NCBI GenBank assembly: GCA_937872065.1
Contig: CALMRA010000099.1
Span: 1 to 53,312, forward strand
DNA from: an uncultured Eubacteriaceae bacterium
GTDB taxonomy: Bacteria > Bacillota > Clostridia > Eubacteriales > Eubacteriaceae
DNA: 53,312 nt
Reading direction: 5' to 3'
The translations under genes and the position numbers were made by a program. Position 1 is the first letter of the stretch. Each line of letters starts with the position of its first letter. Under the pieces are notes generated by a model. It was not told where the DNA came from. It did no database searches and worked only from the letters and a program-made list of their open reading frames with translations. This document shows, one piece after another, positions 1 through 53,312 of this stretch.

Positions 1-77
1 CCAGGAAAAAGAAGAAGTCTTTCGACTGGTATAAGAAAGTCATCGCCACCAACGGTGAAGATCTCTCAAACGACTGA
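1..77 (+). CDS. C-terminal fragment of an unidentified protein
   Basis: The window opens inside a reading frame whose codons begin at base 3 and which stops at TGA 75-77. It encodes about 24 residues, starting with a run of Lys/Arg and ending in an acidic tail (GEDLSND). A perfect terminator hairpin follows 24 bases later, which supports this being the end of a real gene. The basic run could be the cytoplasmic tail of a larger protein, but too little is present to name a family. Confidence 0.55.
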   Translation, partial: RKKKKSFDWYKKVIATNGEDLSND

Positions 78-100
78 TAACTGAATAACCTTGATAAAAA

Positions 101-142
101 AACGCGGATTCCCAACCCCCGGGGAATCCGCGTTCCTTTTTT
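101..142 (+). terminator. Rho-independent terminator
   Basis: The arms AACGCGGATTCCC and GGGAATCCGCGTT flank a short C-rich loop and run into T6 at 137-142. An A-run precedes the hairpin, so it could also act on the minus strand. It closes the partial gene at the left edge. Confidence 0.85.
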
Positions 143-242
143 GTGCACAGGGTGTTCCAGTGCGTTATAATCCATCTAACAGATAAATTTTTCTGCCTAT
201 GCAGCTGTCTTGTCTGAAATGTTTTTAGAAAGTGAGAATGCC

Positions 243-749
243 ATGACACATAAAAACGGACGCAGAATTACGGCTGTTGTTCTGCTTATACTGACCGGTC
301 TGCTGTTCGCCGGATGCGGTCAGGATAAGACCTCCGACAAGCTTTCCGGAGTCTGGAAGCAGGACACCGGTAAAGAAGGCTATACCCAGTACTACAGCTT
401 TGAGGAGGACGGAACCTTCCGCTCGTTCACTGGCGTCGCCGAAGACAGTCAGGACGCAGACGTCTACCAGACCGGGGCGTATAAGCTTAACGGAACAAAG
501 CTTACGATCACGGTGGACAAGCAGTATATCGACTGGGACGCAGCCTTCGGAGTCCGCGCCTGGATGACCACCACTGAGACTGCGGACAAGTACCCCGAAT
601 ACACGCTCTCCTTCGACGGAGATACCCTTAACCTGAAGTATTCGTCCGACGGCGTTCAGCAGGATCTGACCTGGACGAAGCAGAACGGGAAGCTGAGCAC
701 CTATGTCTATAAATGGGAAGATCTGAACCGGCTCCTCAATACAGACTGA
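243..749 (+). CDS. Small secreted lipoprotein of unknown function
   Basis: The 168-residue product starts with a lysine/arginine N-region, a hydrophobic stretch (residues 9-21) and a lipobox-like FAGC with Cys25, so it is predicted to be a lipid-anchored extracytoplasmic protein. The mature part is polar, rich in Thr, Tyr and Asp, with alternating strands such as GTFRSF and LSFDGDTLNL that resemble the small beta-barrel lipocalin-like lipoproteins of Firmicutes; that is a resemblance only. I chose ATG 243 over an upstream ATG at 210 because it puts the signal peptide at the very N-terminus and has a weak AAAGTGAG six bases upstream. It stands alone and converges with the hydrolase gene on the other strand. 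Confidence 0.75.
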   Translation: MTHKNGRRITAVVLLILTGLLFAGCGQDKTSDKLSGVWKQDTGKEGYTQYYSFEEDGTFRSFTGVAEDSQDADVYQTGAYKLNGTKLTITVDKQYIDWDAAFGVRAWMTTTETADKYPEYTLSFDGDTLNLKYSSDGVQQDLTWTKQNGKLSTYVYKWEDLNRLLNTD

Positions 750-773
750 ACGGATACGGCTGATCAGACAGAG

Positions 774-1676
774 TCATTTGAGATGGCTCCGGATAAACTG
801 AACGATCGCATTGATCGCTTCGGTTTTTTCGCTGCCTGAGAAGCCGTGACCGGCGCCTGAGATGATCCGGTATTCGGCGGACGGATACAGGTTCGCCGCA
901 GCTTTCGTCGTAGCGGGAGAGACCAGGCTGTCTCTGTCGCCCTGGAGGATCAGGACATCTTTCGAAAAGTCTTCGATAAGCGGGCGCAGCTCGACGGTTT
1001 TCGCGTCGTCATAGTATTTTCTGCTGATGTCCGCGCCGTCCACAGTCATCGTATCCGGGACCATCGAGGATGAGATCAGCGGAGAACGGGCGTTCTCGAC
1101 AATATTGAACGCCGGGTACATCAGGATCATCCCGTTTATCTGGTCCTGAAATTCCGGTGCGGTGATCGCGGTGACAAGACCGCCCTGACTTTCTCCACAC
1201 AGGAACAGATTGTTCGTGTCGGTAAAATCCTGGACTTCGATAAAGCCGATAACGGCTTCAAGGGCAGTCCGTTCGGTCAGAACAGACATCTCGCTCATGG
1301 AGCCGCCGCTGGCGCTTTCCATCGATCCCCCGGGAAAATCGAAGAGATAGACTGCGATGCCGGAAGCGGCCAGGGCCTTCGCGTAGTCTTCATTATAATA
1401 ATAGCGTGCCTGAAAGCCGTGACTGAGGATCACCACCGGATGAATATCCGATCCGTCTTCAGGCAGGTACACCTGTCCGAAGATGTGCAGATCCCCGGAA
1501 TCAAAGGGAAGCTCATATACCGTAAATTCCGTGCTGCCGAGGGCATTCTGCTGTTCAGTTTCACCGGAGCCGGTGGAGGTCTGGATTCTGACCGTTGCGT
1601 CAAATGCAAAAACGATCAGCAGCAGCAGGATTCCGGCTGCCGCAAGACAAGTAATTCTAAGTGCTTTTTTCATCAT
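774..1676 (-). CDS. Membrane-anchored alpha/beta hydrolase
   Basis: This 300-residue protein has an N-terminal hydrophobic anchor (about residues 9-25) followed by an alpha/beta-hydrolase domain facing outward. Visible elements are the oxyanion-hole segment LSHGF (84-88), the nucleophile elbow GESQG with Ser163, the acid at Asp249 in GDRDSLV and the catalytic His277 in GAGHGF, in the order expected for serine esterases/acylaminoacyl-peptidase-like enzymes. The substrate cannot be read from sequence. Translation could begin at either of the two adjacent ATG codons; CAGG lies just upstream. It is divergent from the GGDEF gene and shares the AT-rich 150-base spacer with it. Confidence 0.85.
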   Translation of the reverse strand: MMKKALRITCLAAAGILLLLIVFAFDATVRIQTSTGSGETEQQNALGSTEFTVYELPFDSGDLHIFGQVYLPEDGSDIHPVVILSHGFQARYYYNEDYAKALAASGIAVYLFDFPGGSMESASGGSMSEMSVLTERTALEAVIGFIEVQDFTDTNNLFLCGESQGGLVTAITAPEFQDQINGMILMYPAFNIVENARSPLISSSMVPDTMTVDGADISRKYYDDAKTVELRPLIEDFSKDVLILQGDRDSLVSPATTKAAANLYPSAEYRIISGAGHGFSGSEKTEAINAIVQFIRSHLK

Positions 1677-1750
1677 ATAAACCTGTTACGCATTATTATA
1701 AACGAACTGGTTACCGCGGATCATAAAATTGCGTAATCTGATGGAATCGC

Positions 1751-1808
1751 TTATAAAATGGATTTGTAGATTATAAAATTTTATATACTTTTATTTATAC
1801 TTTTATTT
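1751..1808 (+). repeat. Tandem AT-rich repeats upstream of the GGDEF gene
   Basis: Two copies of TTATAAAAT (1751-1759, 1771-1779) are 20 bp apart, and they are followed by a perfect head-to-tail duplication of the 12-mer ATACTTTTATTT (1785-1796 and 1797-1808). The array ends just before the ribosome binding site AAGGAAGGT. SARP-type regulators are known to bind short direct repeats, and the gene immediately downstream ends in such a domain, so autoregulation is a plausible inference. Confidence 0.55.
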
Positions 1809-1826
1809 ATAAAGGAAGGTAGAACG

Positions 1827-3572
1827 ATGCCTGGAACTGAAAATCTGCCTGCCGGGCTGTGTATATTCCGACTCGACGAGGCATCACATCAAGCGAAGCT
1901 CATGTATTTAAGCCGTCAGGCTGCGGCTGTATTCGGACACGACGCCGATGACTACGACAGGATCCGTCAGAATAATTCGTATGAAGACATGGTTCCGGAA
2001 TCGATGCGGACAGACACGTTCCGCAGCCAGCTGTTCGAGATCCCCGAAAACGACTGCCTTGAATTTCCCATCGACCGTTACGGAGAAGGTACAGTCTGGA
2101 TACGTCTGGTTCTGACGAAAGAGGATTTTGAAGACAGCTGCATCTGCCACGCCATTGTCCAGGATGTCACGGCAGAGATGAAGCATTCCGAAGAGCAGCA
2201 GACCCGTGAAGAACGCAACCGTATGTTAAGCGAAGATATCAGCGTCGTCACCTTTGATTACGACGTCGATACAGACGTTCTGGATTATACGGTCAGTTTT
2301 CCCGCGATCGGACAGAGAGAGATGTCGATCCGCGATTTTCGTGTCGGCAATACGCGGCGTCCAAACGGGGAGACCTATGAAAATGCGTATAAAGCTGCAG
2401 TTGCGAAAGCCGGTACAGGCTACTTCGATTTCTTTCTCGATTATTACAGCCTTGGACCGACCTGGTTCAGAGCCTGGTATCTGAGCATCGATGATGATAC
2501 CGGAAGGGTGATACGGATCGTCGGACGTGCGGACGATATTTCCAGTGAAAAGGAGAAAACGCTGGAGCTGGCCGAGCAGGCCAGGCGGGATGCTCTCACG
2601 GGGCTTCTCAATCGCAATGCCTTTCAGGAGCACTGCCTGTGCAGACCGGCGCCGGGAAATATCGAGGAATGCGGCTACAGCGCTCTCGTTATTATCGATA
2701 TTGACGAACTCGGACGAATCAACGATCAGTACGGACGTGCCTACGGAGATAAAATCGTCTGTCGTTTTGCGGAAACGATCAAGGCGTTCTGCGGAGAAAA
2801 TGATGCGGCAGCCCGATACGGCGGAGATGAATTTACGCTGTGTCTTGAAGATGGCGAGTCTCCGGAACGCCTGAGCGAACGGATCCGCATTCTTAGTTCG
2901 GCTCTCGAGATACCGGGAGAGCGCGGAACGTCCGTTACCGCGAGTATCGGTGTTGCTGTCTGTCCGGTAGACGGGCAGGATTTTGAAACGATCTATGAGA
3001 AGGCGGACCGTGCGCTGTACAGAGCGAAAGTGTCCGGAGACAGCAGGTACGTTTTTTATTCGAATGCGCTGGACGATCTGCCCTGGTCGGAGCATATTTA
3101 CACAAAGGTCGACGCGTCGGACAAAAAGAACGCGAAGGTATATATCAGGACCTTCGGATATTTCGACGTGTTTGTCGACGGGCAGGCGATCCCGTTTCGT
3201 CATGCGAAAGCCAAGGAGCTGCTGGCGCTGCTCGTAGACAGACGCGGCGGCTACGTTTCGACGGAAGAGACGATAGACTGCCTGTGGGAGGAGGAGCGGG
3301 CCGATCAGAAGACGAAGAGCCGTTCGAGAAAAACCGCAATGCGTCTGAAAAATATCCTTGAAGAATACGGAATAGATTATATAATCGAATATGGTACGGG
3401 AGGCCGGCGAGTTGTTCCGGGCAGATTTGACTGCGATCTTTACAATTATCTGACCAGGGAGGAACGCTACGCCCATCTGTTTAAAGGCTCCTACCTGCTG
3501 AACTACAGCTGGGGGGAAAACACAACCGCAGAACTCACACAGTCGATGTTCGCGCCTCGCGGAATATACTGA
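1827..3572 (+). CDS. Diguanylate cyclase with C-terminal SARP-like winged helix
   Basis: The 581-residue soluble protein begins with a PAS-like sensory region (about 1-120), has a second PAS-like segment (about 135-240) ending in the typical DISSEKE coil, then a GGDEF domain (about 250-410) with an intact RYGGDEF (330-336). The GGDEF domain would make cyclic-di-GMP from two GTP. The inhibitory I-site that should sit just upstream reads GEND instead of RxxD, so product inhibition is probably absent. Residues 440-530 match the OmpR/SARP winged helix (FGYFDVFVDG, then AKAKELLALLVDRRGG) and the tail GSYLLNYSW resembles the first helix of a bacterial transcriptional activation domain, cut short. 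There is a strong SD (AAGGAAGGT) before ATG 1827. A nucleotide cyclase joined directly to a DNA-binding domain is unusual. Confidence 0.88.
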   Translation: MPGTENLPAGLCIFRLDEASHQAKLMYLSRQAAAVFGHDADDYDRIRQNNSYEDMVPESMRTDTFRSQLFEIPENDCLEFPIDRYGEGTVWIRLVLTKEDFEDSCICHAIVQDVTAEMKHSEEQQTREERNRMLSEDISVVTFDYDVDTDVLDYTVSFPAIGQREMSIRDFRVGNTRRPNGETYENAYKAAVAKAGTGYFDFFLDYYSLGPTWFRAWYLSIDDDTGRVIRIVGRADDISSEKEKTLELAEQARRDALTGLLNRNAFQEHCLCRPAPGNIEECGYSALVIIDIDELGRINDQYGRAYGDKIVCRFAETIKAFCGENDAAARYGGDEFTLCLEDGESPERLSERIRILSSALEIPGERGTSVTASIGVAVCPVDGQDFETIYEKADRALYRAKVSGDSRYVFYSNALDDLPWSEHIYTKVDASDKKNAKVYIRTFGYFDVFVDGQAIPFRHAKAKELLALLVDRRGGYVSTEETIDCLWEEERADQKTKSRSRKTAMRLKNILEEYGIDYIIEYGTGGRRVVPGRFDCDLYNYLTREERYAHLFKGSYLLNYSWGENTTAELTQSMFAPRGIY

Positions 3573-4146
3573 TGATTTGTCTGTAGATAAAAGACAGACA
3601 AGAAAAATTGTTCCGTTTGAAATGAATCGAGGAATTTAATTTAAAAAAAACGAATCAAGTTGAGTTATTTTGTATCACAATTCCATTTGGAACGCATTTG
3701 GAACGCTATTGTTTCAAAGAAGGAACGGGTCGCGATTTATTATATAAGTACGAAAAGCAGATCCAGCAAACTTTTGCTTTTCCTAAAGAAGCCGTTCGGA
3801 AATACCGCGCCAGCGATGCGCCCCTGCCTCACGCGACTTATAAGCCGGGGCTGCGGCGAAACTCACAGGAATCGACCTCAGATGGTAGACATCCGTTTCG
3901 GAAACTGCCGCGCGGAACATTCGAGCCTTCGGACCAGGACCCGAACCCAAGTGATCCGATGATAAGGCACAAACAGCCGGGACTCATATGAGCCCGGCTG
4001 TTTTTCTTTTTTTGAAGCACTGTCAGCGTCGATCTACTGATAAGATGGTATCCTGAATATCGGAAACGAAAATGACTGAGGCCGGTTAATCAGATATCAG
4101 AGTACTGCGGCCGCAGCGATAATAACTGCTGTTTATGGAGAGAAGG
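3573..4146 (+). other. Long intergenic region, possible structured RNA
   Basis: These 574 bases hold no convincing gene. I see a small inverted repeat after the GGDEF stop (TTGTCTGT 3577-3584 with ACAGACAA 3594-3601), a tandem 11-mer ATTTGGAACGC (3685-3706), an 8-bp hairpin (GAAAAGCA 3752-3759 with TGCTTTTC 3775-3782), a GC-rich stretch with pairable GCGGC/GCCGC segments (about 3850-3920), and then a strong terminator at 3971-4010. A terminator 100 bases upstream of the next gene, with structured sequence before it, suggests a small RNA or an attenuated leader. It does not match tmRNA, RNase P, SRP or T-box signatures I know. Two frames of about 100 codons here (from 3660 and 3698) lack ribosome binding sites and family resemblance. 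Confidence 0.35.
3971..4010 (+). terminator. Rho-independent terminator
   Basis: AACAGCCGGG pairs with CCCGGCTGTT around an inner CTC-ATAT-GAG hairpin, followed by a T-rich tract. It ends either the GGDEF transcript or a small RNA encoded in the preceding spacer. Confidence 0.85.
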
Positions 4147-4944
4147 ATGACGTCGACAATGAGTGCGCTTCAAACAGGGGAGCGTGTCAATCGAATCGAA
4201 TATTATAATGCCCTGATGAATCAGCTGCTTACAATCGGAGAATCGATGCTGACCTCCGGAGCGGGCGTCAATAAGGTGGAGGAAACACTGGCTGCGATCG
4301 GCAGAGCCTACGGGGCGTCCAGGATGGACGTTTTTGTGATCACATCCTGTGCGATCGTAACGATGTATCCGGAAGACAGCTGCGCCGTCACCCAGACACG
4401 GAGGATTTTAAGTCCCGGAAGTCCGAACTTTTCGAGAGTGGAAGCCTTCAGCAAGCTCAGCAAGGAGTGCGAAAGAACGCCGATTACGCTGGAGGAGCTG
4501 ACAGACAGGGTGGAGAGCATCGTCAGCCGGCAGTATCCGGAAAAGCTTATTTATCTCGGAAGCGTACTGGCAGCGGGGGGGTTCGCCGTCTTTTTCGGCG
4601 GCACTCTCATGGACGGAATCCTGGCTGCCGCGGCGGGCGCCTTTGTCTGTTACTGTCAGAGAAGGCTGGCCTGGATCTCTCCGAATCAGGTGGTGTATCT
4701 GTTCCTGTGCGCATTGTGCGCGGGATTTGTGATCTCCGCGATGGGCGCGGCTTTTCCCGCAGTCCACCCGGATATGATCATGATCGGGGATATTATGCTC
4801 TTGATTCCGGGAGTCGCGATGACTCACAGTGTCAGAGATATCCTGGCGGGGGACACGATCAGCGGCTTTATGCGGCTGCTGGAGACAATTGTCTGGGCCG
4901 GCGCGCTGGCCTGCGGTTTTATGATTCCGATGTGGCTTATCTGA
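4147..4944 (+). CDS. Threonine/serine exporter family protein, ThrE N-terminal half (DUF1212/YjjP-like)
   Basis: The 265-residue product has a cytoplasmic N-terminal domain (about 1-125) with the family signature around GESMLTSGAGVNKVEETL, followed by about five hydrophobic helices. In the ThrE family this half pairs with a separate small membrane subunit, which is encoded by the next gene, so together they should form an amino-acid (Thr/Ser) or small dicarboxylate exporter in the membrane. I chose ATG 4147, which has GGAG six bases upstream; an in-frame ATG at 4135 has no SD and another ATG at 4159 is also possible. The substrate is not shown by sequence. Confidence 0.85.
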   Translation: MTSTMSALQTGERVNRIEYYNALMNQLLTIGESMLTSGAGVNKVEETLAAIGRAYGASRMDVFVITSCAIVTMYPEDSCAVTQTRRILSPGSPNFSRVEAFSKLSKECERTPITLEELTDRVESIVSRQYPEKLIYLGSVLAAGGFAVFFGGTLMDGILAAAAGAFVCYCQRRLAWISPNQVVYLFLCALCAGFVISAMGAAFPAVHPDMIMIGDIMLLIPGVAMTHSVRDILAGDTISGFMRLLETIVWAGALACGFMIPMWLI

Positions 4945-4989
4945 ACGGCCTGCCGGACTGTGAATGAAAATAGTATTGGGACCTGAAAC

Positions 4990-5436
4990 ATGATCATACA
5001 ATTAATAGCCGGAACGACAGGCGCTCTGGGATTCGGAATGCTTTTCGGTCTGCGCCCGAAATATCTGCCCATTGCGGCCCTCGGAGGCTTTCTATGCTGG
5101 GCCGTCTATCTGGTGGGTATCACGTTTATCTGGGAGGGCGTATTCTGGCCGACCGTCCTGTCGGCGGCAGTCACTTCTCTGTTCTCGGAAATTATCGGAA
5201 AAATATACCATATACCGGCCTCCGCGATTTATACGCCCGCAGTCGTTCCACTGGTTCCCGGCGCCTCGCTTTACTACACGATGAACGCGATCGTCGCTAA
5301 CGACTGGATCAAGGCTCAGTACATGGCTGTCGAGACCGTTAAATACACGCTGGGTATCGCCATCGGGATGAGCGCCGTCTATACGATCTTCGCGATTAAA
5401 AAGCGGATACAGTTAAAAGGATCACGATATGAGTGA
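4990..5436 (+). CDS. Threonine/serine exporter family protein, ThrE C-terminal half (DUF3815/YjjB-like)
   Basis: This 148-residue, almost wholly hydrophobic protein has four to five transmembrane helices and the motif VPLVPGASLYY typical of the small subunit of split ThrE systems. It follows the larger subunit by 45 bases in the same direction, so the two probably form one operon and one transporter. The SD is weak (GGGACC). Its stop lies six bases before the start of the UvrA-like pseudogene, which suggests the latter was once cotranscribed. Confidence 0.85.
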   Translation: MIIQLIAGTTGALGFGMLFGLRPKYLPIAALGGFLCWAVYLVGITFIWEGVFWPTVLSAAVTSLFSEIIGKIYHIPASAIYTPAVVPLVPGASLYYTMNAIVANDWIKAQYMAVETVKYTLGIAIGMSAVYTIFAIKKRIQLKGSRYE

Positions 5437-5441
5437 AATGA

Positions 5442-7246
5442 ATGGGTGAAATAAAAAAAGAGCGGCTGCGTCCGCCTGATCATATTGAGGTGCGCGGCGC
5501 GCGGGTGCACAATCTGAAAAATATCGATGTGGATATTCCGTTAAATCAGATCGTCGGGATAGCGGGGGTGTCCGGTTCCGGGAAATCCTCCCTGGCACTG
5601 GGCATTCTGTACGCGGAAGGCTCGCGGCGTTATCTCGAGGCGCTGTCCACGTATACGAGACTGCGCGCACTCCGCTGCTGCGCGGGATCCCTCTGGCGCA
5701 GGCCTGCAGACTGACTCTGTCGGATCTGAATGAGTGGGTCGACGGAGTTCCGGTGTCCCTGCCGGAAGAGATGCGGCCGATGGCCGAGAGTATCTGCGAT
5801 TCGTTCCGGCATGCGGCGAAGCGTCTGATCGATCTGGGACTGGACTACCTTACGCTGGACCGGGCTTCATCGACGCTGTCGACAGGAGAACGGCAGCGCA
5901 TGCAGCTGGCGAGAGCCGTGCGCAACCGCACCACCGGCGTTCTGTACGTGCTTGACGAGCCGTCCATAGGCCTGCATCCCTATAATATCGAAGGGCTGAC
6001 GGGTGTCATGCGGGATCTCGTCGAGGACGGGAATTCGGTGATCCTCGTGGATCATGACTGCAGCGTGCTCTCAGAAGCTGATTACATCATCGAGCTGGGG
6101 CCAGAGGCCGGCGCAGGCGGCGGAGAAATCATCGCCCGGGGAAGCGTTCCGGAAATCGAAAAGGATCCGGATTCCCGTATCGGCGGCTTTCTGTCCGGCG
6201 ATGAAACCGCGGCTTCAGGACAGCGTATCGGCCGGGAGTATATGTTCGATCTCGGGACTATAAGCCTGTCTACCTCCGCGATCCACACGGTGCATCCGCT
6301 GGAAGTGCATTTCCCGAAGGGCAGGCTCATCGCGGTTACCGGTGTTTCAGGCTCCGGCAAGACGACGATGATCCTCGAAAGTCTGATTCCGGCTCTTGAG
6401 GCTTCGATAAACGGGGAAAAGCTTCCGGAGCACGTAACAGAGATCACGGCGGACGGAATTTCTCAGGTCAAGCTGATCGACGCGACTCCCATCGGGATCA
6501 ATATCCGGTCCACCGTCGCGACCTATGCCGATGTTCACGATCAGCTTCGAAGAGTTTACGCGAAGACGCCGGACGCGAAGAGGAGGGGATACAAAGCGGG
6601 CGATTTTTCCTACAATACCGGAAAGCTGCGCTGTCCCACCTGCGACGGTACCGGGACCATCAGCCTGGACGTGCAGTTACTCCCGGATGTGGATATTCCG
6701 TGCCCCGACTGCCGCGGCTCCCGGTATGCGAAGGAAGCATATCTGATCAGACATCCGTTTACGAAGGGCGGCCCGGAATATTCGCTGCCCGAGGTTATGG
6801 CGATGAACGTAGACGAGGCGCTAAATGCCTGTGCCGGCATTGCTTCGGTTAAACGGAAGCTTCAGGTGCTCCACGATCTGGGACTCGGCTATCTGACGCT
6901 CAGCGAGGAGACACCCAGTCTGTCCGGAGGAGAGGCGCAGCGGCTTAAGCTTGCCAGCGAGATGGGAAAGGGTCAGGCGGATTCCGTTTTCGTGTTTGAC
7001 GAGCCGACCATCGGCCTCCATCCGCTGGACGTGAAGACCCTTCTGGATGTGTTCAGGGGGCTTATCGACAGCGGCGCGACCGTTATCGTCATCGAGCACG
7101 ACCTGGACGTGATCCGAAGCGCGGACTATGTGATCGATATGGGTCCGGACGGAGGCGTGCGGGGCGGAGAGATTGTCGCCCAGGGGACGCCGCAGGATAT
7201 CTGCATGTCTGAAAAAAGCCATACCGGAGCGTATCTGAGGTCGTAA
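5442..7246 (+). pseudogene. UvrA-like ABC ATPase, broken by internal deletion and frameshift
   Basis: The N-terminal piece in the first frame carries the UvrA signature [13 protein letters not shown], Walker [10 protein letters not shown] and [12 protein letters not shown], then runs out of homology and stops at TGA 5708-5710. From about 5657 the frame two bases over continues with UvrA sequence ([22 protein letters not shown]) that belongs several hundred residues later in an intact protein. It goes on with ABC signature LSTGERQRMQLA, Walker B VLDEPSIGLHP, the second Walker [10 protein letters not shown], zinc-finger cysteines CPTCDGTG and CPDCRGS, and LSGGEAQRLKLASEM, to the stop at 7246. 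So the first zinc-finger/insertion region is missing and the two halves are out of frame at the join. The sequence is the short UvrA-paralogue type often linked to drug export or resistance, not the housekeeping UvrA. A GTG at 5753 could give a 497-residue fragment, but without its first ATPase P-loop it is unlikely to work. Confidence 0.85.
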
Positions 7247-7255
7247 TCCAGCTTG

Positions 7256-7281
7256 ATATTATCACTGTAACGTGATAATAT
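7256..7281. promoter_or_regulatory. Palindromic operator candidate
   Basis: ATATTATCAC (7256-7265) and GTGATAATAT (7272-7281) form a perfect 10-bp inverted repeat around TGTAAC, immediately before the ribosome binding site of the DUF4160 gene. It has no T-run, so it is better read as a protein-binding site than a terminator. The second gene of the pair carries a helix-turn-helix, so autoregulation is the likely use. Confidence 0.6.
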
Positions 7282-7303
7282 TATTTTGAAAGAGGTGCTC
7301 AAG

Positions 7304-7558
7304 ATGCCGGTTATTTCGCGCTTTTATGGAATCATTATTCGTATGTATTTCCAGCAATCCGAACACAATCCGCCGCATTTTCATGCTTTGTACGGAGATA
7401 ATGCTGCTGCAATAGAGATTCAGACTGGTGCAATTCTGGAGGGAGATCTTCCCAAAAGAGCTATGTACCTTATTCAGGAATGGCTAGTTCTCCATCGCGA
7501 AGAGTTAATTGATATGTGGAATTCTCAGGAGTTTAGACAACTCGCACCCTTAGATTAG
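7304..7558 (+). CDS. DUF4160 domain protein, first gene of a toxin-antitoxin-like pair
   Basis: The 84-residue protein matches DUF4160: MPVISRFYGIIIRMY at the start, the conserved NPPHFHA segment and a C-terminal helix. ATG 7304 has a good SD (AAAGAGGTG) eight bases upstream; a TTG at 7286 is in frame but overlaps that SD. DUF4160 genes are regularly followed by DUF2442 genes, as here, and such pairs are suspected but not proven toxin-antitoxin modules. The gene is AT-richer than its neighbours and lies next to a pseudogene, which fits a mobile small module. Confidence 0.85.
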   Translation: MPVISRFYGIIIRMYFQQSEHNPPHFHALYGDNAAAIEIQTGAILEGDLPKRAMYLIQEWLVLHREELIDMWNSQEFRQLAPLD

Positions 7559-7569
7559 GAGGTGATTAT

Positions 7570-8028
7570 GTGTTTCACAAAGTGAAAGATGTAACTGCGC
7601 TTGAGGACTTTCGACTCAGTGTGCAGTTTGCAGAAGGGATTACCAAAATTTATGATTTAAAGCCTGTCTTTTCAAAATGGCAGTCTTTCACGCGATTAAA
7701 AGATCACCCCGAGGAATTCTCCAGGGTCCAGGTGGATGTCGGCGGATACGGTATTATCTGGAATGATGATCTTGATCTCTCCTGCAACGAGCTCTGGGCA
7801 AACGGTACGGCGGTTGCGACTCCCTTTGATAATCTGCTCGCTTTGAGTGACGCGACTGTTTTATGGCATTTAAACGAAAGCACGCTTCGTAAGGCTATTT
7901 CGTATGGCAAGCTTGTGAATGGCATTGATGTCTGCAAATTTGGCAAGCAGTGGGTTGTTTCCATGCAGGCTATGGAACGTGAATACGGAAGACCGGCAGA
8001 CCGTGTTACTGAAAATATTGAAGAATAA
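7570..8028 (+). CDS. DUF2442 protein with C-terminal helix-turn-helix, candidate antitoxin
   Basis: The first 80 or so residues are a DUF2442 domain (FHKVKDVTALEDFRLSVQF, ending DLSCNELWANG). Residues about 92-150 form a helix-turn-helix with the phrase LNESTLRKAISYGKLV and FGKQWVV, known from small DNA-binding antitoxin-like proteins. Translation starts at GTG 7570: an overlapping ATG at 7568 meets a stop after five codons, while the GTG has a near-perfect SD (AGGAGGTG) five bases upstream. That SD overlaps the stop of the DUF4160 gene, so the two are translationally linked. It probably binds the palindrome at 7256-7281. Confidence 0.82.
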   Translation: MFHKVKDVTALEDFRLSVQFAEGITKIYDLKPVFSKWQSFTRLKDHPEEFSRVQVDVGGYGIIWNDDLDLSCNELWANGTAVATPFDNLLALSDATVLWHLNESTLRKAISYGKLVNGIDVCKFGKQWVVSMQAMEREYGRPADRVTENIEE

Positions 8029-8042
8029 ATAATCAACAATTC

Positions 8043-8070
8043 CGCCGCCTGCAGAGGCGGCGTTTTTATT
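8043..8070 (+). terminator. Rho-independent terminator
   Basis: CGCCGCCT pairs with AGGCGGCG around GCAG, followed by T5ATT. It ends the DUF4160/DUF2442 unit. The next 110 bases to the glycosidase gene show nothing further that I recognise. Confidence 0.9.
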
Positions 8071-8183
8071 TCCATTTTATAATCTGTTCATTTCTGACTA
8101 ATCCGCTCCGGCCATAATAGTAGTCGCCGGGACAAAGCGAATCACGATTTCTCCCGATTAAAACGCGGAAGGACGGCGCTGCT

Positions 8184-9254
8184 GTGAGGCTCAGAACAAG
8201 AAGGAAAAGCAGATCAAAAAGAATTATTCAGGTGTTCGCGGCAGTCCTGCTCGATATCATTCTCGCCCTTTCCGTTGTTGCCGGAGACTATATTTACAAT
8301 TATAAAATTCCCCAGAAGCTCAGTTCCACCGGTGTTCAGACGACTGTAACCGGACAGAGCGGTCAAAGCTCGGAAAGTCCGCTGTTTTCCTTCAGAAAGC
8401 TGGGACAGACATCTGCGTTAAGCTGGTCTGAAAAGTTCAAGGATCATTTTTCAGATACGGTGATCTCAACCGACAGTGTTTATAAAAGCAAGAATATTTC
8501 GATTGAAATCACGAAAAACAGCTACGACAGTCAGACAATCGATCACTCCGATAACGGAAAACACACGAAATACGGATCGAATATCTCATATGTTCTCGCG
8601 GATATCTACGTCAGCGATATCTCGTGTCTGCAGACGGCGTTCGCCCAGGATACTTACGGTACCGGCTACAGCGAGTCGCTGACTGCGATGTCGAAAAAGA
8701 TGAAGTCGGTGCTGGCCGTCAACGGAGATTCCTACAGCAACAACCGTCATGCGAACAACGGTACGATCATTCGAAACGGAACAGTCTACCGGACGCAGCC
8801 TTCGACAGAAGAGACCTGTGTGCTATACAGGGACGGAACGATGAAGATCTACGGGCCGGATCAGTTCGATTCGAATCAGGCGATTCGTGACGGAGCCTGG
8901 CAGAGCTGGGTTTTCGGACCGGGTCTGCTCGATGAAAACGGAAATGCGAAAACGGATTTCGTAACGTGGGATTATATCCGCCAGAGCCATCCGAGAACGG
9001 CCGTCGGCTATTACGAGCCGGGTCATTACTGCCTGCTGGTGGTCGACGGACGGAGCGCGGGATACTCGCGGGGAATGTATCTGGAAGAGATGTCTAAGCT
9101 GTTCGCAGAACTCGGCTGCAGGGCTGCATACAATCTTGACGGCGGTCACTGTTCGTTTATGACGAAAGGAATAAGCTTTGTGAATAATCCGTATAAAGCC
9201 AATAAGGACATCAGCGACGGAATCTTTATATGCGAACCGGGGGCTGTTCAATGA
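8184..9254 (+). CDS. Phosphodiester glycosidase (NAGPA-domain) family protein
   Basis: The 356-residue protein has a very basic N-terminus, one transmembrane helix (about 14-35) that anchors it, a Ser/Thr-rich linker, and a C-terminal NAGPA-type domain: AVNGDSYSNN, RTAVGYYE, LLVVDGRSAGYSRGM and the signature YNLDGGHCSFM. These match the phosphodiester glycosidase family (relatives of the enzyme that removes GlcNAc from mannose-6-phosphate diesters), which in bacteria are linked to exopolysaccharide or teichoic-acid turnover. It should act outside the membrane. It starts at GTG 8184 with GGAAGGA upstream, and its stop overlaps the start of a small membrane protein. Confidence 0.85.
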   Translation: MRLRTRRKSRSKRIIQVFAAVLLDIILALSVVAGDYIYNYKIPQKLSSTGVQTTVTGQSGQSSESPLFSFRKLGQTSALSWSEKFKDHFSDTVISTDSVYKSKNISIEITKNSYDSQTIDHSDNGKHTKYGSNISYVLADIYVSDISCLQTAFAQDTYGTGYSESLTAMSKKMKSVLAVNGDSYSNNRHANNGTIIRNGTVYRTQPSTEETCVLYRDGTMKIYGPDQFDSNQAIRDGAWQSWVFGPGLLDENGNAKTDFVTWDYIRQSHPRTAVGYYEPGHYCLLVVDGRSAGYSRGMYLEEMSKLFAELGCRAAYNLDGGHCSFMTKGISFVNNPYKANKDISDGIFICEPGAVQ

Positions 9255-9460
9255 AATTAATGAGAATATTATCCGTACTGCTGCTGCATCTGACGATTAT
9301 CCTGAGTCTCGTGTTTATTACGTTCCTCGTGCTCGATTATTACAATCCGATGATGGCGTTCACGAACAACGGACTGTCGACAATCCTGCTGGCCGCGCTC
9401 TGCGCTGCCGCGATCCTGTCGTCCGTGATGCAGCTGATCATCTGTAAACATAATATATAA
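9251..9460 (+). CDS. Small two-helix membrane protein
   Basis: This 69-residue protein consists of two hydrophobic helices joined by a short polar loop (DYYNPMMAFTNNG). Its ATG overlaps the TGA of the glycosidase gene (ATGA), so it is translated by coupling and is likely a partner of that enzyme. I do not recognise the family. Confidence 0.7.
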   Translation: MKLMRILSVLLLHLTIILSLVFITFLVLDYYNPMMAFTNNGLSTILLAALCAAAILSSVMQLIICKHNI

Positions 9461-9496
9461 AAAAGCCGGAGGTCCGCGGACCTTCGGCTTTTTTTT
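9459..9496. terminator. Bidirectional terminator between convergent genes
   Basis: AAAAAGCCGGAGGTCC and GGACCTTCGGCTTTTT flank GC. The hairpin has an A-run on one side and T8 on the other, so it can stop both the small membrane gene and the opposing LysR gene. Confidence 0.9.
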
Positions 9497-9499
9497 GCT

Positions 9500-10393
9500 T
9501 TATTTATAATATTCTGTATTTAGCTGTCGTTTCGCATGCTCGATAAACTTCGCGGCGGCCGGGCTGAAGGGCTGACCGCGCTTCCAGGCAGCCACGCTTG
9601 TCGCTGTCAGCGAAGGCGACAGCTCTCTGAATGTGATCAGCGACTGATTCCATAACGACAGGGCGCCGTCTATGACGATGGCGACAGCCAGACCGTCATA
9701 GACGAGGATCGCGTCGTTCGTATTCAGATTGTTCGTGAAAACGACGTTCAGATGCTCGTAATAATTTCCGAACCAGCTTGCCAGTTCGTTTTGTATGCTC
9801 ATACGGTGGGGCAGGATCAGCGGAAGTGTCGAGAGATCTTCCGCCGTAACGGCTTCTTTCTGCGCCAGCGGATCGTCCGGGCGCATCATCACTACCCATT
9901 TTTCCTTCGCGTGTGTTCGAACAAAATCATACTTCTCGATATCGATGGGCTCAAGAAGCAGGCCGATATCAAGAAGTCCTTTGTCCATCTGTTCTTTTAC
10001 AAGGTCCGAAGAACCGGTGAAAATATCAAAACTCACCCGCGGATACTTTTCACGGAAGGTCTGAAATAATCCGGACAGAAGCTTAAAAGATTCGATCTCG
10101 CCGCATCCGACAGAGATTGTGCCTTCTATATGTTCCTCCTGCTGCAGAAGTTCCTTTTCTGTCGTATGGACCAGCTGCAGGATTTCTTCCGCACGCCGCT
10201 GCAGCAGCAGACCCTCGCCGGTGAGCCGTATCGAGCGGTTGCCTCTCTCGAATAATACTACGCCTGTTTCTTCCTCCAGCTGGGACAGCTGTCTGCTCAG
10301 AGTCGGCTGAGTGATGTGCAGAACATCGGCCGCTTTCGTAATGCTGCCTTCACGGGCAAGCGCCAGGAAATAGCCCAGAACTCTCAGTTCCAT
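9500..10393 (-). CDS. LysR-family transcriptional regulator
   Basis: The 297-residue product has the full LysR layout: an N-terminal winged helix-turn-helix (residues 1-60, with SITKAADVLHITQPTLSRQL and LFERG) and a periplasmic-binding-like effector domain (about 90-290). No metabolic gene is divergent from it: the upstream neighbour is a tRNA gene transcribed in the same direction, so the target cannot be guessed. It resembles the subgroup that regulates transport or oxidative genes in Clostridia only in a general way. Confidence 0.9.
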   Translation of the reverse strand: MELRVLGYFLALAREGSITKAADVLHITQPTLSRQLSQLEEETGVVLFERGNRSIRLTGEGLLLQRRAEEILQLVHTTEKELLQQEEHIEGTISVGCGEIESFKLLSGLFQTFREKYPRVSFDIFTGSSDLVKEQMDKGLLDIGLLLEPIDIEKYDFVRTHAKEKWVVMMRPDDPLAQKEAVTAEDLSTLPLILPHRMSIQNELASWFGNYYEHLNVVFTNNLNTNDAILVYDGLAVAIVIDGALSLWNQSLITFRELSPSLTATSVAAWKRGQPFSPAAAKFIEHAKRQLNTEYYK

Positions 10394-10508
10394 CCGGATA
10401 CCTCGCTTGAAATTTTATCTAATCATGATTTATCATATTCGAAACACAGCGGCAGGGAGCCTGGAAAGGCCGCAGAAATTCCCTGCTGCGGGTATAATTC
10501 GGGATATG

Positions 10509-10542
10509 AAAAAGCCGGAAATCATGATCTGATATTCCGGCT
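10509..10542 (-). terminator. Terminator of tRNA-Arg
   Basis: Read on the minus strand, AGCCGGAAT and ATTTCCGGCT form a hairpin followed by a T-run. It lies 20 bases past the CCA end of the tRNA. Confidence 0.85.
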
Positions 10543-10563
10543 GAGTCAGCGTATATTTGAAAA

Positions 10564-10640
10564 TGGCGTCCACGGCGCGATTCGAACGCGCGGCCTATCG
10601 CTTAGGAGGCGATCGCTCTATCCTGCTGAGCTACGTGGAC
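10564..10640 (-). tRNA. tRNA-Arg(CCT)
   Basis: On the minus strand the acceptor stem GTCCACG/CGTGGAC, D-arm (AGCTCAGCAGGATAGAGC), anticodon stem ATCGC/GCGAT with loop CTCCTAA, and T-arm (GCGCGTTCGAATCGCGC) are all present. The anticodon is CCT, reading AGG. CCA is encoded. It has its own promoter and terminator. Confidence 0.96.
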
Positions 10641-10651
10641 GTAACACAGTT

Positions 10652-10680
10652 ATTTTAGCATTCGAAACGAAACTATTCAA
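10652..10680 (-). promoter_or_regulatory. Promoter of tRNA-Arg
   Basis: On the minus strand TTGAAT and TAAAAT are separated by 17 bases, with transcription expected a few bases before the mature tRNA. Confidence 0.75.
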
Positions 10681-10757
10681 GTTAAATTACACTTCGAATA
10701 AGCATTTCCCCGTTTATCGTGGTATAATAAAAAAGTTAATCAGGAACTGGAGAGAAC

Positions 10758-10940
10758 ATGAAAGATTCACGAAAATTCTGGACGGGTCTGCTGGGGCTGT
10801 TTGCGCTCGCGCTGCTGGTACCCGCGCTGGTCACGATCCTGATGCTCGCCGTTTCTCCATGGGTCAAGCCTGTCGCCTTTATCGCGATACTTGTTGCGGT
10901 CTCGGCAGTTCTGGCTTACAGAGGAGGAATCGGCAGATGA
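10758..10940 (+). CDS. Small two-helix membrane protein
   Basis: The 60-residue protein has a short basic N-terminus and two transmembrane helices (about 8-31 and 36-54). GGAGAG lies five bases before ATG 10758 and a TATAAT sits at 10723-10728. The last codons overlap the start of the GNAT gene, so the pair is cotranscribed. The family is not recognised. Confidence 0.65.
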   Translation: MKDSRKFWTGLLGLFALALLVPALVTILMLAVSPWVKPVAFIAILVAVSAVLAYRGGIGR

Positions 10941-11452
10941 ACGAACCGCTGATCCGCCTGGCCCGGCCGGGGGATTATCAACGGATACTGGATATATTGA
11001 ATGATGCGATCGAAAAGCGGCGCTATACGGCTCTGCTTACGCCGGTCACCATCGAAAGCCGCAGACAGTGGTTCCAGGACCACCAGGACGGCAGACATCC
11101 GATTTACGTTGCGGATATCGGAGACGATATTGCCGGATGGATGGCTGTGACGGCTTACCGTGACGGACGCGAAGGTTTCTGTCACGCATGCGAGGTTTCA
11201 TATTATGTAGATCCGGCCTGTATGGGCCGGGGTGTCGCGACTGCGCTGATGAACTACGTTATCGACGTTTCGACCGAAGCGGGACTCAAGCATTTAATGG
11301 CTGTGATCTTCGCGGATAATATCGCATCGCAGGCGCTCGCCCGGAAATTCGGTTTCGAGCAGTGGGGAAGATTCCCGGATATCGTCGAGATAGACGGACA
11401 GACGAAAGACTGTCTCCAGATGGGACTCGCCTTAACACAAAAGTCGGAATAA
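10934..11452 (+). CDS. GNAT-family N-acetyltransferase (phosphinothricin-acetyltransferase-like)
   Basis: The 172-residue protein opens with IRLARPGDYQRILDI, the usual beta1-alpha1 of GNAT enzymes, and carries the acetyl-CoA pyrophosphate loop GRGVATALM in an otherwise complete fold (DNIASQALARKFGF near the end). The pattern resembles PAT/bar-type acetyltransferases that modify a free amino group; the actual acceptor is unknown. ATG 10934 is chosen because it has AGGAGG upstream; the frame stays open further upstream only by running through the tRNA gene. It overlaps the small membrane gene by seven bases. Confidence 0.88.
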   Translation, partial: QMNEPLIRLARPGDYQRILDILNDAIEKRRYTALLTPVTIESRRQWFQDHQDGRHPIYVADIGDDIAGWMAVTAYRDGREGFCHACEVSYYVDPACMGRGVATALMNYVIDVSTEAGLKHLMAVIFADNIASQALARKFGFEQWGRFPDIVEIDGQTKDCLQMGLALTQKSE

Positions 11453-11485
11453 ATACAGAATAAAAGCGGATGGGGGCCAAAACCC

Positions 11486-11514
11486 TTGTAATAAAGGGCT
11501 CCAGCTGATATAAT
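11486..11514 (+). promoter_or_regulatory. Promoter of the rpmG-secE-nusG-rplKA operon
   Basis: TTGTAA and TATAAT are exactly 17 bases apart. A small hairpin (CCCTT/AAGGG) overlaps the -35 side. Confidence 0.8.
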
Positions 11515-11583
11515 CTGCCTGTTAGGCGCCAGCCTTTTTTTATTGTGTAAAGAATATTCACATATCAAGACGGAGGGAATACG

Positions 11584-11733
11584 ATGAGAGTTAAAGTAAC
11601 GCTCGCGTGCACAGAATGCAAGCAGAGAAATTACGATACGATGAAGAACAAGAAAAACAACCCGGAACGTATCGAAGAAAAGAAATACTGCAAATTCTGC
11701 AAAAAGCACACGCTTCATAAAGAAACCAAGTAA
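11584..11733 (+). CDS. rpmG: 50S ribosomal protein L33
   Basis: This 49-residue protein matches bacterial L33, a large-subunit protein near the E site. It begins [12 protein letters not shown] and ends HTLHKETK, with four zinc-binding cysteines as CTEC and CKFC, that is, the zinc form of the family. GGAGGG lies before the ATG. It is the first gene of the rpmG-secE-nusG unit, the usual Firmicute arrangement, with secE 11 bases downstream. Confidence 0.97.
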
Positions 11734-11744
11734 GCGGGAGCATC

Positions 11745-12140
11745 ATGGCTAAAACAAAGAAAAATATCGCCAAGAAAAAGAAAAAGAAACAGCCTTCGCA
11801 GGTCCAGCCTGAAATTCAGGAAACCGCGCAGGTAGAGCTGTCTGAAAAAGAGCAGAAAGCTCAGGCGAAGGCCGAAGAAAAGGCCCAGAAACAGCTCGAA
11901 AAGGAAATTGAAGAAAAGCGCAAAGCGAAGGAAAAGGAAAAGCATCCCGGATTCTTCACGAGAATGGGCAATTACTGCAAGGGTACCTGGACAGAGCTCA
12001 AGAAAGTTCAGTGGCTTGACGGCGAAGAACTGATGAAAGCATCCGGCGCGGTCGCGGGTATCGTTACGGCGTTCACTCTGGTGACCTGGGCCGCAGACTC
12101 TGTTCTCGGTACGATCGCCGCTTTCATTCTGAATCTTTAA
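11745..12140 (+). CDS. secE: Preprotein translocase subunit SecE
   Basis: SecE clamps the SecY channel in the membrane. The family core is residues about 70-131: the amphipathic segment TWTELKKVQW and one transmembrane helix (about 100-122). The core is preceded by about 65 extra residues, very rich in Lys, Glu and Gln and probably one long charged helix, so the protein (131 aa) is about twice the minimal single-helix SecE length. It sits between rpmG and nusG, as expected. Confidence 0.95.
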   Translation: MAKTKKNIAKKKKKKQPSQVQPEIQETAQVELSEKEQKAQAKAEEKAQKQLEKEIEEKRKAKEKEKHPGFFTRMGNYCKGTWTELKKVQWLDGEELMKASGAVAGIVTAFTLVTWAADSVLGTIAAFILNL

Positions 12141-12158
12141 TATTGCGAGGAACAGGTT

Positions 12159-12698
12159 ATGAATTATACACCCACCGATGAACCCCAGTGGTATGTGGCA
12201 CATACGTACAGCGGCTATGAAAATAAAGTCAAAGCCGGAATTGAAGCGGCGGTTGAAAACCGGAATATGGGCGATGAAATCATCGAGGTAAAGGTACCTG
12301 TTCAGGAAGTCGTCGAAAAGAAGGACGGAAAAACCACCGTCAAAGAAAAGAAGATATTTCCGGGCTACGTCATAATCAAAATGTTTATGACCGATGAGTC
12401 CTGGTATGTCGTCCGGAACACCAGAGGTGTCACCGGCTTTGTCGGTCCGGCTTCCAAACCCGTTCCGCTTTCAGAGCAGGAGCTCGAAGCGATGGGTATC
12501 AAGGAACGTCCGGTGATCAAGGTGGAATTCAGCGTCGGCGATCAGATCACGGTCATCGACGGTCCGCTCGAAGGATTCTCCGGGACTATCGAAGAAGTTC
12601 ATCCCGAAAAATCCAAAGTTAAGGTCAATCTTTCCATGTTCGGCCGGGAAACCCCGACGGAACTGGAGTTTGAACAAATACATCTTATAAAAGAATAA
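12159..12698 (+). CDS. nusG: Transcription termination/antitermination factor NusG
   Basis: The 179-residue protein has the NGN domain ([17 protein letters not shown], later [12 protein letters not shown]) and the C-terminal KOW domain ([16 protein letters not shown]). NusG binds RNA polymerase and affects pausing and coupling to ribosomes. AGGAACAGG precedes ATG 12159. It is followed after 25 bases by rplK, the standard order. Confidence 0.98.
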
Positions 12699-12723
12699 TA
12701 ATCTCTCAGGGGGAGGTGACAGT

Positions 12724-13149
12724 ATGGCTAAGAAAGTTATCGGTCTGATTAAACTGCAGATTCCTGCAGGCAAGGCAACACCGGCTCCGCCGGTAGGTCC
12801 GGCACTCGGTCAGCACGGTGTCAATATCATGGGATTCTGTAAGGAATTCAACGCGAAAACTGCAAATGACGCGGGGCTTATTATCCCGGTCGTCATTACG
12901 GTATACCAGGATCACTCGTTTACATTCGTAACGAAGACTCCGCCGGCAGCAGTTCTGTTAAAGAAGGCTGCAGGCCTTGACAAGGCTTCCGGCGTTCCGA
13001 ACAAGACCAAGGTCGGTTCGGTTACGGAAGAACAGGTCCGTCAGATCGCGGAACAGAAAATGCCTGATCTTAACGCGGCAAACGTCGAATCGGCGATGCG
13101 CATGATCAAAGGTACGGCCCGCAGCATGGGCATCACGGTTACCGAATAA
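12724..13149 (+). CDS. rplK: 50S ribosomal protein L11
   Basis: The 141-residue protein matches L11 over its full length: [22 protein letters not shown] at the start (N-terminal domain contacting release and elongation factors) and the 23S-binding C-terminal domain with GTARSMGI. The SD GGGGGAGGTG is very strong. It is directly upstream of rplA. Confidence 0.98.
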
Positions 13150-13202
13150 TCATTCGGCCCGTTTTCAGTGGGAGGGGAGACCCGTTTACCACAGGAGAAA
13201 AC

Positions 13203-13892
13203 ATGAAACACGGAAAAAGATATAAAGCGGCTGCGGAAAGCTTCGACCGTTCGCAGCTCTACGACATTCCCGAAGCCTGCACTCTCGTCAGAAACAACGC
13301 GAAAGCGAAGTTTGACGAAAGCGTAGAACTTCACATCAAGCTCGGCGTTGACTCGAGACATGCGGATCAGCAGGTCAGAGGCGCGACCGTTCTTCCGAAC
13401 GGCACAGGCAACGACGTCAGAGTCCTCGTCATCACGCAGGGCGACAAAATCAAGGAAGCGGAAGACGCAGGTGCGGATTTCGTCGGTTCCGACGAAATGA
13501 TCGAAAAGATTCAGAAAGAAAACTGGTTCGATTTCGACGTACTCATCGCTTCACCGGACATGATGGGCAAGGTCGGCCGTCTGGGCCGCGTTCTCGGACC
13601 TAAGGGTCTGATGCCTAACCCGAAATCCGGTACCGTCACACCGAACATCGCGCAGGCCGTTCAGGAAACTAAAGCCGGCAAGGTGGAATACCGTCTGGAT
13701 AAGACCAACATTATCCATCTGCTCATCGGCAAGGCTTCCTTCACGGAAGAAGCGCTCGAACAGAACCTTCTGTCGATTCTTGACACGATTAAAAAAGCAA
13801 AGCCGTCGGCGTCCAAAGGACAGTATTTCAGAAGCATCACGCTTACAAGCACGATGGGTCCCGGCGTTAAAATAAATCCTGCAAAATTCTAA
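13203..13892 (+). CDS. rplA: 50S ribosomal protein L1
   Basis: The 229-residue protein has the L1 signatures [24 protein letters not shown] and [10 protein letters not shown], and forms the mobile L1 stalk of the ribosome. In many bacteria L1 also represses its own operon by binding the leader mRNA; I did not identify a site here. A new promoter begins three bases past its stop, separating it from rplJL. Confidence 0.98.
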
Positions 13893-13894
13893 GC

Positions 13895-13924
13895 TTGACT
13901 GTAAAGCACAGAACGTGCTATACT
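13895..13924 (+). promoter_or_regulatory. Promoter of rplJ-rplL
   Basis: TTGACT and TATACT are 18 bases apart, immediately after rplA and just before the L10 leader. Confidence 0.8.
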
Positions 13925-13954
13925 AGACAGGTCGAATAAAAAGCAATCGAAACA

Positions 13955-14062
13955 TCATCCACAGACAGCAGGGACCGTAAGGTTATAAAAATCCTGCCGA
14001 GGCTGAAGTTCGGGCATTACGCGAAAACTATGCTCTCTTCACCTGTGTGGAGAGAGTTTTTT
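13955..14062 (+). promoter_or_regulatory. Ribosomal protein L10 leader with attenuator
   Basis: The leader has the conserved core of the Firmicute L10 leader (CAGACAGCAGG, CCGTAAGG, ATCCTGCCGAGGC), which binds the L10(L12)4 complex. It ends in a terminator: CTCTCT 14033-14038 with AGAGAG 14051-14056, followed by T6. Excess L10-L12 is known to favour termination in such leaders. Confidence 0.88.
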
Positions 14063-14094
14063 ATTGCGAAAATCCTAACAGAAGGAGGAGAAGC

Positions 14095-14625
14095 ATGCCC
14101 AATATCGAACTGAAAGCTCAGCTCGTTACAGAAATCGCGGACAAGCTGCAGAACAGTCCTTCGACAATCGTCGTAGACTATCGCGGACTGAACGTCGAAG
14201 AAGTTACTGATCTGAGAAAGCAGGCGCGTGAAGCCGGTATCGAATACAAAGTATTCAAGAATACGATGGTAAGACGCGCGCTGGATCAGGCTGGCATCGA
14301 AGATTTAGCACAGTATTTTGTCGGACCTACAGCAGTAGCGTTCGCTGCGGAAGACGCGGTGGAACCGGCCAAGATCCTGAGCAAATTTGCGAAAGATCAT
14401 AAGAAACTCGAAATTAAGGCGGGTCTCGTTGACGGCAGCGTCATCGATGCAGCCGGAGTTGAAAAGCTTGCGAAGCTCCCTGCGAAAGAAGTACTCATCG
14501 CCCAGGTCCTCGGCGGACTCAACTCGCCGATCGCCGGATTCGTCGGCGTACTCAATGCCAATCTTCGCGGACTGGCAGTCGCACTCGGACAGATCGCGGA
14601 ACAGAAAGCAGCGGCAGAAGCTTAA
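14095..14625 (+). CDS. rplJ: 50S ribosomal protein L10
   Basis: The 176-residue protein carries the L10 N-terminal 23S-binding domain (SPSTIVVDYRGLNVEEVT, YKVFKNTMVRRAL) and the C-terminal helix that holds L7/L12 dimers (GLAVALGQIAEQKA). ATG 14095 has an ideal SD (GAAGGAGGAG); an in-frame ATG at 14047 lies inside the leader terminator and is rejected. It is controlled by the L10 leader just upstream. Confidence 0.98.
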   Translation: MPNIELKAQLVTEIADKLQNSPSTIVVDYRGLNVEEVTDLRKQAREAGIEYKVFKNTMVRRALDQAGIEDLAQYFVGPTAVAFAAEDAVEPAKILSKFAKDHKKLEIKAGLVDGSVIDAAGVEKLAKLPAKEVLIAQVLGGLNSPIAGFVGVLNANLRGLAVALGQIAEQKAAAEA

Positions 14626-14666
14626 TTCTGTCACACTCACATTTAAACTAACACAGGAGAATTACA

Positions 14667-15047
14667 ATGAGCGAAAAAACAACACAGTTAATTGAAGAAG
14701 TAAAGGCCCTTACCGTTCTCGAATTAAGCGAACTCGTAAAGGCACTCGAAGAAGAATTCGGCGTAAGCGCTGCAGCTCCGGTTGCGGTTGCGGCTGCTCC
14801 GGCTGAAGGCGGCGCTGCTGCGGCAGAAGAAGAACAGATTGAATTCGACGTTATCCTGACAAACGTCGGCGACCAGAAGATCAAAGTCATCAAGGTTGTC
14901 CGCGAAGTTACGGGCCTCGGACTGAAGGAAGCTAAGGCTGTTGTAGACGAAGCTCCGAAGCCGCTTAAGGAAGGCGCTACGAAGGAAGAAGCTGAAGAAA
15001 TCAAGAAGAAGATCGAAGAAGTCGGCGGAACTGCCGAAATCAAATAA
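14667..15047 (+). CDS. rplL: 50S ribosomal protein L7/L12
   Basis: The 126-residue stalk protein has the dimerising N-terminal domain ([16 protein letters not shown]), an Ala/Glu-rich hinge and the factor-binding C-terminal domain ([19 protein letters not shown]). It follows rplJ by 41 bases. A strong terminator directly follows, and rpoB, the usual next gene, is not there. Confidence 0.98.
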
Positions 15048-15063
15048 TCTGACTTCAGATACT

Positions 15064-15093
15064 AAAAAGTCCCCGTACTGGGGACTTTTTTTT
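15064..15093 (+). terminator. Rho-independent terminator after rplL
   Basis: AAAAAGTCCCC and GGGGACTTTTT flank GTACT, followed by more Ts. It ends the rplJL unit. Confidence 0.93.
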
Positions 15094-15134
15094 ATTGTAC
15101 GTAGTGATGTAAGCGATTAAGATAGTTGTAGCGA

Positions 15135-15164
15135 TTGTTGCCTGCAGCGGTCTTATAGTAAAAT
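15135..15164 (+). promoter_or_regulatory. Promoter of proS
   Basis: TTGTTG and TAAAAT are 18 bases apart, about 45 bases before the proS start. Confidence 0.5.
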
Positions 15165-15208
15165 AGAACTGCTGTTTTTCGGCAATAAAAGTTTAAGGAT
15201 AAATAAAA

Positions 15209-16657
15209 ATGGCTAAAAATAAAAAGCAGAATAAAAAAGAACTCGCGGATATGGAGGAAAATTTCCCTCAGTGGTATACGGACGTCATTTCAAAAACTGA
15301 AATGGTGGACTATTCGCCTGTAAAGGGCTTTATGGTTATCCGTCCCTACGGCTACGCGATCTGGGAAAACATCCAGAAGGAGTTTGACAAGCGCTTCAAG
15401 GCTACGGGACATCAGAACATGTATTTCCCGCTGCTCATTCCGAAGAGCATGCTCGAAAAGGAAGCGGAACACGTCGAAGGCTTCGCGCCGGAAGTCGCAT
15501 GGGTGACGAAGGGCGGAGACAAGGAGCTCAACGAACCTCTGGCGGTCCGTCCGACATCAGAAACGATTATCTGCTCGATGTACGCGAAATGGCTTCATTC
15601 ATATCGCCAGCTGCCGTTCCTGTACAATCAGTGGTGCTCCGTGGTCCGCTGGGAAAAGACGACGCGTCCGTTCCTGAGGACCTCCGAATTCCTGTGGCAG
15701 GAAGGTCATACGCTGCACGAAACTGCGGAAGAAGCGCAGGCGGAAACGATGCAGATGCTGAATATCTACCGCGAGGTTGCGGAAGAAGTTCTCGCGATCC
15801 CGATGCTCACCGGCCGCAAGTCGGATAAGGAAAAATTTGCGGGTGCAGACGCGACCTACACCATCGAAGCGCTGATGCACGACGGACAGGCTCTTCAGAG
15901 CGGAACCTCTCATAATCTCGGACAGCATTTCACAAAGGCTTTCGAAATCCAGTATCTGGACCGCAATAACGAACAGTCCTATCCCTATCACACGAGCTGG
16001 GGAGTCTCATCGCGTCTCATCGGCGGGCTCATCATGGTTCACGGCGACGAAAACGGACTGGTGCTGCCGCCGAAGATCGCGCCTGTGCAGATCGTCATCA
16101 TTCCGGTGGCGCAGCATAAGGAAGGCGTTCTGGATAAAGCCTACGAGCTGAAAAAGATCCTCGAACAAAATTACCGTGTCGAACTTGACGACTCGGACAA
16201 CTCACCGGGATGGAAGTTCAATCAGTGGGAAATGAAGGGTGTCCCGATACGTCTCGAAATCGGACCCCGCGACATTGAAAACGGACAGGCTGTTCTCGCC
16301 CGCAGAGATACGAGCGAGAAGATCACAGTTGCCCTCGACGAAGTGGGTACTCAGGCTGGAGACCTTCTGGATGCGATCCAGAAGAACCTTTTTGAAAAAG
16401 CGCTGAAAATGCGCGAAGAAAAGACGTCATCCGCTGAAAATATGGATGAATTCCAGGAAAAGCTCGCAGAGAATCCCGGTTTCATCAAAGCGATGTGGTG
16501 CGGTGACAGAGCCTGTGAAGATCAGATCAAAGAACAGACCGGCGCGAGTCTCAGAGCCGTTCCGTTTGACGAAGAACAGGAAATAATCGGCGATGGAACA
16601 TGCGTATGCTGTGGAAAGCCGGCTGAAAAAGTGGCTTGGTTCGCAAGAGCCTATTGA
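15209..16657 (+). CDS. proS: Proline--tRNA ligase, archaeal/eukaryotic-type
   Basis: The enzyme joins proline to tRNA-Pro. It is 482 residues and lacks the large editing insertion of the E. coli type, so it is the ProS type 3 (archaeal-like) form found in many Clostridia. Class II motifs are present: motif 2 as [19 protein letters not shown] and a motif 3 region around [13 protein letters not shown]. The C-terminal zinc-like domain ends with MWCGDRACE and GTCVCCGK and the protein finishes with Tyr, as in that class. It overlaps the next gene by 65 bases, so the two are likely translated together. Confidence 0.96.
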
Positions 16658-17240
16658 TAAATATTTCAGAAAGAAAGTTTACTACTTTCGCAACTATCTG
16701 ACGACAGAACAGACCGACCCTGCAAGAAATATTGTGATCTCCAGATACGGAAGCAGCGCCGGTCCGATATTCGACGAGGCGCTGGCTCATTTAAATCCGT
16801 TTACGGTCTTTACGGAAGCGGAGTTTCAGCAGGTGACCGACACCGTTTTTTCCCTGAACGGTACGGTGTTTACAGGCAGTGACGTCTGCGAAACGCTTCG
16901 CGCTTCGACCTTTGTTTTTCCGCACATCATCAGTTCCGGGAAAGAAATCGAAGAGTATGCTCTCGAAAAAACCGACAGTATGTCCCGGAAGATTATCCGC
17001 GAGCTGTGCAGAGTGGCCAATACGGCCGGCCGTGAGCTGATGATTCAGGTGCTGGTCGACAAATACAATATTACGGAGATGCTTGCGCTCTTTCCCGGGG
17101 AACCGGGCTGGGAGCTGCAGGAAGGCAACAGGATCTTTGAGATGTTTGAAAAAGAAACGGATGAAGCGGGAATTTACGTCACGTCCAAGGGACTGCCTAA
17201 CGTCGCCTATACGGCCTTCGGTCTGATGATCGGAAACTGA
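16593..17240 (+). CDS. Protein resembling the B12-dependent methionine synthase activation domain
   Basis: The 215-residue product is not one I recognise outright, but the order of motifs fits the MetH reactivation fold. It has a helix-rich N-terminus, then [13 protein letters not shown] and a hydrophobic strand followed by [13 protein letters not shown] (compare the L-GKDI-HL, TLG-EID pattern), then NTAGRELM, then [19 protein letters not shown] and [18 protein letters not shown] (compare PGYPxW and GI-LT-S---P--S---G). Small stand-alone proteins of this type accompany corrinoid enzymes in Clostridia. The S-adenosylmethionine-binding residues cannot be confirmed by eye. It overlaps proS by 65 bases and shares one base with the DUF2284 gene after it. 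Confidence 0.5.
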
Positions 17241-17821
17241 TGAATATGCCGGAGAATCAGATACCGAAAGAGCGGATCGAAGAGATCATCAGTGACTTTC
17301 CGATATACGAATATGCCTGGACAGAGACGGACCGGCTTCCGTTTGACGGAAAGGTCAGGGAGATCTGCCGGAGCGAGTGTTCGATGTACGGAACGCGCTG
17401 GCACTGTCCGCCGGTTGTCGGGACGGTCGCCCAGTGCCGTGACAAAATCGCAGACTATCCTGAAGCACTTGTTTTTTCGACGATATGGGAAGCGGACAAC
17501 GAGAATCTGACCGAAATGCTCGGGCTCAGAAAACAGCATGAAGAGATGACCGCTCAGATACGCGACCGTATAGCAGAAGCCGGGTGCGATACCGCCGTTC
17601 TGTCTACGGGCTGCATTCCGTGCGAGAAATGTACCTATCCGGATAAGCCGTGCCGTAATCCGGACACCGCGTTTCCGACAATCGAGAGTGCGGGGATCGT
17701 TCTGCCTCTGCTGGTCGAGAAAACGGACATGGAGCTCAGCTGCGGAGCCGGACTGGTCACCTACTTTTCGATCATTCTGATCAGACCGAAACGGCAGGAT
17801 CCACCGAATCATAAGTATTAA
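17240..17821 (+). CDS. DUF2284 cysteine-rich putative metal-binding protein
   Basis: The 193-residue protein has both cysteine clusters of DUF2284: the first as ICRSECSMYGTRWHCPP (about 42-58), the second as GCIPCEKCTYPDKPCRNP (about 125-141), then the conserved SAG segment and a C-terminal strand. Family members are predicted to bind a metal or iron-sulfur cluster and often occur near corrinoid or iron genes; no activity is established. Its ATG shares a base with the upstream stop (TGATG), so it is coupled to the MetH-activation-like gene. A paralogue with a degraded first cluster is at 35360. Confidence 0.82.
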   Translation: MNMPENQIPKERIEEIISDFPIYEYAWTETDRLPFDGKVREICRSECSMYGTRWHCPPVVGTVAQCRDKIADYPEALVFSTIWEADNENLTEMLGLRKQHEEMTAQIRDRIAEAGCDTAVLSTGCIPCEKCTYPDKPCRNPDTAFPTIESAGIVLPLLVEKTDMELSCGAGLVTYFSIILIRPKRQDPPNHKY

Positions 17822-17834
17822 TCGTAATCAAAAC

Positions 17835-17864
17835 GAGCCGTTCAACTATTGAACGGTTCTTTTT
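17835..17864 (+). terminator. Rho-independent terminator
   Basis: GAGCCGTTCAA and TTGAACGGTTC form an 11-bp stem around CTA, then T5. It ends the proS-DUF2284 unit. Its T-run is also the first part of a direct repeat. Confidence 0.9.
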
Positions 17865-17913
17865 ATCTCAACTTAAAGTCTTGGCGTAATCTTTTTATCT
17901 GAACTTAAAGTCT
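17860..17913 (+). repeat. Direct repeats before the two-component operon
   Basis: Two 22-bp copies at 17860-17881 and 17892-17913 differ by one base and share the core AACTTAAAGTCT. They start 32 bp apart, close to three helical turns, so both face the same side of the DNA. OmpR-family regulators bind direct repeats, and such a regulator starts 40 bases downstream, so these are probable autoregulatory sites. Confidence 0.6.
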
Positions 17914-17952
17914 ATGCATAAAAATGTAATCAGTACAACAAAGGAGACTGTA

Positions 17953-18681
17953 ATGAGACTGCTCTTAGCGGAAGATGAAAAAGAATTATCAAAGGCACTT
18001 AGTGTCATATTAAAACACAGCAACTATTCGGTCGACACGGTCAATAACGGGATTGACGCGCTGGATTACGGCCTCACCGGCAGCTATGACGGAATTATCC
18101 TCGACATCATGATGCCGGGAAAGGACGGGCTTGAAGTGCTGAGCGAACTGCGCGCAGCGGAAATCGATACGCCTATCCTGATGCTCACAGCGAAATCCAC
18201 TGTCGAAGACAGAATTGAAGGACTTAATCTCGGTGCGGATGATTATCTGATCAAACCGTTCGATACCGGAGAGCTTCTGGCCCGCGTACGCGCGATGACA
18301 CGGCGGAAAGCGGAATACACGCCGAATATTCTGGAAATCGGCAACGTTACGCTTAACAGAGAAAATTCGGAGCTGTCCGCTTCGAAGGATACCATCCGTC
18401 TGACCAACAAGGAATTCCAGATGCTGGAAATGCTTATGGAAAATCCGAACATGCTTATCTCTACGGAACGCTTCCTGGAACGAATCTGGGGACTCGATAC
18501 CGATTCTGAAATCAATGTTGTCTGGACGTACATTTCGACGCTTCGTAAAAAGCTCGGGAACGTCGGCGCGAACGTACAGATCAAGGCTTCGCGCGGATCC
18601 GGATATACACTTGAAGAATTCGATCTCGACGCTGCAGATCAGCCGGAAGAAGAAAAGGACCAGAAGGACACAGATAAATGA
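17953..18681 (+). CDS. OmpR/PhoB-family response regulator
   Basis: The 242-residue protein has a receiver domain with phospho-acceptor Asp51 (GIILDIMMPGKDG), acidic Glu7/Asp8 and Lys101 in KPF, followed by a winged helix (about 130-225, with LTNKEFQMLEMLMENPN and RGSGYTLE) and an acidic tail. ATG 17953 has AAGGAG six bases upstream; the frame stays open back to 17914 but without an SD. The sensor kinase gene overlaps its stop by ATGA. The VTC-DUF4956-lipoprotein operon directly downstream is the obvious candidate target. Confidence 0.93.
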   Translation: MRLLLAEDEKELSKALSVILKHSNYSVDTVNNGIDALDYGLTGSYDGIILDIMMPGKDGLEVLSELRAAEIDTPILMLTAKSTVEDRIEGLNLGADDYLIKPFDTGELLARVRAMTRRKAEYTPNILEIGNVTLNRENSELSASKDTIRLTNKEFQMLEMLMENPNMLISTERFLERIWGLDTDSEINVVWTYISTLRKKLGNVGANVQIKASRGSGYTLEEFDLDAADQPEEEKDQKDTDK

Positions 18682-19907
18682 TCAAACGGCTCAGGAAGAA
18701 GTTTATCCTGATTGCCATGTTTTCCGTCAGCATCGTCCTGCTCGTCGTTCTCGGGCTTATCAATGTAATCAACTATCTGTCGTTTATGAAGAGCTCTACG
18801 AGTATTCTGAATTATCTGGCTGAGAACAACGGATATTTTCCGACCTACAGCGACTCTTCGCCGAAACCGCATGATTTCGGATTCGATCTTACGGAAGAGA
18901 CGCAGTACGAGACCCGTTATTTTACGGTGCTGGCCGACAGCTCGGGAACCGTCACGCAGATCAATATGAGTCATATTGCGGCGGTTTCTGCTACGGAAGC
19001 CTATCGTTATGCGGAGCTTGTTCTGAACTCGAATTCGGACAGCGGACGAATCAATAACTATATGTATCTGGTCGTGGATCAGGATGACGGAAAGTATATT
19101 ATCTTTCTCGACCGCCGGGCGGAAGTCGAGTCAATGGTTCAGCTGCTTTTCCTGAGTCTGATGATCGCTGTTCTGAGTCTGTCTGTCGTATTCCTGCTCG
19201 TCTCTCTTCTGTCAAAAAAGGTGATACAGCCTGTAATTGCGAATATGGAGAAACAGAAGCAGTTCATAACGGATGCCGGGCACGAGATCAAGACACCGCT
19301 GGCGATTATTTCCGCCGATACGGATGTCATCGAGATCGAGTCCGGCAAATCTGACTGGACGCAGAGCATACGCAATCAGACTGCCCGTCTCGGGGAGCTG
19401 ACCCAGAGCATGCTCACGCTGGCGAAGATGGAAGATACGGTATCAGGAGAGAAGTTTACGAAATTTTCTGTCAGCAGCATGGCTGAAGAGGCGGCTGAAG
19501 AATTCCGTCCGATGTCCGTCAACGAAGAGATCACCTTTGATACGGAAATCACTCCGAATCTGGAGATGAACGGCAATGTCAACGAAATTCGTCAGCTGAT
19601 GTCGGTGCTGCTTAACAATGCGTTTAAATACACGAACGAGCACGGGACGATTATTCTGCGTCTGTACAAAAAAAGCAGAGCGGTAATCCTCGAGGTCGAC
19701 AATACCGCGGACGATCTCCCCGAAGGCGATCTGAACAAGCTGTTCGACCGTTTCTATCGGGCGGACAACGCGCGCTCCAGAGAGACCGGGGGCTACGGAA
19801 TCGGCCTGTCCATCGCGAGAGCGGCTGCAGAGCACCATAACGGGAGCATCCAGGCAGTCCGTCTTAACGATCACCTGATCAGATTTAAGGCCGTACTGAA
19901 CGCTTGA
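18678..19907 (+). CDS. Two-component sensor histidine kinase
   Basis: The 409-residue membrane kinase has two transmembrane helices (about 9-31 and 154-178) enclosing an extracytoplasmic sensor of about 120 residues with no domain I recognise. Inside the cell it has a HisKA domain with the phospho-accepting His202 (TDAGHEIKTPLAI) and a HATPase domain with LLNNAFKYTNEHG (N box) and GGYGIGLSIA (G box). It phosphorylates the regulator encoded just upstream. A terminator follows at 19974. Confidence 0.93.
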   Translation: MIKRLRKKFILIAMFSVSIVLLVVLGLINVINYLSFMKSSTSILNYLAENNGYFPTYSDSSPKPHDFGFDLTEETQYETRYFTVLADSSGTVTQINMSHIAAVSATEAYRYAELVLNSNSDSGRINNYMYLVVDQDDGKYIIFLDRRAEVESMVQLLFLSLMIAVLSLSVVFLLVSLLSKKVIQPVIANMEKQKQFITDAGHEIKTPLAIISADTDVIEIESGKSDWTQSIRNQTARLGELTQSMLTLAKMEDTVSGEKFTKFSVSSMAEEAAEEFRPMSVNEEITFDTEITPNLEMNGNVNEIRQLMSVLLNNAFKYTNEHGTIILRLYKKSRAVILEVDNTADDLPEGDLNKLFDRFYRADNARSRETGGYGIGLSIARAAAEHHNGSIQAVRLNDHLIRFKAVLNA

Positions 19908-19973
19908 ATACCGGTGCTGCTCTGCCGACGCGTCGAAGGTATCAGCAGCAGGCTTTAACTGAAGACTTCAAAG

Positions 19974-19997
19974 GATCCGGGAAACCGGATCTTTTTT
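19974..19997 (+). terminator. Rho-independent terminator
   Basis: GATCCGG and CCGGATC around GAAA, then T7. It separates the two-component genes from the VTC operon. Confidence 0.9.
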
Positions 19998-20245
19998 ATT
20001 TTCGCTTTTTTTACCTTTTCTTTCCCTGAATTACTACATTACCCTGATTATGATTTTGAGTGGAGCTTTGTTTTAAACATCAGATTACTTAAAAAGCTAA
20101 AGCTGTTAAATCTTTTTGTTAATTCTTAATTTATCCATTAATCTTATTTAAAATCGTCCATTGATAATATAAAAAGTCAATAAACAATTTGTAAAATAAT
20201 TATTAATTAAGACTAAACGATTATTAGTTAAGAAAGGAGTAATGA
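19998..20245 (+). promoter_or_regulatory. AT-rich control region of the VTC operon
   Basis: About 250 bases with very low GC hold no gene. Several TTAAT/ATTAA-type short repeats occur at 20115-20230, and an SD (AAAGGAG) precedes ATG 20246. I cannot fix a single promoter because many TATAAT-like hexamers fit. The extreme AT content against GC-rich neighbours suggests a multi-site regulatory region. Confidence 0.45.
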
Positions 20246-21016
20246 ATGGCACAGTTCGATGCATACTTTAAACGATATGAGAAGAAATACCTTCTGAGTC
20301 CGGAGCAGTACGAAAAACTGCGTCAGCGGCTCCCCGAACATTTCGAACCCGACCGTTTTCATTTAAGCGAAATCAGCAATATATATTTTGATACGCCGAC
20401 AAACCGGCTGGTCAGGGCTTCGAATGAAAAACCGGACTATAAAGAAAAATTCAGAGTCCGGGTTTACGGAGATCCGGAAACCTCGACCGAAGCGTTTCTG
20501 GAGCTTAAGAAAAAGTTTCACGGAGTCGTATATAAACGGCGTGAAGCCGTACCGCTGAACGGGCTGGATATCGACGATATCTGTTCCGGGACTCAGGATA
20601 CGCAGATCAGCCGTGAGATTCGCAGGCTGTTCGATTTTTACGGACCGCTCAAACCCGCGATGTTTCTGTCATACAGACGAATTGCCCTCCGGGGAATCGA
20701 AGATCCGGAGCTGCGGATCACGTTTGACGGAGATATCCGTTACAGGACCGACGATCTGAGCTTTAAGGATCCGGACAGCGGGAAGAGGCTTCTTCCCAAC
20801 GGCGAGATTCTGATGGAGATCAAGACGGGAGCCTCGCTCCCGATGTGGCTGTCGAGAATCCTGTCCGAACTGAAAATATGGCCGGCCTCATTTTCCAAAT
20901 ACGGAAAAGCCTTTTTACAGGAAGAGGTCAAGCGTATCGGAGCTCCGGAATTCCGGATGAAACCCGTACTGAATCCGGCGCATACAGCGCCGCTGGAAAG
21001 GCAGCAAATTGCTTAA
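20246..21016 (+). CDS. VTC-domain polyphosphate-polymerase-like protein
   Basis: The 256-residue protein matches the VTC catalytic tunnel domain, known in yeast to make polyphosphate from ATP. It shows the basic and acidic tunnel motifs in order: RYEKKYLLSPEQYE, IYFDT, KFRVRVYG, FLELKKK, LSYRRIAL, and EIKTGASLPMWL. It has no membrane helices of its own, and the next gene supplies them. VTC-DUF4956 pairs are widespread in Firmicutes and their product is not settled. The operon follows a two-component system. Confidence 0.88.
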   Translation: MAQFDAYFKRYEKKYLLSPEQYEKLRQRLPEHFEPDRFHLSEISNIYFDTPTNRLVRASNEKPDYKEKFRVRVYGDPETSTEAFLELKKKFHGVVYKRREAVPLNGLDIDDICSGTQDTQISREIRRLFDFYGPLKPAMFLSYRRIALRGIEDPELRITFDGDIRYRTDDLSFKDPDSGKRLLPNGEILMEIKTGASLPMWLSRILSELKIWPASFSKYGKAFLQEEVKRIGAPEFRMKPVLNPAHTAPLERQQIA

Positions 21017-21680
21017 TTTAACTACTACGATCGGAACCAATCAGACTGTGGGGAGCTTCCTGCTCCGTACCCTTGTTTCACTTCTTCTTGGAGCGGTAAT
21101 TGCGGTTACCTCGTCCTATAAAGCCCACAGCAGCAAAGGTTTTGTTCTGACACTTGCGACACTGCCGGCAATCGTGCAGATGGTAATCATGCTCGTAAAC
21201 GGCAATATCGGAACGGGGGTTGCAGTCGCGGGAGCGTTCTCGCTTGTCCGCTTCCGTTCCGTACCTGGACAGGCCAGAGATATTGCGGCGATTTTCCTCG
21301 CGATGGCGGCGGGTCTTGCGACCGGAACCAATAATCTGGCGATGGCGGCAGTCTTCACAGGCATTCTGTGCCTTGTGAACTTTATATACACATGGTCCTC
21401 ATTTGGAGAAAAGAGAGAATCAGCCAGAGAGCTGACCGTCACGATTCCTGAAGGACTGTCCTATACAGGCGTCTTTGATGACATATTTGATAAATATGCC
21501 TCAAAGTATACACTGAATCAGGTCAAAACGACAAATCTCGGCTCGATGTTCAAGCTTTCGTACGACATCGATCTGAAAAATACCGATACCGAAAAAGAAA
21601 TGATCGACGAAATCAGGACCCGCAACGGGAATCTTGAGATTGTCTGCGCGCAGCTTGCGCCTGGAAGGGAAGAACTCTGA
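21009..21680 (+). CDS. DUF4956 membrane protein
   Basis: The 223-residue protein has about four to five transmembrane helices in its first 130 residues and a soluble C-terminal domain (about 140-223). The conserved GAFSLVRFRS segment after the second helix is typical of DUF4956. It starts at TTG 21009, eight bases before the end of the VTC gene, with GGAAAGG seven bases upstream. With the VTC protein it probably forms a membrane complex; in yeast the VTC catalytic domain likewise depends on membrane subunits. Confidence 0.85.
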   Translation: MLNLTTTIGTNQTVGSFLLRTLVSLLLGAVIAVTSSYKAHSSKGFVLTLATLPAIVQMVIMLVNGNIGTGVAVAGAFSLVRFRSVPGQARDIAAIFLAMAAGLATGTNNLAMAAVFTGILCLVNFIYTWSSFGEKRESARELTVTIPEGLSYTGVFDDIFDKYASKYTLNQVKTTNLGSMFKLSYDIDLKNTDTEKEMIDEIRTRNGNLEIVCAQLAPGREEL

Positions 21681-23548
21681 TGATTCACGGTTTTTTCAAA
21701 CATAATGAGCAGCTTGTACGCGATCTGCTCATCGATGCGATCATCTTCATGATGACGCTCTTCTGCATATTCATGCTGTCCGGCTGTTCCACACAGACCG
21801 ACAGCTCCACAACGGATACTACGGCGGCCGTTTCGGCGGAAGATCAGGCATCCGGCTACACCTTTACGGACAGAGAGCTTGATCCGTCCTATGACGAAAG
21901 CACGGCTGTCAAGATCAGCCTGAACGGTTCCTCGGCTGAAGTTAACGGCTCCGGCGCTTCGGCAGACGGCAGCACGATAACCATCAGCTCGGAAGGAACG
22001 TATATTCTGAGCGGAACGCTCGACGACGGACAGATCCTCGTGACAGCTGCCGATACAGCGAAGGTTCAGATCGTACTGAACGGCGTGAGCATCACGAACG
22101 CCGACGGTCCGGCCATCTATATCAAGAGCGGCGATAAAGTCTTTATCACCCTGGCAGACGGCACCTCGAATACGCTGTCTGATACCGGAGCAGCCTATGC
22201 AGCGGCCGATGACAACACCGACGGCGTCGTATTTTCAAAGAGCGACCTGTGCTTCAACGGCTCGGGGTCCCTTACAGTCAACGCAGGCTACAGCCACGGC
22301 ATCGTCTCCAAGGACGATCTGGTCGTGACCGGCGGAACCTATACGATCACCGCGGTGAAGCAGGGGCTTTCCGGGAAAGACTGCATCCGTATTGCGGACG
22401 GCAGCTTTACGATTAACGCGGGAACCGACTGCCTCCAGTCTGACAACACCGACGATACCTCGAAGGGCTTCATCTTTATCAAGGACGGTACCTTCAACCT
22501 GACAGCCGGCAACGACGGTATTCAGGCGGAAACAGTTCTGAAGACCGAAGGCGGTACGTACAGCATCACGACCGGCGGCGGCTCGGCAAACGCGAGCACC
22601 ACCGGTACGGGCGAAGCGAATGCGAACTGGGGCTTCGGCGGAGACCAGATGACATCCTCGTCAGACTCCTCGTCGGATACGTCTGACAGCGCGAAGGGCC
22701 TGAAGGCCGGCTCGTCAGTCGAGCTTGCAGGCGGCGACTTCACGCTGGATACGGCGGACGACAGCATCCATTCCAACGGAACGACGACAGTTTCCGGCGG
22801 AACCTATGAAATCTCCTCGGGAGACGACGGTATTCACGCTGACAGTACCTGTACGGTCTCCGGCGGAACGGTGAATATCACGAAGTCTTATGAAGGCATC
22901 GAAGGCGCGAACGTTGAAATAAGCGGCGGCACGATCAATGTGACCGCAAGTGACGACGGCGTAAACTCCGCAGGCGGTTCTGACGGCAGCACCGGAAGAC
23001 AGGGCGAGAACGGCTTCTCCTCAAGCTCCTCGGATAACTCGATCACAATTTCGGGCGGCGAGCTGACTGTCAATGCAGGCGGTGACGGACTCGACGCCAA
23101 CGGAGACCTGACCGTCACAGGCGGAACGACCTTTGTCAACGGTCCGACATCGGACGGCAACGGCGCTCTCGACTATGACGGAACCGGTACGATTTCCGGC
23201 GGTACGCTCGTTGCGGCCGGCAGCTCCGGCATGGCGATGAACATGACAAGTGGTTCGCAGCCGAGCATCCTGTACGGCTTCGGCACGACAATCTCCGGCG
23301 GTACGACCTTCACACTGACAGATTCCTCCGGTCAGACGATCATGACAGGAACCCCGTCCAAGAACTACGCCAGCATCGTTCTGAGCTCGCCTGAACTCAA
23401 GAGCGGCGAAACCTACACGATTACGGCAGGAGGCCAGAGCGCGCAGTTCACGCTGAGCGGAACGACGTATTCCAACGTTTCCGGCGGCATGGGCGGCGGA
23501 GGCGGAGCTTCGAGCCAGGGCGGACAGGGAGGTCCCTCCAGAGGCTGA
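21680..23548 (+). CDS. Large surface lipoprotein with carbohydrate-binding-like repeats (DUF4353)
   Basis: The 622-residue protein has a hydrophobic leader ending in LSGC (Cys about 37), so it should be lipid-anchored outside the membrane. The rest is Ser/Thr/Gly/Asp-rich and made of repeated beta-strand units such as ITISGGELTVNAGGDGLDA, as in right-handed beta-helix DUF4353 proteins annotated as carbohydrate-binding. It ends in a Gly/Ser/Gln tail (GGMGGGGGASSQGG). The ATG shares a base with the DUF4956 stop. DUF4353, VTC and DUF4956 genes (with or without CotH kinases) recur together, which suggests a cell-surface role. Confidence 0.85.
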   Translation: MIHGFFKHNEQLVRDLLIDAIIFMMTLFCIFMLSGCSTQTDSSTTDTTAAVSAEDQASGYTFTDRELDPSYDESTAVKISLNGSSAEVNGSGASADGSTITISSEGTYILSGTLDDGQILVTAADTAKVQIVLNGVSITNADGPAIYIKSGDKVFITLADGTSNTLSDTGAAYAAADDNTDGVVFSKSDLCFNGSGSLTVNAGYSHGIVSKDDLVVTGGTYTITAVKQGLSGKDCIRIADGSFTINAGTDCLQSDNTDDTSKGFIFIKDGTFNLTAGNDGIQAETVLKTEGGTYSITTGGGSANASTTGTGEANANWGFGGDQMTSSSDSSSDTSDSAKGLKAGSSVELAGGDFTLDTADDSIHSNGTTTVSGGTYEISSGDDGIHADSTCTVSGGTVNITKSYEGIEGANVEISGGTINVTASDDGVNSAGGSDGSTGRQGENGFSSSSSDNSITISGGELTVNAGGDGLDANGDLTVTGGTTFVNGPTSDGNGALDYDGTGTISGGTLVAAGSSGMAMNMTSGSQPSILYGFGTTISGGTTFTLTDSSGQTIMTGTPSKNYASIVLSSPELKSGETYTITAGGQSAQFTLSGTTYSNVSGGMGGGGGASSQGGQGGPSRG

Positions 23549-23582
23549 TTCTGTTGCACAGGCACAAACGATTCGAAAAATC

Positions 23583-23617
23583 AATCCCGTATCGAGAAAT
23601 CGGTACGGGATTTTTAT
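23583..23617 (+). terminator. Rho-independent terminator
   Basis: AATCCCGTA and TACGGGATT form the stem, followed by T5. It ends the VTC operon. Confidence 0.88.
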
Positions 23618-23678
23618 TATTGTATATCTTATTTCATTGAGAAGGTATACAATAAGCGCGAGTGTTCAGTGTCCGTTA

Positions 23679-23707
23679 TTGTAATATCGCCGAAGTAGTG
23701 ATATTAT
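23679..23707 (+). promoter_or_regulatory. Promoter of folT
   Basis: TTGTAA and TATTAT are 17 bases apart, 13 bases before the riboswitch begins. Confidence 0.75.
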
Positions 23708-23719
23708 TTTAACAAATGT

Positions 23720-23812
23720 TATAGAGTAGACGAAGGTGCGTCTAGTGTTAAGAGATGGGAAGTTGCTCTTAAACGAATTCGAAAGAAACGGTACCTGCGT
23801 CGCTTCCGCTAT
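23720..23812 (+). promoter_or_regulatory. Tetrahydrofolate (THF) riboswitch
   Basis: The segment follows the THF aptamer: ATAGAGTAGA at the 5' end pairs through ATAG with CTAT at the 3' end. GTGTTAAGAGATGGGA and a CGAATTCG apical part follow, then GGTACCTGCG, and TTCCGCTAT closes it. THF riboswitches are known to sit before folT in Clostridia and to reduce expression when folates are plentiful, usually by blocking translation. The gene downstream is a FolT-type transporter. Confidence 0.78.
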
Positions 23813-23897
23813 CAATCAACAGCTCCCGGCGACGGGAGGCCCGGCCGCAAGGATGCGGGCAATATCTTTCGGGATAACGAGTTGTACAAGCGCGGAA

Positions 23898-23935
23898 GCA
23901 TTACTTTCTTAGGAGGAAAGAATGAAAAGTAATGC
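23898..23935 (+). promoter_or_regulatory. Hairpin enclosing the folT ribosome binding site and start codon
   Basis: GCATTACTTT (23898-23907) and AAAGTAATGC (23926-23935) form a perfect 10-bp stem. The 18-base loop holds the SD AGGAGG and the ATG 23922. The 3' arm is within the coding sequence. It could be the expression platform of the THF riboswitch or an independent translational switch. Confidence 0.65.
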
Positions 23936-24683
23936 TATCGGCCGCAGCAGATCAAGGACGAAGGTTGTCGTCTATGCAGGTCTGCTCATTGCAGTCAGCG
24001 TTGTGCTGAAGCTGGTATTCGAGATCTATATTCCCCTCGGAGGCTTTCCGTCTCTGCGGATTAACCTGACCTCGATACCCACGATCCTGAGTGGAATCCT
24101 GCTTGGACCTGGGATCGGTTTTATCGTCGGAGTCGTGACTGACCTGCTGTGCTATGTCGTCAAACCCGGCGGACCCTGGTTTGTAGGCTTCACATTGTCG
24201 GCAGGACTGACGGGTCTTATCCCCGGTCTGTTCTGGATGCTGTTTAAAAAGTACGAATTTAAACATATCAAATGGTTCAACACCGCATTTATCGCGGTAT
24301 GCCTCGTTATTCTGACGGCGACCGGTCTGTTCGGTTTCGAAAACGGTCAGATTATGTACAACGGCGAACCCCTCAATATGTTTATCATGATTCTGTTTGC
24401 GGTTCTGCTCGTACTGTTCGCAGTTTATCCGTTTGTAGCTTCACGTTTCATGAAAGAGAACGAAGCGGTTGAAACGGAAAATCTGCTGGTTATCATCACG
24501 TTCGAACAGATCGTCAATTCGATCATACTGAACACCTGGTTTCTTACGATTCTGTACGGTCAGGCCTGGCTCGTTCTTCTGCCGGCCCGCGTCATCACGA
24601 ATATTTTCCTGATCCCGCTGTACACGATCGTTCTGGCGGCTATTCTGAGGATGCTTCCGAAGAAATACCTGGATATAAGATAA
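23922..24683 (+). CDS. folT: ECF transporter substrate-binding subunit, FolT (folate) family
   Basis: The 253-residue, six-helix membrane protein has the S-component start (KVVVYAGLLIAVSVVLKLVFE) and the SLRINLTSIPTILSG segment of the FolT family. It would capture folate and deliver it through the shared ECF energising module (EcfT and two ATPases), which is not in this window. The THF riboswitch upstream supports folate as the substrate. After residue 105 the protein is slightly longer than the common FolT because of a loop around FGFENGQIMYNGEP. Confidence 0.82.
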   Translation: MKSNAIGRSRSRTKVVVYAGLLIAVSVVLKLVFEIYIPLGGFPSLRINLTSIPTILSGILLGPGIGFIVGVVTDLLCYVVKPGGPWFVGFTLSAGLTGLIPGLFWMLFKKYEFKHIKWFNTAFIAVCLVILTATGLFGFENGQIMYNGEPLNMFIMILFAVLLVLFAVYPFVASRFMKENEAVETENLLVIITFEQIVNSIILNTWFLTILYGQAWLVLLPARVITNIFLIPLYTIVLAAILRMLPKKYLDIR

Positions 24684-24727
24684 GCTGCAGATACGGAAAA
24701 TAAATATATATTGTTTACGAAAAAATC

Positions 24728-24756
24728 TTGCACCGGCCTGCCAGTCGTGTTAAGAT
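24728..24756 (+). promoter_or_regulatory. Promoter of tRNA-Thr
   Basis: TTGCAC and TAAGAT are 17 bases apart, 33 bases before the mature tRNA. Confidence 0.7.
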
Positions 24757-24789
24757 AAACAAGCTGAAAGTTTACAGAACTTCACGCTT

Positions 24790-24865
24790 GCTGGTGTGGC
24801 ACAGTTGGTAGCGCAATTGATTCGTAATCAATAGGTCAGCGGTTCAAATCCGCTCACCAGCTCCA
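24790..24865 (+). tRNA. tRNA-Thr(CGT)
   Basis: The acceptor stem GCTGGTG/CACCAGC, D-arm GGCACAGTTGGTAGCGC, anticodon stem ATTGA/TCAAT with loop TTCGTAA, T-arm AGCGGTTCAAATCCGCT and encoded CCA are all present. The anticodon is CGT, reading ACG. Confidence 0.96.
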
Positions 24866-24882
24866 TTCATGAAAACAAGAGA

Positions 24883-24920
24883 CCCTTTCGGATGTTAGTG
24901 ACCATCCGGAGGGGTTTTTT
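24883..24920 (+). terminator. Terminator of tRNA-Thr
   Basis: CCCTTTCGGATG and CATCCGGAGGGG form a 12-bp stem, followed by T6. The next 180 bases are AT-rich and hold no gene I can see. Confidence 0.9.
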
Positions 24921-25101
24921 GTTTTTTTGATTTTTCTTTCTTTATTATTTTCATTATTGTGGACGTTTTATGTCCGGTTTTGTTTCTGCGCTTATCATGT
25001 ATTTAAATCTTATTGGATTCATATTTTATTCGTACAGCCTCTTATTATTTTGTTTCTCAGAATTAAAGTTGTATAGGACAAAAAAGTATCCGAATAAAAA
25101 C

Positions 25102-25129
25102 TTGCAAGGTTAGGATTAAGCGGTAAAAT
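25102..25129 (+). promoter_or_regulatory. Promoter of rubrerythrin
   Basis: TTGCAA and TAAAAT are 16 bases apart, 53 bases before the start codon. I looked for a clear Per box around it and did not find one. Confidence 0.65.
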
Positions 25130-25182
25130 AAGAATCAGGAACGATTCCTAAATCGAAATCACAATAACGGAGGATTACTAAA

Positions 25183-25851
25183 ATGGCTAAGTACAGATGC
25201 ACATTATGCGGTTATGAATTTGAAGGTGAATTAACGAAGGATTTCGTATGTCCCGAATGCGGCGCTCCGGCGGAAGACTTTGAACTCGTTGTCGAAGAAG
25301 AAAAAGCAGCTCCGGCTAAATCGCTGAAGGGTACTAAGACTGAAAAGAATTTACAGGCCGGTTTCGCTGGCGAATCACAGGCCAGAAATAAATACACATA
25401 CTTCGCATCAGTAGCGAAGAAGGAAGGCTTCGAACAGATCGCTTCGATTTTCGAAGAAACCGCTCTGAACGAAAAAGAACACGCGAAGCTGTGGTTCAAG
25501 GCTCTCGGAGAATTAGGTGATACCGCTGCGAATCTGGCTGCTGCAGCTGCAGGCGAAAACTACGAATGGACCGATATGTACGCGGGCTTCGCGAAGGATG
25601 CGGACGAAGAAGGCTTCCCGGAACTGGCTCAGCAGTTCAGAGATGTCGCCGCGATCGAAAAATCTCACGAAGAACGTTACAAGAAGCTTCTTGAAAATGT
25701 CGAAATGAACAAGGTATTTGAAAAAGCGGGCGAAACCATGTGGATCTGCCGCAACTGCGGTCATATCGTCGTCGGCAAAAACGCTCCGGAAATCTGCCCG
25801 GTCTGCAAGCACCCGCAGAGCTATTTCGAAGTTCGCGCGATCAACTACTAA
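25183..25851 (+). CDS. Rubrerythrin with rubredoxin-like domains at both ends
   Basis: Rubrerythrin reduces hydrogen peroxide in anaerobes. This 222-residue form has an N-terminal rubredoxin-like iron site (Cys6, Cys9, Cys23, Cys26), a four-helix ferritin-like diiron domain (about 55-175, with Glu64, E97xxH100 and E159xxH162), and a second rubredoxin-like site at the C-terminus (Cys189, Cys192, Cys205, Cys208). The classic protein has only the C-terminal site and reverse rubrerythrins only the N-terminal one. GGAGG precedes the ATG. The next gene is a PerR-like regulator, a common pairing. Confidence 0.93.
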
Positions 25852-25910
25852 GATCGCCGTCCGCCTATGACGGACGCCGCGGCTTTTGATGACAGGGGCC
25901 GAACTTAACA

Positions 25911-26330
25911 ATGACAAAGCAGCGCAGACTGATCCTGGAAATTATCGCTCAGTCGAAGGATCATCTGACAGCGGAAGAGATATTTCTGAAGGCGCGCGCA
26001 ACGATGCCTTCGATCGCTGTCGGCACCGTCTACCGCAATCTGAATGTTCTCTGTGATCAGGGATTTATCGGACGGATCTCGGTGATCAATCAGCCGGACC
26101 GGTTTGACTCGAAGCCGGACCGGCATCATCATCTGATCTGCAGCCGGTGCGGAAAAATAGAAGACGCGCCGTTTGACGGAATCGAATCGTATCTGCAGTC
26201 TCAGACTGAACGTGAGATCACCGGCTATGAGCTTAACGTATTTCACCTCTGCGAAGCGTGCAGGAAGGCCGAGCAGCTGGAAAATCCGGAGAATAATCCG
26301 ACAGAACAAAAAACAGACGACATAAAATGA
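25911..26330 (+). CDS. Fur-family regulator, PerR-like
   Basis: The 139-residue protein has the Fur winged helix (TAEEIFLKAR, SIAVGTVYRNLNVL), the metal-sensing HHH at 72-74, and two CxxC pairs (C77/C80 and C114/C117) that hold structural zinc. PerR members sense peroxide by metal-catalysed oxidation of histidine. Adjacency to rubrerythrin makes the peroxide role likely over iron sensing. It is 59 bases downstream of rubrerythrin in the same direction and has its own terminator. Confidence 0.87.
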   Translation: MTKQRRLILEIIAQSKDHLTAEEIFLKARATMPSIAVGTVYRNLNVLCDQGFIGRISVINQPDRFDSKPDRHHHLICSRCGKIEDAPFDGIESYLQSQTEREITGYELNVFHLCEACRKAEQLENPENNPTEQKTDDIK

Positions 26331-26334
26331 CCCG

Positions 26335-26363
26335 AAGGTCGCGTAAATCGCGGCCTTTTTTAG
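26335..26363 (+). terminator. Rho-independent terminator after perR-like gene
   Basis: AAGGTCGCG and CGCGGCCTT (one G-T pair) flank TAAAT, followed by Ts. Confidence 0.88.
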
Positions 26364-26445
26364 ATTGTCTAAGCATTATCGGGTATAATCGTGTCGATAA
26401 CCTATTATCGAATAACGGGAGCTGGTTCCCGAAAGCGAGATTAAG

Positions 26446-27888
26446 ATGAATAAAAACCCGATAATCGTCATTCCGGGAGTCTTCGATTCGAATCTGTATT
26501 TCGATCCGGAGCTGACAAACCTCGGATGGCCAATCAAAAGCGTTGCGAAGGTCATGGACATCGCGCGTCAGGGCGATCTGAAAAAACTGGAAATTGAATA
26601 TACGGTACCGATGTATGCCCGCGAGCCTGTCGACGATACGAAGGCGGAGAAGCCTGAATACGGAGCGAACGATGTCTGGAAGGATATGGTCGAAGGTCTG
26701 ATCACGGCCTTCCCGGGCAGGGAGGTCTGGTTCTACTCGTACGACTTCCGTCAGCTGTCGGCGGTCTCGATGATACGCTTCGCTGAGTTTCTGAACACGT
26801 TCGACGGTCCGGTGGATATCGTCGCTCATTCCTACGGCAACAATCTGCTTGCCGCCTACGTGAGCCGGTACGGCGGGGACAAAATACACCGAGCGGCCTG
26901 TCTTGCGCCGCCCTTCGAGGGTTCGCCTGAGATTTTCCTGGTACCGCCTCAGAGCGTCAATTTTCCGTGCATGGGAGAACTGGCGCCGTCGCCGACGATT
27001 AACAGGATCTATCCGACGCGTCTGAAAAAATCCGAGACTGCGGAGGCGCTTCCCGCTACACCCACCGAATATGACGAGATCCTCGTTAAGTTTTTCGGCA
27101 GCGGCTGGGTCAAGGCGGATTTTACCGGCATCATCAATCACCCGGGGATTCATTTCGGGGCAGGTTCGAACCGGCTGACGACTCTGGGTACCACCTTTAC
27201 GTACACGAAGGAAGGCCTGCCGTACGTTTCGGATTTCCAGGTCGGACACGCCGGCGATACGACGGTTCCGCTTATCTCCGCGTCGATGGACGGCAAGCTG
27301 ATGGACAAAATGACCGTTTTTCCGGGAGTCGGGCATACCGAATTTTCAGAGAGCAAAGCGGTGCTGTACTGGACCATCATGCAGCTCAATTCGAACGATC
27401 CTCCGATGATTCCGCCGTCCATCAACAAGTCGGCTTATGTCAAGATTCTTGTCGACGGTTCCAGCGATGTCCACGTCAGAAAGCCGTTCTCGGTCATGGA
27501 TTTCATTTCGCCGACAGAGACCTCGACGGTCGGCGCTGAATCGCTGCTTATCGGCTCGGACAGAAATCTGGAGATGCTTGTTCTCAATCCGCAGGAATGT
27601 GTGATCGAGGTTTATTCGATCATGAAGCGGGCGGACCTGACCATTACGATCATGGATTACGACGAAGATGAAAAGCTCATCGCCGCGAGGACAGAAAAGG
27701 TATCGGGGCGCTTTGTGCGTCTGACGATGGCTAAAGACGGATCGATTGCTGAACCCTTCGTTCTGTCGATCCCGCCGCTGCTCGGCGCCGACAGTCCGAT
27801 AAGACTGCCGGGCCACAGCGATGATGCTGCTAAACAGGATACAGTTACGGAAAAAGATGCTGGAGACAGTACTGATACGAAGAAATAA
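26446..27888 (+). CDS. Lecithin:cholesterol-acyltransferase-like alpha/beta hydrolase
   Basis: The first 310 of 480 residues match the LCAT/phospholipase fold: PIIVIPGVFDSNL at the start, WFYSYDFRQ, the nucleophile elbow AHSYGNN with Ser129, Asp271 in GDTTVP and His297 in GVGHTEF. Family members act as acyltransferases or phospholipases on membrane lipids. The last 170 residues form an unrecognised beta-rich domain (VKILVDGSSDVHV onward) with an acidic end. There is no signal peptide, so it seems to be cytoplasmic, unlike animal LCAT. A TATAAT at 26384-26389 and a hairpin CGATAA/TTATCG lie upstream. Confidence 0.8.
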   Translation: MNKNPIIVIPGVFDSNLYFDPELTNLGWPIKSVAKVMDIARQGDLKKLEIEYTVPMYAREPVDDTKAEKPEYGANDVWKDMVEGLITAFPGREVWFYSYDFRQLSAVSMIRFAEFLNTFDGPVDIVAHSYGNNLLAAYVSRYGGDKIHRAACLAPPFEGSPEIFLVPPQSVNFPCMGELAPSPTINRIYPTRLKKSETAEALPATPTEYDEILVKFFGSGWVKADFTGIINHPGIHFGAGSNRLTTLGTTFTYTKEGLPYVSDFQVGHAGDTTVPLISASMDGKLMDKMTVFPGVGHTEFSESKAVLYWTIMQLNSNDPPMIPPSINKSAYVKILVDGSSDVHVRKPFSVMDFISPTETSTVGAESLLIGSDRNLEMLVLNPQECVIEVYSIMKRADLTITIMDYDEDEKLIAARTEKVSGRFVRLTMAKDGSIAEPFVLSIPPLLGADSPIRLPGHSDDAAKQDTVTEKDAGDSTDTKK

Positions 27889-27897
27889 CAAACAGCC

Positions 27898-27924
27898 GCC
27901 GGTCGCTGAGACCGGCTTTTTTTT
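27898..27924 (+). terminator. Rho-independent terminator
   Basis: GCCGGTC and GACCGGC around GCTGA, followed by T8. Confidence 0.92.
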
Positions 27925-27955
27925 GGATTTATATCTGAGCTTCAGGTCTGCATTT

Positions 27956-27984
27956 TTGTAAGAATGCATTTCCTGGGTTATAAT
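27956..27984 (+). promoter_or_regulatory. Promoter of the 28016 gene
   Basis: TTGTAA and TATAAT are 17 bases apart, 31 bases before the ATG. Confidence 0.8.
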
Positions 27985-28015
27985 AGCAAAAGAATCAGGC
28001 GTTAGGAGAAGAAAC

Positions 28016-28657
28016 ATGACTCTGGAAATTATATTGACAATATTGGGCGTCTTGACCGCTCTGGTCGGAATCTGGGATCTTTACACCGGCGCTGTCGTCT
28101 GGGGGATCATCTTCGTGCTGGGCGGCGCGTGGGCAGTATGGCTCGGCGTCGTTTATATCATTCAGATTCGCCGCAGCAGAAAATCCGGCGATAAGCCGTC
28201 CGGCTCCGGGGAAAAAGGCGGCGCTGCAGCTGAAGCGAAGCCTCCGAAACAAGAAAAGAAGAGCGGAGGAAAAACGGCGGCAGGCGAAAAGTCTGAAAGC
28301 AGCGGAAATGAACCGGAAAACGGGCCGGAAGCCGCGAAGGAACAGACAGCTCAGGCAGCAGCCGAAAAACAGGACATGTACGAAGATTACGGTATGTCAA
28401 GCGTAGAAAATGCGGTTTACAGTGATGAAGTCGTAGATTACGAAAGCAGCAGTTCGGACGAACCTGCGGAAACGGAAGTCGTAACGGACCGGATGATTTT
28501 TGAAGAATTTATCGCGGAACAGTTTACGACCACTTCACAGCCGGACAGTCAGCCGGCAGAGGAAATCAATCCGGAAGTGATCATAGCGGATCCGGATCCT
28601 GTCGTGGACTATGCGGAAGCGGAATTCGTCGAAGAAGAAACAAAGATAGAAGATTGA
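28016..28657 (+). CDS. Membrane protein with long acidic, disordered tail
   Basis: I do not recognise this 213-residue protein. Two hydrophobic helices (about 3-22 and 26-50) are followed by a short basic stop (RRSRKS) and about 155 residues of low-complexity sequence, first Lys/Gly/Ala/Glu-rich, then strongly acidic with short aromatic motifs (YEDYGMS, VVDYESSSSDE, VVDYAEAEFVE). The tail is predicted to be disordered in the cytoplasm. It has its own promoter and terminator, so it is a single-gene unit. Confidence 0.7.
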   Translation: MTLEIILTILGVLTALVGIWDLYTGAVVWGIIFVLGGAWAVWLGVVYIIQIRRSRKSGDKPSGSGEKGGAAAEAKPPKQEKKSGGKTAAGEKSESSGNEPENGPEAAKEQTAQAAAEKQDMYEDYGMSSVENAVYSDEVVDYESSSSDEPAETEVVTDRMIFEEFIAEQFTTTSQPDSQPAEEINPEVIIADPDPVVDYAEAEFVEEETKIED

Positions 28658-28661
28658 GTTT

Positions 28662-28686
28662 AAAAACCGGGAAACCGGTTTTTTTA
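28662..28686 (+). terminator. Rho-independent terminator
   Basis: AAAACCGG and CCGGTTTT around GAAA, followed by Ts. Confidence 0.88.
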
Positions 28687-28763
28687 CTTTTCAGGACTCC
28701 ACAGGGTATATCCTTTAAAACAGACTGACAATCTGCAACACTGAAAGCGGAGGATACGATAAG

Positions 28764-29303
28764 ATGTATGTATATCAACAGAGAGATGCGCTGCTCAATA
28801 TCCAGAATCTGACTGCAGTTACGATTACCGGAAGTCTGAGCGAGGATACCCTCGGGCGGATCGAACGCGACCCCGGCAGCTGGCAGTTCGGAGGCCATAT
28901 TCTTGAGCCCGTGTTAATCGAAAGCACGGAGGACTCGGGAAGAGCTCTCGGAGCGGTGCGGATCAATCTTGAAGGAAATCTGTACGACGAAGATCTGACT
29001 GCCTGGGACGGACTGTTTGACGTTGTCTGCGGTTATTATCAGATGCCGCTCAGAGACGGGACCATCCGCGCTCTGTTCGGAGCAGGAGAAGCGCCTGTTT
29101 ACCGTGCGGTCGATGTGATCCATCTGCTCAGACGGACCGGCGCGAACGACCGGATTATCGCGCAGTCTGCGGGAGTCGATGCCGCCGGAATAGACGACTG
29201 GGAGGACGGCAATGTGCCGCTGGATGTTCAGAGTCTCGGAAAACTTGAGAAAGCCTGGCCGCTGCTCCCGTGGGAGCTCATCGTCAGCTGTTTTCAGAAC
29301 TGA
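28764..29303 (+). CDS. Unrecognised soluble protein
   Basis: The 179-residue product does not match a family I know. The first half alternates beta strands (AVTITGSL, HILEPVLIES, AVRINLEGNL), and the second half is helical with a helix-turn-helix-like run (IIAQSAGVDAAGIDDWEDG). It has no signal peptide or membrane helix. GGAGG lies a few bases before ATG 28764. It ends 14 bases before a leucine-rich-repeat-like gene in the same direction, so they are likely cotranscribed. Confidence 0.7.
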   Translation: MYVYQQRDALLNIQNLTAVTITGSLSEDTLGRIERDPGSWQFGGHILEPVLIESTEDSGRALGAVRINLEGNLYDEDLTAWDGLFDVVCGYYQMPLRDGTIRALFGAGEAPVYRAVDVIHLLRRTGANDRIIAQSAGVDAAGIDDWEDGNVPLDVQSLGKLEKAWPLLPWELIVSCFQN

Positions 29304-29317
29304 AGACAAGGAGAATT

Positions 29318-30676
29318 ATGTTTTTTTCTTACGATTCCAAGCATGCAAAGCTGCTTAAAGCGATCGCTAACGATCCGGATACACCGTTTACGCTGCGTGA
29401 AGTTTTCGAAGACCCGGCGCTCGGGCAGGCTGTCGCAGACGCGGTCGGTCTGGACGGACTTAAAACAAAGACGAATCTGATCAGGCTGGGTCTGCTGGAA
29501 AAACTCGACGCGCCGGGCCGGGGAATCGAGTCGCTGGAGGGACTTGAGTTTCTGAACGGACTCAGGGAGGCGGACCTGTCCGGAAACAAGATCCGCAGGC
29601 TTCCCGATTATACGCGAAACGTACCGAATCTGTATAAAAACAAGGACACGCTCGCTTATATGGATCTGGCAGGGAATCCGTTTCTCGCGCCGGAATCACT
29701 GTTTTCGCTGGACTCCACCGAAGGGAGAAAACATTTTCTGAATGCGTTCAAGGCGCCTGAAGCTCGGTTCGGACTGGGAGAAGCGAGAGAGAAGATCGCC
29801 GGAACGGTTTCGCCGGATCCTGAACTGGTCAGAATCGCTTTTGAGAGGTTCCTGCCGGGTTCCGTCACGGCAGGACTTTCCCCTGATGAGAAAGAAGCGC
29901 TGACAGACGCGCTTCTACTGAAATTTGCGGCCGGGAAGAACCTGTATCACGATAAGCCGGTCTGGAAGGATCAGGTGATCCTGAACGACGGAAAGCCGGC
30001 GGTCCGGGCGTCCGACCGGCTCGCAGCCCTCGATACACAAAAGGGGATCGAAACGGCGGCCGCTCATATCGAACAGATGCTGCTGCCCGAGGATCTGTAT
30101 CTGATCCGAGTGCTCTCGCGGCAGGCTTCAGCGGGGACGCCGCGGGAGGTATACGGGGCCGGTTCTGATATCCCGGGAATTTCCGCGTGGTATGCGCAGC
30201 ATCCCGAAGCCCTTTCGGACGGCTATATCCACACGGACAGGGGCTGGGAGCAGAAGGACGATTACGCTTCGCTGCGGCAGTCCCAGATGAGCTCTGCGGA
30301 GGAAAAGAGACTTTCCCGCCTCGGGGACGAGGGCATCAGGAACGAATATGCGGCGTATCTGAGGACCCGGAGAGTACTGGAAACCTATCTGAAGGATCAT
30401 CCGGAACGGGAACGCGCCGTTTCAAAGCTGCTGACAAAGTCTGAAGAATTTGTCGACGGCTACCTGGATCAGTATCTGAAGCTGCAGGACAACGCAATGC
30501 TGTCCGATGTCCAGAAGCAGACACTGGCGGAAGCAGGCGAACAGTTCGGAAAGTTTGTCTCGGGATACGAAAAAGATGCCCGCGCGTTTTTTGATCAGGA
30601 TATTTTCGACCTGGAGGTCGAAATGAAGTATATCGATATGCTCGCGGAAGCGGGCAGAGACATCGGCGGAAAATAA
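29318..30676 (+). CDS. Soluble protein with short leucine-rich-repeat segment
   Basis: The 452-residue protein has an N-terminal helical part, then two or three LRR-like units (about 70-135: LEGLEFLNGLREADLSGNKI, then LAYMDLAGNPF), then about 300 residues of charged helical sequence with no domain I can name. ATG 29318 has AAGGAG five bases upstream. It lacks a signal peptide. Its partners in the same direction are the unknown 28764 gene and a membrane glycerophosphodiesterase, but no joint function can be read. Confidence 0.75.
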   Translation: MFFSYDSKHAKLLKAIANDPDTPFTLREVFEDPALGQAVADAVGLDGLKTKTNLIRLGLLEKLDAPGRGIESLEGLEFLNGLREADLSGNKIRRLPDYTRNVPNLYKNKDTLAYMDLAGNPFLAPESLFSLDSTEGRKHFLNAFKAPEARFGLGEAREKIAGTVSPDPELVRIAFERFLPGSVTAGLSPDEKEALTDALLLKFAAGKNLYHDKPVWKDQVILNDGKPAVRASDRLAALDTQKGIETAAAHIEQMLLPEDLYLIRVLSRQASAGTPREVYGAGSDIPGISAWYAQHPEALSDGYIHTDRGWEQKDDYASLRQSQMSSAEEKRLSRLGDEGIRNEYAAYLRTRRVLETYLKDHPERERAVSKLLTKSEEFVDGYLDQYLKLQDNAMLSDVQKQTLAEAGEQFGKFVSGYEKDARAFFDQDIFDLEVEMKYIDMLAEAGRDIGGK

Positions 30677-30713
30677 CCGCCTGTTATTGCGAAGAGAGTG
30701 ACTGAGTGAACCT

Positions 30714-32570
30714 ATGAAGAAATCCCTGCTGGAAATACTGAAATTTGAGATCATCTTCAAGCTGATCATTCTCTTCGCCGTCGCTCCGCTGCTCAATCTG
30801 GCGTACCGTTTTTATTATGCTAAGGTGGGTGTCGTATTCAATACGAAGATCTTCACCAGCCTGCTCAGCGTGAACGGGATTCTGTTTCTGATTATTCTGC
30901 TCTCAATTCTGTTTGTCAGCAACTACTTTGAGATTGCGGTAATTCTTCTAACCATCAATAAAAATATCAGGGGGCTTGATTATTCCCTCACTGATGTCGT
31001 CGATAAAGCTTTCCTTCAGACAACGCGTCTGTTCAAACGACGCAACTGGAAAGCGGCCTTTTATTTCATTCTTCTTATTCCGTTCGTTCATACAGGATAT
31101 CTCGTTTCACTGTCTCCGCGGATTACGATTCCGCCGTTTATTCTTGAATATCTACGTGAATCTCTGTGGGGAAACGGTGTGATTCTGCTGCTCTACGGCT
31201 ATCTGTACTATCTGGCGCTGAGCATGATTTTTATTCCGATCGCGATGGTGCTCGGAGCTCACGATTATCCCAAAGCCGCCCAGCTTAATACGAAATGGTA
31301 CAGACAGCTTCCGGCAAAAGAACTGCTTCAGATACTCGGAATGTTCATTTTATGGATCATGGCCGATACGACCATTCTGAATAAAATGGGCGGAAGCATT
31401 CTGTCCAACAGCGATATCACTTTCAGTCTTTTTAAATACATGATTCAGTCATCCTCGTATCTGGAGGATTTCGGCTTGTGGATTCTGTACCGCCTGCTTC
31501 AGATAAGCGTGATGACGCTGTTTCTGTATACGCTCGAATCGAAGCTGTGGTGTGACGGACGTCTTCCCGCGCCGTCCTACGAGCTTGCGCCGTATGTTAC
31601 CGCCATTCATTCGAAGAGTGCGGACAACTCGACTGTTGAAGCCTTTATCGTATTTAAAAACAAAATAGGAGATGCACTTAAACATTTCTGGAGATCACGC
31701 CGCCACAGAGGATTTTACTGGACGCTCCTGGTACTGTTTCTGCTTATCGCGGTGGCACTTGCGTTCTTTGAAATTCCGCTTGTGCATAAACCTTTTGTGA
31801 TCGGGCACCGTGGAACCAGTACCGAAGTTGAGAATACGGTCGAATCCATCACGGCCGGTGCGGCACAGGGTAATGATTTCGGAGAGCTGGACGTCCAGCT
31901 CACGAAGGATGAGGTACCCGTTGTCTTTCATGATGAAACGCTCCGGCGTCTGACGGGGCGGGACGCCGAGGTCGGAGACCTGACGCTGGCTGAGATCAAA
32001 GAGCTGACGCTGTACGAGAACGGAAAGACCGCGAAAATACCGACGCTTCAGGAAATTATCGAAGCGGCTAAAGCAACGCCGACACAGACAGGACTTCTTA
32101 TCGAACTCAAGCCGTTTCACGGAAATGATACGCTCCTTGCTGAAAAAGTCCAGAAAGTTGTAGAAGACGAGGATTTCGGAGATAAGGCTATGTTTATGTC
32201 TTTCAGTCTTTCGTCTATGCAGACACTTCAGAAAGCGCATCCGGAATGGTGGATAGGCTATACGGCCTACGGAACAGCCGGGCAGCTGGATGAATCGATC
32301 TGGGATTACGATGTGGACTTTCTCGCCCTCGAAGAGACGGATATTCGCTACAGTCTGCTGTCGCTGGCCAGACAGAATACGATCCCCGTTTACGTCTGGA
32401 CAGTCGAAAGTGAGTCAAGCGCGCTTAAGTATTACGAGATGGGAGCAGACGGTGTTATTACGAACGAGCCGTGGGAGGCGAAGGCTGCCAGGGACGAATA
32501 TGTTTCAGATCACCCTCAGTCATATCTGTATGAAGGCGACGGACATCCCCGGGGCGAATTGTTCGAATAA
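30714..32570 (+). CDS. Glycerophosphodiester phosphodiesterase with N-terminal membrane domain
   Basis: The 618-residue protein has about seven hydrophobic helices in its first 355 residues and a GDPD TIM-barrel after that, facing outward. Catalytic motifs are GHRGTSTEVENT (His365, Arg366), the metal-site segment GELDVQLTKDE and VFHDETLRRL with His406, as in GlpQ/UgpQ enzymes that split glycerophosphodiesters into an alcohol and glycerol-3-phosphate. Similar membrane-GDPD proteins occur in Firmicutes and may act on lipoteichoic acid or lipid headgroups. The gene has only a weak SD and follows the LRR-like gene by 37 bases. Confidence 0.9.
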   Translation: MKKSLLEILKFEIIFKLIILFAVAPLLNLAYRFYYAKVGVVFNTKIFTSLLSVNGILFLIILLSILFVSNYFEIAVILLTINKNIRGLDYSLTDVVDKAFLQTTRLFKRRNWKAAFYFILLIPFVHTGYLVSLSPRITIPPFILEYLRESLWGNGVILLLYGYLYYLALSMIFIPIAMVLGAHDYPKAAQLNTKWYRQLPAKELLQILGMFILWIMADTTILNKMGGSILSNSDITFSLFKYMIQSSSYLEDFGLWILYRLLQISVMTLFLYTLESKLWCDGRLPAPSYELAPYVTAIHSKSADNSTVEAFIVFKNKIGDALKHFWRSRRHRGFYWTLLVLFLLIAVALAFFEIPLVHKPFVIGHRGTSTEVENTVESITAGAAQGNDFGELDVQLTKDEVPVVFHDETLRRLTGRDAEVGDLTLAEIKELTLYENGKTAKIPTLQEIIEAAKATPTQTGLLIELKPFHGNDTLLAEKVQKVVEDEDFGDKAMFMSFSLSSMQTLQKAHPEWWIGYTAYGTAGQLDESIWDYDVDFLALEETDIRYSLLSLARQNTIPVYVWTVESESSALKYYEMGADGVITNEPWEAKAARDEYVSDHPQSYLYEGDGHPRGELFE

Positions 32571-32590
32571 AGCACAATAAAATCAAAAAA

Positions 32591-32640
32591 GATGACTGCA
32601 GCCGGGATCAGCTCCCGGGCTCCAGTCATCTTTTTATTTT
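32591..32640. terminator. Bidirectional terminator between convergent genes
   Basis: GATGACTG and CAGTCATC form the outer stem, enclosing GCCGGGA/TCCCGGGC. There is an A-run before it and a T-run after it, so it can stop both the glycerophosphodiesterase and the opposing M20 peptidase transcripts. Confidence 0.9.
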
Positions 32641-32677
32641 TGTATTAGTATTGAAGCGGATAATTCTCAGTATTCGG

Positions 32678-34141
32678 TCAGATTTCGCGCATCAGCCGGA
32701 AGTAGAACGCGATCGCGGTATAATACGAATCGATCGCAAGGTGTTCGTCCGGTCCGTGCATCAGGGCCATATCCTCGTGGGTGAGCGAGTACGGAGAGAA
32801 GCGGTAGATCCTGTCGCAGATCTTTTCATAGTTTCTCGAGTCTGTCCGGGCCGTCATCATGTACGGGCACGGTATGGCTTCGATCCAGGTATCACGGATC
32901 ACGCTGACAAGCGTATCCCATTCGTGTCCTTCCGCAGGGGCAACCGATGTAGGCGGCCGGTCCGTCAGGATCTCGATCGTGATATTTTCGTCGCCGATAC
33001 GGCGCGCAAGCTCGTCGCAGGCTTCTTCGACTGTCTGTCCGGGAAGAATCCGCATATCCGCCCATGCCTTTGCCGTAGACGGAAGAACGTTGGCAGCATC
33101 GGAGCCCTTGAGCATCGTCACCGCCGTTGTTGTCCGGAACATCGCTGAGAACTGTCCCCCGGTTTTTGCGGAGGTTCTGACGAGCCACGGACCGAACAGC
33201 CACAGATTCGCGTAAATAAACCGGTACTTGAAGGATGCGTACGGGCCGAGACGTTCGAACAGCCCGCGTACGGGTTCGATAAATTCGCCCTTGAGCGGAT
33301 GCTTCGAAATCTTTTCGATCGCGGCCGCAAGCTCCGTGACGGAGGTCTGAGCTGCCGGAGAGGACGCGTGGCCCCCCCTGCGGTTGCTGACGATTTCCAG
33401 ATCCGCCTGGCCTTTTTCAGCAACGCCGATCATTGCGGCTTCCCGTTCGACGCCGGGGAAGACTCCGCTGATTACGGCGCCGCCCTCGTCGAAGACAGCG
33501 GCGGGCCTGACGTGCTTCTTTTCAAACCATTCGACAATATCAGGACAGGACGGTCCGCCCGTTTCTTCTTCGCCCGAAAAGGCGAAGTAGACGGTACGTT
33601 CAGGAGAGAAGCCGCTGCGAATCAGAAGCTCGGCGGCTTCGAGAATCGCCGCCAGCGTCCCCTTCGTATCCAGCGTCCCCCGGCCCCAGATGGAGCCGTC
33701 TTTGATTTCGCCTGAGAACGGATCGCCGCTCCAGCCGTCTCCGGGCGGAACGACGTCGTAATGGGCCATCAGAACGATGGGCTTTTTATTCGTGCTTCCG
33801 GCCCAGGTATAGACCATGCCGGTTTTACCCGCGAAGCTGCGCGGGCAGAACTGCGTGACAAGGGGATAAAGCTTGTCCAGCAGATAGATGAAGCGTTCGA
33901 ACTGTTTCCAGTCTGTATCGTCGTCCCGTTTGTGAGAGACGGTTTTGCAGCGGACGAGTTTCGAGAGCCGGTCGATGGCGACATTCTTGTCGGCCTCGGC
34001 CATACGCCGAACCTTTCGTCGTCTTGCCTCCTCCGCTTCAGGCTTGAACAGCGCCGTCCGGATAAGAAGGACGGCGATAAATGCGGCGATCACACAGAGT
34101 ACGATCGTCAGTATCAGCATCGGGGTCGTCATCAGAGTCAC
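32678..34141 (-). CDS. M20-family metallopeptidase, membrane-anchored
   Basis: The 487-residue protein has a single N-terminal transmembrane helix (about 8-30), then an M20 dizinc hydrolase domain: MAHYDVVPPG (His127, Asp129), GRGTLDTKG (Asp158) and the catalytic-base segment FSGEEETGG (Glu191/Glu192), with a dimerisation domain in the middle and a metal His near HEDMALMHGPDEH at the end. The layout resembles carboxypeptidase-S/PM20D1-type enzymes that cleave dipeptides or N-acyl amino acids. It follows the PfkB kinase gene by seven bases in the same operon. Confidence 0.9.
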   Translation of the reverse strand: MTLMTTPMLILTIVLCVIAAFIAVLLIRTALFKPEAEEARRRKVRRMAEADKNVAIDRLSKLVRCKTVSHKRDDDTDWKQFERFIYLLDKLYPLVTQFCPRSFAGKTGMVYTWAGSTNKKPIVLMAHYDVVPPGDGWSGDPFSGEIKDGSIWGRGTLDTKGTLAAILEAAELLIRSGFSPERTVYFAFSGEEETGGPSCPDIVEWFEKKHVRPAAVFDEGGAVISGVFPGVEREAAMIGVAEKGQADLEIVSNRRGGHASSPAAQTSVTELAAAIEKISKHPLKGEFIEPVRGLFERLGPYASFKYRFIYANLWLFGPWLVRTSAKTGGQFSAMFRTTTAVTMLKGSDAANVLPSTAKAWADMRILPGQTVEEACDELARRIGDENITIEILTDRPPTSVAPAEGHEWDTLVSVIRDTWIEAIPCPYMMTARTDSRNYEKICDRIYRFSPYSLTHEDMALMHGPDEHLAIDSYYTAIAFYFRLMREI

Positions 34142-34148
34142 CCGGCGC

Positions 34149-35120
34149 TCAGTTTTCAGAGCGCTGTATGAACTCGGCGATTTCTTCCGGTTCGGGCATC
34201 ACGGACAGCGCGCCTTTGCGTCCAGTTATCAGAGAGGCGGCGGCATTTGCATGTTCGAGCATTTCCTTCAGGCTCTGCTCGTCAAAGCTGTTTAATCCCG
34301 TTTCGAGAACAGAATGAATCATGTTCGCGCAGAAGGTATCGCCGGCGCCTGTCGTTTCGACGGTATCCGGATTCAGATACGGTTTTCCGAAGACCCGAAG
34401 CTCTCCGTACAGCGCGATGCTGCCCTGGGGACCGAGTGTTACTGCCGCCAGCGGGATACTATAGATTTTCGTAAATATTTCGATCGCTTCGGGGATCGTT
34501 TCGGCGCCTGTCATGAACAGGATTTCTTCGTCGGAGATTTTGACGATGTCCGCCTGTCTCAGCCCCCAGTCGATCGCCGCTTTCGCGTCGTCAAGACTTT
34601 CCCACAGCGCCGGACGCAGATTCGGGTCGAAGCTGACGAGCAGACCGGCTTCTTTGGCCGTCTTCACGGCCAGCTCGGTCGCGGAACGTACGCCGGGATC
34701 CGTCATGGACAGCGTGCCGAAATGAAAAAGCTTCGCGTCGCGGATCTTATCGAGATCGAGTTCCTCCGGCGTCAGACAGACATCAGCGCCGGGAGAGCGG
34801 TAGAATGAGAATTCCCGGTCGCCGTCGGGCTTTTTATGGACGAATGCGAGGGTAGTCGGGACGCGGTCGTCGTAGACCAGGTTTTCCGTATCGATTCCCA
34901 GACCTGCCACCCGTTCGGAAAGCATATGACCGAACATGTCGTCGCCGACTTTTCCGATAAACGCCGTTTTGTCGCCGAGCTTCGTGAGCATCGCGAGAAC
35001 GTTGCACGGGGCGCCGCCCGGATTTGCTTCGAATACAGGGTTGCCCTGGCTGCTCGTTCCGTTTTCCGTAAAGTCGATTAAAAGTTCGCCTAATGCGGCG
35101 ACATCGGTTTTCATAGTCAT
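34149..35120 (-). CDS. PfkB-family carbohydrate kinase, fructokinase-like
   Basis: The 323-residue protein has the PfkB start (ALGELLIDFT), the first signature near NPGGAPCNVLAML, sugar-binding GKVGDDMFG, and the ATP/anion-hole motif TTGAGDTFCANM with its catalytic Asp. These are closest to fructokinases, which phosphorylate free fructose at O6. It starts at ATG 35120, with GAGGG four bases upstream; a second ATG six bases later is also possible. It is the first gene of a two-gene operon with the M20 peptidase, an unexplained combination. Confidence 0.9.
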   Translation of the reverse strand: MTMKTDVAALGELLIDFTENGTSSQGNPVFEANPGGAPCNVLAMLTKLGDKTAFIGKVGDDMFGHMLSERVAGLGIDTENLVYDDRVPTTLAFVHKKPDGDREFSFYRSPGADVCLTPEELDLDKIRDAKLFHFGTLSMTDPGVRSATELAVKTAKEAGLLVSFDPNLRPALWESLDDAKAAIDWGLRQADIVKISDEEILFMTGAETIPEAIEIFTKIYSIPLAAVTLGPQGSIALYGELRVFGKPYLNPDTVETTGAGDTFCANMIHSVLETGLNSFDEQSLKEMLEHANAAASLITGRKGALSVMPEPEEIAEFIQRSEN

Positions 35121-35282
35121 AAGTCCCTCATTTTCTTTTTTCTATATTTTTTCGCTGTTTTTCCGGCTCAAGCCGGTGTCAGCAGAGATGATTTACGTTT
35201 TCTAATTTTGATTATAATCTCAGCCGGCGTAAATCGAAACATAAATCGGTTAAAACTTGCTTACGGTGTGCAAAAATCTGAA

Positions 35283-35311
35283 TTGTAGCCGGTTTTACAC
35301 AAGGGTACAAT
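35283..35311 (+). promoter_or_regulatory. Promoter of the DUF2284-repeat operon
   Basis: TTGTAG and TACAAT are 17 bases apart, 48 bases before ATG 35360. On the other strand a TATAAT-like hexamer near 35210 may serve the kinase gene. Confidence 0.75.
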
Positions 35312-35359
35312 TATTCTAACGAATAAGGCTTATCAGCAGGATAGCGACGAGGTAGGACA

Positions 35360-37654
35360 ATGGATTTTACACATAAATTCGGAACGGGCCCGATGCCCGT
35401 GTCACGGCTGATCGACGAATATTTCCGACCCGCCAAGGTACGCCGTTCCGGTTCTCAGACAGGTCAGCTCGGAAAGGTCTACTCGAATCCTCCTTTCAGT
35501 TTCAGAGAACAGGATTTTCTCAGTAAATTTAAATATTTATACATTATCGGACGCGAATACGAGATTCCGAGAGAAGACCGTCAGAAGACGATCGGAACGT
35601 CTAATGTTCAGACGTACAAGCGGCAGGCTGAGGAACTGATCAATCTGCAGAGCTGGAACGATCTGATCCGGTTCGAGAAAGCGCATCCGGGTACCCTTGC
35701 GCTGGTTCCGGGGCCGTGTCAGATCTGCGCGAGAACCCACGAGGGCTGCGGCCGGCCGAAAAACGAGCCGTGCCATCATCTGGATCTGATGCGTTTTTCG
35801 ATGGAAGGAATCGGGATCGACGCGGACGCTCTGGCAAAATTCGAGCTGGGGCTGCTGCTCCGGTGGCCGGATGACGGACATCTTCCGCAGAAGCTCAGCG
35901 CAGTCATGGGAATTCTGTCCAACGAGAAAATTCCGATGGATGAGGTTAAATCCTTCTTTCCGGATGCGGAAAAGAATTTTCTGAATTTTAAGGAAAAGGA
36001 AGTACTCGATCCGAATATTCTCTCGCCGGAGATCAAACGGCAGAGCAGCTGGCTCGACAACCAGAAGCGCCAGCGCAGAGAAGTCGAGGACAGAGAAGGA
36101 AAGCGGACAGCGTGGCTCGGCTTCAAGGACAATTCCCTCGATTCAGGGGCATACGTGGCAAATCAGAGCTGGAAGACAGCGGAGGACGAAGCGGAGCTGC
36201 CCTCAGAGCATCTGGCGAACGCGCCGAAACCGGAAACGGAGCTGCCGGCCGAACACATCGGAAAGCAGCTGTCGGAGTCCGGACTCCCCTCCGAACATAT
36301 CAAGGTGAAGTCCAGGGAGCCGGTCGTCGACGAAGAGCCTGAAAGACGGCATGTGGAAGCTGCGCCGGCCGCAGCGGCGGCAGCAGAGCCTGTGCCCGAA
36401 GACAGCGCGGCGGAAGCCCCCGCTGACAGCGAAGAGGACGATTCGAAATATAAATGGCTCGGCTTCAAGCGAAGTCTCGCTGAAGCCAATGAAAATTTCT
36501 ATAACAGACCGATTCCGAAGTTCAATGTGAAGGATGAAGAAGCTGCGGAGGAAGAAGCAGACGCCGAAGTAGTTTTTGACGACGATCTCGGACCTGAAGA
36601 AGGTCCGCAGGATCAGGGCCTTCCGAAATGGAAATCGAATCCGGCGCTGGCGCTCCAGCCCGGAGAAGAAGGCTATGAGGAAAGCGTCGGAGCCGCTTCT
36701 GAACAGGCCGCTCCCGAAACGCCCTTTGACGATGACGTAAATCCGTCCGAGTTTTCCGGTGATTCCGGCCTCCCGAAATGGAAGTCGAATCCGGCGCTGG
36801 CACCCGAACCGGATAATCCGGCGGAGAAGGTGCCCGCATATGCGGCGGAATCCATCGTCGAGTCGGAACGCAAGATGAGCGCTCTTCAGGAACCCGGCAT
36901 GGACAGCAGCGCGGCTGTAAAGCCCGCCTCGAAGCATGCCGATGAGGCGCCTGAGCCGGAGGATACGAAAACAGGCGAATTCGAACGCTTCATCCGCAGT
37001 ATGGATGTCGAAACCCTCAGGAAGATTATCGAAGTCAAGCTGGGAGATAACGGGACGAAAACGACGTCTCAGCCGGATGATGAAGCGATGAAGGCCCGAC
37101 GTCGGGAAGAACAGAAGGCCCAGCTCCAGAGCGCGCTTACCGCAAAGTTTGAGGAACGGCAGCGAATGAAGGCCGAACGGGAACGTGAAGAAGCGGCCCG
37201 TCTGCAGGCGCAGTCAGACCTTGCCGCGGCAGAGGAGCGCAGACAGCAGGAAGCGAAGGACGCGGAACGCGAAAAGATCCGGGCCGAGATTGAAGCCAGA
37301 CTGCTTGAGAAACAGGCTGCCCAGAAGAAGCAGGCTGAGGAAGCCGCACAGCGCGCCAGAGAAGAAGAGGAAGCGAAGCGGAAGGCAGAGGACGAGAAAC
37401 GCATGGCCGAGGAAGAGCGGCGCAGGATCGAGGAAGCGAAGCTTCCCGACGCGTCGACGGTCGAGAATGTTCTCGGCGCAGCATTGTCTATCGCACAGGC
37501 TGTTTCCGGCGGACAGACGGCAGATCAGGCAGATAAGCCCGCGGCCGTTCAGAAGCCGAAAAAAGCTCCTGTCCGTCACAGCTATAAATGGCTCAATTAC
37601 AAATCTGAGCTGAAGGAAGATGACGACAGCGTCACAGACTGGAAGAAGAGATGA
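35360..37654 (+). CDS. Degenerate DUF2284 domain fused to a long repeat-rich, coiled-coil tail
   Basis: Residues about 15-200 of this 764-residue protein follow DUF2284: NPPFSFREQDFLSKFKYLYI stands where family members have the CPP motif, and CQICARTHEGC with PCHH (Cys120, 123, 130, 138) is the second cysteine cluster. The first cluster has lost all its cysteines. The remaining 560 residues are acidic and probably disordered, with recurring short motifs: WLGFK (252, 366; WLNYK at 744), LP-EH (280, 295, 309), GLPKWKSNPALA (420, 470) and FDDD (406, 456). A highly charged Glu/Arg/Lys/Ala coiled coil spans about 575-695. It is cytoplasmic by sequence. Its stop overlaps the isochorismatase start. 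The function is unknown; the motifs suggest a scaffold that binds several copies of a partner. Confidence 0.8.
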   Translation: MDFTHKFGTGPMPVSRLIDEYFRPAKVRRSGSQTGQLGKVYSNPPFSFREQDFLSKFKYLYIIGREYEIPREDRQKTIGTSNVQTYKRQAEELINLQSWNDLIRFEKAHPGTLALVPGPCQICARTHEGCGRPKNEPCHHLDLMRFSMEGIGIDADALAKFELGLLLRWPDDGHLPQKLSAVMGILSNEKIPMDEVKSFFPDAEKNFLNFKEKEVLDPNILSPEIKRQSSWLDNQKRQRREVEDREGKRTAWLGFKDNSLDSGAYVANQSWKTAEDEAELPSEHLANAPKPETELPAEHIGKQLSESGLPSEHIKVKSREPVVDEEPERRHVEAAPAAAAAAEPVPEDSAAEAPADSEEDDSKYKWLGFKRSLAEANENFYNRPIPKFNVKDEEAAEEEADAEVVFDDDLGPEEGPQDQGLPKWKSNPALALQPGEEGYEESVGAASEQAAPETPFDDDVNPSEFSGDSGLPKWKSNPALAPEPDNPAEKVPAYAAESIVESERKMSALQEPGMDSSAAVKPASKHADEAPEPEDTKTGEFERFIRSMDVETLRKIIEVKLGDNGTKTTSQPDDEAMKARRREEQKAQLQSALTAKFEERQRMKAEREREEAARLQAQSDLAAAEERRQQEAKDAEREKIRAEIEARLLEKQAAQKKQAEEAAQRAREEEEAKRKAEDEKRMAEEERRRIEEAKLPDASTVENVLGAALSIAQAVSGGQTADQADKPAAVQKPKKAPVRHSYKWLNYKSELKEDDDSVTDWKKR

Positions 37655-38226
37655 AAGCTCTGATCCTTATCGATTATACGAACGATTTTGTCGCGGACGA
37701 CGGGAAGCTTACCACCGGCGCCGCCGGGCAGGCGATAGACGCCGCCGTTGCGCAGGCTGTCTCGGACGCCTGCACCAGAGGAGACATGATTTTCTCGGTG
37801 AACGATCTGCATCACGCAGGCGAGGCGGGTCATCCGGAAACGAAACTGTTTCCGCCTCACAATATTGAAGGTACGTCCGGCCGCGAGCTGTACGGCATGA
37901 CCGGCGAAGCCTTCGCCATGGCCAGGCAGGTTCGCCCTGAGAAGGCGGTATGGCTGGACAAGCTGCGCTACTCCGCCTTTGCGGGCACGCCTCTCGATAT
38001 CCTGCTGCGTCAGAACGGGATACATGAGATCGAACTGGCGGGTGTCTGTACGGATATCTGTGTTCTGCATACGGCGGTCGACGCCTACGACCTGAATTAC
38101 GACGTTACGGTCAGGCCGGAGCTGACTGCGAGCTTCAGTCCGGAAGGACATCGGTTCGCCCTGGCTCACTTCAGAAATTCGCTGGGATTTAACGTGCCGG
38201 AACCGGAAGAGGCCGATGGGGACTGA
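37651..38226 (+). CDS. Isochorismatase-family cysteine hydrolase
   Basis: The 191-residue enzyme has the family triad: Asp8 (LILIDYTNDF), Lys104 (WLDKLRYSAF) and Cys137 in GVCTDICVLHTA. Such enzymes hydrolyse small amides such as nicotinamide or cleave isochorismate; residues here are closest to nicotinamidase-like hydrolases but the substrate is open. Its ATG overlaps the stop of the DUF2284-repeat gene and its end overlaps the following gene by 11 bases, so all three are coupled. Confidence 0.9.
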   Translation: MKALILIDYTNDFVADDGKLTTGAAGQAIDAAVAQAVSDACTRGDMIFSVNDLHHAGEAGHPETKLFPPHNIEGTSGRELYGMTGEAFAMARQVRPEKAVWLDKLRYSAFAGTPLDILLRQNGIHEIELAGVCTDICVLHTAVDAYDLNYDVTVRPELTASFSPEGHRFALAHFRNSLGFNVPEPEEADGD

Positions 38227-39082
38227 AAAAACGAATGGTATCCCCGGATTTTCGAACGAGCCACCCGGTCTTTCGATGTTCTCGTGGTTCGGTTATTTTC
38301 AGACCGCTCCCGAGCGTTTCAGAATTATCAGAGACGCGGGCTTTGACGGAGTCATGCTCGCCTGGGAGGATGAGGAAGAGCCGGTACGGATCACGAAGGA
38401 ACACCAGACGGAGCTGGCCCGCATGGAGGGGCTGCGAGTCGTCAACGCCCACGCCCCGTTTATCGGATGGAACGATATCTGGAGAAAGAATCCCGCAGAG
38501 AATACGGATTTTCTCAGGAAGATGAAGGAGTGGATACGCGGATGCGGCCGGGAAAATATCCCGGCCTTCGTCGTCCATACCAGCGATATGGATCTCGGGA
38601 CAGGATATTCTGTGGAAAACGGGATTGCCTTTTTCTCCGAGCTGGCGGAGGAAGCCCAGCGCAGCGGCGTCAGACTGGCGGTCGAAAACGTGTCGCGCCA
38701 GTACCTGCTTCGAGCGGTGCTCGACAGGCTTGACGTACCCTCGGTGGGGATGTGCTACGACAGCTCCCACGACTACATGCTGCCCTGCGGACGTGGCAGA
38801 ATCCTGAAGGATTACGGCAGCCGGATCGCGGCGGTCCATCTGTCCGACAACGATCTGTATTACGACAGACACTGGATTCCCGGAGAAGGAAGGATACCCT
38901 TTGAAGAAATCGTTCCCGGGCTCTGCCGAAGCCCGCTTAACGAAATCTCCCTCGAGGTATGCGCCCGGAAGGACGATCCGCGAAGTCCCGAAGCATTCTG
39001 CGGACAGGCCTTTGAGGCCGCGCGCAGGCTTTCGGAAATTTACAGGAACGCGGCGTTATATTGTGAACCTGACACACATTGA
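38216..39082 (+). CDS. Sugar phosphate isomerase/epimerase-like TIM barrel (AP endonuclease family 2)
   Basis: The 288-residue protein has the xylose-isomerase-like barrel: GFDGVMLAWEDE, NAHAPFIGWND, FVVHTSDM, VRLAVENVSRQ, MCYDSSHDYM, AAVHLSDNDLYYDRHWIPGEG, and ISLEVCA, with Glu, Asp and His metal ligands at the expected strand ends. Members isomerise or epimerise sugars or cleave AP sites; the HWIPGEG phrase favours the sugar group. AGAGG lies just before ATG 38216. It is the last gene of the three-gene operon and a terminator follows. Confidence 0.87.
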   Translation: MGTEKTNGIPGFSNEPPGLSMFSWFGYFQTAPERFRIIRDAGFDGVMLAWEDEEEPVRITKEHQTELARMEGLRVVNAHAPFIGWNDIWRKNPAENTDFLRKMKEWIRGCGRENIPAFVVHTSDMDLGTGYSVENGIAFFSELAEEAQRSGVRLAVENVSRQYLLRAVLDRLDVPSVGMCYDSSHDYMLPCGRGRILKDYGSRIAAVHLSDNDLYYDRHWIPGEGRIPFEEIVPGLCRSPLNEISLEVCARKDDPRSPEAFCGQAFEAARRLSEIYRNAALYCEPDTH

Positions 39083-39090
39083 GTCCTCAG

Positions 39091-39122
39091 ACGGCCTCCG
39101 CTTACACGGAAGCCGTTTTTTT
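39091..39122 (+). terminator. Rho-independent terminator
   Basis: ACGGCCTCCG and CGGAAGCCGT (one mismatch) form the stem, then T7. It separates the operon from the cobalamin locus. Confidence 0.88.
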
Positions 39123-39205
39123 AAGGCTCAGAAAATGATATAGTGAAACGAGTATTTTCGGAGCGGACAAGTCGGCAAATCTCTACGCATCCGAAATCGA
39201 ACTTT

Positions 39206-40585
39206 ATGCATGCATTTATGATATCCGGGACCGGTTCAGGTTCCGGCAAAACGACAGTCACCGCCGGCCTGATGAGGGCGCTGGCGGGCCGGCTCTGCGC
39301 GAAGGCGGGACGCGAGATCGTTCCGTTCAAATGCGGACCCGACTATATAGATCCGATGTTTCACCGGTTCGCCTGCGGTTCGCCGTCGGTCAATCTGGAT
39401 ACCGTGCTCCTCGGAGACGACGGAACGCGCAGAGCGTTCAACAACCGGATGGCAGGACGCGGACCCGGGGCCTGCGCGATCGTCGAAGGCGCGATGGGCC
39501 TGTACGACGGCCAGCGGGATACGGGAAAGGGATCGGCGGCGGATACCGCGGTCCTGCTCGATCTCCCGGTTTTTCTGATTATCGACGGCCGCGGGATGAG
39601 TCAGAGCGCGGCCGCTCTTGTGGGCGGCTTCCGGGACTACGATCCCCGGGTACGGATCTCCGGGATCATCGTGAACCGGATCAAAAACGAAAGCCACTAC
39701 AGACTGCTTTCGGAGATTATCGAAACACAGTGCGGGATCCCCTGTGTCGGATGGTTTCCCGAGGATCCGGCGCTCCGGCTCGAATCCCGCCATCTCGGGC
39801 TCATTCCGGCAGAGGAGCTGGAATCGCTGTCGGAGCTTCTCGACCGCGCCGCGGACAGCATCGCGGATCATTTCGATCTCGGAAGGATCCTCGAGCTCAG
39901 CTATATCGACGAGCCCGCGGAAGTTCCGGATCCCTTCGAGGGCTGTGAGGACCGTTACCGCGGGCTGCGTATCGGCGTCGCCCGGGACAAGGCCTTCAAT
40001 TTTTACTATACGGAAAATCTCGAGCTCCTGAAAAAACTCGGGATCGAACTGAAATTTTTCTCTCCGATCGCAGATGCGGCGCCGCCCGAGGTCGACGCGC
40101 TGTGGTTCGGCGGCGGCTATCCAGAGGTCTTCGCGGACAGGCTCGAAGAAAACGTTTCGATGCGGAAGGCGGTACGCGCCGCGCTCGAGGCCGGACTGCC
40201 CTGCTATGCGGAATGCGGCGGGCAGATCTACCTGGCTGAGAAGATCGTGCCGGGAGACGGGAAGCCCCGGGCGGGCGTCGGCTTCCTTCCGGACAGGATC
40301 CGGATGACGGACCGGCTGCAGCGCTTCGGCTACGCGGACCTTGAAATCGGGCTGGAGGGCAGAAGCTTCGGATTTCCCGTTCACGAATTTCATCACAGCG
40401 TCCTTGAGGGCGATGGGGACTACCGCGGCCGTCTGACAAAGGGAACGCGCAGATGGCCCGGGATGCAGGTAAGGAAGAACACCCTTGCGGGCTATCCCCA
40501 TTTTCATTTTTACGCGGCGCCGGACGGCCCCGCGCTACTCAGGGCGATGCTCGACAAGGCCGTTCTCCTGAAGGAGCAGCGATGA
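39206..40585 (+). CDS. cbiA: Cobyrinate a,c-diamide synthase
   Basis: CbiA amidates carboxylates a and c of cobyrinic acid with glutamine and ATP. The product (459 residues from ATG 39206) has the P-loop-like GTGSGSGKTTVTAGL, FKCGPDYIDPMFH, and VEGAMGLYDG in the dethiobiotin-synthetase-like half, and a glutamine amidotransferase half with the nucleophile Cys in PCYAECGGQIYL and HEFHHS. The start is uncertain: the frame is open back to GTG 39143, neither site has a good SD, and 39206 gives the family length. It leads the cbi cluster and overlaps the next gene by four bases. Confidence 0.93.
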   Translation: MHAFMISGTGSGSGKTTVTAGLMRALAGRLCAKAGREIVPFKCGPDYIDPMFHRFACGSPSVNLDTVLLGDDGTRRAFNNRMAGRGPGACAIVEGAMGLYDGQRDTGKGSAADTAVLLDLPVFLIIDGRGMSQSAAALVGGFRDYDPRVRISGIIVNRIKNESHYRLLSEIIETQCGIPCVGWFPEDPALRLESRHLGLIPAEELESLSELLDRAADSIADHFDLGRILELSYIDEPAEVPDPFEGCEDRYRGLRIGVARDKAFNFYYTENLELLKKLGIELKFFSPIADAAPPEVDALWFGGGYPEVFADRLEENVSMRKAVRAALEAGLPCYAECGGQIYLAEKIVPGDGKPRAGVGFLPDRIRMTDRLQRFGYADLEIGLEGRSFGFPVHEFHHSVLEGDGDYRGRLTKGTRRWPGMQVRKNTLAGYPHFHFYAAPDGPALLRAMLDKAVLLKEQR

Positions 40586-41517
40586 AGATCGTAACGGCAG
40601 CCGCGCCGGGCACCTGCGGCGAATATATTCAGGGGATCGTCGGCGGAGAGCCCTGCCTTGTGTCTTCGCCGGTCGATCTGTGGAGCACGGCCAGAGCCTG
40701 GACCACAGAGGGCCCGGGTCTTCGCCTGTGCGGCGAGAAGACGGACCGGGCGCTGAGGATCTTTGCGCAGGACAGAGGACTTGATTTGTCCGGACTCCGC
40801 ATCGAGGTCTCCTCCGAGATCCCGAAGCTCAAGGGCATGGCCAGCAGCACGGCCGATATCTGCGCGGCGGTTTCGGCCGCGGCCGGCTGCTTCGATATTC
40901 GGATCGGTCCGGACGAGCTGGCGTCGGTCTGCACCCGGGTCGAACCCAGCGACAATCTGATGTATCCAGAGCTCAATCTGTTCAGCCACTATACAGGAGA
41001 GATCTTCGACCGCTTCGGCTGTTCGATCTCCGCACGGGTTCTCGCCCTCGATTTCGCGGAGAATGTCTCGACGCTGGAGCTGGGACGGGACGCGGAATTC
41101 CGCAAGACGGAAGAAGCCTTCGCCCCCTGCGCCTCGATGCTCAAGGATGGCGCGCGCCGGGGGGATCTCGATCTGATCGGCCGGGCGTGTACGCTGTCGG
41201 CCAGACTCAATCAGGAGATGCAGTACAAGCCCAGGCTCGAACTCATTATCAGCCTGTGCGAAAGCTTCGGAGGCGCAGGCGTGATGATCGGCCATTCCGG
41301 GAGCATCGTCGGGGTGCTCCACAACGAGGGTTTTGACGAGACCGGATTTCTGACGGCCTTCAGGCGTGAGGTGCCCGCAGGCGAGGCGCCGGACTGGATG
41401 CGCCTTCATCTGATCGCCGGGGGCGTTCGTCACAGTATCGAAGAAATCCCGGAGACCGAAGGATATACAGGCGGATGTGGGAACGGAGCCGCGTATTTAT
41501 GCGGCGGCCGCAGATAA
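40582..41517 (+). CDS. GHMP kinase, L-threonine kinase (PduX)-like
   Basis: The 311-residue protein begins AAPGTCGEYIQG, the PduX-type variant of the GHMP first motif, and has the ATP-binding loop PKLKGMASSTADICAA and a third motif near GGAGVMIGHSGS. PduX makes L-threonine-phosphate, the precursor of the aminopropanol linker of cobalamin. Its place between cbiA and cbiC supports that role. AAGGAG lies before ATG 40582, which overlaps the cbiA stop. Confidence 0.87.
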   Translation: MKIVTAAAPGTCGEYIQGIVGGEPCLVSSPVDLWSTARAWTTEGPGLRLCGEKTDRALRIFAQDRGLDLSGLRIEVSSEIPKLKGMASSTADICAAVSAAAGCFDIRIGPDELASVCTRVEPSDNLMYPELNLFSHYTGEIFDRFGCSISARVLALDFAENVSTLELGRDAEFRKTEEAFAPCASMLKDGARRGDLDLIGRACTLSARLNQEMQYKPRLELIISLCESFGGAGVMIGHSGSIVGVLHNEGFDETGFLTAFRREVPAGEAPDWMRLHLIAGGVRHSIEEIPETEGYTGGCGNGAAYLCGGRR

Positions 41518-41575
41518 GCCCGCAGCCTGTTAAGATAATAATTAAGGTAGATTGAACAAAAACATAGAGAATATA

Positions 41576-42223
41576 ATGGAAAAAATGAACTATATCAACG
41601 ACCCTCAGGCAATCGAACGGGAGAGCTTCCGAATCATCACGGAGGAGCTCGGTGAGAATCTGCCGGCGGAGGAAATACGCGACATCGTTCTGCGGATTAT
41701 CCATACGACTGCGGATTTCGAATATGCGCAGCTTATCGAGTTTAAGAACGACGCGGTAAATGCGGGACTGAAGGCCCTCTCGGAGGGCTCGAAAATCTAC
41801 GCGGATACCTCGATGATCCGAAACGCGGTGAACAGCCGCGCCCTCGGACTCCAGGGCTGCGAGATCGTAAGCTACGTCCACGACGAAGATGTCCGCGAGG
41901 AGGCGAGGGCGCTCGGGATCACCCGATCTGCCGCCGCGATGAAAAAGGCGCTCAACGACGGCGACGTGAAGATCTTCGCGATCGGCAACGCGCCCACCGC
42001 GCTGTACACACTTATCGAACAGATCGAAGCCGGCTCGCCGGCTCCGGAGCTTATCGTCGGAGCGCCCATCGGCTTCGTCGGAGCGGCGGAATCGAAGGCC
42101 GCCCTCGACAGGCTCGATGAAGCCGGCGTGCCGTATATCCGGATCAACGGACGGAAGGGCGGGAGCCCCGTCGCGGCCGCGATCCTCAACGCGATGCTGT
42201 ACAGGCTCGGAAGGGAGTGGTAG
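41576..42223 (+). CDS. cbiC: Cobalt-precorrin-8 methylmutase
   Basis: CbiC moves the C-11 methyl group to C-12, forming cobyrinic acid. The 215-residue product has the family's ESFRIITEEL, HTTADFEYA (the catalytic His) and GNAPTALYTLIE and APIGFVGAAESK segments. Two in-frame ATGs (41576, 41585) and a TTG at 41552 preceded by AAGG are possible starts; I chose 41576 by family length. The 58-base spacer before it could hold a weak internal promoter (TAAGAT). Confidence 0.93.
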   Translation: MEKMNYINDPQAIERESFRIITEELGENLPAEEIRDIVLRIIHTTADFEYAQLIEFKNDAVNAGLKALSEGSKIYADTSMIRNAVNSRALGLQGCEIVSYVHDEDVREEARALGITRSAAAMKKALNDGDVKIFAIGNAPTALYTLIEQIEAGSPAPELIVGAPIGFVGAAESKAALDRLDEAGVPYIRINGRKGGSPVAAAILNAMLYRLGREW

Positions 42224-42224
42224 C

Positions 42225-42941
42225 ATGACGGGAAAACTGACGGGAGTCGGCATCGGTCCCGGCACGCCGGATCTTCTGACGGTACGGGCAGTACGGGCGA
42301 TCCGGGCTGCGAAGACGGTATTCGTGCCGAAGGGCAAAAACGGGAAACCGGGCGTCGCGCTTACAACGGCCGGTGAATATATTCCGGAGACGGCGCAGGT
42401 AATCGAAATGGATTTTCCGATGGTTTCCATCTCGGGAGAGGCGGACAGGCTGGACGAACAGTGGCATGCGAACGCGGATATCGTCAGGGAAGCTCTCCAG
42501 AACGGAGACGGCGTCTTTCTGACGCTGGGCGACCCGATGGTCTATTCGACCTATTCGTACATCATCGATTTTCTGAAGTCTCAGGGAGTCTCGACGGAGA
42601 CGATCCCGGGGATCACGTCCTTCTGCGCGCTGGCGTCAAGGCTGGAGATTCCCCTCACCCAGGGCGAAGAATCACTGGCCATCGTCTCGATGACCCAGCC
42701 TGACGATGTGATCCGCGATATTGTAAAAATGAACAGAAATGTGATCGTCATGAAGGCCTCGGGCCGGAACGAATTCCTCGCGCAGCTTCTCGAGGAGCTC
42801 GGTCTCGAGGAACAGTTCTGCCGCGTCTCGAATATCGGGATGGCGAACGAGACGGTCTCGTCTGATATTGAAGAACTGAAGGGAAGGATCCCGTACTTTT
42901 CGACGATCCTGATCAAAAAAGAATATGAATTCGGAAACTGA
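42225..42941 (+). CDS. cbiL: Cobalt-precorrin-2 / precorrin-2 C20-methyltransferase
   Basis: CbiL adds the C-20 methyl group from S-adenosylmethionine. The 238-residue protein has the tetrapyrrole methylase start GVGIGPGTPDLLTVRAVRAI, GDPMVYSTYSYI and IPGITSFCALASRL. AAGGGAG precedes ATG 42225, one base after the cbiC stop. The end overlaps cbiD by 17 bases. Confidence 0.94.
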   Translation: MTGKLTGVGIGPGTPDLLTVRAVRAIRAAKTVFVPKGKNGKPGVALTTAGEYIPETAQVIEMDFPMVSISGEADRLDEQWHANADIVREALQNGDGVFLTLGDPMVYSTYSYIIDFLKSQGVSTETIPGITSFCALASRLEIPLTQGEESLAIVSMTQPDDVIRDIVKMNRNVIVMKASGRNEFLAQLLEELGLEEQFCRVSNIGMANETVSSDIEELKGRIPYFSTILIKKEYEFGN

Positions 42942-44103
42942 AGCGGGCGCCGGACGTCTGATCCGGGTCGGTGATAAAATGCTGCGCTGCGGCTATACGA
43001 CAGGCTCCTGCGCTGCCGCGGCTGCTCAGGGAGCCGTTCTGATGCTGGCGACGGGAATCGCGCCGGAGTCGGTAACCATCGACACGCCCTCCGGGCAGGA
43101 ACTCAGGCTCCAGCTCGAGGACTGCAGCCCCGGCGCGCTGCGCGCGTCCTGTGCGGTCCGAAAGGACGGCGGGGACGATCCGGACGCGACGGACGGACTT
43201 CTCATCTACGCGTCCGCCGAATATACGGGCGGACACGGTATCGAATTCGCTGCCGGAGACGGCGTCGGAACCGTTACGAAAAAGGGACTGCAGATCCCGC
43301 CGGGAGAACCGGCGATCAATCCGGTTCCGAGACAGATGATCGAACACGAGGTCCGCAGGGCCCTCGACAAGATCGGAAAGAATCCCGACGCGGGGATCCG
43401 CATCACGGTAAGCGTGCCGGGCGGAGCGGAAATCGCGGCCAGGACCTTCAATCCGCGTCTCGGCATCGAGGGCGGACTGTCGATTCTCGGGACCAGCGGA
43501 ATTGTCGTGCCGATGAGCGAGGACGCGCTGACAGAATCCATGCGTCTGGAGCTGTCGGTCAGGAAGGAGAAGCGCGTCTCGGACGGAAAACCGCTGTCCG
43601 TCGTGTATGTTCCGGGCAATTACGGCGCGGACTTCGCGGGATCCCTCGGAATCGACCGGGATTCTGCGGTGCGCATCAGCAACTACGCGGGCTTCATGCT
43701 GGATGAGGCCCGGTCTCTCGGCTTCACGAAGATCCTGCTGGTCGGCGATCTCGGAAAGCTTGTGAAGATCGCGGGGGGATGCTTCCAGACCCATTCCGCA
43801 GTAAGCGACGCCAGGGTGGAAATCCTGACGGCGAATGCCGCGCTGCTGGGCGCGGACCGCGATGTGCTGGCAAAGATCATGGAATGCCCGACGACGGCCG
43901 CGGCTGCCGATATCATCCGGGAAGCCGGACTTGATGATCTGTGGCAGGTCCTTGCGGACAAGATCCGTCTGCGCTGCCAGCGGCGCGTGTTCGGCGAGAT
44001 CGAGGTCGGAGTCGTCCTGTTCGAACGCGGATACGGACTGCTGGCTCAGACGGAAAACGCCGCCGGCATGATCGACGGGGCGAAGGCGGAATGCGAAGCT
44101 TAG
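42925..44103 (+). CDS. cbiD: Cobalt-precorrin-5B C1-methyltransferase
   Basis: CbiD methylates C-1 in the anaerobic cobalamin pathway. The 392-residue protein begins, after a short lead, with the family signature LRCGYTTGSCAAAAAQGA and contains GTVTKKGLQIPPGEPAINPV and FTKILLVGDLGKLVKIAGG. Its presence marks the oxygen-independent route. It overlaps cbiL; 101 bases with no gene or clear signal follow before cbiE. Confidence 0.95.
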   Translation: MNSETEAGAGRLIRVGDKMLRCGYTTGSCAAAAAQGAVLMLATGIAPESVTIDTPSGQELRLQLEDCSPGALRASCAVRKDGGDDPDATDGLLIYASAEYTGGHGIEFAAGDGVGTVTKKGLQIPPGEPAINPVPRQMIEHEVRRALDKIGKNPDAGIRITVSVPGGAEIAARTFNPRLGIEGGLSILGTSGIVVPMSEDALTESMRLELSVRKEKRVSDGKPLSVVYVPGNYGADFAGSLGIDRDSAVRISNYAGFMLDEARSLGFTKILLVGDLGKLVKIAGGCFQTHSAVSDARVEILTANAALLGADRDVLAKIMECPTTAAAADIIREAGLDDLWQVLADKIRLRCQRRVFGEIEVGVVLFERGYGLLAQTENAAGMIDGAKAECEA

Positions 44104-44204
44104 CCTGATGCGCCGGCATAAACAAATTGAGATCCCGGCAGGCAGTCCAGCCGCAGCGGATCGAGAATATCAAATCAGAAATGAATCGGAAGTTGAGTTA
44201 ATAA

Positions 44205-44945
44205 ATGAACCCGAAGACAGACGAACCGGTTTCCCGGGAAATAAAACAGAATATCACAGAGGAGCTCCGGGACGGCAGGAGAACCGCGATACATCCCCTG
44301 CTGACAGTGGCGGGACTGGGTCCGGGGCATCCCGACTACATCCTGCCGAAGGTTCTGAAGCTGTGTCAGGAAGCGGACGTGCTCGTCTCGGGCGAACGTC
44401 ATCTCGAGAGCCTCAGGCAGGTCTTCGGAGAAAACTGGAGGCCGGAGGACCATATTCTGCTTGGCTCCGGCCGGCCGCTTGGCGAGAGCTTCGAGGATAT
44501 CCGCGCGGCCCTCGGGAAGGGGTGCCGGACGGTGATCCTCGTTTCGGGAGACACAGGCTACTACAGCATGCTTGGCTACATCAGACGAAGGCTCCCGGAG
44601 GAGCCGATGACGGTGGTTCCCGGAATCTCGTCGCTGCAGTATTTTTTCGCGGCCCTCGGGATGAGCTGGGAAGACGCCCATATGATGAGCCTTCACGGCA
44701 GGGAGCAGGATCTTGCCGGCGCGCTTGAAGACGGACGGCCCGTGGGGCTGCTGACGGACGGAGAGCACGGGACGGCGTGGATCGCCCGCCAGATGATCGG
44801 GAAGTATCCTGACCGGAGAATCTACACAGGCGAAAATCTGTCGTATCCGGAGGAGAAGATCTGCTCGCATCTGCCGGCAGAGGCGCTTGAATATCAGGAA
44901 GAAGGGATGGCGGTCGTGATCATCGCCGGGAAAAGCAGTACATGA
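44205..44945 (+). CDS. cbiE: Cobalt-precorrin-7 C5-methyltransferase
   Basis: CbiE methylates C-5 of the corrin ring. The 246-residue protein carries a tetrapyrrole methylase fold after about 30 extra N-terminal residues: VAGLGPGHPDYILPKVLK, VLVSGERHLESL, LVSGDTGYYSMLGYI and VVPGISSLQYFFA. The SD is weak (GGAAGTTGAG). Its end overlaps cbiT by four bases; in many bacteria CbiE and CbiT are fused or adjacent. Confidence 0.94.
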   Translation: MNPKTDEPVSREIKQNITEELRDGRRTAIHPLLTVAGLGPGHPDYILPKVLKLCQEADVLVSGERHLESLRQVFGENWRPEDHILLGSGRPLGESFEDIRAALGKGCRTVILVSGDTGYYSMLGYIRRRLPEEPMTVVPGISSLQYFFAALGMSWEDAHMMSLHGREQDLAGALEDGRPVGLLTDGEHGTAWIARQMIGKYPDRRIYTGENLSYPEEKICSHLPAEALEYQEEGMAVVIIAGKSST

Positions 44946-45544
44946 ACGAAAGACATCTCCCGTACAGGGACAGTGATTTTATCAGAGCGCGGGTCCCGAT
45001 GACCAAGCGCGGAATCAGGATACTGACGACAGGTCTGCTGGGAATCGAGCCTGCGGACACGGTGGTCGACATCGGCGCGGGGACAGGCGGACTCACCATA
45101 GAAGCCGCGCGACAGGTGCCGAAGGGCCGGGTCTACGCGGTAGAGCATAACGAGGAAGCCTGCGATCTGATCGAACAGAACGTCCGGAAATTCGGAGCGG
45201 ACAACGTCCGACTGATCCGGGGACATGCGCCGGACGCGCTGTGGCCCGTCAAAAGCTGCGACAGGATTATCGTCGGCGGGTCGGGACACGAGCTCGAAGG
45301 CATATTCAAGTGGGCAGCCGCCCATCTGAAACCCGGCGGACGGATCGCCGCAAATTTTGTAACCATTGAAAACGCCGCGGAATGCGTCAGGCTCATGAAC
45401 GAATATTTCGACGAGCCCGAGCTGATTCAGGCGGGCATTTCCGAAGGAACCACGACCGGAGGTCTGACGCTGCTCAAGGCGCAGAATCCTGTCTTTATCG
45501 TAACGGGTCTCCAGCCGCTGCCGGAGCCGGACATCGACTGCTGA
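44942..45544 (+). CDS. cbiT: Cobalt-precorrin-6B C15-methyltransferase (decarboxylating)
   Basis: CbiT methylates C-15 and removes the acetate at C-12. The 200-residue protein opens with DSDFIRARVPMTKRGIR, the family's substrate-loop motif, followed by the Rossmann SAM site VVDIGAGTGGLTIEAA and IIVGGSGHELEGI. It starts in the cbiE stop (ATGA-type overlap) and is followed after 13 bases by the metal-sensor gene. Confidence 0.95.
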   Translation: MNERHLPYRDSDFIRARVPMTKRGIRILTTGLLGIEPADTVVDIGAGTGGLTIEAARQVPKGRVYAVEHNEEACDLIEQNVRKFGADNVRLIRGHAPDALWPVKSCDRIIVGGSGHELEGIFKWAAAHLKPGGRIAANFVTIENAAECVRLMNEYFDEPELIQAGISEGTTTGGLTLLKAQNPVFIVTGLQPLPEPDIDC

Positions 45545-45557
45545 AACGGAGGAACAG

Positions 45558-46025
45558 ATGACAGACAGCGAAACAGCGGAAATCCGCGGACAGGAAGATT
45601 TTATCGAGACTGCCCGGGAAGCAGAGGAAAATGTGAACGAAGAGATCAAGCCAGCAGGACATACCCACACTCATGAGGACGGTACGGTCCATGAGGATCA
45701 TACCCATACCCACGCGGACGGGACGACTCACGCGGACCATGCCCACGGTCATAATCACGGGCATACCCATAAGAACACCCAGGCCGTGCTGAACAGGCTG
45801 TCCCGGGCGATCGGCCATCTCGAAGCGGTCAAACGCATGGTCGAGGAAGGTCGGGACTGCACCGACGTGCTGATCCAGATCGCGGCGGTTCGCTCCGCGG
45901 TGAACAATGTCGGAAAGATCATCCTGCAGGACCATATCGACCACTGCATCGTCGAAGCGGTGGAAGAAGGAGACAGCCAGGCCCTCGAGGATCTGAACCA
46001 GGCGATCGATAAATTTATCAAATAA
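45558..46025 (+). CDS. CsoR/RcnR-family metal-sensing repressor with His-rich N-terminal arm
   Basis: Residues 72-155 match the CsoR/RcnR (DUF156) repressors, all-helical proteins that release DNA on binding a metal: LNRLSRAIGHLEAVKRMV, then CTDVLIQIAAVRSAV, then DHIDHCIVEAV. Cys101, His126 and Cys130 have exactly the Cys-x24-His-x3-Cys spacing of the CsoR metal site, with His129 as a possible extra ligand. The first 71 residues are a fused arm with 14 histidines at 35-71, mostly in HTH and HAH patterns, able to hold cobalt, nickel or zinc. The gene is the last of the cbi run, and a CsoR-type operator lies 40 bases past its end. Cobalt is the likely signal, by context. Confidence 0.82.
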   Translation: MTDSETAEIRGQEDFIETAREAEENVNEEIKPAGHTHTHEDGTVHEDHTHTHADGTTHADHAHGHNHGHTHKNTQAVLNRLSRAIGHLEAVKRMVEEGRDCTDVLIQIAAVRSAVNNVGKIILQDHIDHCIVEAVEEGDSQALEDLNQAIDKFIK

Positions 46026-46054
46026 GGCGATAATGTATCCTTTGGGGACGGGAC

Positions 46055-46084
46055 TTTCAATTGTAATACCCCCGGGAGTATGAT
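46055..46084 (+). promoter_or_regulatory. Promoter of the hemA operon overlapped by a CsoR-type operator
   Basis: TTTCAA (46055-46060) and TATGAT (46079-46084) are 18 bases apart. Between and into the -10 lies ATACCCCCGGGAGTAT (46066-46081), a 16-bp near-palindrome with one mismatched pair and a central C/G tract. Published CsoR and RcnR operators have this form (TAC, C/G tract, GTA). A repressor bound here would block RNA polymerase. Confidence 0.65.
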
Positions 46085-46110
46085 TAAATAGCAGAGAAAT
46101 AAATATGAGA

Positions 46111-46194
46111 CTGCAGAAGCGGGGAATCCGGCGAGAATCCGGAACGATCAGGTCACTGTGAGGAGCGAGCTCCAAGTCAGAACACCGTCTGCAG
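46111..46194 (+). promoter_or_regulatory. Cobalamin riboswitch aptamer
   Basis: P1 pairs CTGCAGA (46111-46117) with TCTGCAG (46188-46194). Inside are the conserved GGGGAATCCGG, GAGAATCCGGAAC, CACTGTGAGGAG and AAGTCAGAACACC, typical of the compact (short-arm) B12 riboswitches. It precedes hemA, so end-product cobalamin would shut off precursor supply. Confidence 0.88.
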
Positions 46195-46217
46195 ACCGGC
46201 TGGATTTCTCCATCGAA

Positions 46218-46266
46218 GAAGACTCAGCGTACAGCGCTTTTTCTGTCTTCAGGAAAAGCTTTTTTT
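46218..46266 (+). terminator. Riboswitch terminator with competing antiterminator
   Basis: GCTTTTTCTG (46236-46245) and CAGGAAAAGC (46250-46259) form a stem with one G-T pair, then T7: a rho-independent terminator. GAAGAC (46218-46223) can instead pair with GTCTTC (46245-46250), which takes the loop and inner stem and excludes the terminator. This is a transcriptional expression platform. Confidence 0.75.
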
Positions 46267-46300
46267 ATTGCGGCGAATGCCGCCGGAACAGGAACAACAT

Positions 46301-47551
46301 ATGCAGCTGGCAGTAGCAGGAATCAGTCACAATAAAGCCCCTCAGGACGTGCGGGAAAAAGCGTCGTTTACGAAGCGCAGGGCCGTCGAGGGGATGAATA
46401 CGCTCCTTGGCGAGACGCAGATCGAAGAGGCGATGATCCTGTCGACGTGCAACCGGAGCGAGATTTACGCGATATCTGAGGAGCCGGGAGAAGCGGCGGA
46501 GATCCTGTCGGATTTTTATGTCAGACAGGCGCCGGAGCTCGCGGACTATCTGTACTGGAAGACGGGGGACGAAGCGGTCCGCCATCTGTTCAGGGTAGCG
46601 TCGGGCTTCGATTCGATGATCCTCGGCGAGGACCAGATTCTCGGACAGACGAAGCAGGCGCTGGATCTGTCCGCATCGGCGGGCGCGTCAGGAAAATATC
46701 TGAACAAGATCGTCCGGGAAGCCGTGACCTACGCGAAAAAGACAAAGGCGAAGTATTCGGTATCGGAATCGCCCCGCTCGCTGTCCGCGACGGCCGTCAA
46801 GCAGATTATGCGGATGGTGCCGGACTATGCGGACAAGAGGGTGCTGATCATCGGCTCGGGCAAGATGGGACTGCTCGCGCTGCGCTATATGGCGGAGGAG
46901 GGCTTCACCGACGTTACGATGACGAACCGGACCTATCATCCCGGGGACGAATACCAGACGATCTACAGATCGCTGAACGTGATCCCCTACGACGACCGCT
47001 ACGATTTCGTGAAGGATACGGATATCGTGATCTCGGCGACGGCCTCTCCTCATCTGGTCCTGAAGCGGAGCCTGATGCCCCGGCGCAGGAAGCCTCTGCT
47101 CATCGCGGACCTCGGGATGCCCCGGGATGTGGATACGGAGCTTGCGGATGACGAAGAGATCACGCTGCTGTCCATCGACGATTTTACGCAGCTCTTCGAC
47201 GAGAGCGACCGCCGGCTGAAGGAGGTCGCCCGTCTTGCCGAGAAGGAGATCCGGGAAGAGGCCGAGGCGGTTGAATCGTGGATCGCGAAGACCCGTACCG
47301 ACGGACTCACCGGACGGCTCATGAATCAGGCCAGGGAGCACGCGGACGAAACCATCGAGATCCTGAATTCCCGCTATCAGTTTACGGGCAGGGACAGAGA
47401 GTTTCTCGAAAAGATCGTCCATTCGCAGTTTCGGCAGATGGTCATGCCGGCTGTGCTCGGACTCAGGACCATCGACGACACGGAGCAGATCGGAACCATC
47501 GAGGACGCCGCCGCGATCCTGACCGCCTGCGCCCGGGAGAAGAGCGAATGA
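46301..47551 (+). CDS. hemA: Glutamyl-tRNA reductase
   Basis: HemA reduces glutamyl-tRNA to glutamate-1-semialdehyde, the first committed step of the C5 tetrapyrrole route. The 416-residue product has the catalytic Cys50 in ILSTCNRSEIY, LFRVASGFDSMILGEDQILGQ, and the NADPH domain with LIIGSGKMGLLA. ATG 46301 has AGGAA upstream; an in-frame TTG at 46268 lies inside the terminator tail and is rejected. It overlaps the fusion gene by four bases. Control: CsoR-type operator and B12 riboswitch upstream. Confidence 0.95.
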   Translation: MQLAVAGISHNKAPQDVREKASFTKRRAVEGMNTLLGETQIEEAMILSTCNRSEIYAISEEPGEAAEILSDFYVRQAPELADYLYWKTGDEAVRHLFRVASGFDSMILGEDQILGQTKQALDLSASAGASGKYLNKIVREAVTYAKKTKAKYSVSESPRSLSATAVKQIMRMVPDYADKRVLIIGSGKMGLLALRYMAEEGFTDVTMTNRTYHPGDEYQTIYRSLNVIPYDDRYDFVKDTDIVISATASPHLVLKRSLMPRRRKPLLIADLGMPRDVDTELADDEEITLLSIDDFTQLFDESDRRLKEVARLAEKEIREEAEAVESWIAKTRTDGLTGRLMNQAREHADETIEILNSRYQFTGRDREFLEKIVHSQFRQMVMPAVLGLRTIDDTEQIGTIEDAAAILTACAREKSE

Positions 47552-50500
47552 AGGCGCCGCTGCTTTTTGAATTCGACGGTCGAAGAGCCGTCGTCTTCGG
47601 TGCCGGACCGACGGGGCTGCGCCGGGCGTTAAAATACGCGTCATACGGTGCGAAGGTGCGCGTCGTCGCGCCGGAAATCGGACCGGATGCGGCAGCCCGG
47701 CTTGAAGCTGCCGGGATCGAGATCCTCCGTGAGGGCTACGCTCCGGAGCACCTCGACGGCAATGATCTGTGCACCGCGGCGACGGACTCGCCGGAGCTTA
47801 ACCGGAGAATCGTCGCAGAATGCCGGAGTCGGGGCGTGCTTGCGGACAGCGCCAGCTCCGATCCGCACGCGGACTTTACGTTCCCGGCAGAATTCAGGCG
47901 CGGAAGCCTGAGCATAGCGGTCTCGACAGGCGGGCGCGCACCGGCGCTGGACAGACAGATCAGAGAGCAGCTTGAACGACAGTTCAGCCCGGAATCGGGG
48001 ATCGACGAGAGGATCGAACTGCTCGGGAAAATCAGGGAGCTGGCGCTGGGTCTCGGCCTGCCGGACGCGCGCCGGCGGATCAGAGCTTCGGCAGAGCTGG
48101 ATCTGCGGGAGCTGCGGACAGAACTCTCGGAGCTCGAAGGGCTGAAGCGAAACGGTCGGCCTGATCTTCCTGAACAGCTTGAGAAGACCGGTGAAAGAGG
48201 ATTGATGAAGAAATTACGGATCGGAACGCGCGGCTCGAAGCTCGCGCTGACACAGACAGAAAAATATGCGCAGACGCTTCGGGATGCGGTGCCGGGACTC
48301 GAGACGGAAACGATCGTGATCCGGACTACCGGAGACAAAAATCAGACGGACGCGCTCAATCAGATCGGCAGCAAGGGGATCTTTACGAAGGAGCTGGAGA
48401 CGGCTCTGCTTGACGGAGAGATCGACGTCGCGGTTCACAGCATGAAGGATATGCCCTCCGTACTGCCCGCCGGGCTGATCCTCGCGCCGCCTCCGGCCCG
48501 TGAGGACCCGGGCGACGTGATGGTCACCGCGGGGCCGCTGCCGGAGAATCCGAGGATCGGAACCGGAAGCCTTCGCAGAGAGGTCCAGCTGAAAGCGCTG
48601 TATCCGGACGCCGGGATCCTCGGGATCCGGGGCAACGTCGACACGAGGATCCGGAAGATGAAGGACGGCCAGTACGACGCGGTGGTCCTGGCGAAGGCCG
48701 GGCTGAACCGGCTCGGGATCACCGAAGAGAATACGGGCATTACGATTATGTCCCTGCCCGACAGCTTCGTACCGGCGCCTGCTCAGGGGATACTGGCGGC
48801 GGAGATCCGCAAGGACGACGGGGAAACTCTGGAGCTTCTGGCGAAAGCCTCCGATCCGGAGGCGCATCTGCAGATGCGGGCGGAGCGGCGCTTCCTCGAG
48901 GTTCTCGAAGGAAGCTGTCATATCCCGATCGGCGCCCACGCCTATCTTGAAGGCACCGGGATCAGGATCACCGGGATCTTCGGCGACGAAGACGGCCATG
49001 CGGTCTCCGGAACTATCGAGGCCTTCGAAGGGACGCCGGAGGAAGCGGGGGAAGCGATGGCTCATAAGCTCAAGGACGATTATCTTGCGAAATACGGACC
49101 GGTGCCGGGCCGGGTGATCCTTGCCGGAGCCGGCTGCGGTGATCCGGACTTCATTACGGTCGGTGCGGTCAGAGCGCTGGAAAGCTGCGATACGGTCGTG
49201 TACGACGCCCTCGCGAATCCCGAACTGCTGGACTACGCGCCGGACGCGGAGAAGATTTACGTCGGGAAACGCGCCTCCAACCATGCGCTGACTCAGGATG
49301 AGACCAACGCGCTGCTGGTAAGCCTGGCAAGGGACGGCAGGAACGTCGTCAGGCTCAAGGGCGGCGATCCGTATGTCTTCGGACGCGGCGGCGAAGAGGG
49401 CGAGGTCCTGTACGACGCCGGGGTTCCCTTCGAGGTGATACCCGGCATTACGTCCGCCATCGGCGGCCTCGGGGCCGCGGGGATTCCCGTGACCCACCGG
49501 GACTGCAACCAGGCCTTCGCCGTCGTTACGGGTCATCTGAAGAGCGAGGAGAACGAACTCGACTGGAACACCCTCGCCGCGTTTTCCGGAACTCTCGTAT
49601 TCCTGATGGGGGTTAAAAATCTCGGAAAGATCGCGGACAGCCTGATCGCGGCGGGAAAGCCCGCGGCAACGCCGGCAGCCGTCGTTCATTCCGCATCGAC
49701 GCCCGACCAGTACGTCGTCGACGGGACGCTGGGCAGCATCGAGACCCTTGCGAAAGAGCGGGGCGTGACCGCGCCGAGTCTGATCGTCATCGGAGACGTC
49801 GTCGGGAAGCGGGAAAAGCTCGATTTTCGGGCCGACAGAACTCTCTATCCTCTTGCGGGAAAACATGTGATCGTCACCCGGGCCAGAGCCCAGGCGTCGG
49901 AGCTGTCGGAGAAGCTGCGGGCCCTCGGGGCCCAGGCCCTCGAATACCCGACAATCCGGATCGAAACGGTGCCGGAGGAGCTGGAACGGCTCAGCGAAGA
50001 GATCGAGCGTCTGTCCGAATACACGAATCTGATCCTGACAAGCGCCAACGGCGTCGAGCTGTTCTTCGACGCGATGGACAGCCGGGGTCTCGATTCGAGA
50101 TCACTGGCCGGACTTCACATCACAGCCATCGGACCTGCGACCGCGAAAAAACTTCAGGAACACGGGATCGTACCGGACTTTATTCCGGCGAATTACATCG
50201 GCGAATCGCTGATCGAAGGGCTGCTGCCTCAGCTGGGCCCGGACGCGAGGATCCTGATGCCGCGTTCCGCGGACGCGAGACCCTATGTGGCGGAGCGTCT
50301 CGCAAAAGCCGCACAGGTCACGGAAATCGGGATCTACCGGACCGTACCTGACAGCGGAGACGACGATGTGCTCAGGAAGCTGGCGGAGGGAAAGATCGAC
50401 GCGGTGACCTTCACCAGCAGTTCGACTGCGAAGAACTTCGCGGACCGGCTGGAGCAGACCGGGACCGTCGTGCCGGAATCGACTGCCTGCGTCTCGATAG

Positions 50501-50628
50501 GTCCACAGACGAGCCGTACGATGGAAAAGCGGGGGATTCCCGTTACGGCGGAAGCCGAAGTCTACAATCTTGCCGGCCTGACCGGCGCGCTGACGAAGCT
50601 GCTGTCCCAGGACGGCAGGTTATTATAA
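47548..50628 (+). CDS. Four-enzyme fusion: precorrin-2 dehydrogenase, HMB synthase, uroporphyrinogen-III methyltransferase and synthase
   Basis: One unbroken 1026-codon frame encodes four enzymes in a row. Residues 1-219 are SirC-like (VVFGAGPTGLRRA nucleotide site, FTFPAEFRRGSLSIAVSTGG). Residues 220-515 are HemC (MKKLRIGTRGSKLALTQTEK; dipyrromethane-cofactor Cys457 in LEGSCHIPIG). Residues about 520-765 are CobA (LAGAGCGDPDFITVGAVRAL, RLKGGDPYVFGRGGEE, IPGITSAIGG). Residues about 770-1026 are HemD (HVIVTRARAQASEL, LILTSANGVE, VTFTSSSTAKNF). Together they turn porphobilinogen into sirohydrochlorin. CobA-HemD and CobA-SirC (CysG) fusions are well known; this full set is not one I can name. 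AAAGAGG lies four bases before the HemC Met (48205), so HemC-CobA-HemD may also be made separately by internal initiation. Confidence 0.92.
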   Translation: MKAPLLFEFDGRRAVVFGAGPTGLRRALKYASYGAKVRVVAPEIGPDAAARLEAAGIEILREGYAPEHLDGNDLCTAATDSPELNRRIVAECRSRGVLADSASSDPHADFTFPAEFRRGSLSIAVSTGGRAPALDRQIREQLERQFSPESGIDERIELLGKIRELALGLGLPDARRRIRASAELDLRELRTELSELEGLKRNGRPDLPEQLEKTGERGLMKKLRIGTRGSKLALTQTEKYAQTLRDAVPGLETETIVIRTTGDKNQTDALNQIGSKGIFTKELETALLDGEIDVAVHSMKDMPSVLPAGLILAPPPAREDPGDVMVTAGPLPENPRIGTGSLRREVQLKALYPDAGILGIRGNVDTRIRKMKDGQYDAVVLAKAGLNRLGITEENTGITIMSLPDSFVPAPAQGILAAEIRKDDGETLELLAKASDPEAHLQMRAERRFLEVLEGSCHIPIGAHAYLEGTGIRITGIFGDEDGHAVSGTIEAFEGTPEEAGEAMAHKLKDDYLAKYGPVPGRVILAGAGCGDPDFITVGAVRALESCDTVVYDALANPELLDYAPDAEKIYVGKRASNHALTQDETNALLVSLARDGRNVVRLKGGDPYVFGRGGEEGEVLYDAGVPFEVIPGITSAIGGLGAAGIPVTHRDCNQAFAVVTGHLKSEENELDWNTLAAFSGTLVFLMGVKNLGKIADSLIAAGKPAATPAAVVHSASTPDQYVVDGTLGSIETLAKERGVTAPSLIVIGDVVGKREKLDFRADRTLYPLAGKHVIVTRARAQASELSEKLRALGAQALEYPTIRIETVPEELERLSEEIERLSEYTNLILTSANGVELFFDAMDSRGLDSRSLAGLHITAIGPATAKKLQEHGIVPDFIPANYIGESLIEGLLPQLGPDARILMPRSADARPYVAERLAKAAQVTEIGIYRTVPDSGDDDVLRKLAEGKIDAVTFTSSSTAKNFADRLEQTGTVVPESTACVSIGPQTSRTMEKRGIPVTAEAEVYNLAGLTGALTKLLSQDGRLL

Positions 50629-50686
50629 AATAATCGTTATAGAATAAAGCTCTATAGAATAAAAATCGAATCAGAATTCTGCATCT

Positions 50687-50716
50687 CCGGTCAGCACTAA
50701 TCAGTCTTTTGACCGG
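50687..50716 (+). other. Hairpin in the leader of hemB
   Basis: CCGGTCA (50687-50693) pairs with TGACCGG (50710-50716) around a 16-base loop that contains ACT/AGT. It has no T-run. Two copies of TATAGAATAAA (50638-50648, 50653-50663) precede it and could give a promoter for hemB-hemL. The role is unknown. Confidence 0.45.
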
Positions 50717-50772
50717 TAAAGATGATCGGTGACTTCTGATCAGTAAATTGCGGCGCTGCCGCGGAGGTAATT

Positions 50773-51741
50773 ATGCTGCCCACAAGGCTCAGAAAAAATA
50801 AGAACATCAGAAATCTCGTGCGTGAAACGGAACTGACGATGAACGACGTCATTTACCCTCTGTTCGTCGTCGACGGGACGAATATCAAAACGGAGATCCC
50901 GAGCATGAAGGGTCAGTATCACTTCTCGCTGGACCGCCTGCCTGAAGAAATCGCGGAGCTGCGCGATCTCGGCATCCGCTTCGTCATCCTGTTCGGCGTT
51001 CCGGACGACAAGGACGAGCTGGCGACTCCCGCCTTCGACCGGGACGGGATTATCCAGAAGGCTGTCCGCGTCGTCAAGGACACGGATCCCGACATGTACG
51101 TCATCACGGATCTGTGCCTGTGCGAATATAAGAGCGACGGCCACTGCTGCTTCTTCAACACCGACGGGACCATCGACCGGAAACGTTCGCTGGATACTCT
51201 TTCCAGAACCGCGATCAGCCAGGTGGAAGCGGGCGCAGATATGGTGGCGCCGTCCGATATGATGGACGGCCACATCGCCTCGCTGCGTGAAGCTCTCGAC
51301 GACGCGGGATACGAAAGTATTCCGATCATGGGCTATTCGGCGAAATTCGCATCGGCCTTTTACGGTCCCTTCCGCGAAGCGGCCAATTCTGCGCCGGCCT
51401 TCGGCGACCGCAGAGCCTATCAGATGGATCCGGCAAATGCGGACGAAGCGCTCAAGGAGGTCGAGCTCGATATCGAAGAAGGAGCGGACATCGTTATGGT
51501 CAAGCCCGCGATGCCCTATCTCGACATCATCGCGAAGGCGAAGGAGCTCTCGTACCTGCCGATGGCGGCTTATCAGGTTTCCGGCGAATTCGCGATGCTG
51601 CGGGGAGCCGTGGACGCGGGACTCATGGACGAACGCGCGCTGTACGAAGCGCTGATCTGCATCAAGCGCGCCGGAGCGACCATCATCATCACGTATTTCG
51701 CGAAGGATCTGCCGGAACTGATCAGGAAGTACCAGTCGTGA
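50773..51741 (+). CDS. hemB: Delta-aminolevulinic acid dehydratase (porphobilinogen synthase)
   Basis: HemB condenses two 5-aminolevulinates into porphobilinogen. The 322-residue enzyme has the two Schiff-base lysines, Lys191 (GYSAKFASAFYGPFREA) and Lys244 (VMVKPAMPYLDI), and the zinc site CLCEYKSDGHC (Cys115, 117, 125), so it is the zinc-dependent type. GGAGG lies before the ATG. hemL overlaps its stop. Confidence 0.97.
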   Translation: MLPTRLRKNKNIRNLVRETELTMNDVIYPLFVVDGTNIKTEIPSMKGQYHFSLDRLPEEIAELRDLGIRFVILFGVPDDKDELATPAFDRDGIIQKAVRVVKDTDPDMYVITDLCLCEYKSDGHCCFFNTDGTIDRKRSLDTLSRTAISQVEAGADMVAPSDMMDGHIASLREALDDAGYESIPIMGYSAKFASAFYGPFREAANSAPAFGDRRAYQMDPANADEALKEVELDIEEGADIVMVKPAMPYLDIIAKAKELSYLPMAAYQVSGEFAMLRGAVDAGLMDERALYEALICIKRAGATIIITYFAKDLPELIRKYQS

Positions 51742-53048
51742 AAAGCTACGAAAAATCACAGGAGCTGTTCCGCCAGGCGGAGCGCAGGATCCCCGGAGGC
51801 GTCGATTCTCCGGTCCGCGCCTTCAAGTCGGTGGGACTCTCTCCGATCTTCGCGAAGAGCGGAGAGGGCGCACGCGTTACGGACGAGGACGGAAACGTCT
51901 ATACGGACTATATCTGCTCCTGGGGTCCGCTGATCCTCGGACACGCGAATCCCGTTTATTTTGACGGCGTCGACGAGGTGATCCGCCGCGGGACGACCTT
52001 CGGACTGCCCACCGCTCTCGAGACGGAGCTTGCGCAGCGGGTCTGCGCCGCCGTGCCGTCAGTGGATCAGGTCCGCTTCGTCAATTCCGGTACGGAAGCC
52101 GTCATGAGCGCGGTCCGTCTTGCCAGAGGCTTCACGGGACGCGACAAGATCGTCAAATTCGAAGGCGGCTATCACGGCCACGCGGACGCGATGCTGGTCA
52201 AATCAGGATCGGGCACGCTCACCTTCGGAGAACCCACCAGCGCGGGCGTACCGGAAGGCGCGGCCCGGGATACGCTTACGGCCGTCTACAACGACGCGGA
52301 TTCCGTTCGCCGTCTGTTCGAAGAAAATCCCGGCCAGATCGCTGCGGTCATCGTCGAACCTGTAGCCGGCAATATGGGCGTCGTTCCGCCGGAGCCGGGA
52401 TTTCTCGCCTCGCTGAGAAGTATCACCGAAGACAGCGGTGCGCTGCTGATTTTCGACGAGGTCATCACAGGCTTTCGTGTCGGCTATGCCGGCATGCAGG
52501 GACTGACGGGAATCACGCCGGACATCACGACCCTCGGAAAGATCATCGGGGGCGGCATGCCGGTGGGCGCCTTCGGCGCGTCGGCGGAAATTATGAAGAA
52601 GCTCGCGCCGGAGGGGCCGGTATATCAGGCCGGAACCCTTTCAGGAAACCCGGTTGCCATGAAGATGGGGATCAATACTCTTGACTGGCTGGAAAGCCAT
52701 CCTGAGGTGTACAGCCATCTCGACGAGCTGGGAGAACGCCTTGAAGAGGGCCTGAATGCGGCGACAGAGCGTACGGGGATCCCGGCCAGCGTCACCCGCT
52801 TCGGCGGCATGACGACGCTGTTCTTCACTCCGGAGCGCCCGACTGATTTCGATTCGGTCATGAACAGCGACACGAAGCTGTACGCACGATATTTTACGAA
52901 AATGCTGGACAGGGGCTTCCTGCTTCCTCCGTCCCAGTACGAAGGGATCTTCGTCTCCGACGCCCATACGGACGCGGACGTCGACAGTCTCGTATCGGCT
53001 GCGGAAGAGGTCTTTAATGAGCTCCTTGCGGAAGACGCGCAGGCTTAA
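51738..53048 (+). CDS. hemL: Glutamate-1-semialdehyde 2,1-aminomutase
   Basis: HemL converts glutamate-1-semialdehyde to 5-aminolevulinate with pyridoxal phosphate. The 436-residue protein has the PLP-binding Lys268 (TTLGKIIGGGMPVGAFG), RFVNSGTEAVMSA and the active-site GGVDSPVRAFKSVG loop. It begins at GTG 51738, overlapping the hemB stop, with AGGA upstream. With hemA it completes the C5 route to 5-aminolevulinate in this locus. Confidence 0.97.
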   Translation: MKSYEKSQELFRQAERRIPGGVDSPVRAFKSVGLSPIFAKSGEGARVTDEDGNVYTDYICSWGPLILGHANPVYFDGVDEVIRRGTTFGLPTALETELAQRVCAAVPSVDQVRFVNSGTEAVMSAVRLARGFTGRDKIVKFEGGYHGHADAMLVKSGSGTLTFGEPTSAGVPEGAARDTLTAVYNDADSVRRLFEENPGQIAAVIVEPVAGNMGVVPPEPGFLASLRSITEDSGALLIFDEVITGFRVGYAGMQGLTGITPDITTLGKIIGGGMPVGAFGASAEIMKKLAPEGPVYQAGTLSGNPVAMKMGINTLDWLESHPEVYSHLDELGERLEEGLNAATERTGIPASVTRFGGMTTLFFTPERPTDFDSVMNSDTKLYARYFTKMLDRGFLLPPSQYEGIFVSDAHTDADVDSLVSAAEEVFNELLAEDAQA

Positions 53049-53160
53049 GCTCTGCGGAAATCCGCAGACGTTTCGGCGGGGCCCGGTCTGTATCCGGCCC
53101 TGCCCGATACAGAATAACTACGACATCATTATCAGCGAATTCACAGAAAAGGAACGGACT

Positions 53161-53312
53161 ATGCCTAAAAAGGCTCTGCTCGTCGTGAGCTTCGGTACCT
53201 CGTATCCGGAAACGAGGACAAGGACGATTGACAGGATCGAGGAGGATCTGAAGAACGCTTTCCCGGACCGGGAATTTAACCGTGCCTGGACCTCTCCGAA
53301 GATCATCGCGAA
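53161..53312 (+). CDS. cbiK: Sirohydrochlorin cobaltochelatase, N-terminal part
   Basis: CbiK puts cobalt into sirohydrochlorin, the step after the fusion protein's product. Only the first 50 residues are in the window: LLVVSFGTSYPETRTRTIDR and FNRAWTSPKII, both strongly typical of CbiK. AAGGA lies about eight bases before ATG 53161. The 112-base gap after hemL has a hairpin CTGCGGA/TCCGCAG without a T-run, so read-through is likely. The gene runs off the right edge. Confidence 0.93.
   Translation, partial: MPKKALLVVSFGTSYPETRTRTIDRIEEDLKNAFPDREFNRAWTSPKIIA

Follow-up and report, generated by a model that had tools for sequence, protein, structure and literature searches.

The gene described here lies at 35360-37654 (+) of a 53,312-nucleotide stretch of DNA, hereafter the window, from an uncultured Eubacteriaceae bacterium (contig CALMRA010000099.1). 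Its reading frame is uninterrupted, starts at an ATG with GAGGTAGG upstream, and encodes a 764 aa protein whose overall make-up is a small predicted metal-binding domain joined to a long disordered acidic tail. Here it stands first in a cobamide (vitamin-B12) synthesis operon, the arrangement of the following genes being operon-like:

35360-37654, +: whole gene, DUF2284-derived domain and W-box tail, 764 aa (open reading frame, start region)
37651-38226, +: isochorismatase-like hydrolase (PF00857, E 1.7e-31; ATGA overlap with the DUF2284 gene)
38216-39082, +: TIM-barrel (AP_endonuc_2) enzyme, sugar-isomerase-like (Pfam; sub-threshold NCBIfam CbiR match)
39143-46025, +: cobamide genes CobB/CbiA, GHMP kinase, CbiC, CbiL, CbiD, CbiE, CbiT and a metal-sensing repressor

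A strong terminator-like site (46236-46259) lies beyond the cobamide genes. Pfam confirmed the isochorismatase-like hydrolase and sugar-isomerase-like enzyme that a preliminary description of this DNA had named as neighbours. The TIM-barrel enzyme is 55% identical to its Eubacterium copy, and its best NCBIfam match is CbiR, which belongs to the same TIM-barrel superfamily (PMC7733943), with 25.1 bits for the window copy and 29.9 for that of Eubacterium, short of the cut-off of 105 bits. Elsewhere in the window we found a 468-aa protein without an NCBIfam match (29270-30676, +), which among the compared loci is common only to genome G019, there directly upstream of the DUF2284 gene; a single 1116-aa frame (47278-50628, +) with consecutive matches to the CysG N-terminal, HemC, CobA and HemD models, a four-part fusion for making siroheme/cobamide precursors; and a tetrahydrofolate riboswitch (23720-23813, +; Rfam RF01831, 73 bits).

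Relatives mostly have the DUF2284 gene after divergent GGGtGRT and NifU-like genes; it is followed in some loci by the isochorismatase gene (adjoining the DUF2284 gene in 8 of 21), and then by MTAP, MtnA and the TIM-barrel gene. The methylthioadenosine-salvage genes MTAP and MtnA, together with the TIM-barrel gene, are present in nearly all of these loci, including three in which MtnA was masked by an antisense frame in gene picking; the window genome carries MtnA at another place. Background on the methylthioadenosine and 5'-deoxyadenosine salvage pathway is given in PMC10986504 and PMC12632272. The TIM-barrel gene is the most constant partner of the DUF2284 gene, nearly always linked to it, and is missing from the three family genomes that lack the DUF2284 gene (G001, G007 and G014, of which G001 and G014 are incomplete). 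Two genomes with the DUF2284 gene depart from this pattern: G036 has no TIM-barrel gene, and G031 has only a remnant of it. Directly downstream of the TIM-barrel gene, two other genomes (G002 and G010) have cobamide genes in the window's order, whereas in Eubacterium a cobalamin riboswitch and ABC transporter come first; no cobamide genes lie near the Pseudoramibacter, E. barkeri and g4 loci. We ruled out GGGtGRT and the NifU-like protein as obligate partners, as their genes lie elsewhere in the window genome and occur in f3 genomes without the DUF2284 gene. A cobamide link as a general property of DUF2284 was likewise unsupported, the neighbours of tail-less relatives looking unrelated by inspection.

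Relatives and the DUF2284-derived core

When the proteins of 60 related genomes were searched, tail-bearing orthologues turned up in 33 genomes besides that of the window, all of them Eubacteriaceae; the remainder of the order had none. A class-wide profile search of 341 genomes also returned the long form only from Eubacteriaceae, every other match being a short DUF2284 protein with an open frame of 174-215 aa. Two peptide patterns run against about 85,000 species produced 31 loci, the few outside Eubacteriaceae being tail-less, and these loci span Eubacterium callanderi, barkeri and aggregans, Pseudoramibacter, Acetobacterium species and other Eubacteriaceae. The family that carries the tailed protein consists of gut, rumen and gas-eating bacteria. 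Phage records gave just two weak matches, both to the DUF2284 part, and comparison with viral structures returned nothing informative.

The core carries three features, listed here with the evidence for each:

35360-35974, +: folded core, residues 1-205, DUF2284 domain (PF10050, AF2, profile match to canonical DUF2284)
35450-35488, +: lost first cysteine cluster, residues 31-43 (alignment with canonical DUF2284 proteins)
35717-35773, +: retained second cysteine cluster, Cys120/123/130/138 (alignment)

The assignment to DUF2284 made in the preliminary description held up. PF10050 matches residues 38-171 (E 8.9e-12; 45.5 bits against a Pfam cut-off of 25) and is the sole Pfam domain in the protein; profile comparison with canonical DUF2284 gave 99.5% probability over residues 9-197, and hhalign of the orthologue-family alignment against the DUF2284 family gave 100%. 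Stand-alone DUF2284 proteins have seven cysteines that rank with their best-conserved positions. The window protein has all four cysteines of the second cluster, as had been claimed, but three near-invariant columns of the first, kept in all canonical members aligned, are occupied by Gly31, Thr34 and Asn43. The reported loss of this cluster was therefore correct, as were the glycine and the asparagine, but the second replacement is Thr34 rather than serine. A conserved Trp is also changed, to Tyr, at position 41. Because the first cluster is missing, we class the protein as DUF2284-derived and not as an intact metal-binding member.

In a tree built from the core, the window protein and that of G019 are sisters (support 100/100), nested within the tail-bearing clade (100/100). 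The remaining members of the clade retain all seven cysteines, in what is likely an Fe-S or metal site, whereas G019 has lost the first cluster and nearly all of the second. This distribution places loss of the first cluster in the ancestor of the pair, with the second-cluster loss in G019 reconstructed as a later event. Cysteine loss is thus a derived state, a lineage-specific decay or repurposing that is not family-wide, and the earlier phrase "repurposed metal-binding domain" suits the window and G019 proteins but not most orthologues. Two further DUF2284 proteins came to light: a canonical one in the window at 17240-17821 (+), of 193 aa with all seven cysteines and two genes after prolyl-tRNA synthetase, and, at L036 (G000:C128) 974-2542 (-), a 523-aa protein that joins a methyltransferase-like domain to DUF2284, with an altered first cysteine cluster in the DUF2284 part (CHFGCRSGGSKTC).

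We know of no function for DUF2284, which our literature search found in two papers, each time only as an item in a list. Neither the core sequence nor the DUF2284 profile identified a relative among PDB sequences, the profile giving only a chance-level match to CO dehydrogenase (E 0.56). An AF2 model of the core from 26 sequences was confident (pLDDT 92, pTM 0.87). Its top Foldseek match in the PDB, CblD, was not significant (E 0.49, probability 0.13). Structural re-alignment put CblD first, with Z 6.6 for five entries, ahead of TM0269, a MetH activation domain (5.8). Epoxyqueuosine reductase followed at 4.9 and flavin nitroreductases at about 4.3, and rows outside the nitroreductase group reached 3.6 at most; values under 8 may reflect a common arrangement and are not proof. 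The best matches form a coherent group connected with B12. The modelled core may weakly resemble B12-handling proteins, a similarity that we treat as a lead.

On this view the core might belong to the CblD/MetH-activation/QueG fold group and either bind B12 or activate corrinoid proteins; the tail motifs described below would then tether it to cobamide enzymes or to corrinoid proteins. Besides the ranking of structural matches, the position of the gene at the head of the window's cobamide operon points this way, and in three further genera the gene is followed by cobamide genes or by transport genes under riboswitch control. The Foldseek values and low Z scores count against it, however, as do the tail-less relatives and the Pseudoramibacter, E. 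barkeri and g4 loci, which lack cobamide neighbours. Local-mode hhalign of the DUF2284 family against QueG also found no homology (probability 0.8% or less); the MetH activation-domain profile had one clostridial match only, too few for comparison. We consider a corrinoid-handling core possible, if on balance unlikely.

W-boxes and other features of the tail

The full-length AF2 model (pTM 0.37) shows the folded core, a long helix and otherwise a low-confidence tail, in agreement with the disordered acidic tail described earlier. Within it we located the following:

36113-36127, +: W-box 1, WLGFK, residues 252-256 (orthologue alignment, motif count)
36197-36298, +: three LPxEH repeats, residues 280, 295 and 309 (common only to the window and G019)
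36446-36469, +: W-box 2, KYKWLGFK, residues 363-370 (W366, G368 and K370 invariant in 23 orthologues)
36506-36526, +: RPIPKFN motif following W-box 2, residues 383-389 (almost unchanged among orthologues)
36575-36652, +: FDDD...GLPKWKSNPALA duplication, copy one (motif count, DNA repeat)
36725-36802, +: FDDD...GLPKWKSNPALA duplication, copy two, 150 nt downstream (motif count, DNA repeat)
37082-37435, +: charged single alpha-helix, residues 575-692 (AF2 pLDDT about 93, composition)
37442-37504, +: LPDASTVENVLGAALSIAQAV helix, residues 695-715 (common to most non-Acetobacterium orthologues)
37580-37603, +: W-box 3, SYKWLNYK, residues 741-748 (alignment, motif count)

The three WLGFK-type motifs noted earlier are all present (W252, W366 and W744, the last box reading WLNYK). 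The middle and last boxes share a consensus of an acidic run, S/T-K/R-Y-K/Q-W-L-G-F-K, and acidic residues again. We aligned the tails of 23 orthologues, which range from 156 to 551 residues and are mostly unalignable around the boxes. In these tails, W[LIV]G[FY]K occurs 66 times against 0.004 expected from shuffles, and 21 of the 23 proteins have three boxes. Four Pseudoramibacter-type proteins have lost box 1 but carry two boxes at the C-terminus through duplication, so that their total is still three; the sister protein of G019 has one intact box only. Y364, L367, F369 and RPIPK are nearly invariant across the set. When a degenerate DNA pattern for the box was scanned against 37 genomes, every match fell inside this gene (20 family genomes with a match), and a reversed pattern used as a control gave zero matches in the same genomes. 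The idea that WLGFK recurs in further proteins of this genome is thereby rejected. The box peptide found no relatives among PDB sequences, nor did a literature search find WLGFK. The W-box is the main conserved feature of the tail and private to this protein in the genomes scanned. W-boxes 1 and 2 (36113-36127 and 36455-36469) use the same codons (TGGCTCGGCTTCAAG), possibly through recent copying or codon bias.

The other repeats are real but local. LPxEH occurs three times and PKWKSNPALA and FDDD twice each, as first reported, with GLPKWKSNPALA at residues 420 and 470 and FDDD at 406 and 456, and repeats in the window protein exceed shuffled expectation (11 repeated 5-mers against 0.6; 5 repeated 8-mers against 0). 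Compared with orthologues, PKWKSNPALA and FDDD are limited to the window protein and trace to a single duplication, visible in the DNA as a 44-nt copy, 86% identical, at a spacing of 150 nt. The proposal that the repeats serve as multivalent docking motifs therefore narrows to the W-boxes, which are conserved and held at three in number; LPxEH, PKWKSNPALA and FDDD are not general. The long helix is likewise specific to the window protein and absent from orthologues. It had been described as a 120-residue charged coiled coil, and a charged helix of 118 residues is indeed there, but with 55% charged residues, 11% large hydrophobic residues, no heptad, and 26 acid-base pairs at i to i+3/i+4 (17.6 expected, s.d. 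3.1), the modelled segment looks like a single alpha-helix, which is the better label. The short helix LPDASTVENVLGAALSIAQAV that follows it is amphipathic and kept in most genera other than Acetobacterium.

Lost cysteines and a highly divergent tail could mean that the gene is decaying and that the tail does no docking, acting only as a spacer or to aid solubility. The 764-aa frame is intact, however, and the boxes are strongly constrained, which disfavours such a reading and leaves it very improbable. Multivalent docking by the boxes, which we infer from their conservation, is well motivated. The boxes could also bind the protein's own DUF2284 core, causing autoinhibition or self-assembly; among the genomes scanned they accompany this protein and no other, and its own core would be the simplest obligate partner. 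However, G019 keeps box 2 although its core has strongly diverged, and the boxes are of low confidence in the full-length model, which is weak evidence. Self-binding seems unlikely to us.

Candidate partners and known systems

We favour, with about even confidence, a Eubacteriaceae-specific adaptor whose W-boxes would dock to a partner active in the metabolism of cobamides or of S-adenosylmethionine by-products. Each box would be a short linear motif that fits one kind of pocket on the partner, such that one protein could hold several partner copies, or several protomers of an oligomer, near its core. The spacers of the tail would set distance only and would therefore be replaceable, as where a single alpha-helix has been swapped in here. 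In the window lineage, where the first metal site has decayed, the core is probably a fold or binding platform that no longer performs the ancestral metal chemistry; in most relatives this platform would carry a metal site. The field of metabolism is suggested by the locus, with 5'-deoxynucleoside salvage in most relatives and cobamide biosynthesis here and in other genera, and cobamide or 5'-deoxynucleoside-salvage proteins are accordingly the candidates we would try first. The TIM-barrel enzyme cannot be the sole partner, since G031 keeps the gene and three boxes with only a remnant of the TIM-barrel gene. As MTAP and MtnA are widespread and the window genome has MtnA elsewhere, the neighbourhood may also reflect shared regulation only. 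The single intact box of G019 counts against the adaptor reading, and so would binding of the tail to the protein's own core.

Alternatively, the tail might collect the enzymes of the operon into a metabolon or condensate, a cluster or droplet such as the preliminary description had envisaged. A disordered, charged tail with multivalent aromatic boxes and a tight operon with two to four enzymes are consistent with this idea, but three near-identical boxes suit one kind of partner and not several enzymes, and we find it distinctly unlikely. Equally improbable in our judgement is a bolder form of the adaptor reading, a family-specific multivalent scaffold of acetogens and their relatives. Its core would be a one-time Fe-S domain folded like a B12 chaperone, and its three boxes would draw an enzyme of cobamide metabolism or of 5'-deoxynucleoside salvage into a shell-less cobamide-handling assembly.

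The tailed DUF2284 protein is kept in well-studied acetogens (Eubacterium and Acetobacterium), where its private motif offers a clean handle on the partner. A partner found through a tagged protein or box peptide would inform the role of DUF2284 and of its TIM-barrel and isochorismatase-like neighbours. Should it be a cobamide enzyme, the adaptor would represent a new way to organise B12 metabolism in bacteria that need B12 for methyl transfer.

The core of the window protein is homologous to DUF2284 (PF10050, predicted metal-binding) from about residue 9 to residue 197, with the second cysteine cluster retained, but compared with stand-alone members of about 173-209 aa it lacks the first cluster and has gained a 550-residue tail. 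The arsenite methyltransferase/DUF2284 fusion selenoprotein (NF041536; PMC13188914) likewise places DUF2284 within a larger protein; there the domain is joined to a methyltransferase, whereas here it is joined to a disordered tail with putative docking boxes. The modelled core may also have a weak overall fold likeness to nitroreductase-like B12 proteins (CblD/MMADHC, the MetH activation domain and QueG; Z 4.9-6.6); for QueG, profile comparison gave no sequence support.

CsoS2 and EPYC1 are multivalent disordered linker proteins with repeated short motifs. Like them, the window protein carries repeated short motifs in a disordered chain, here three conserved W-boxes in a tail of low AF2 confidence, a likeness of architecture for which we claim no homology. 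Unlike CsoS2 and EPYC1, it also has a conserved folded domain, and its client is a putative one.
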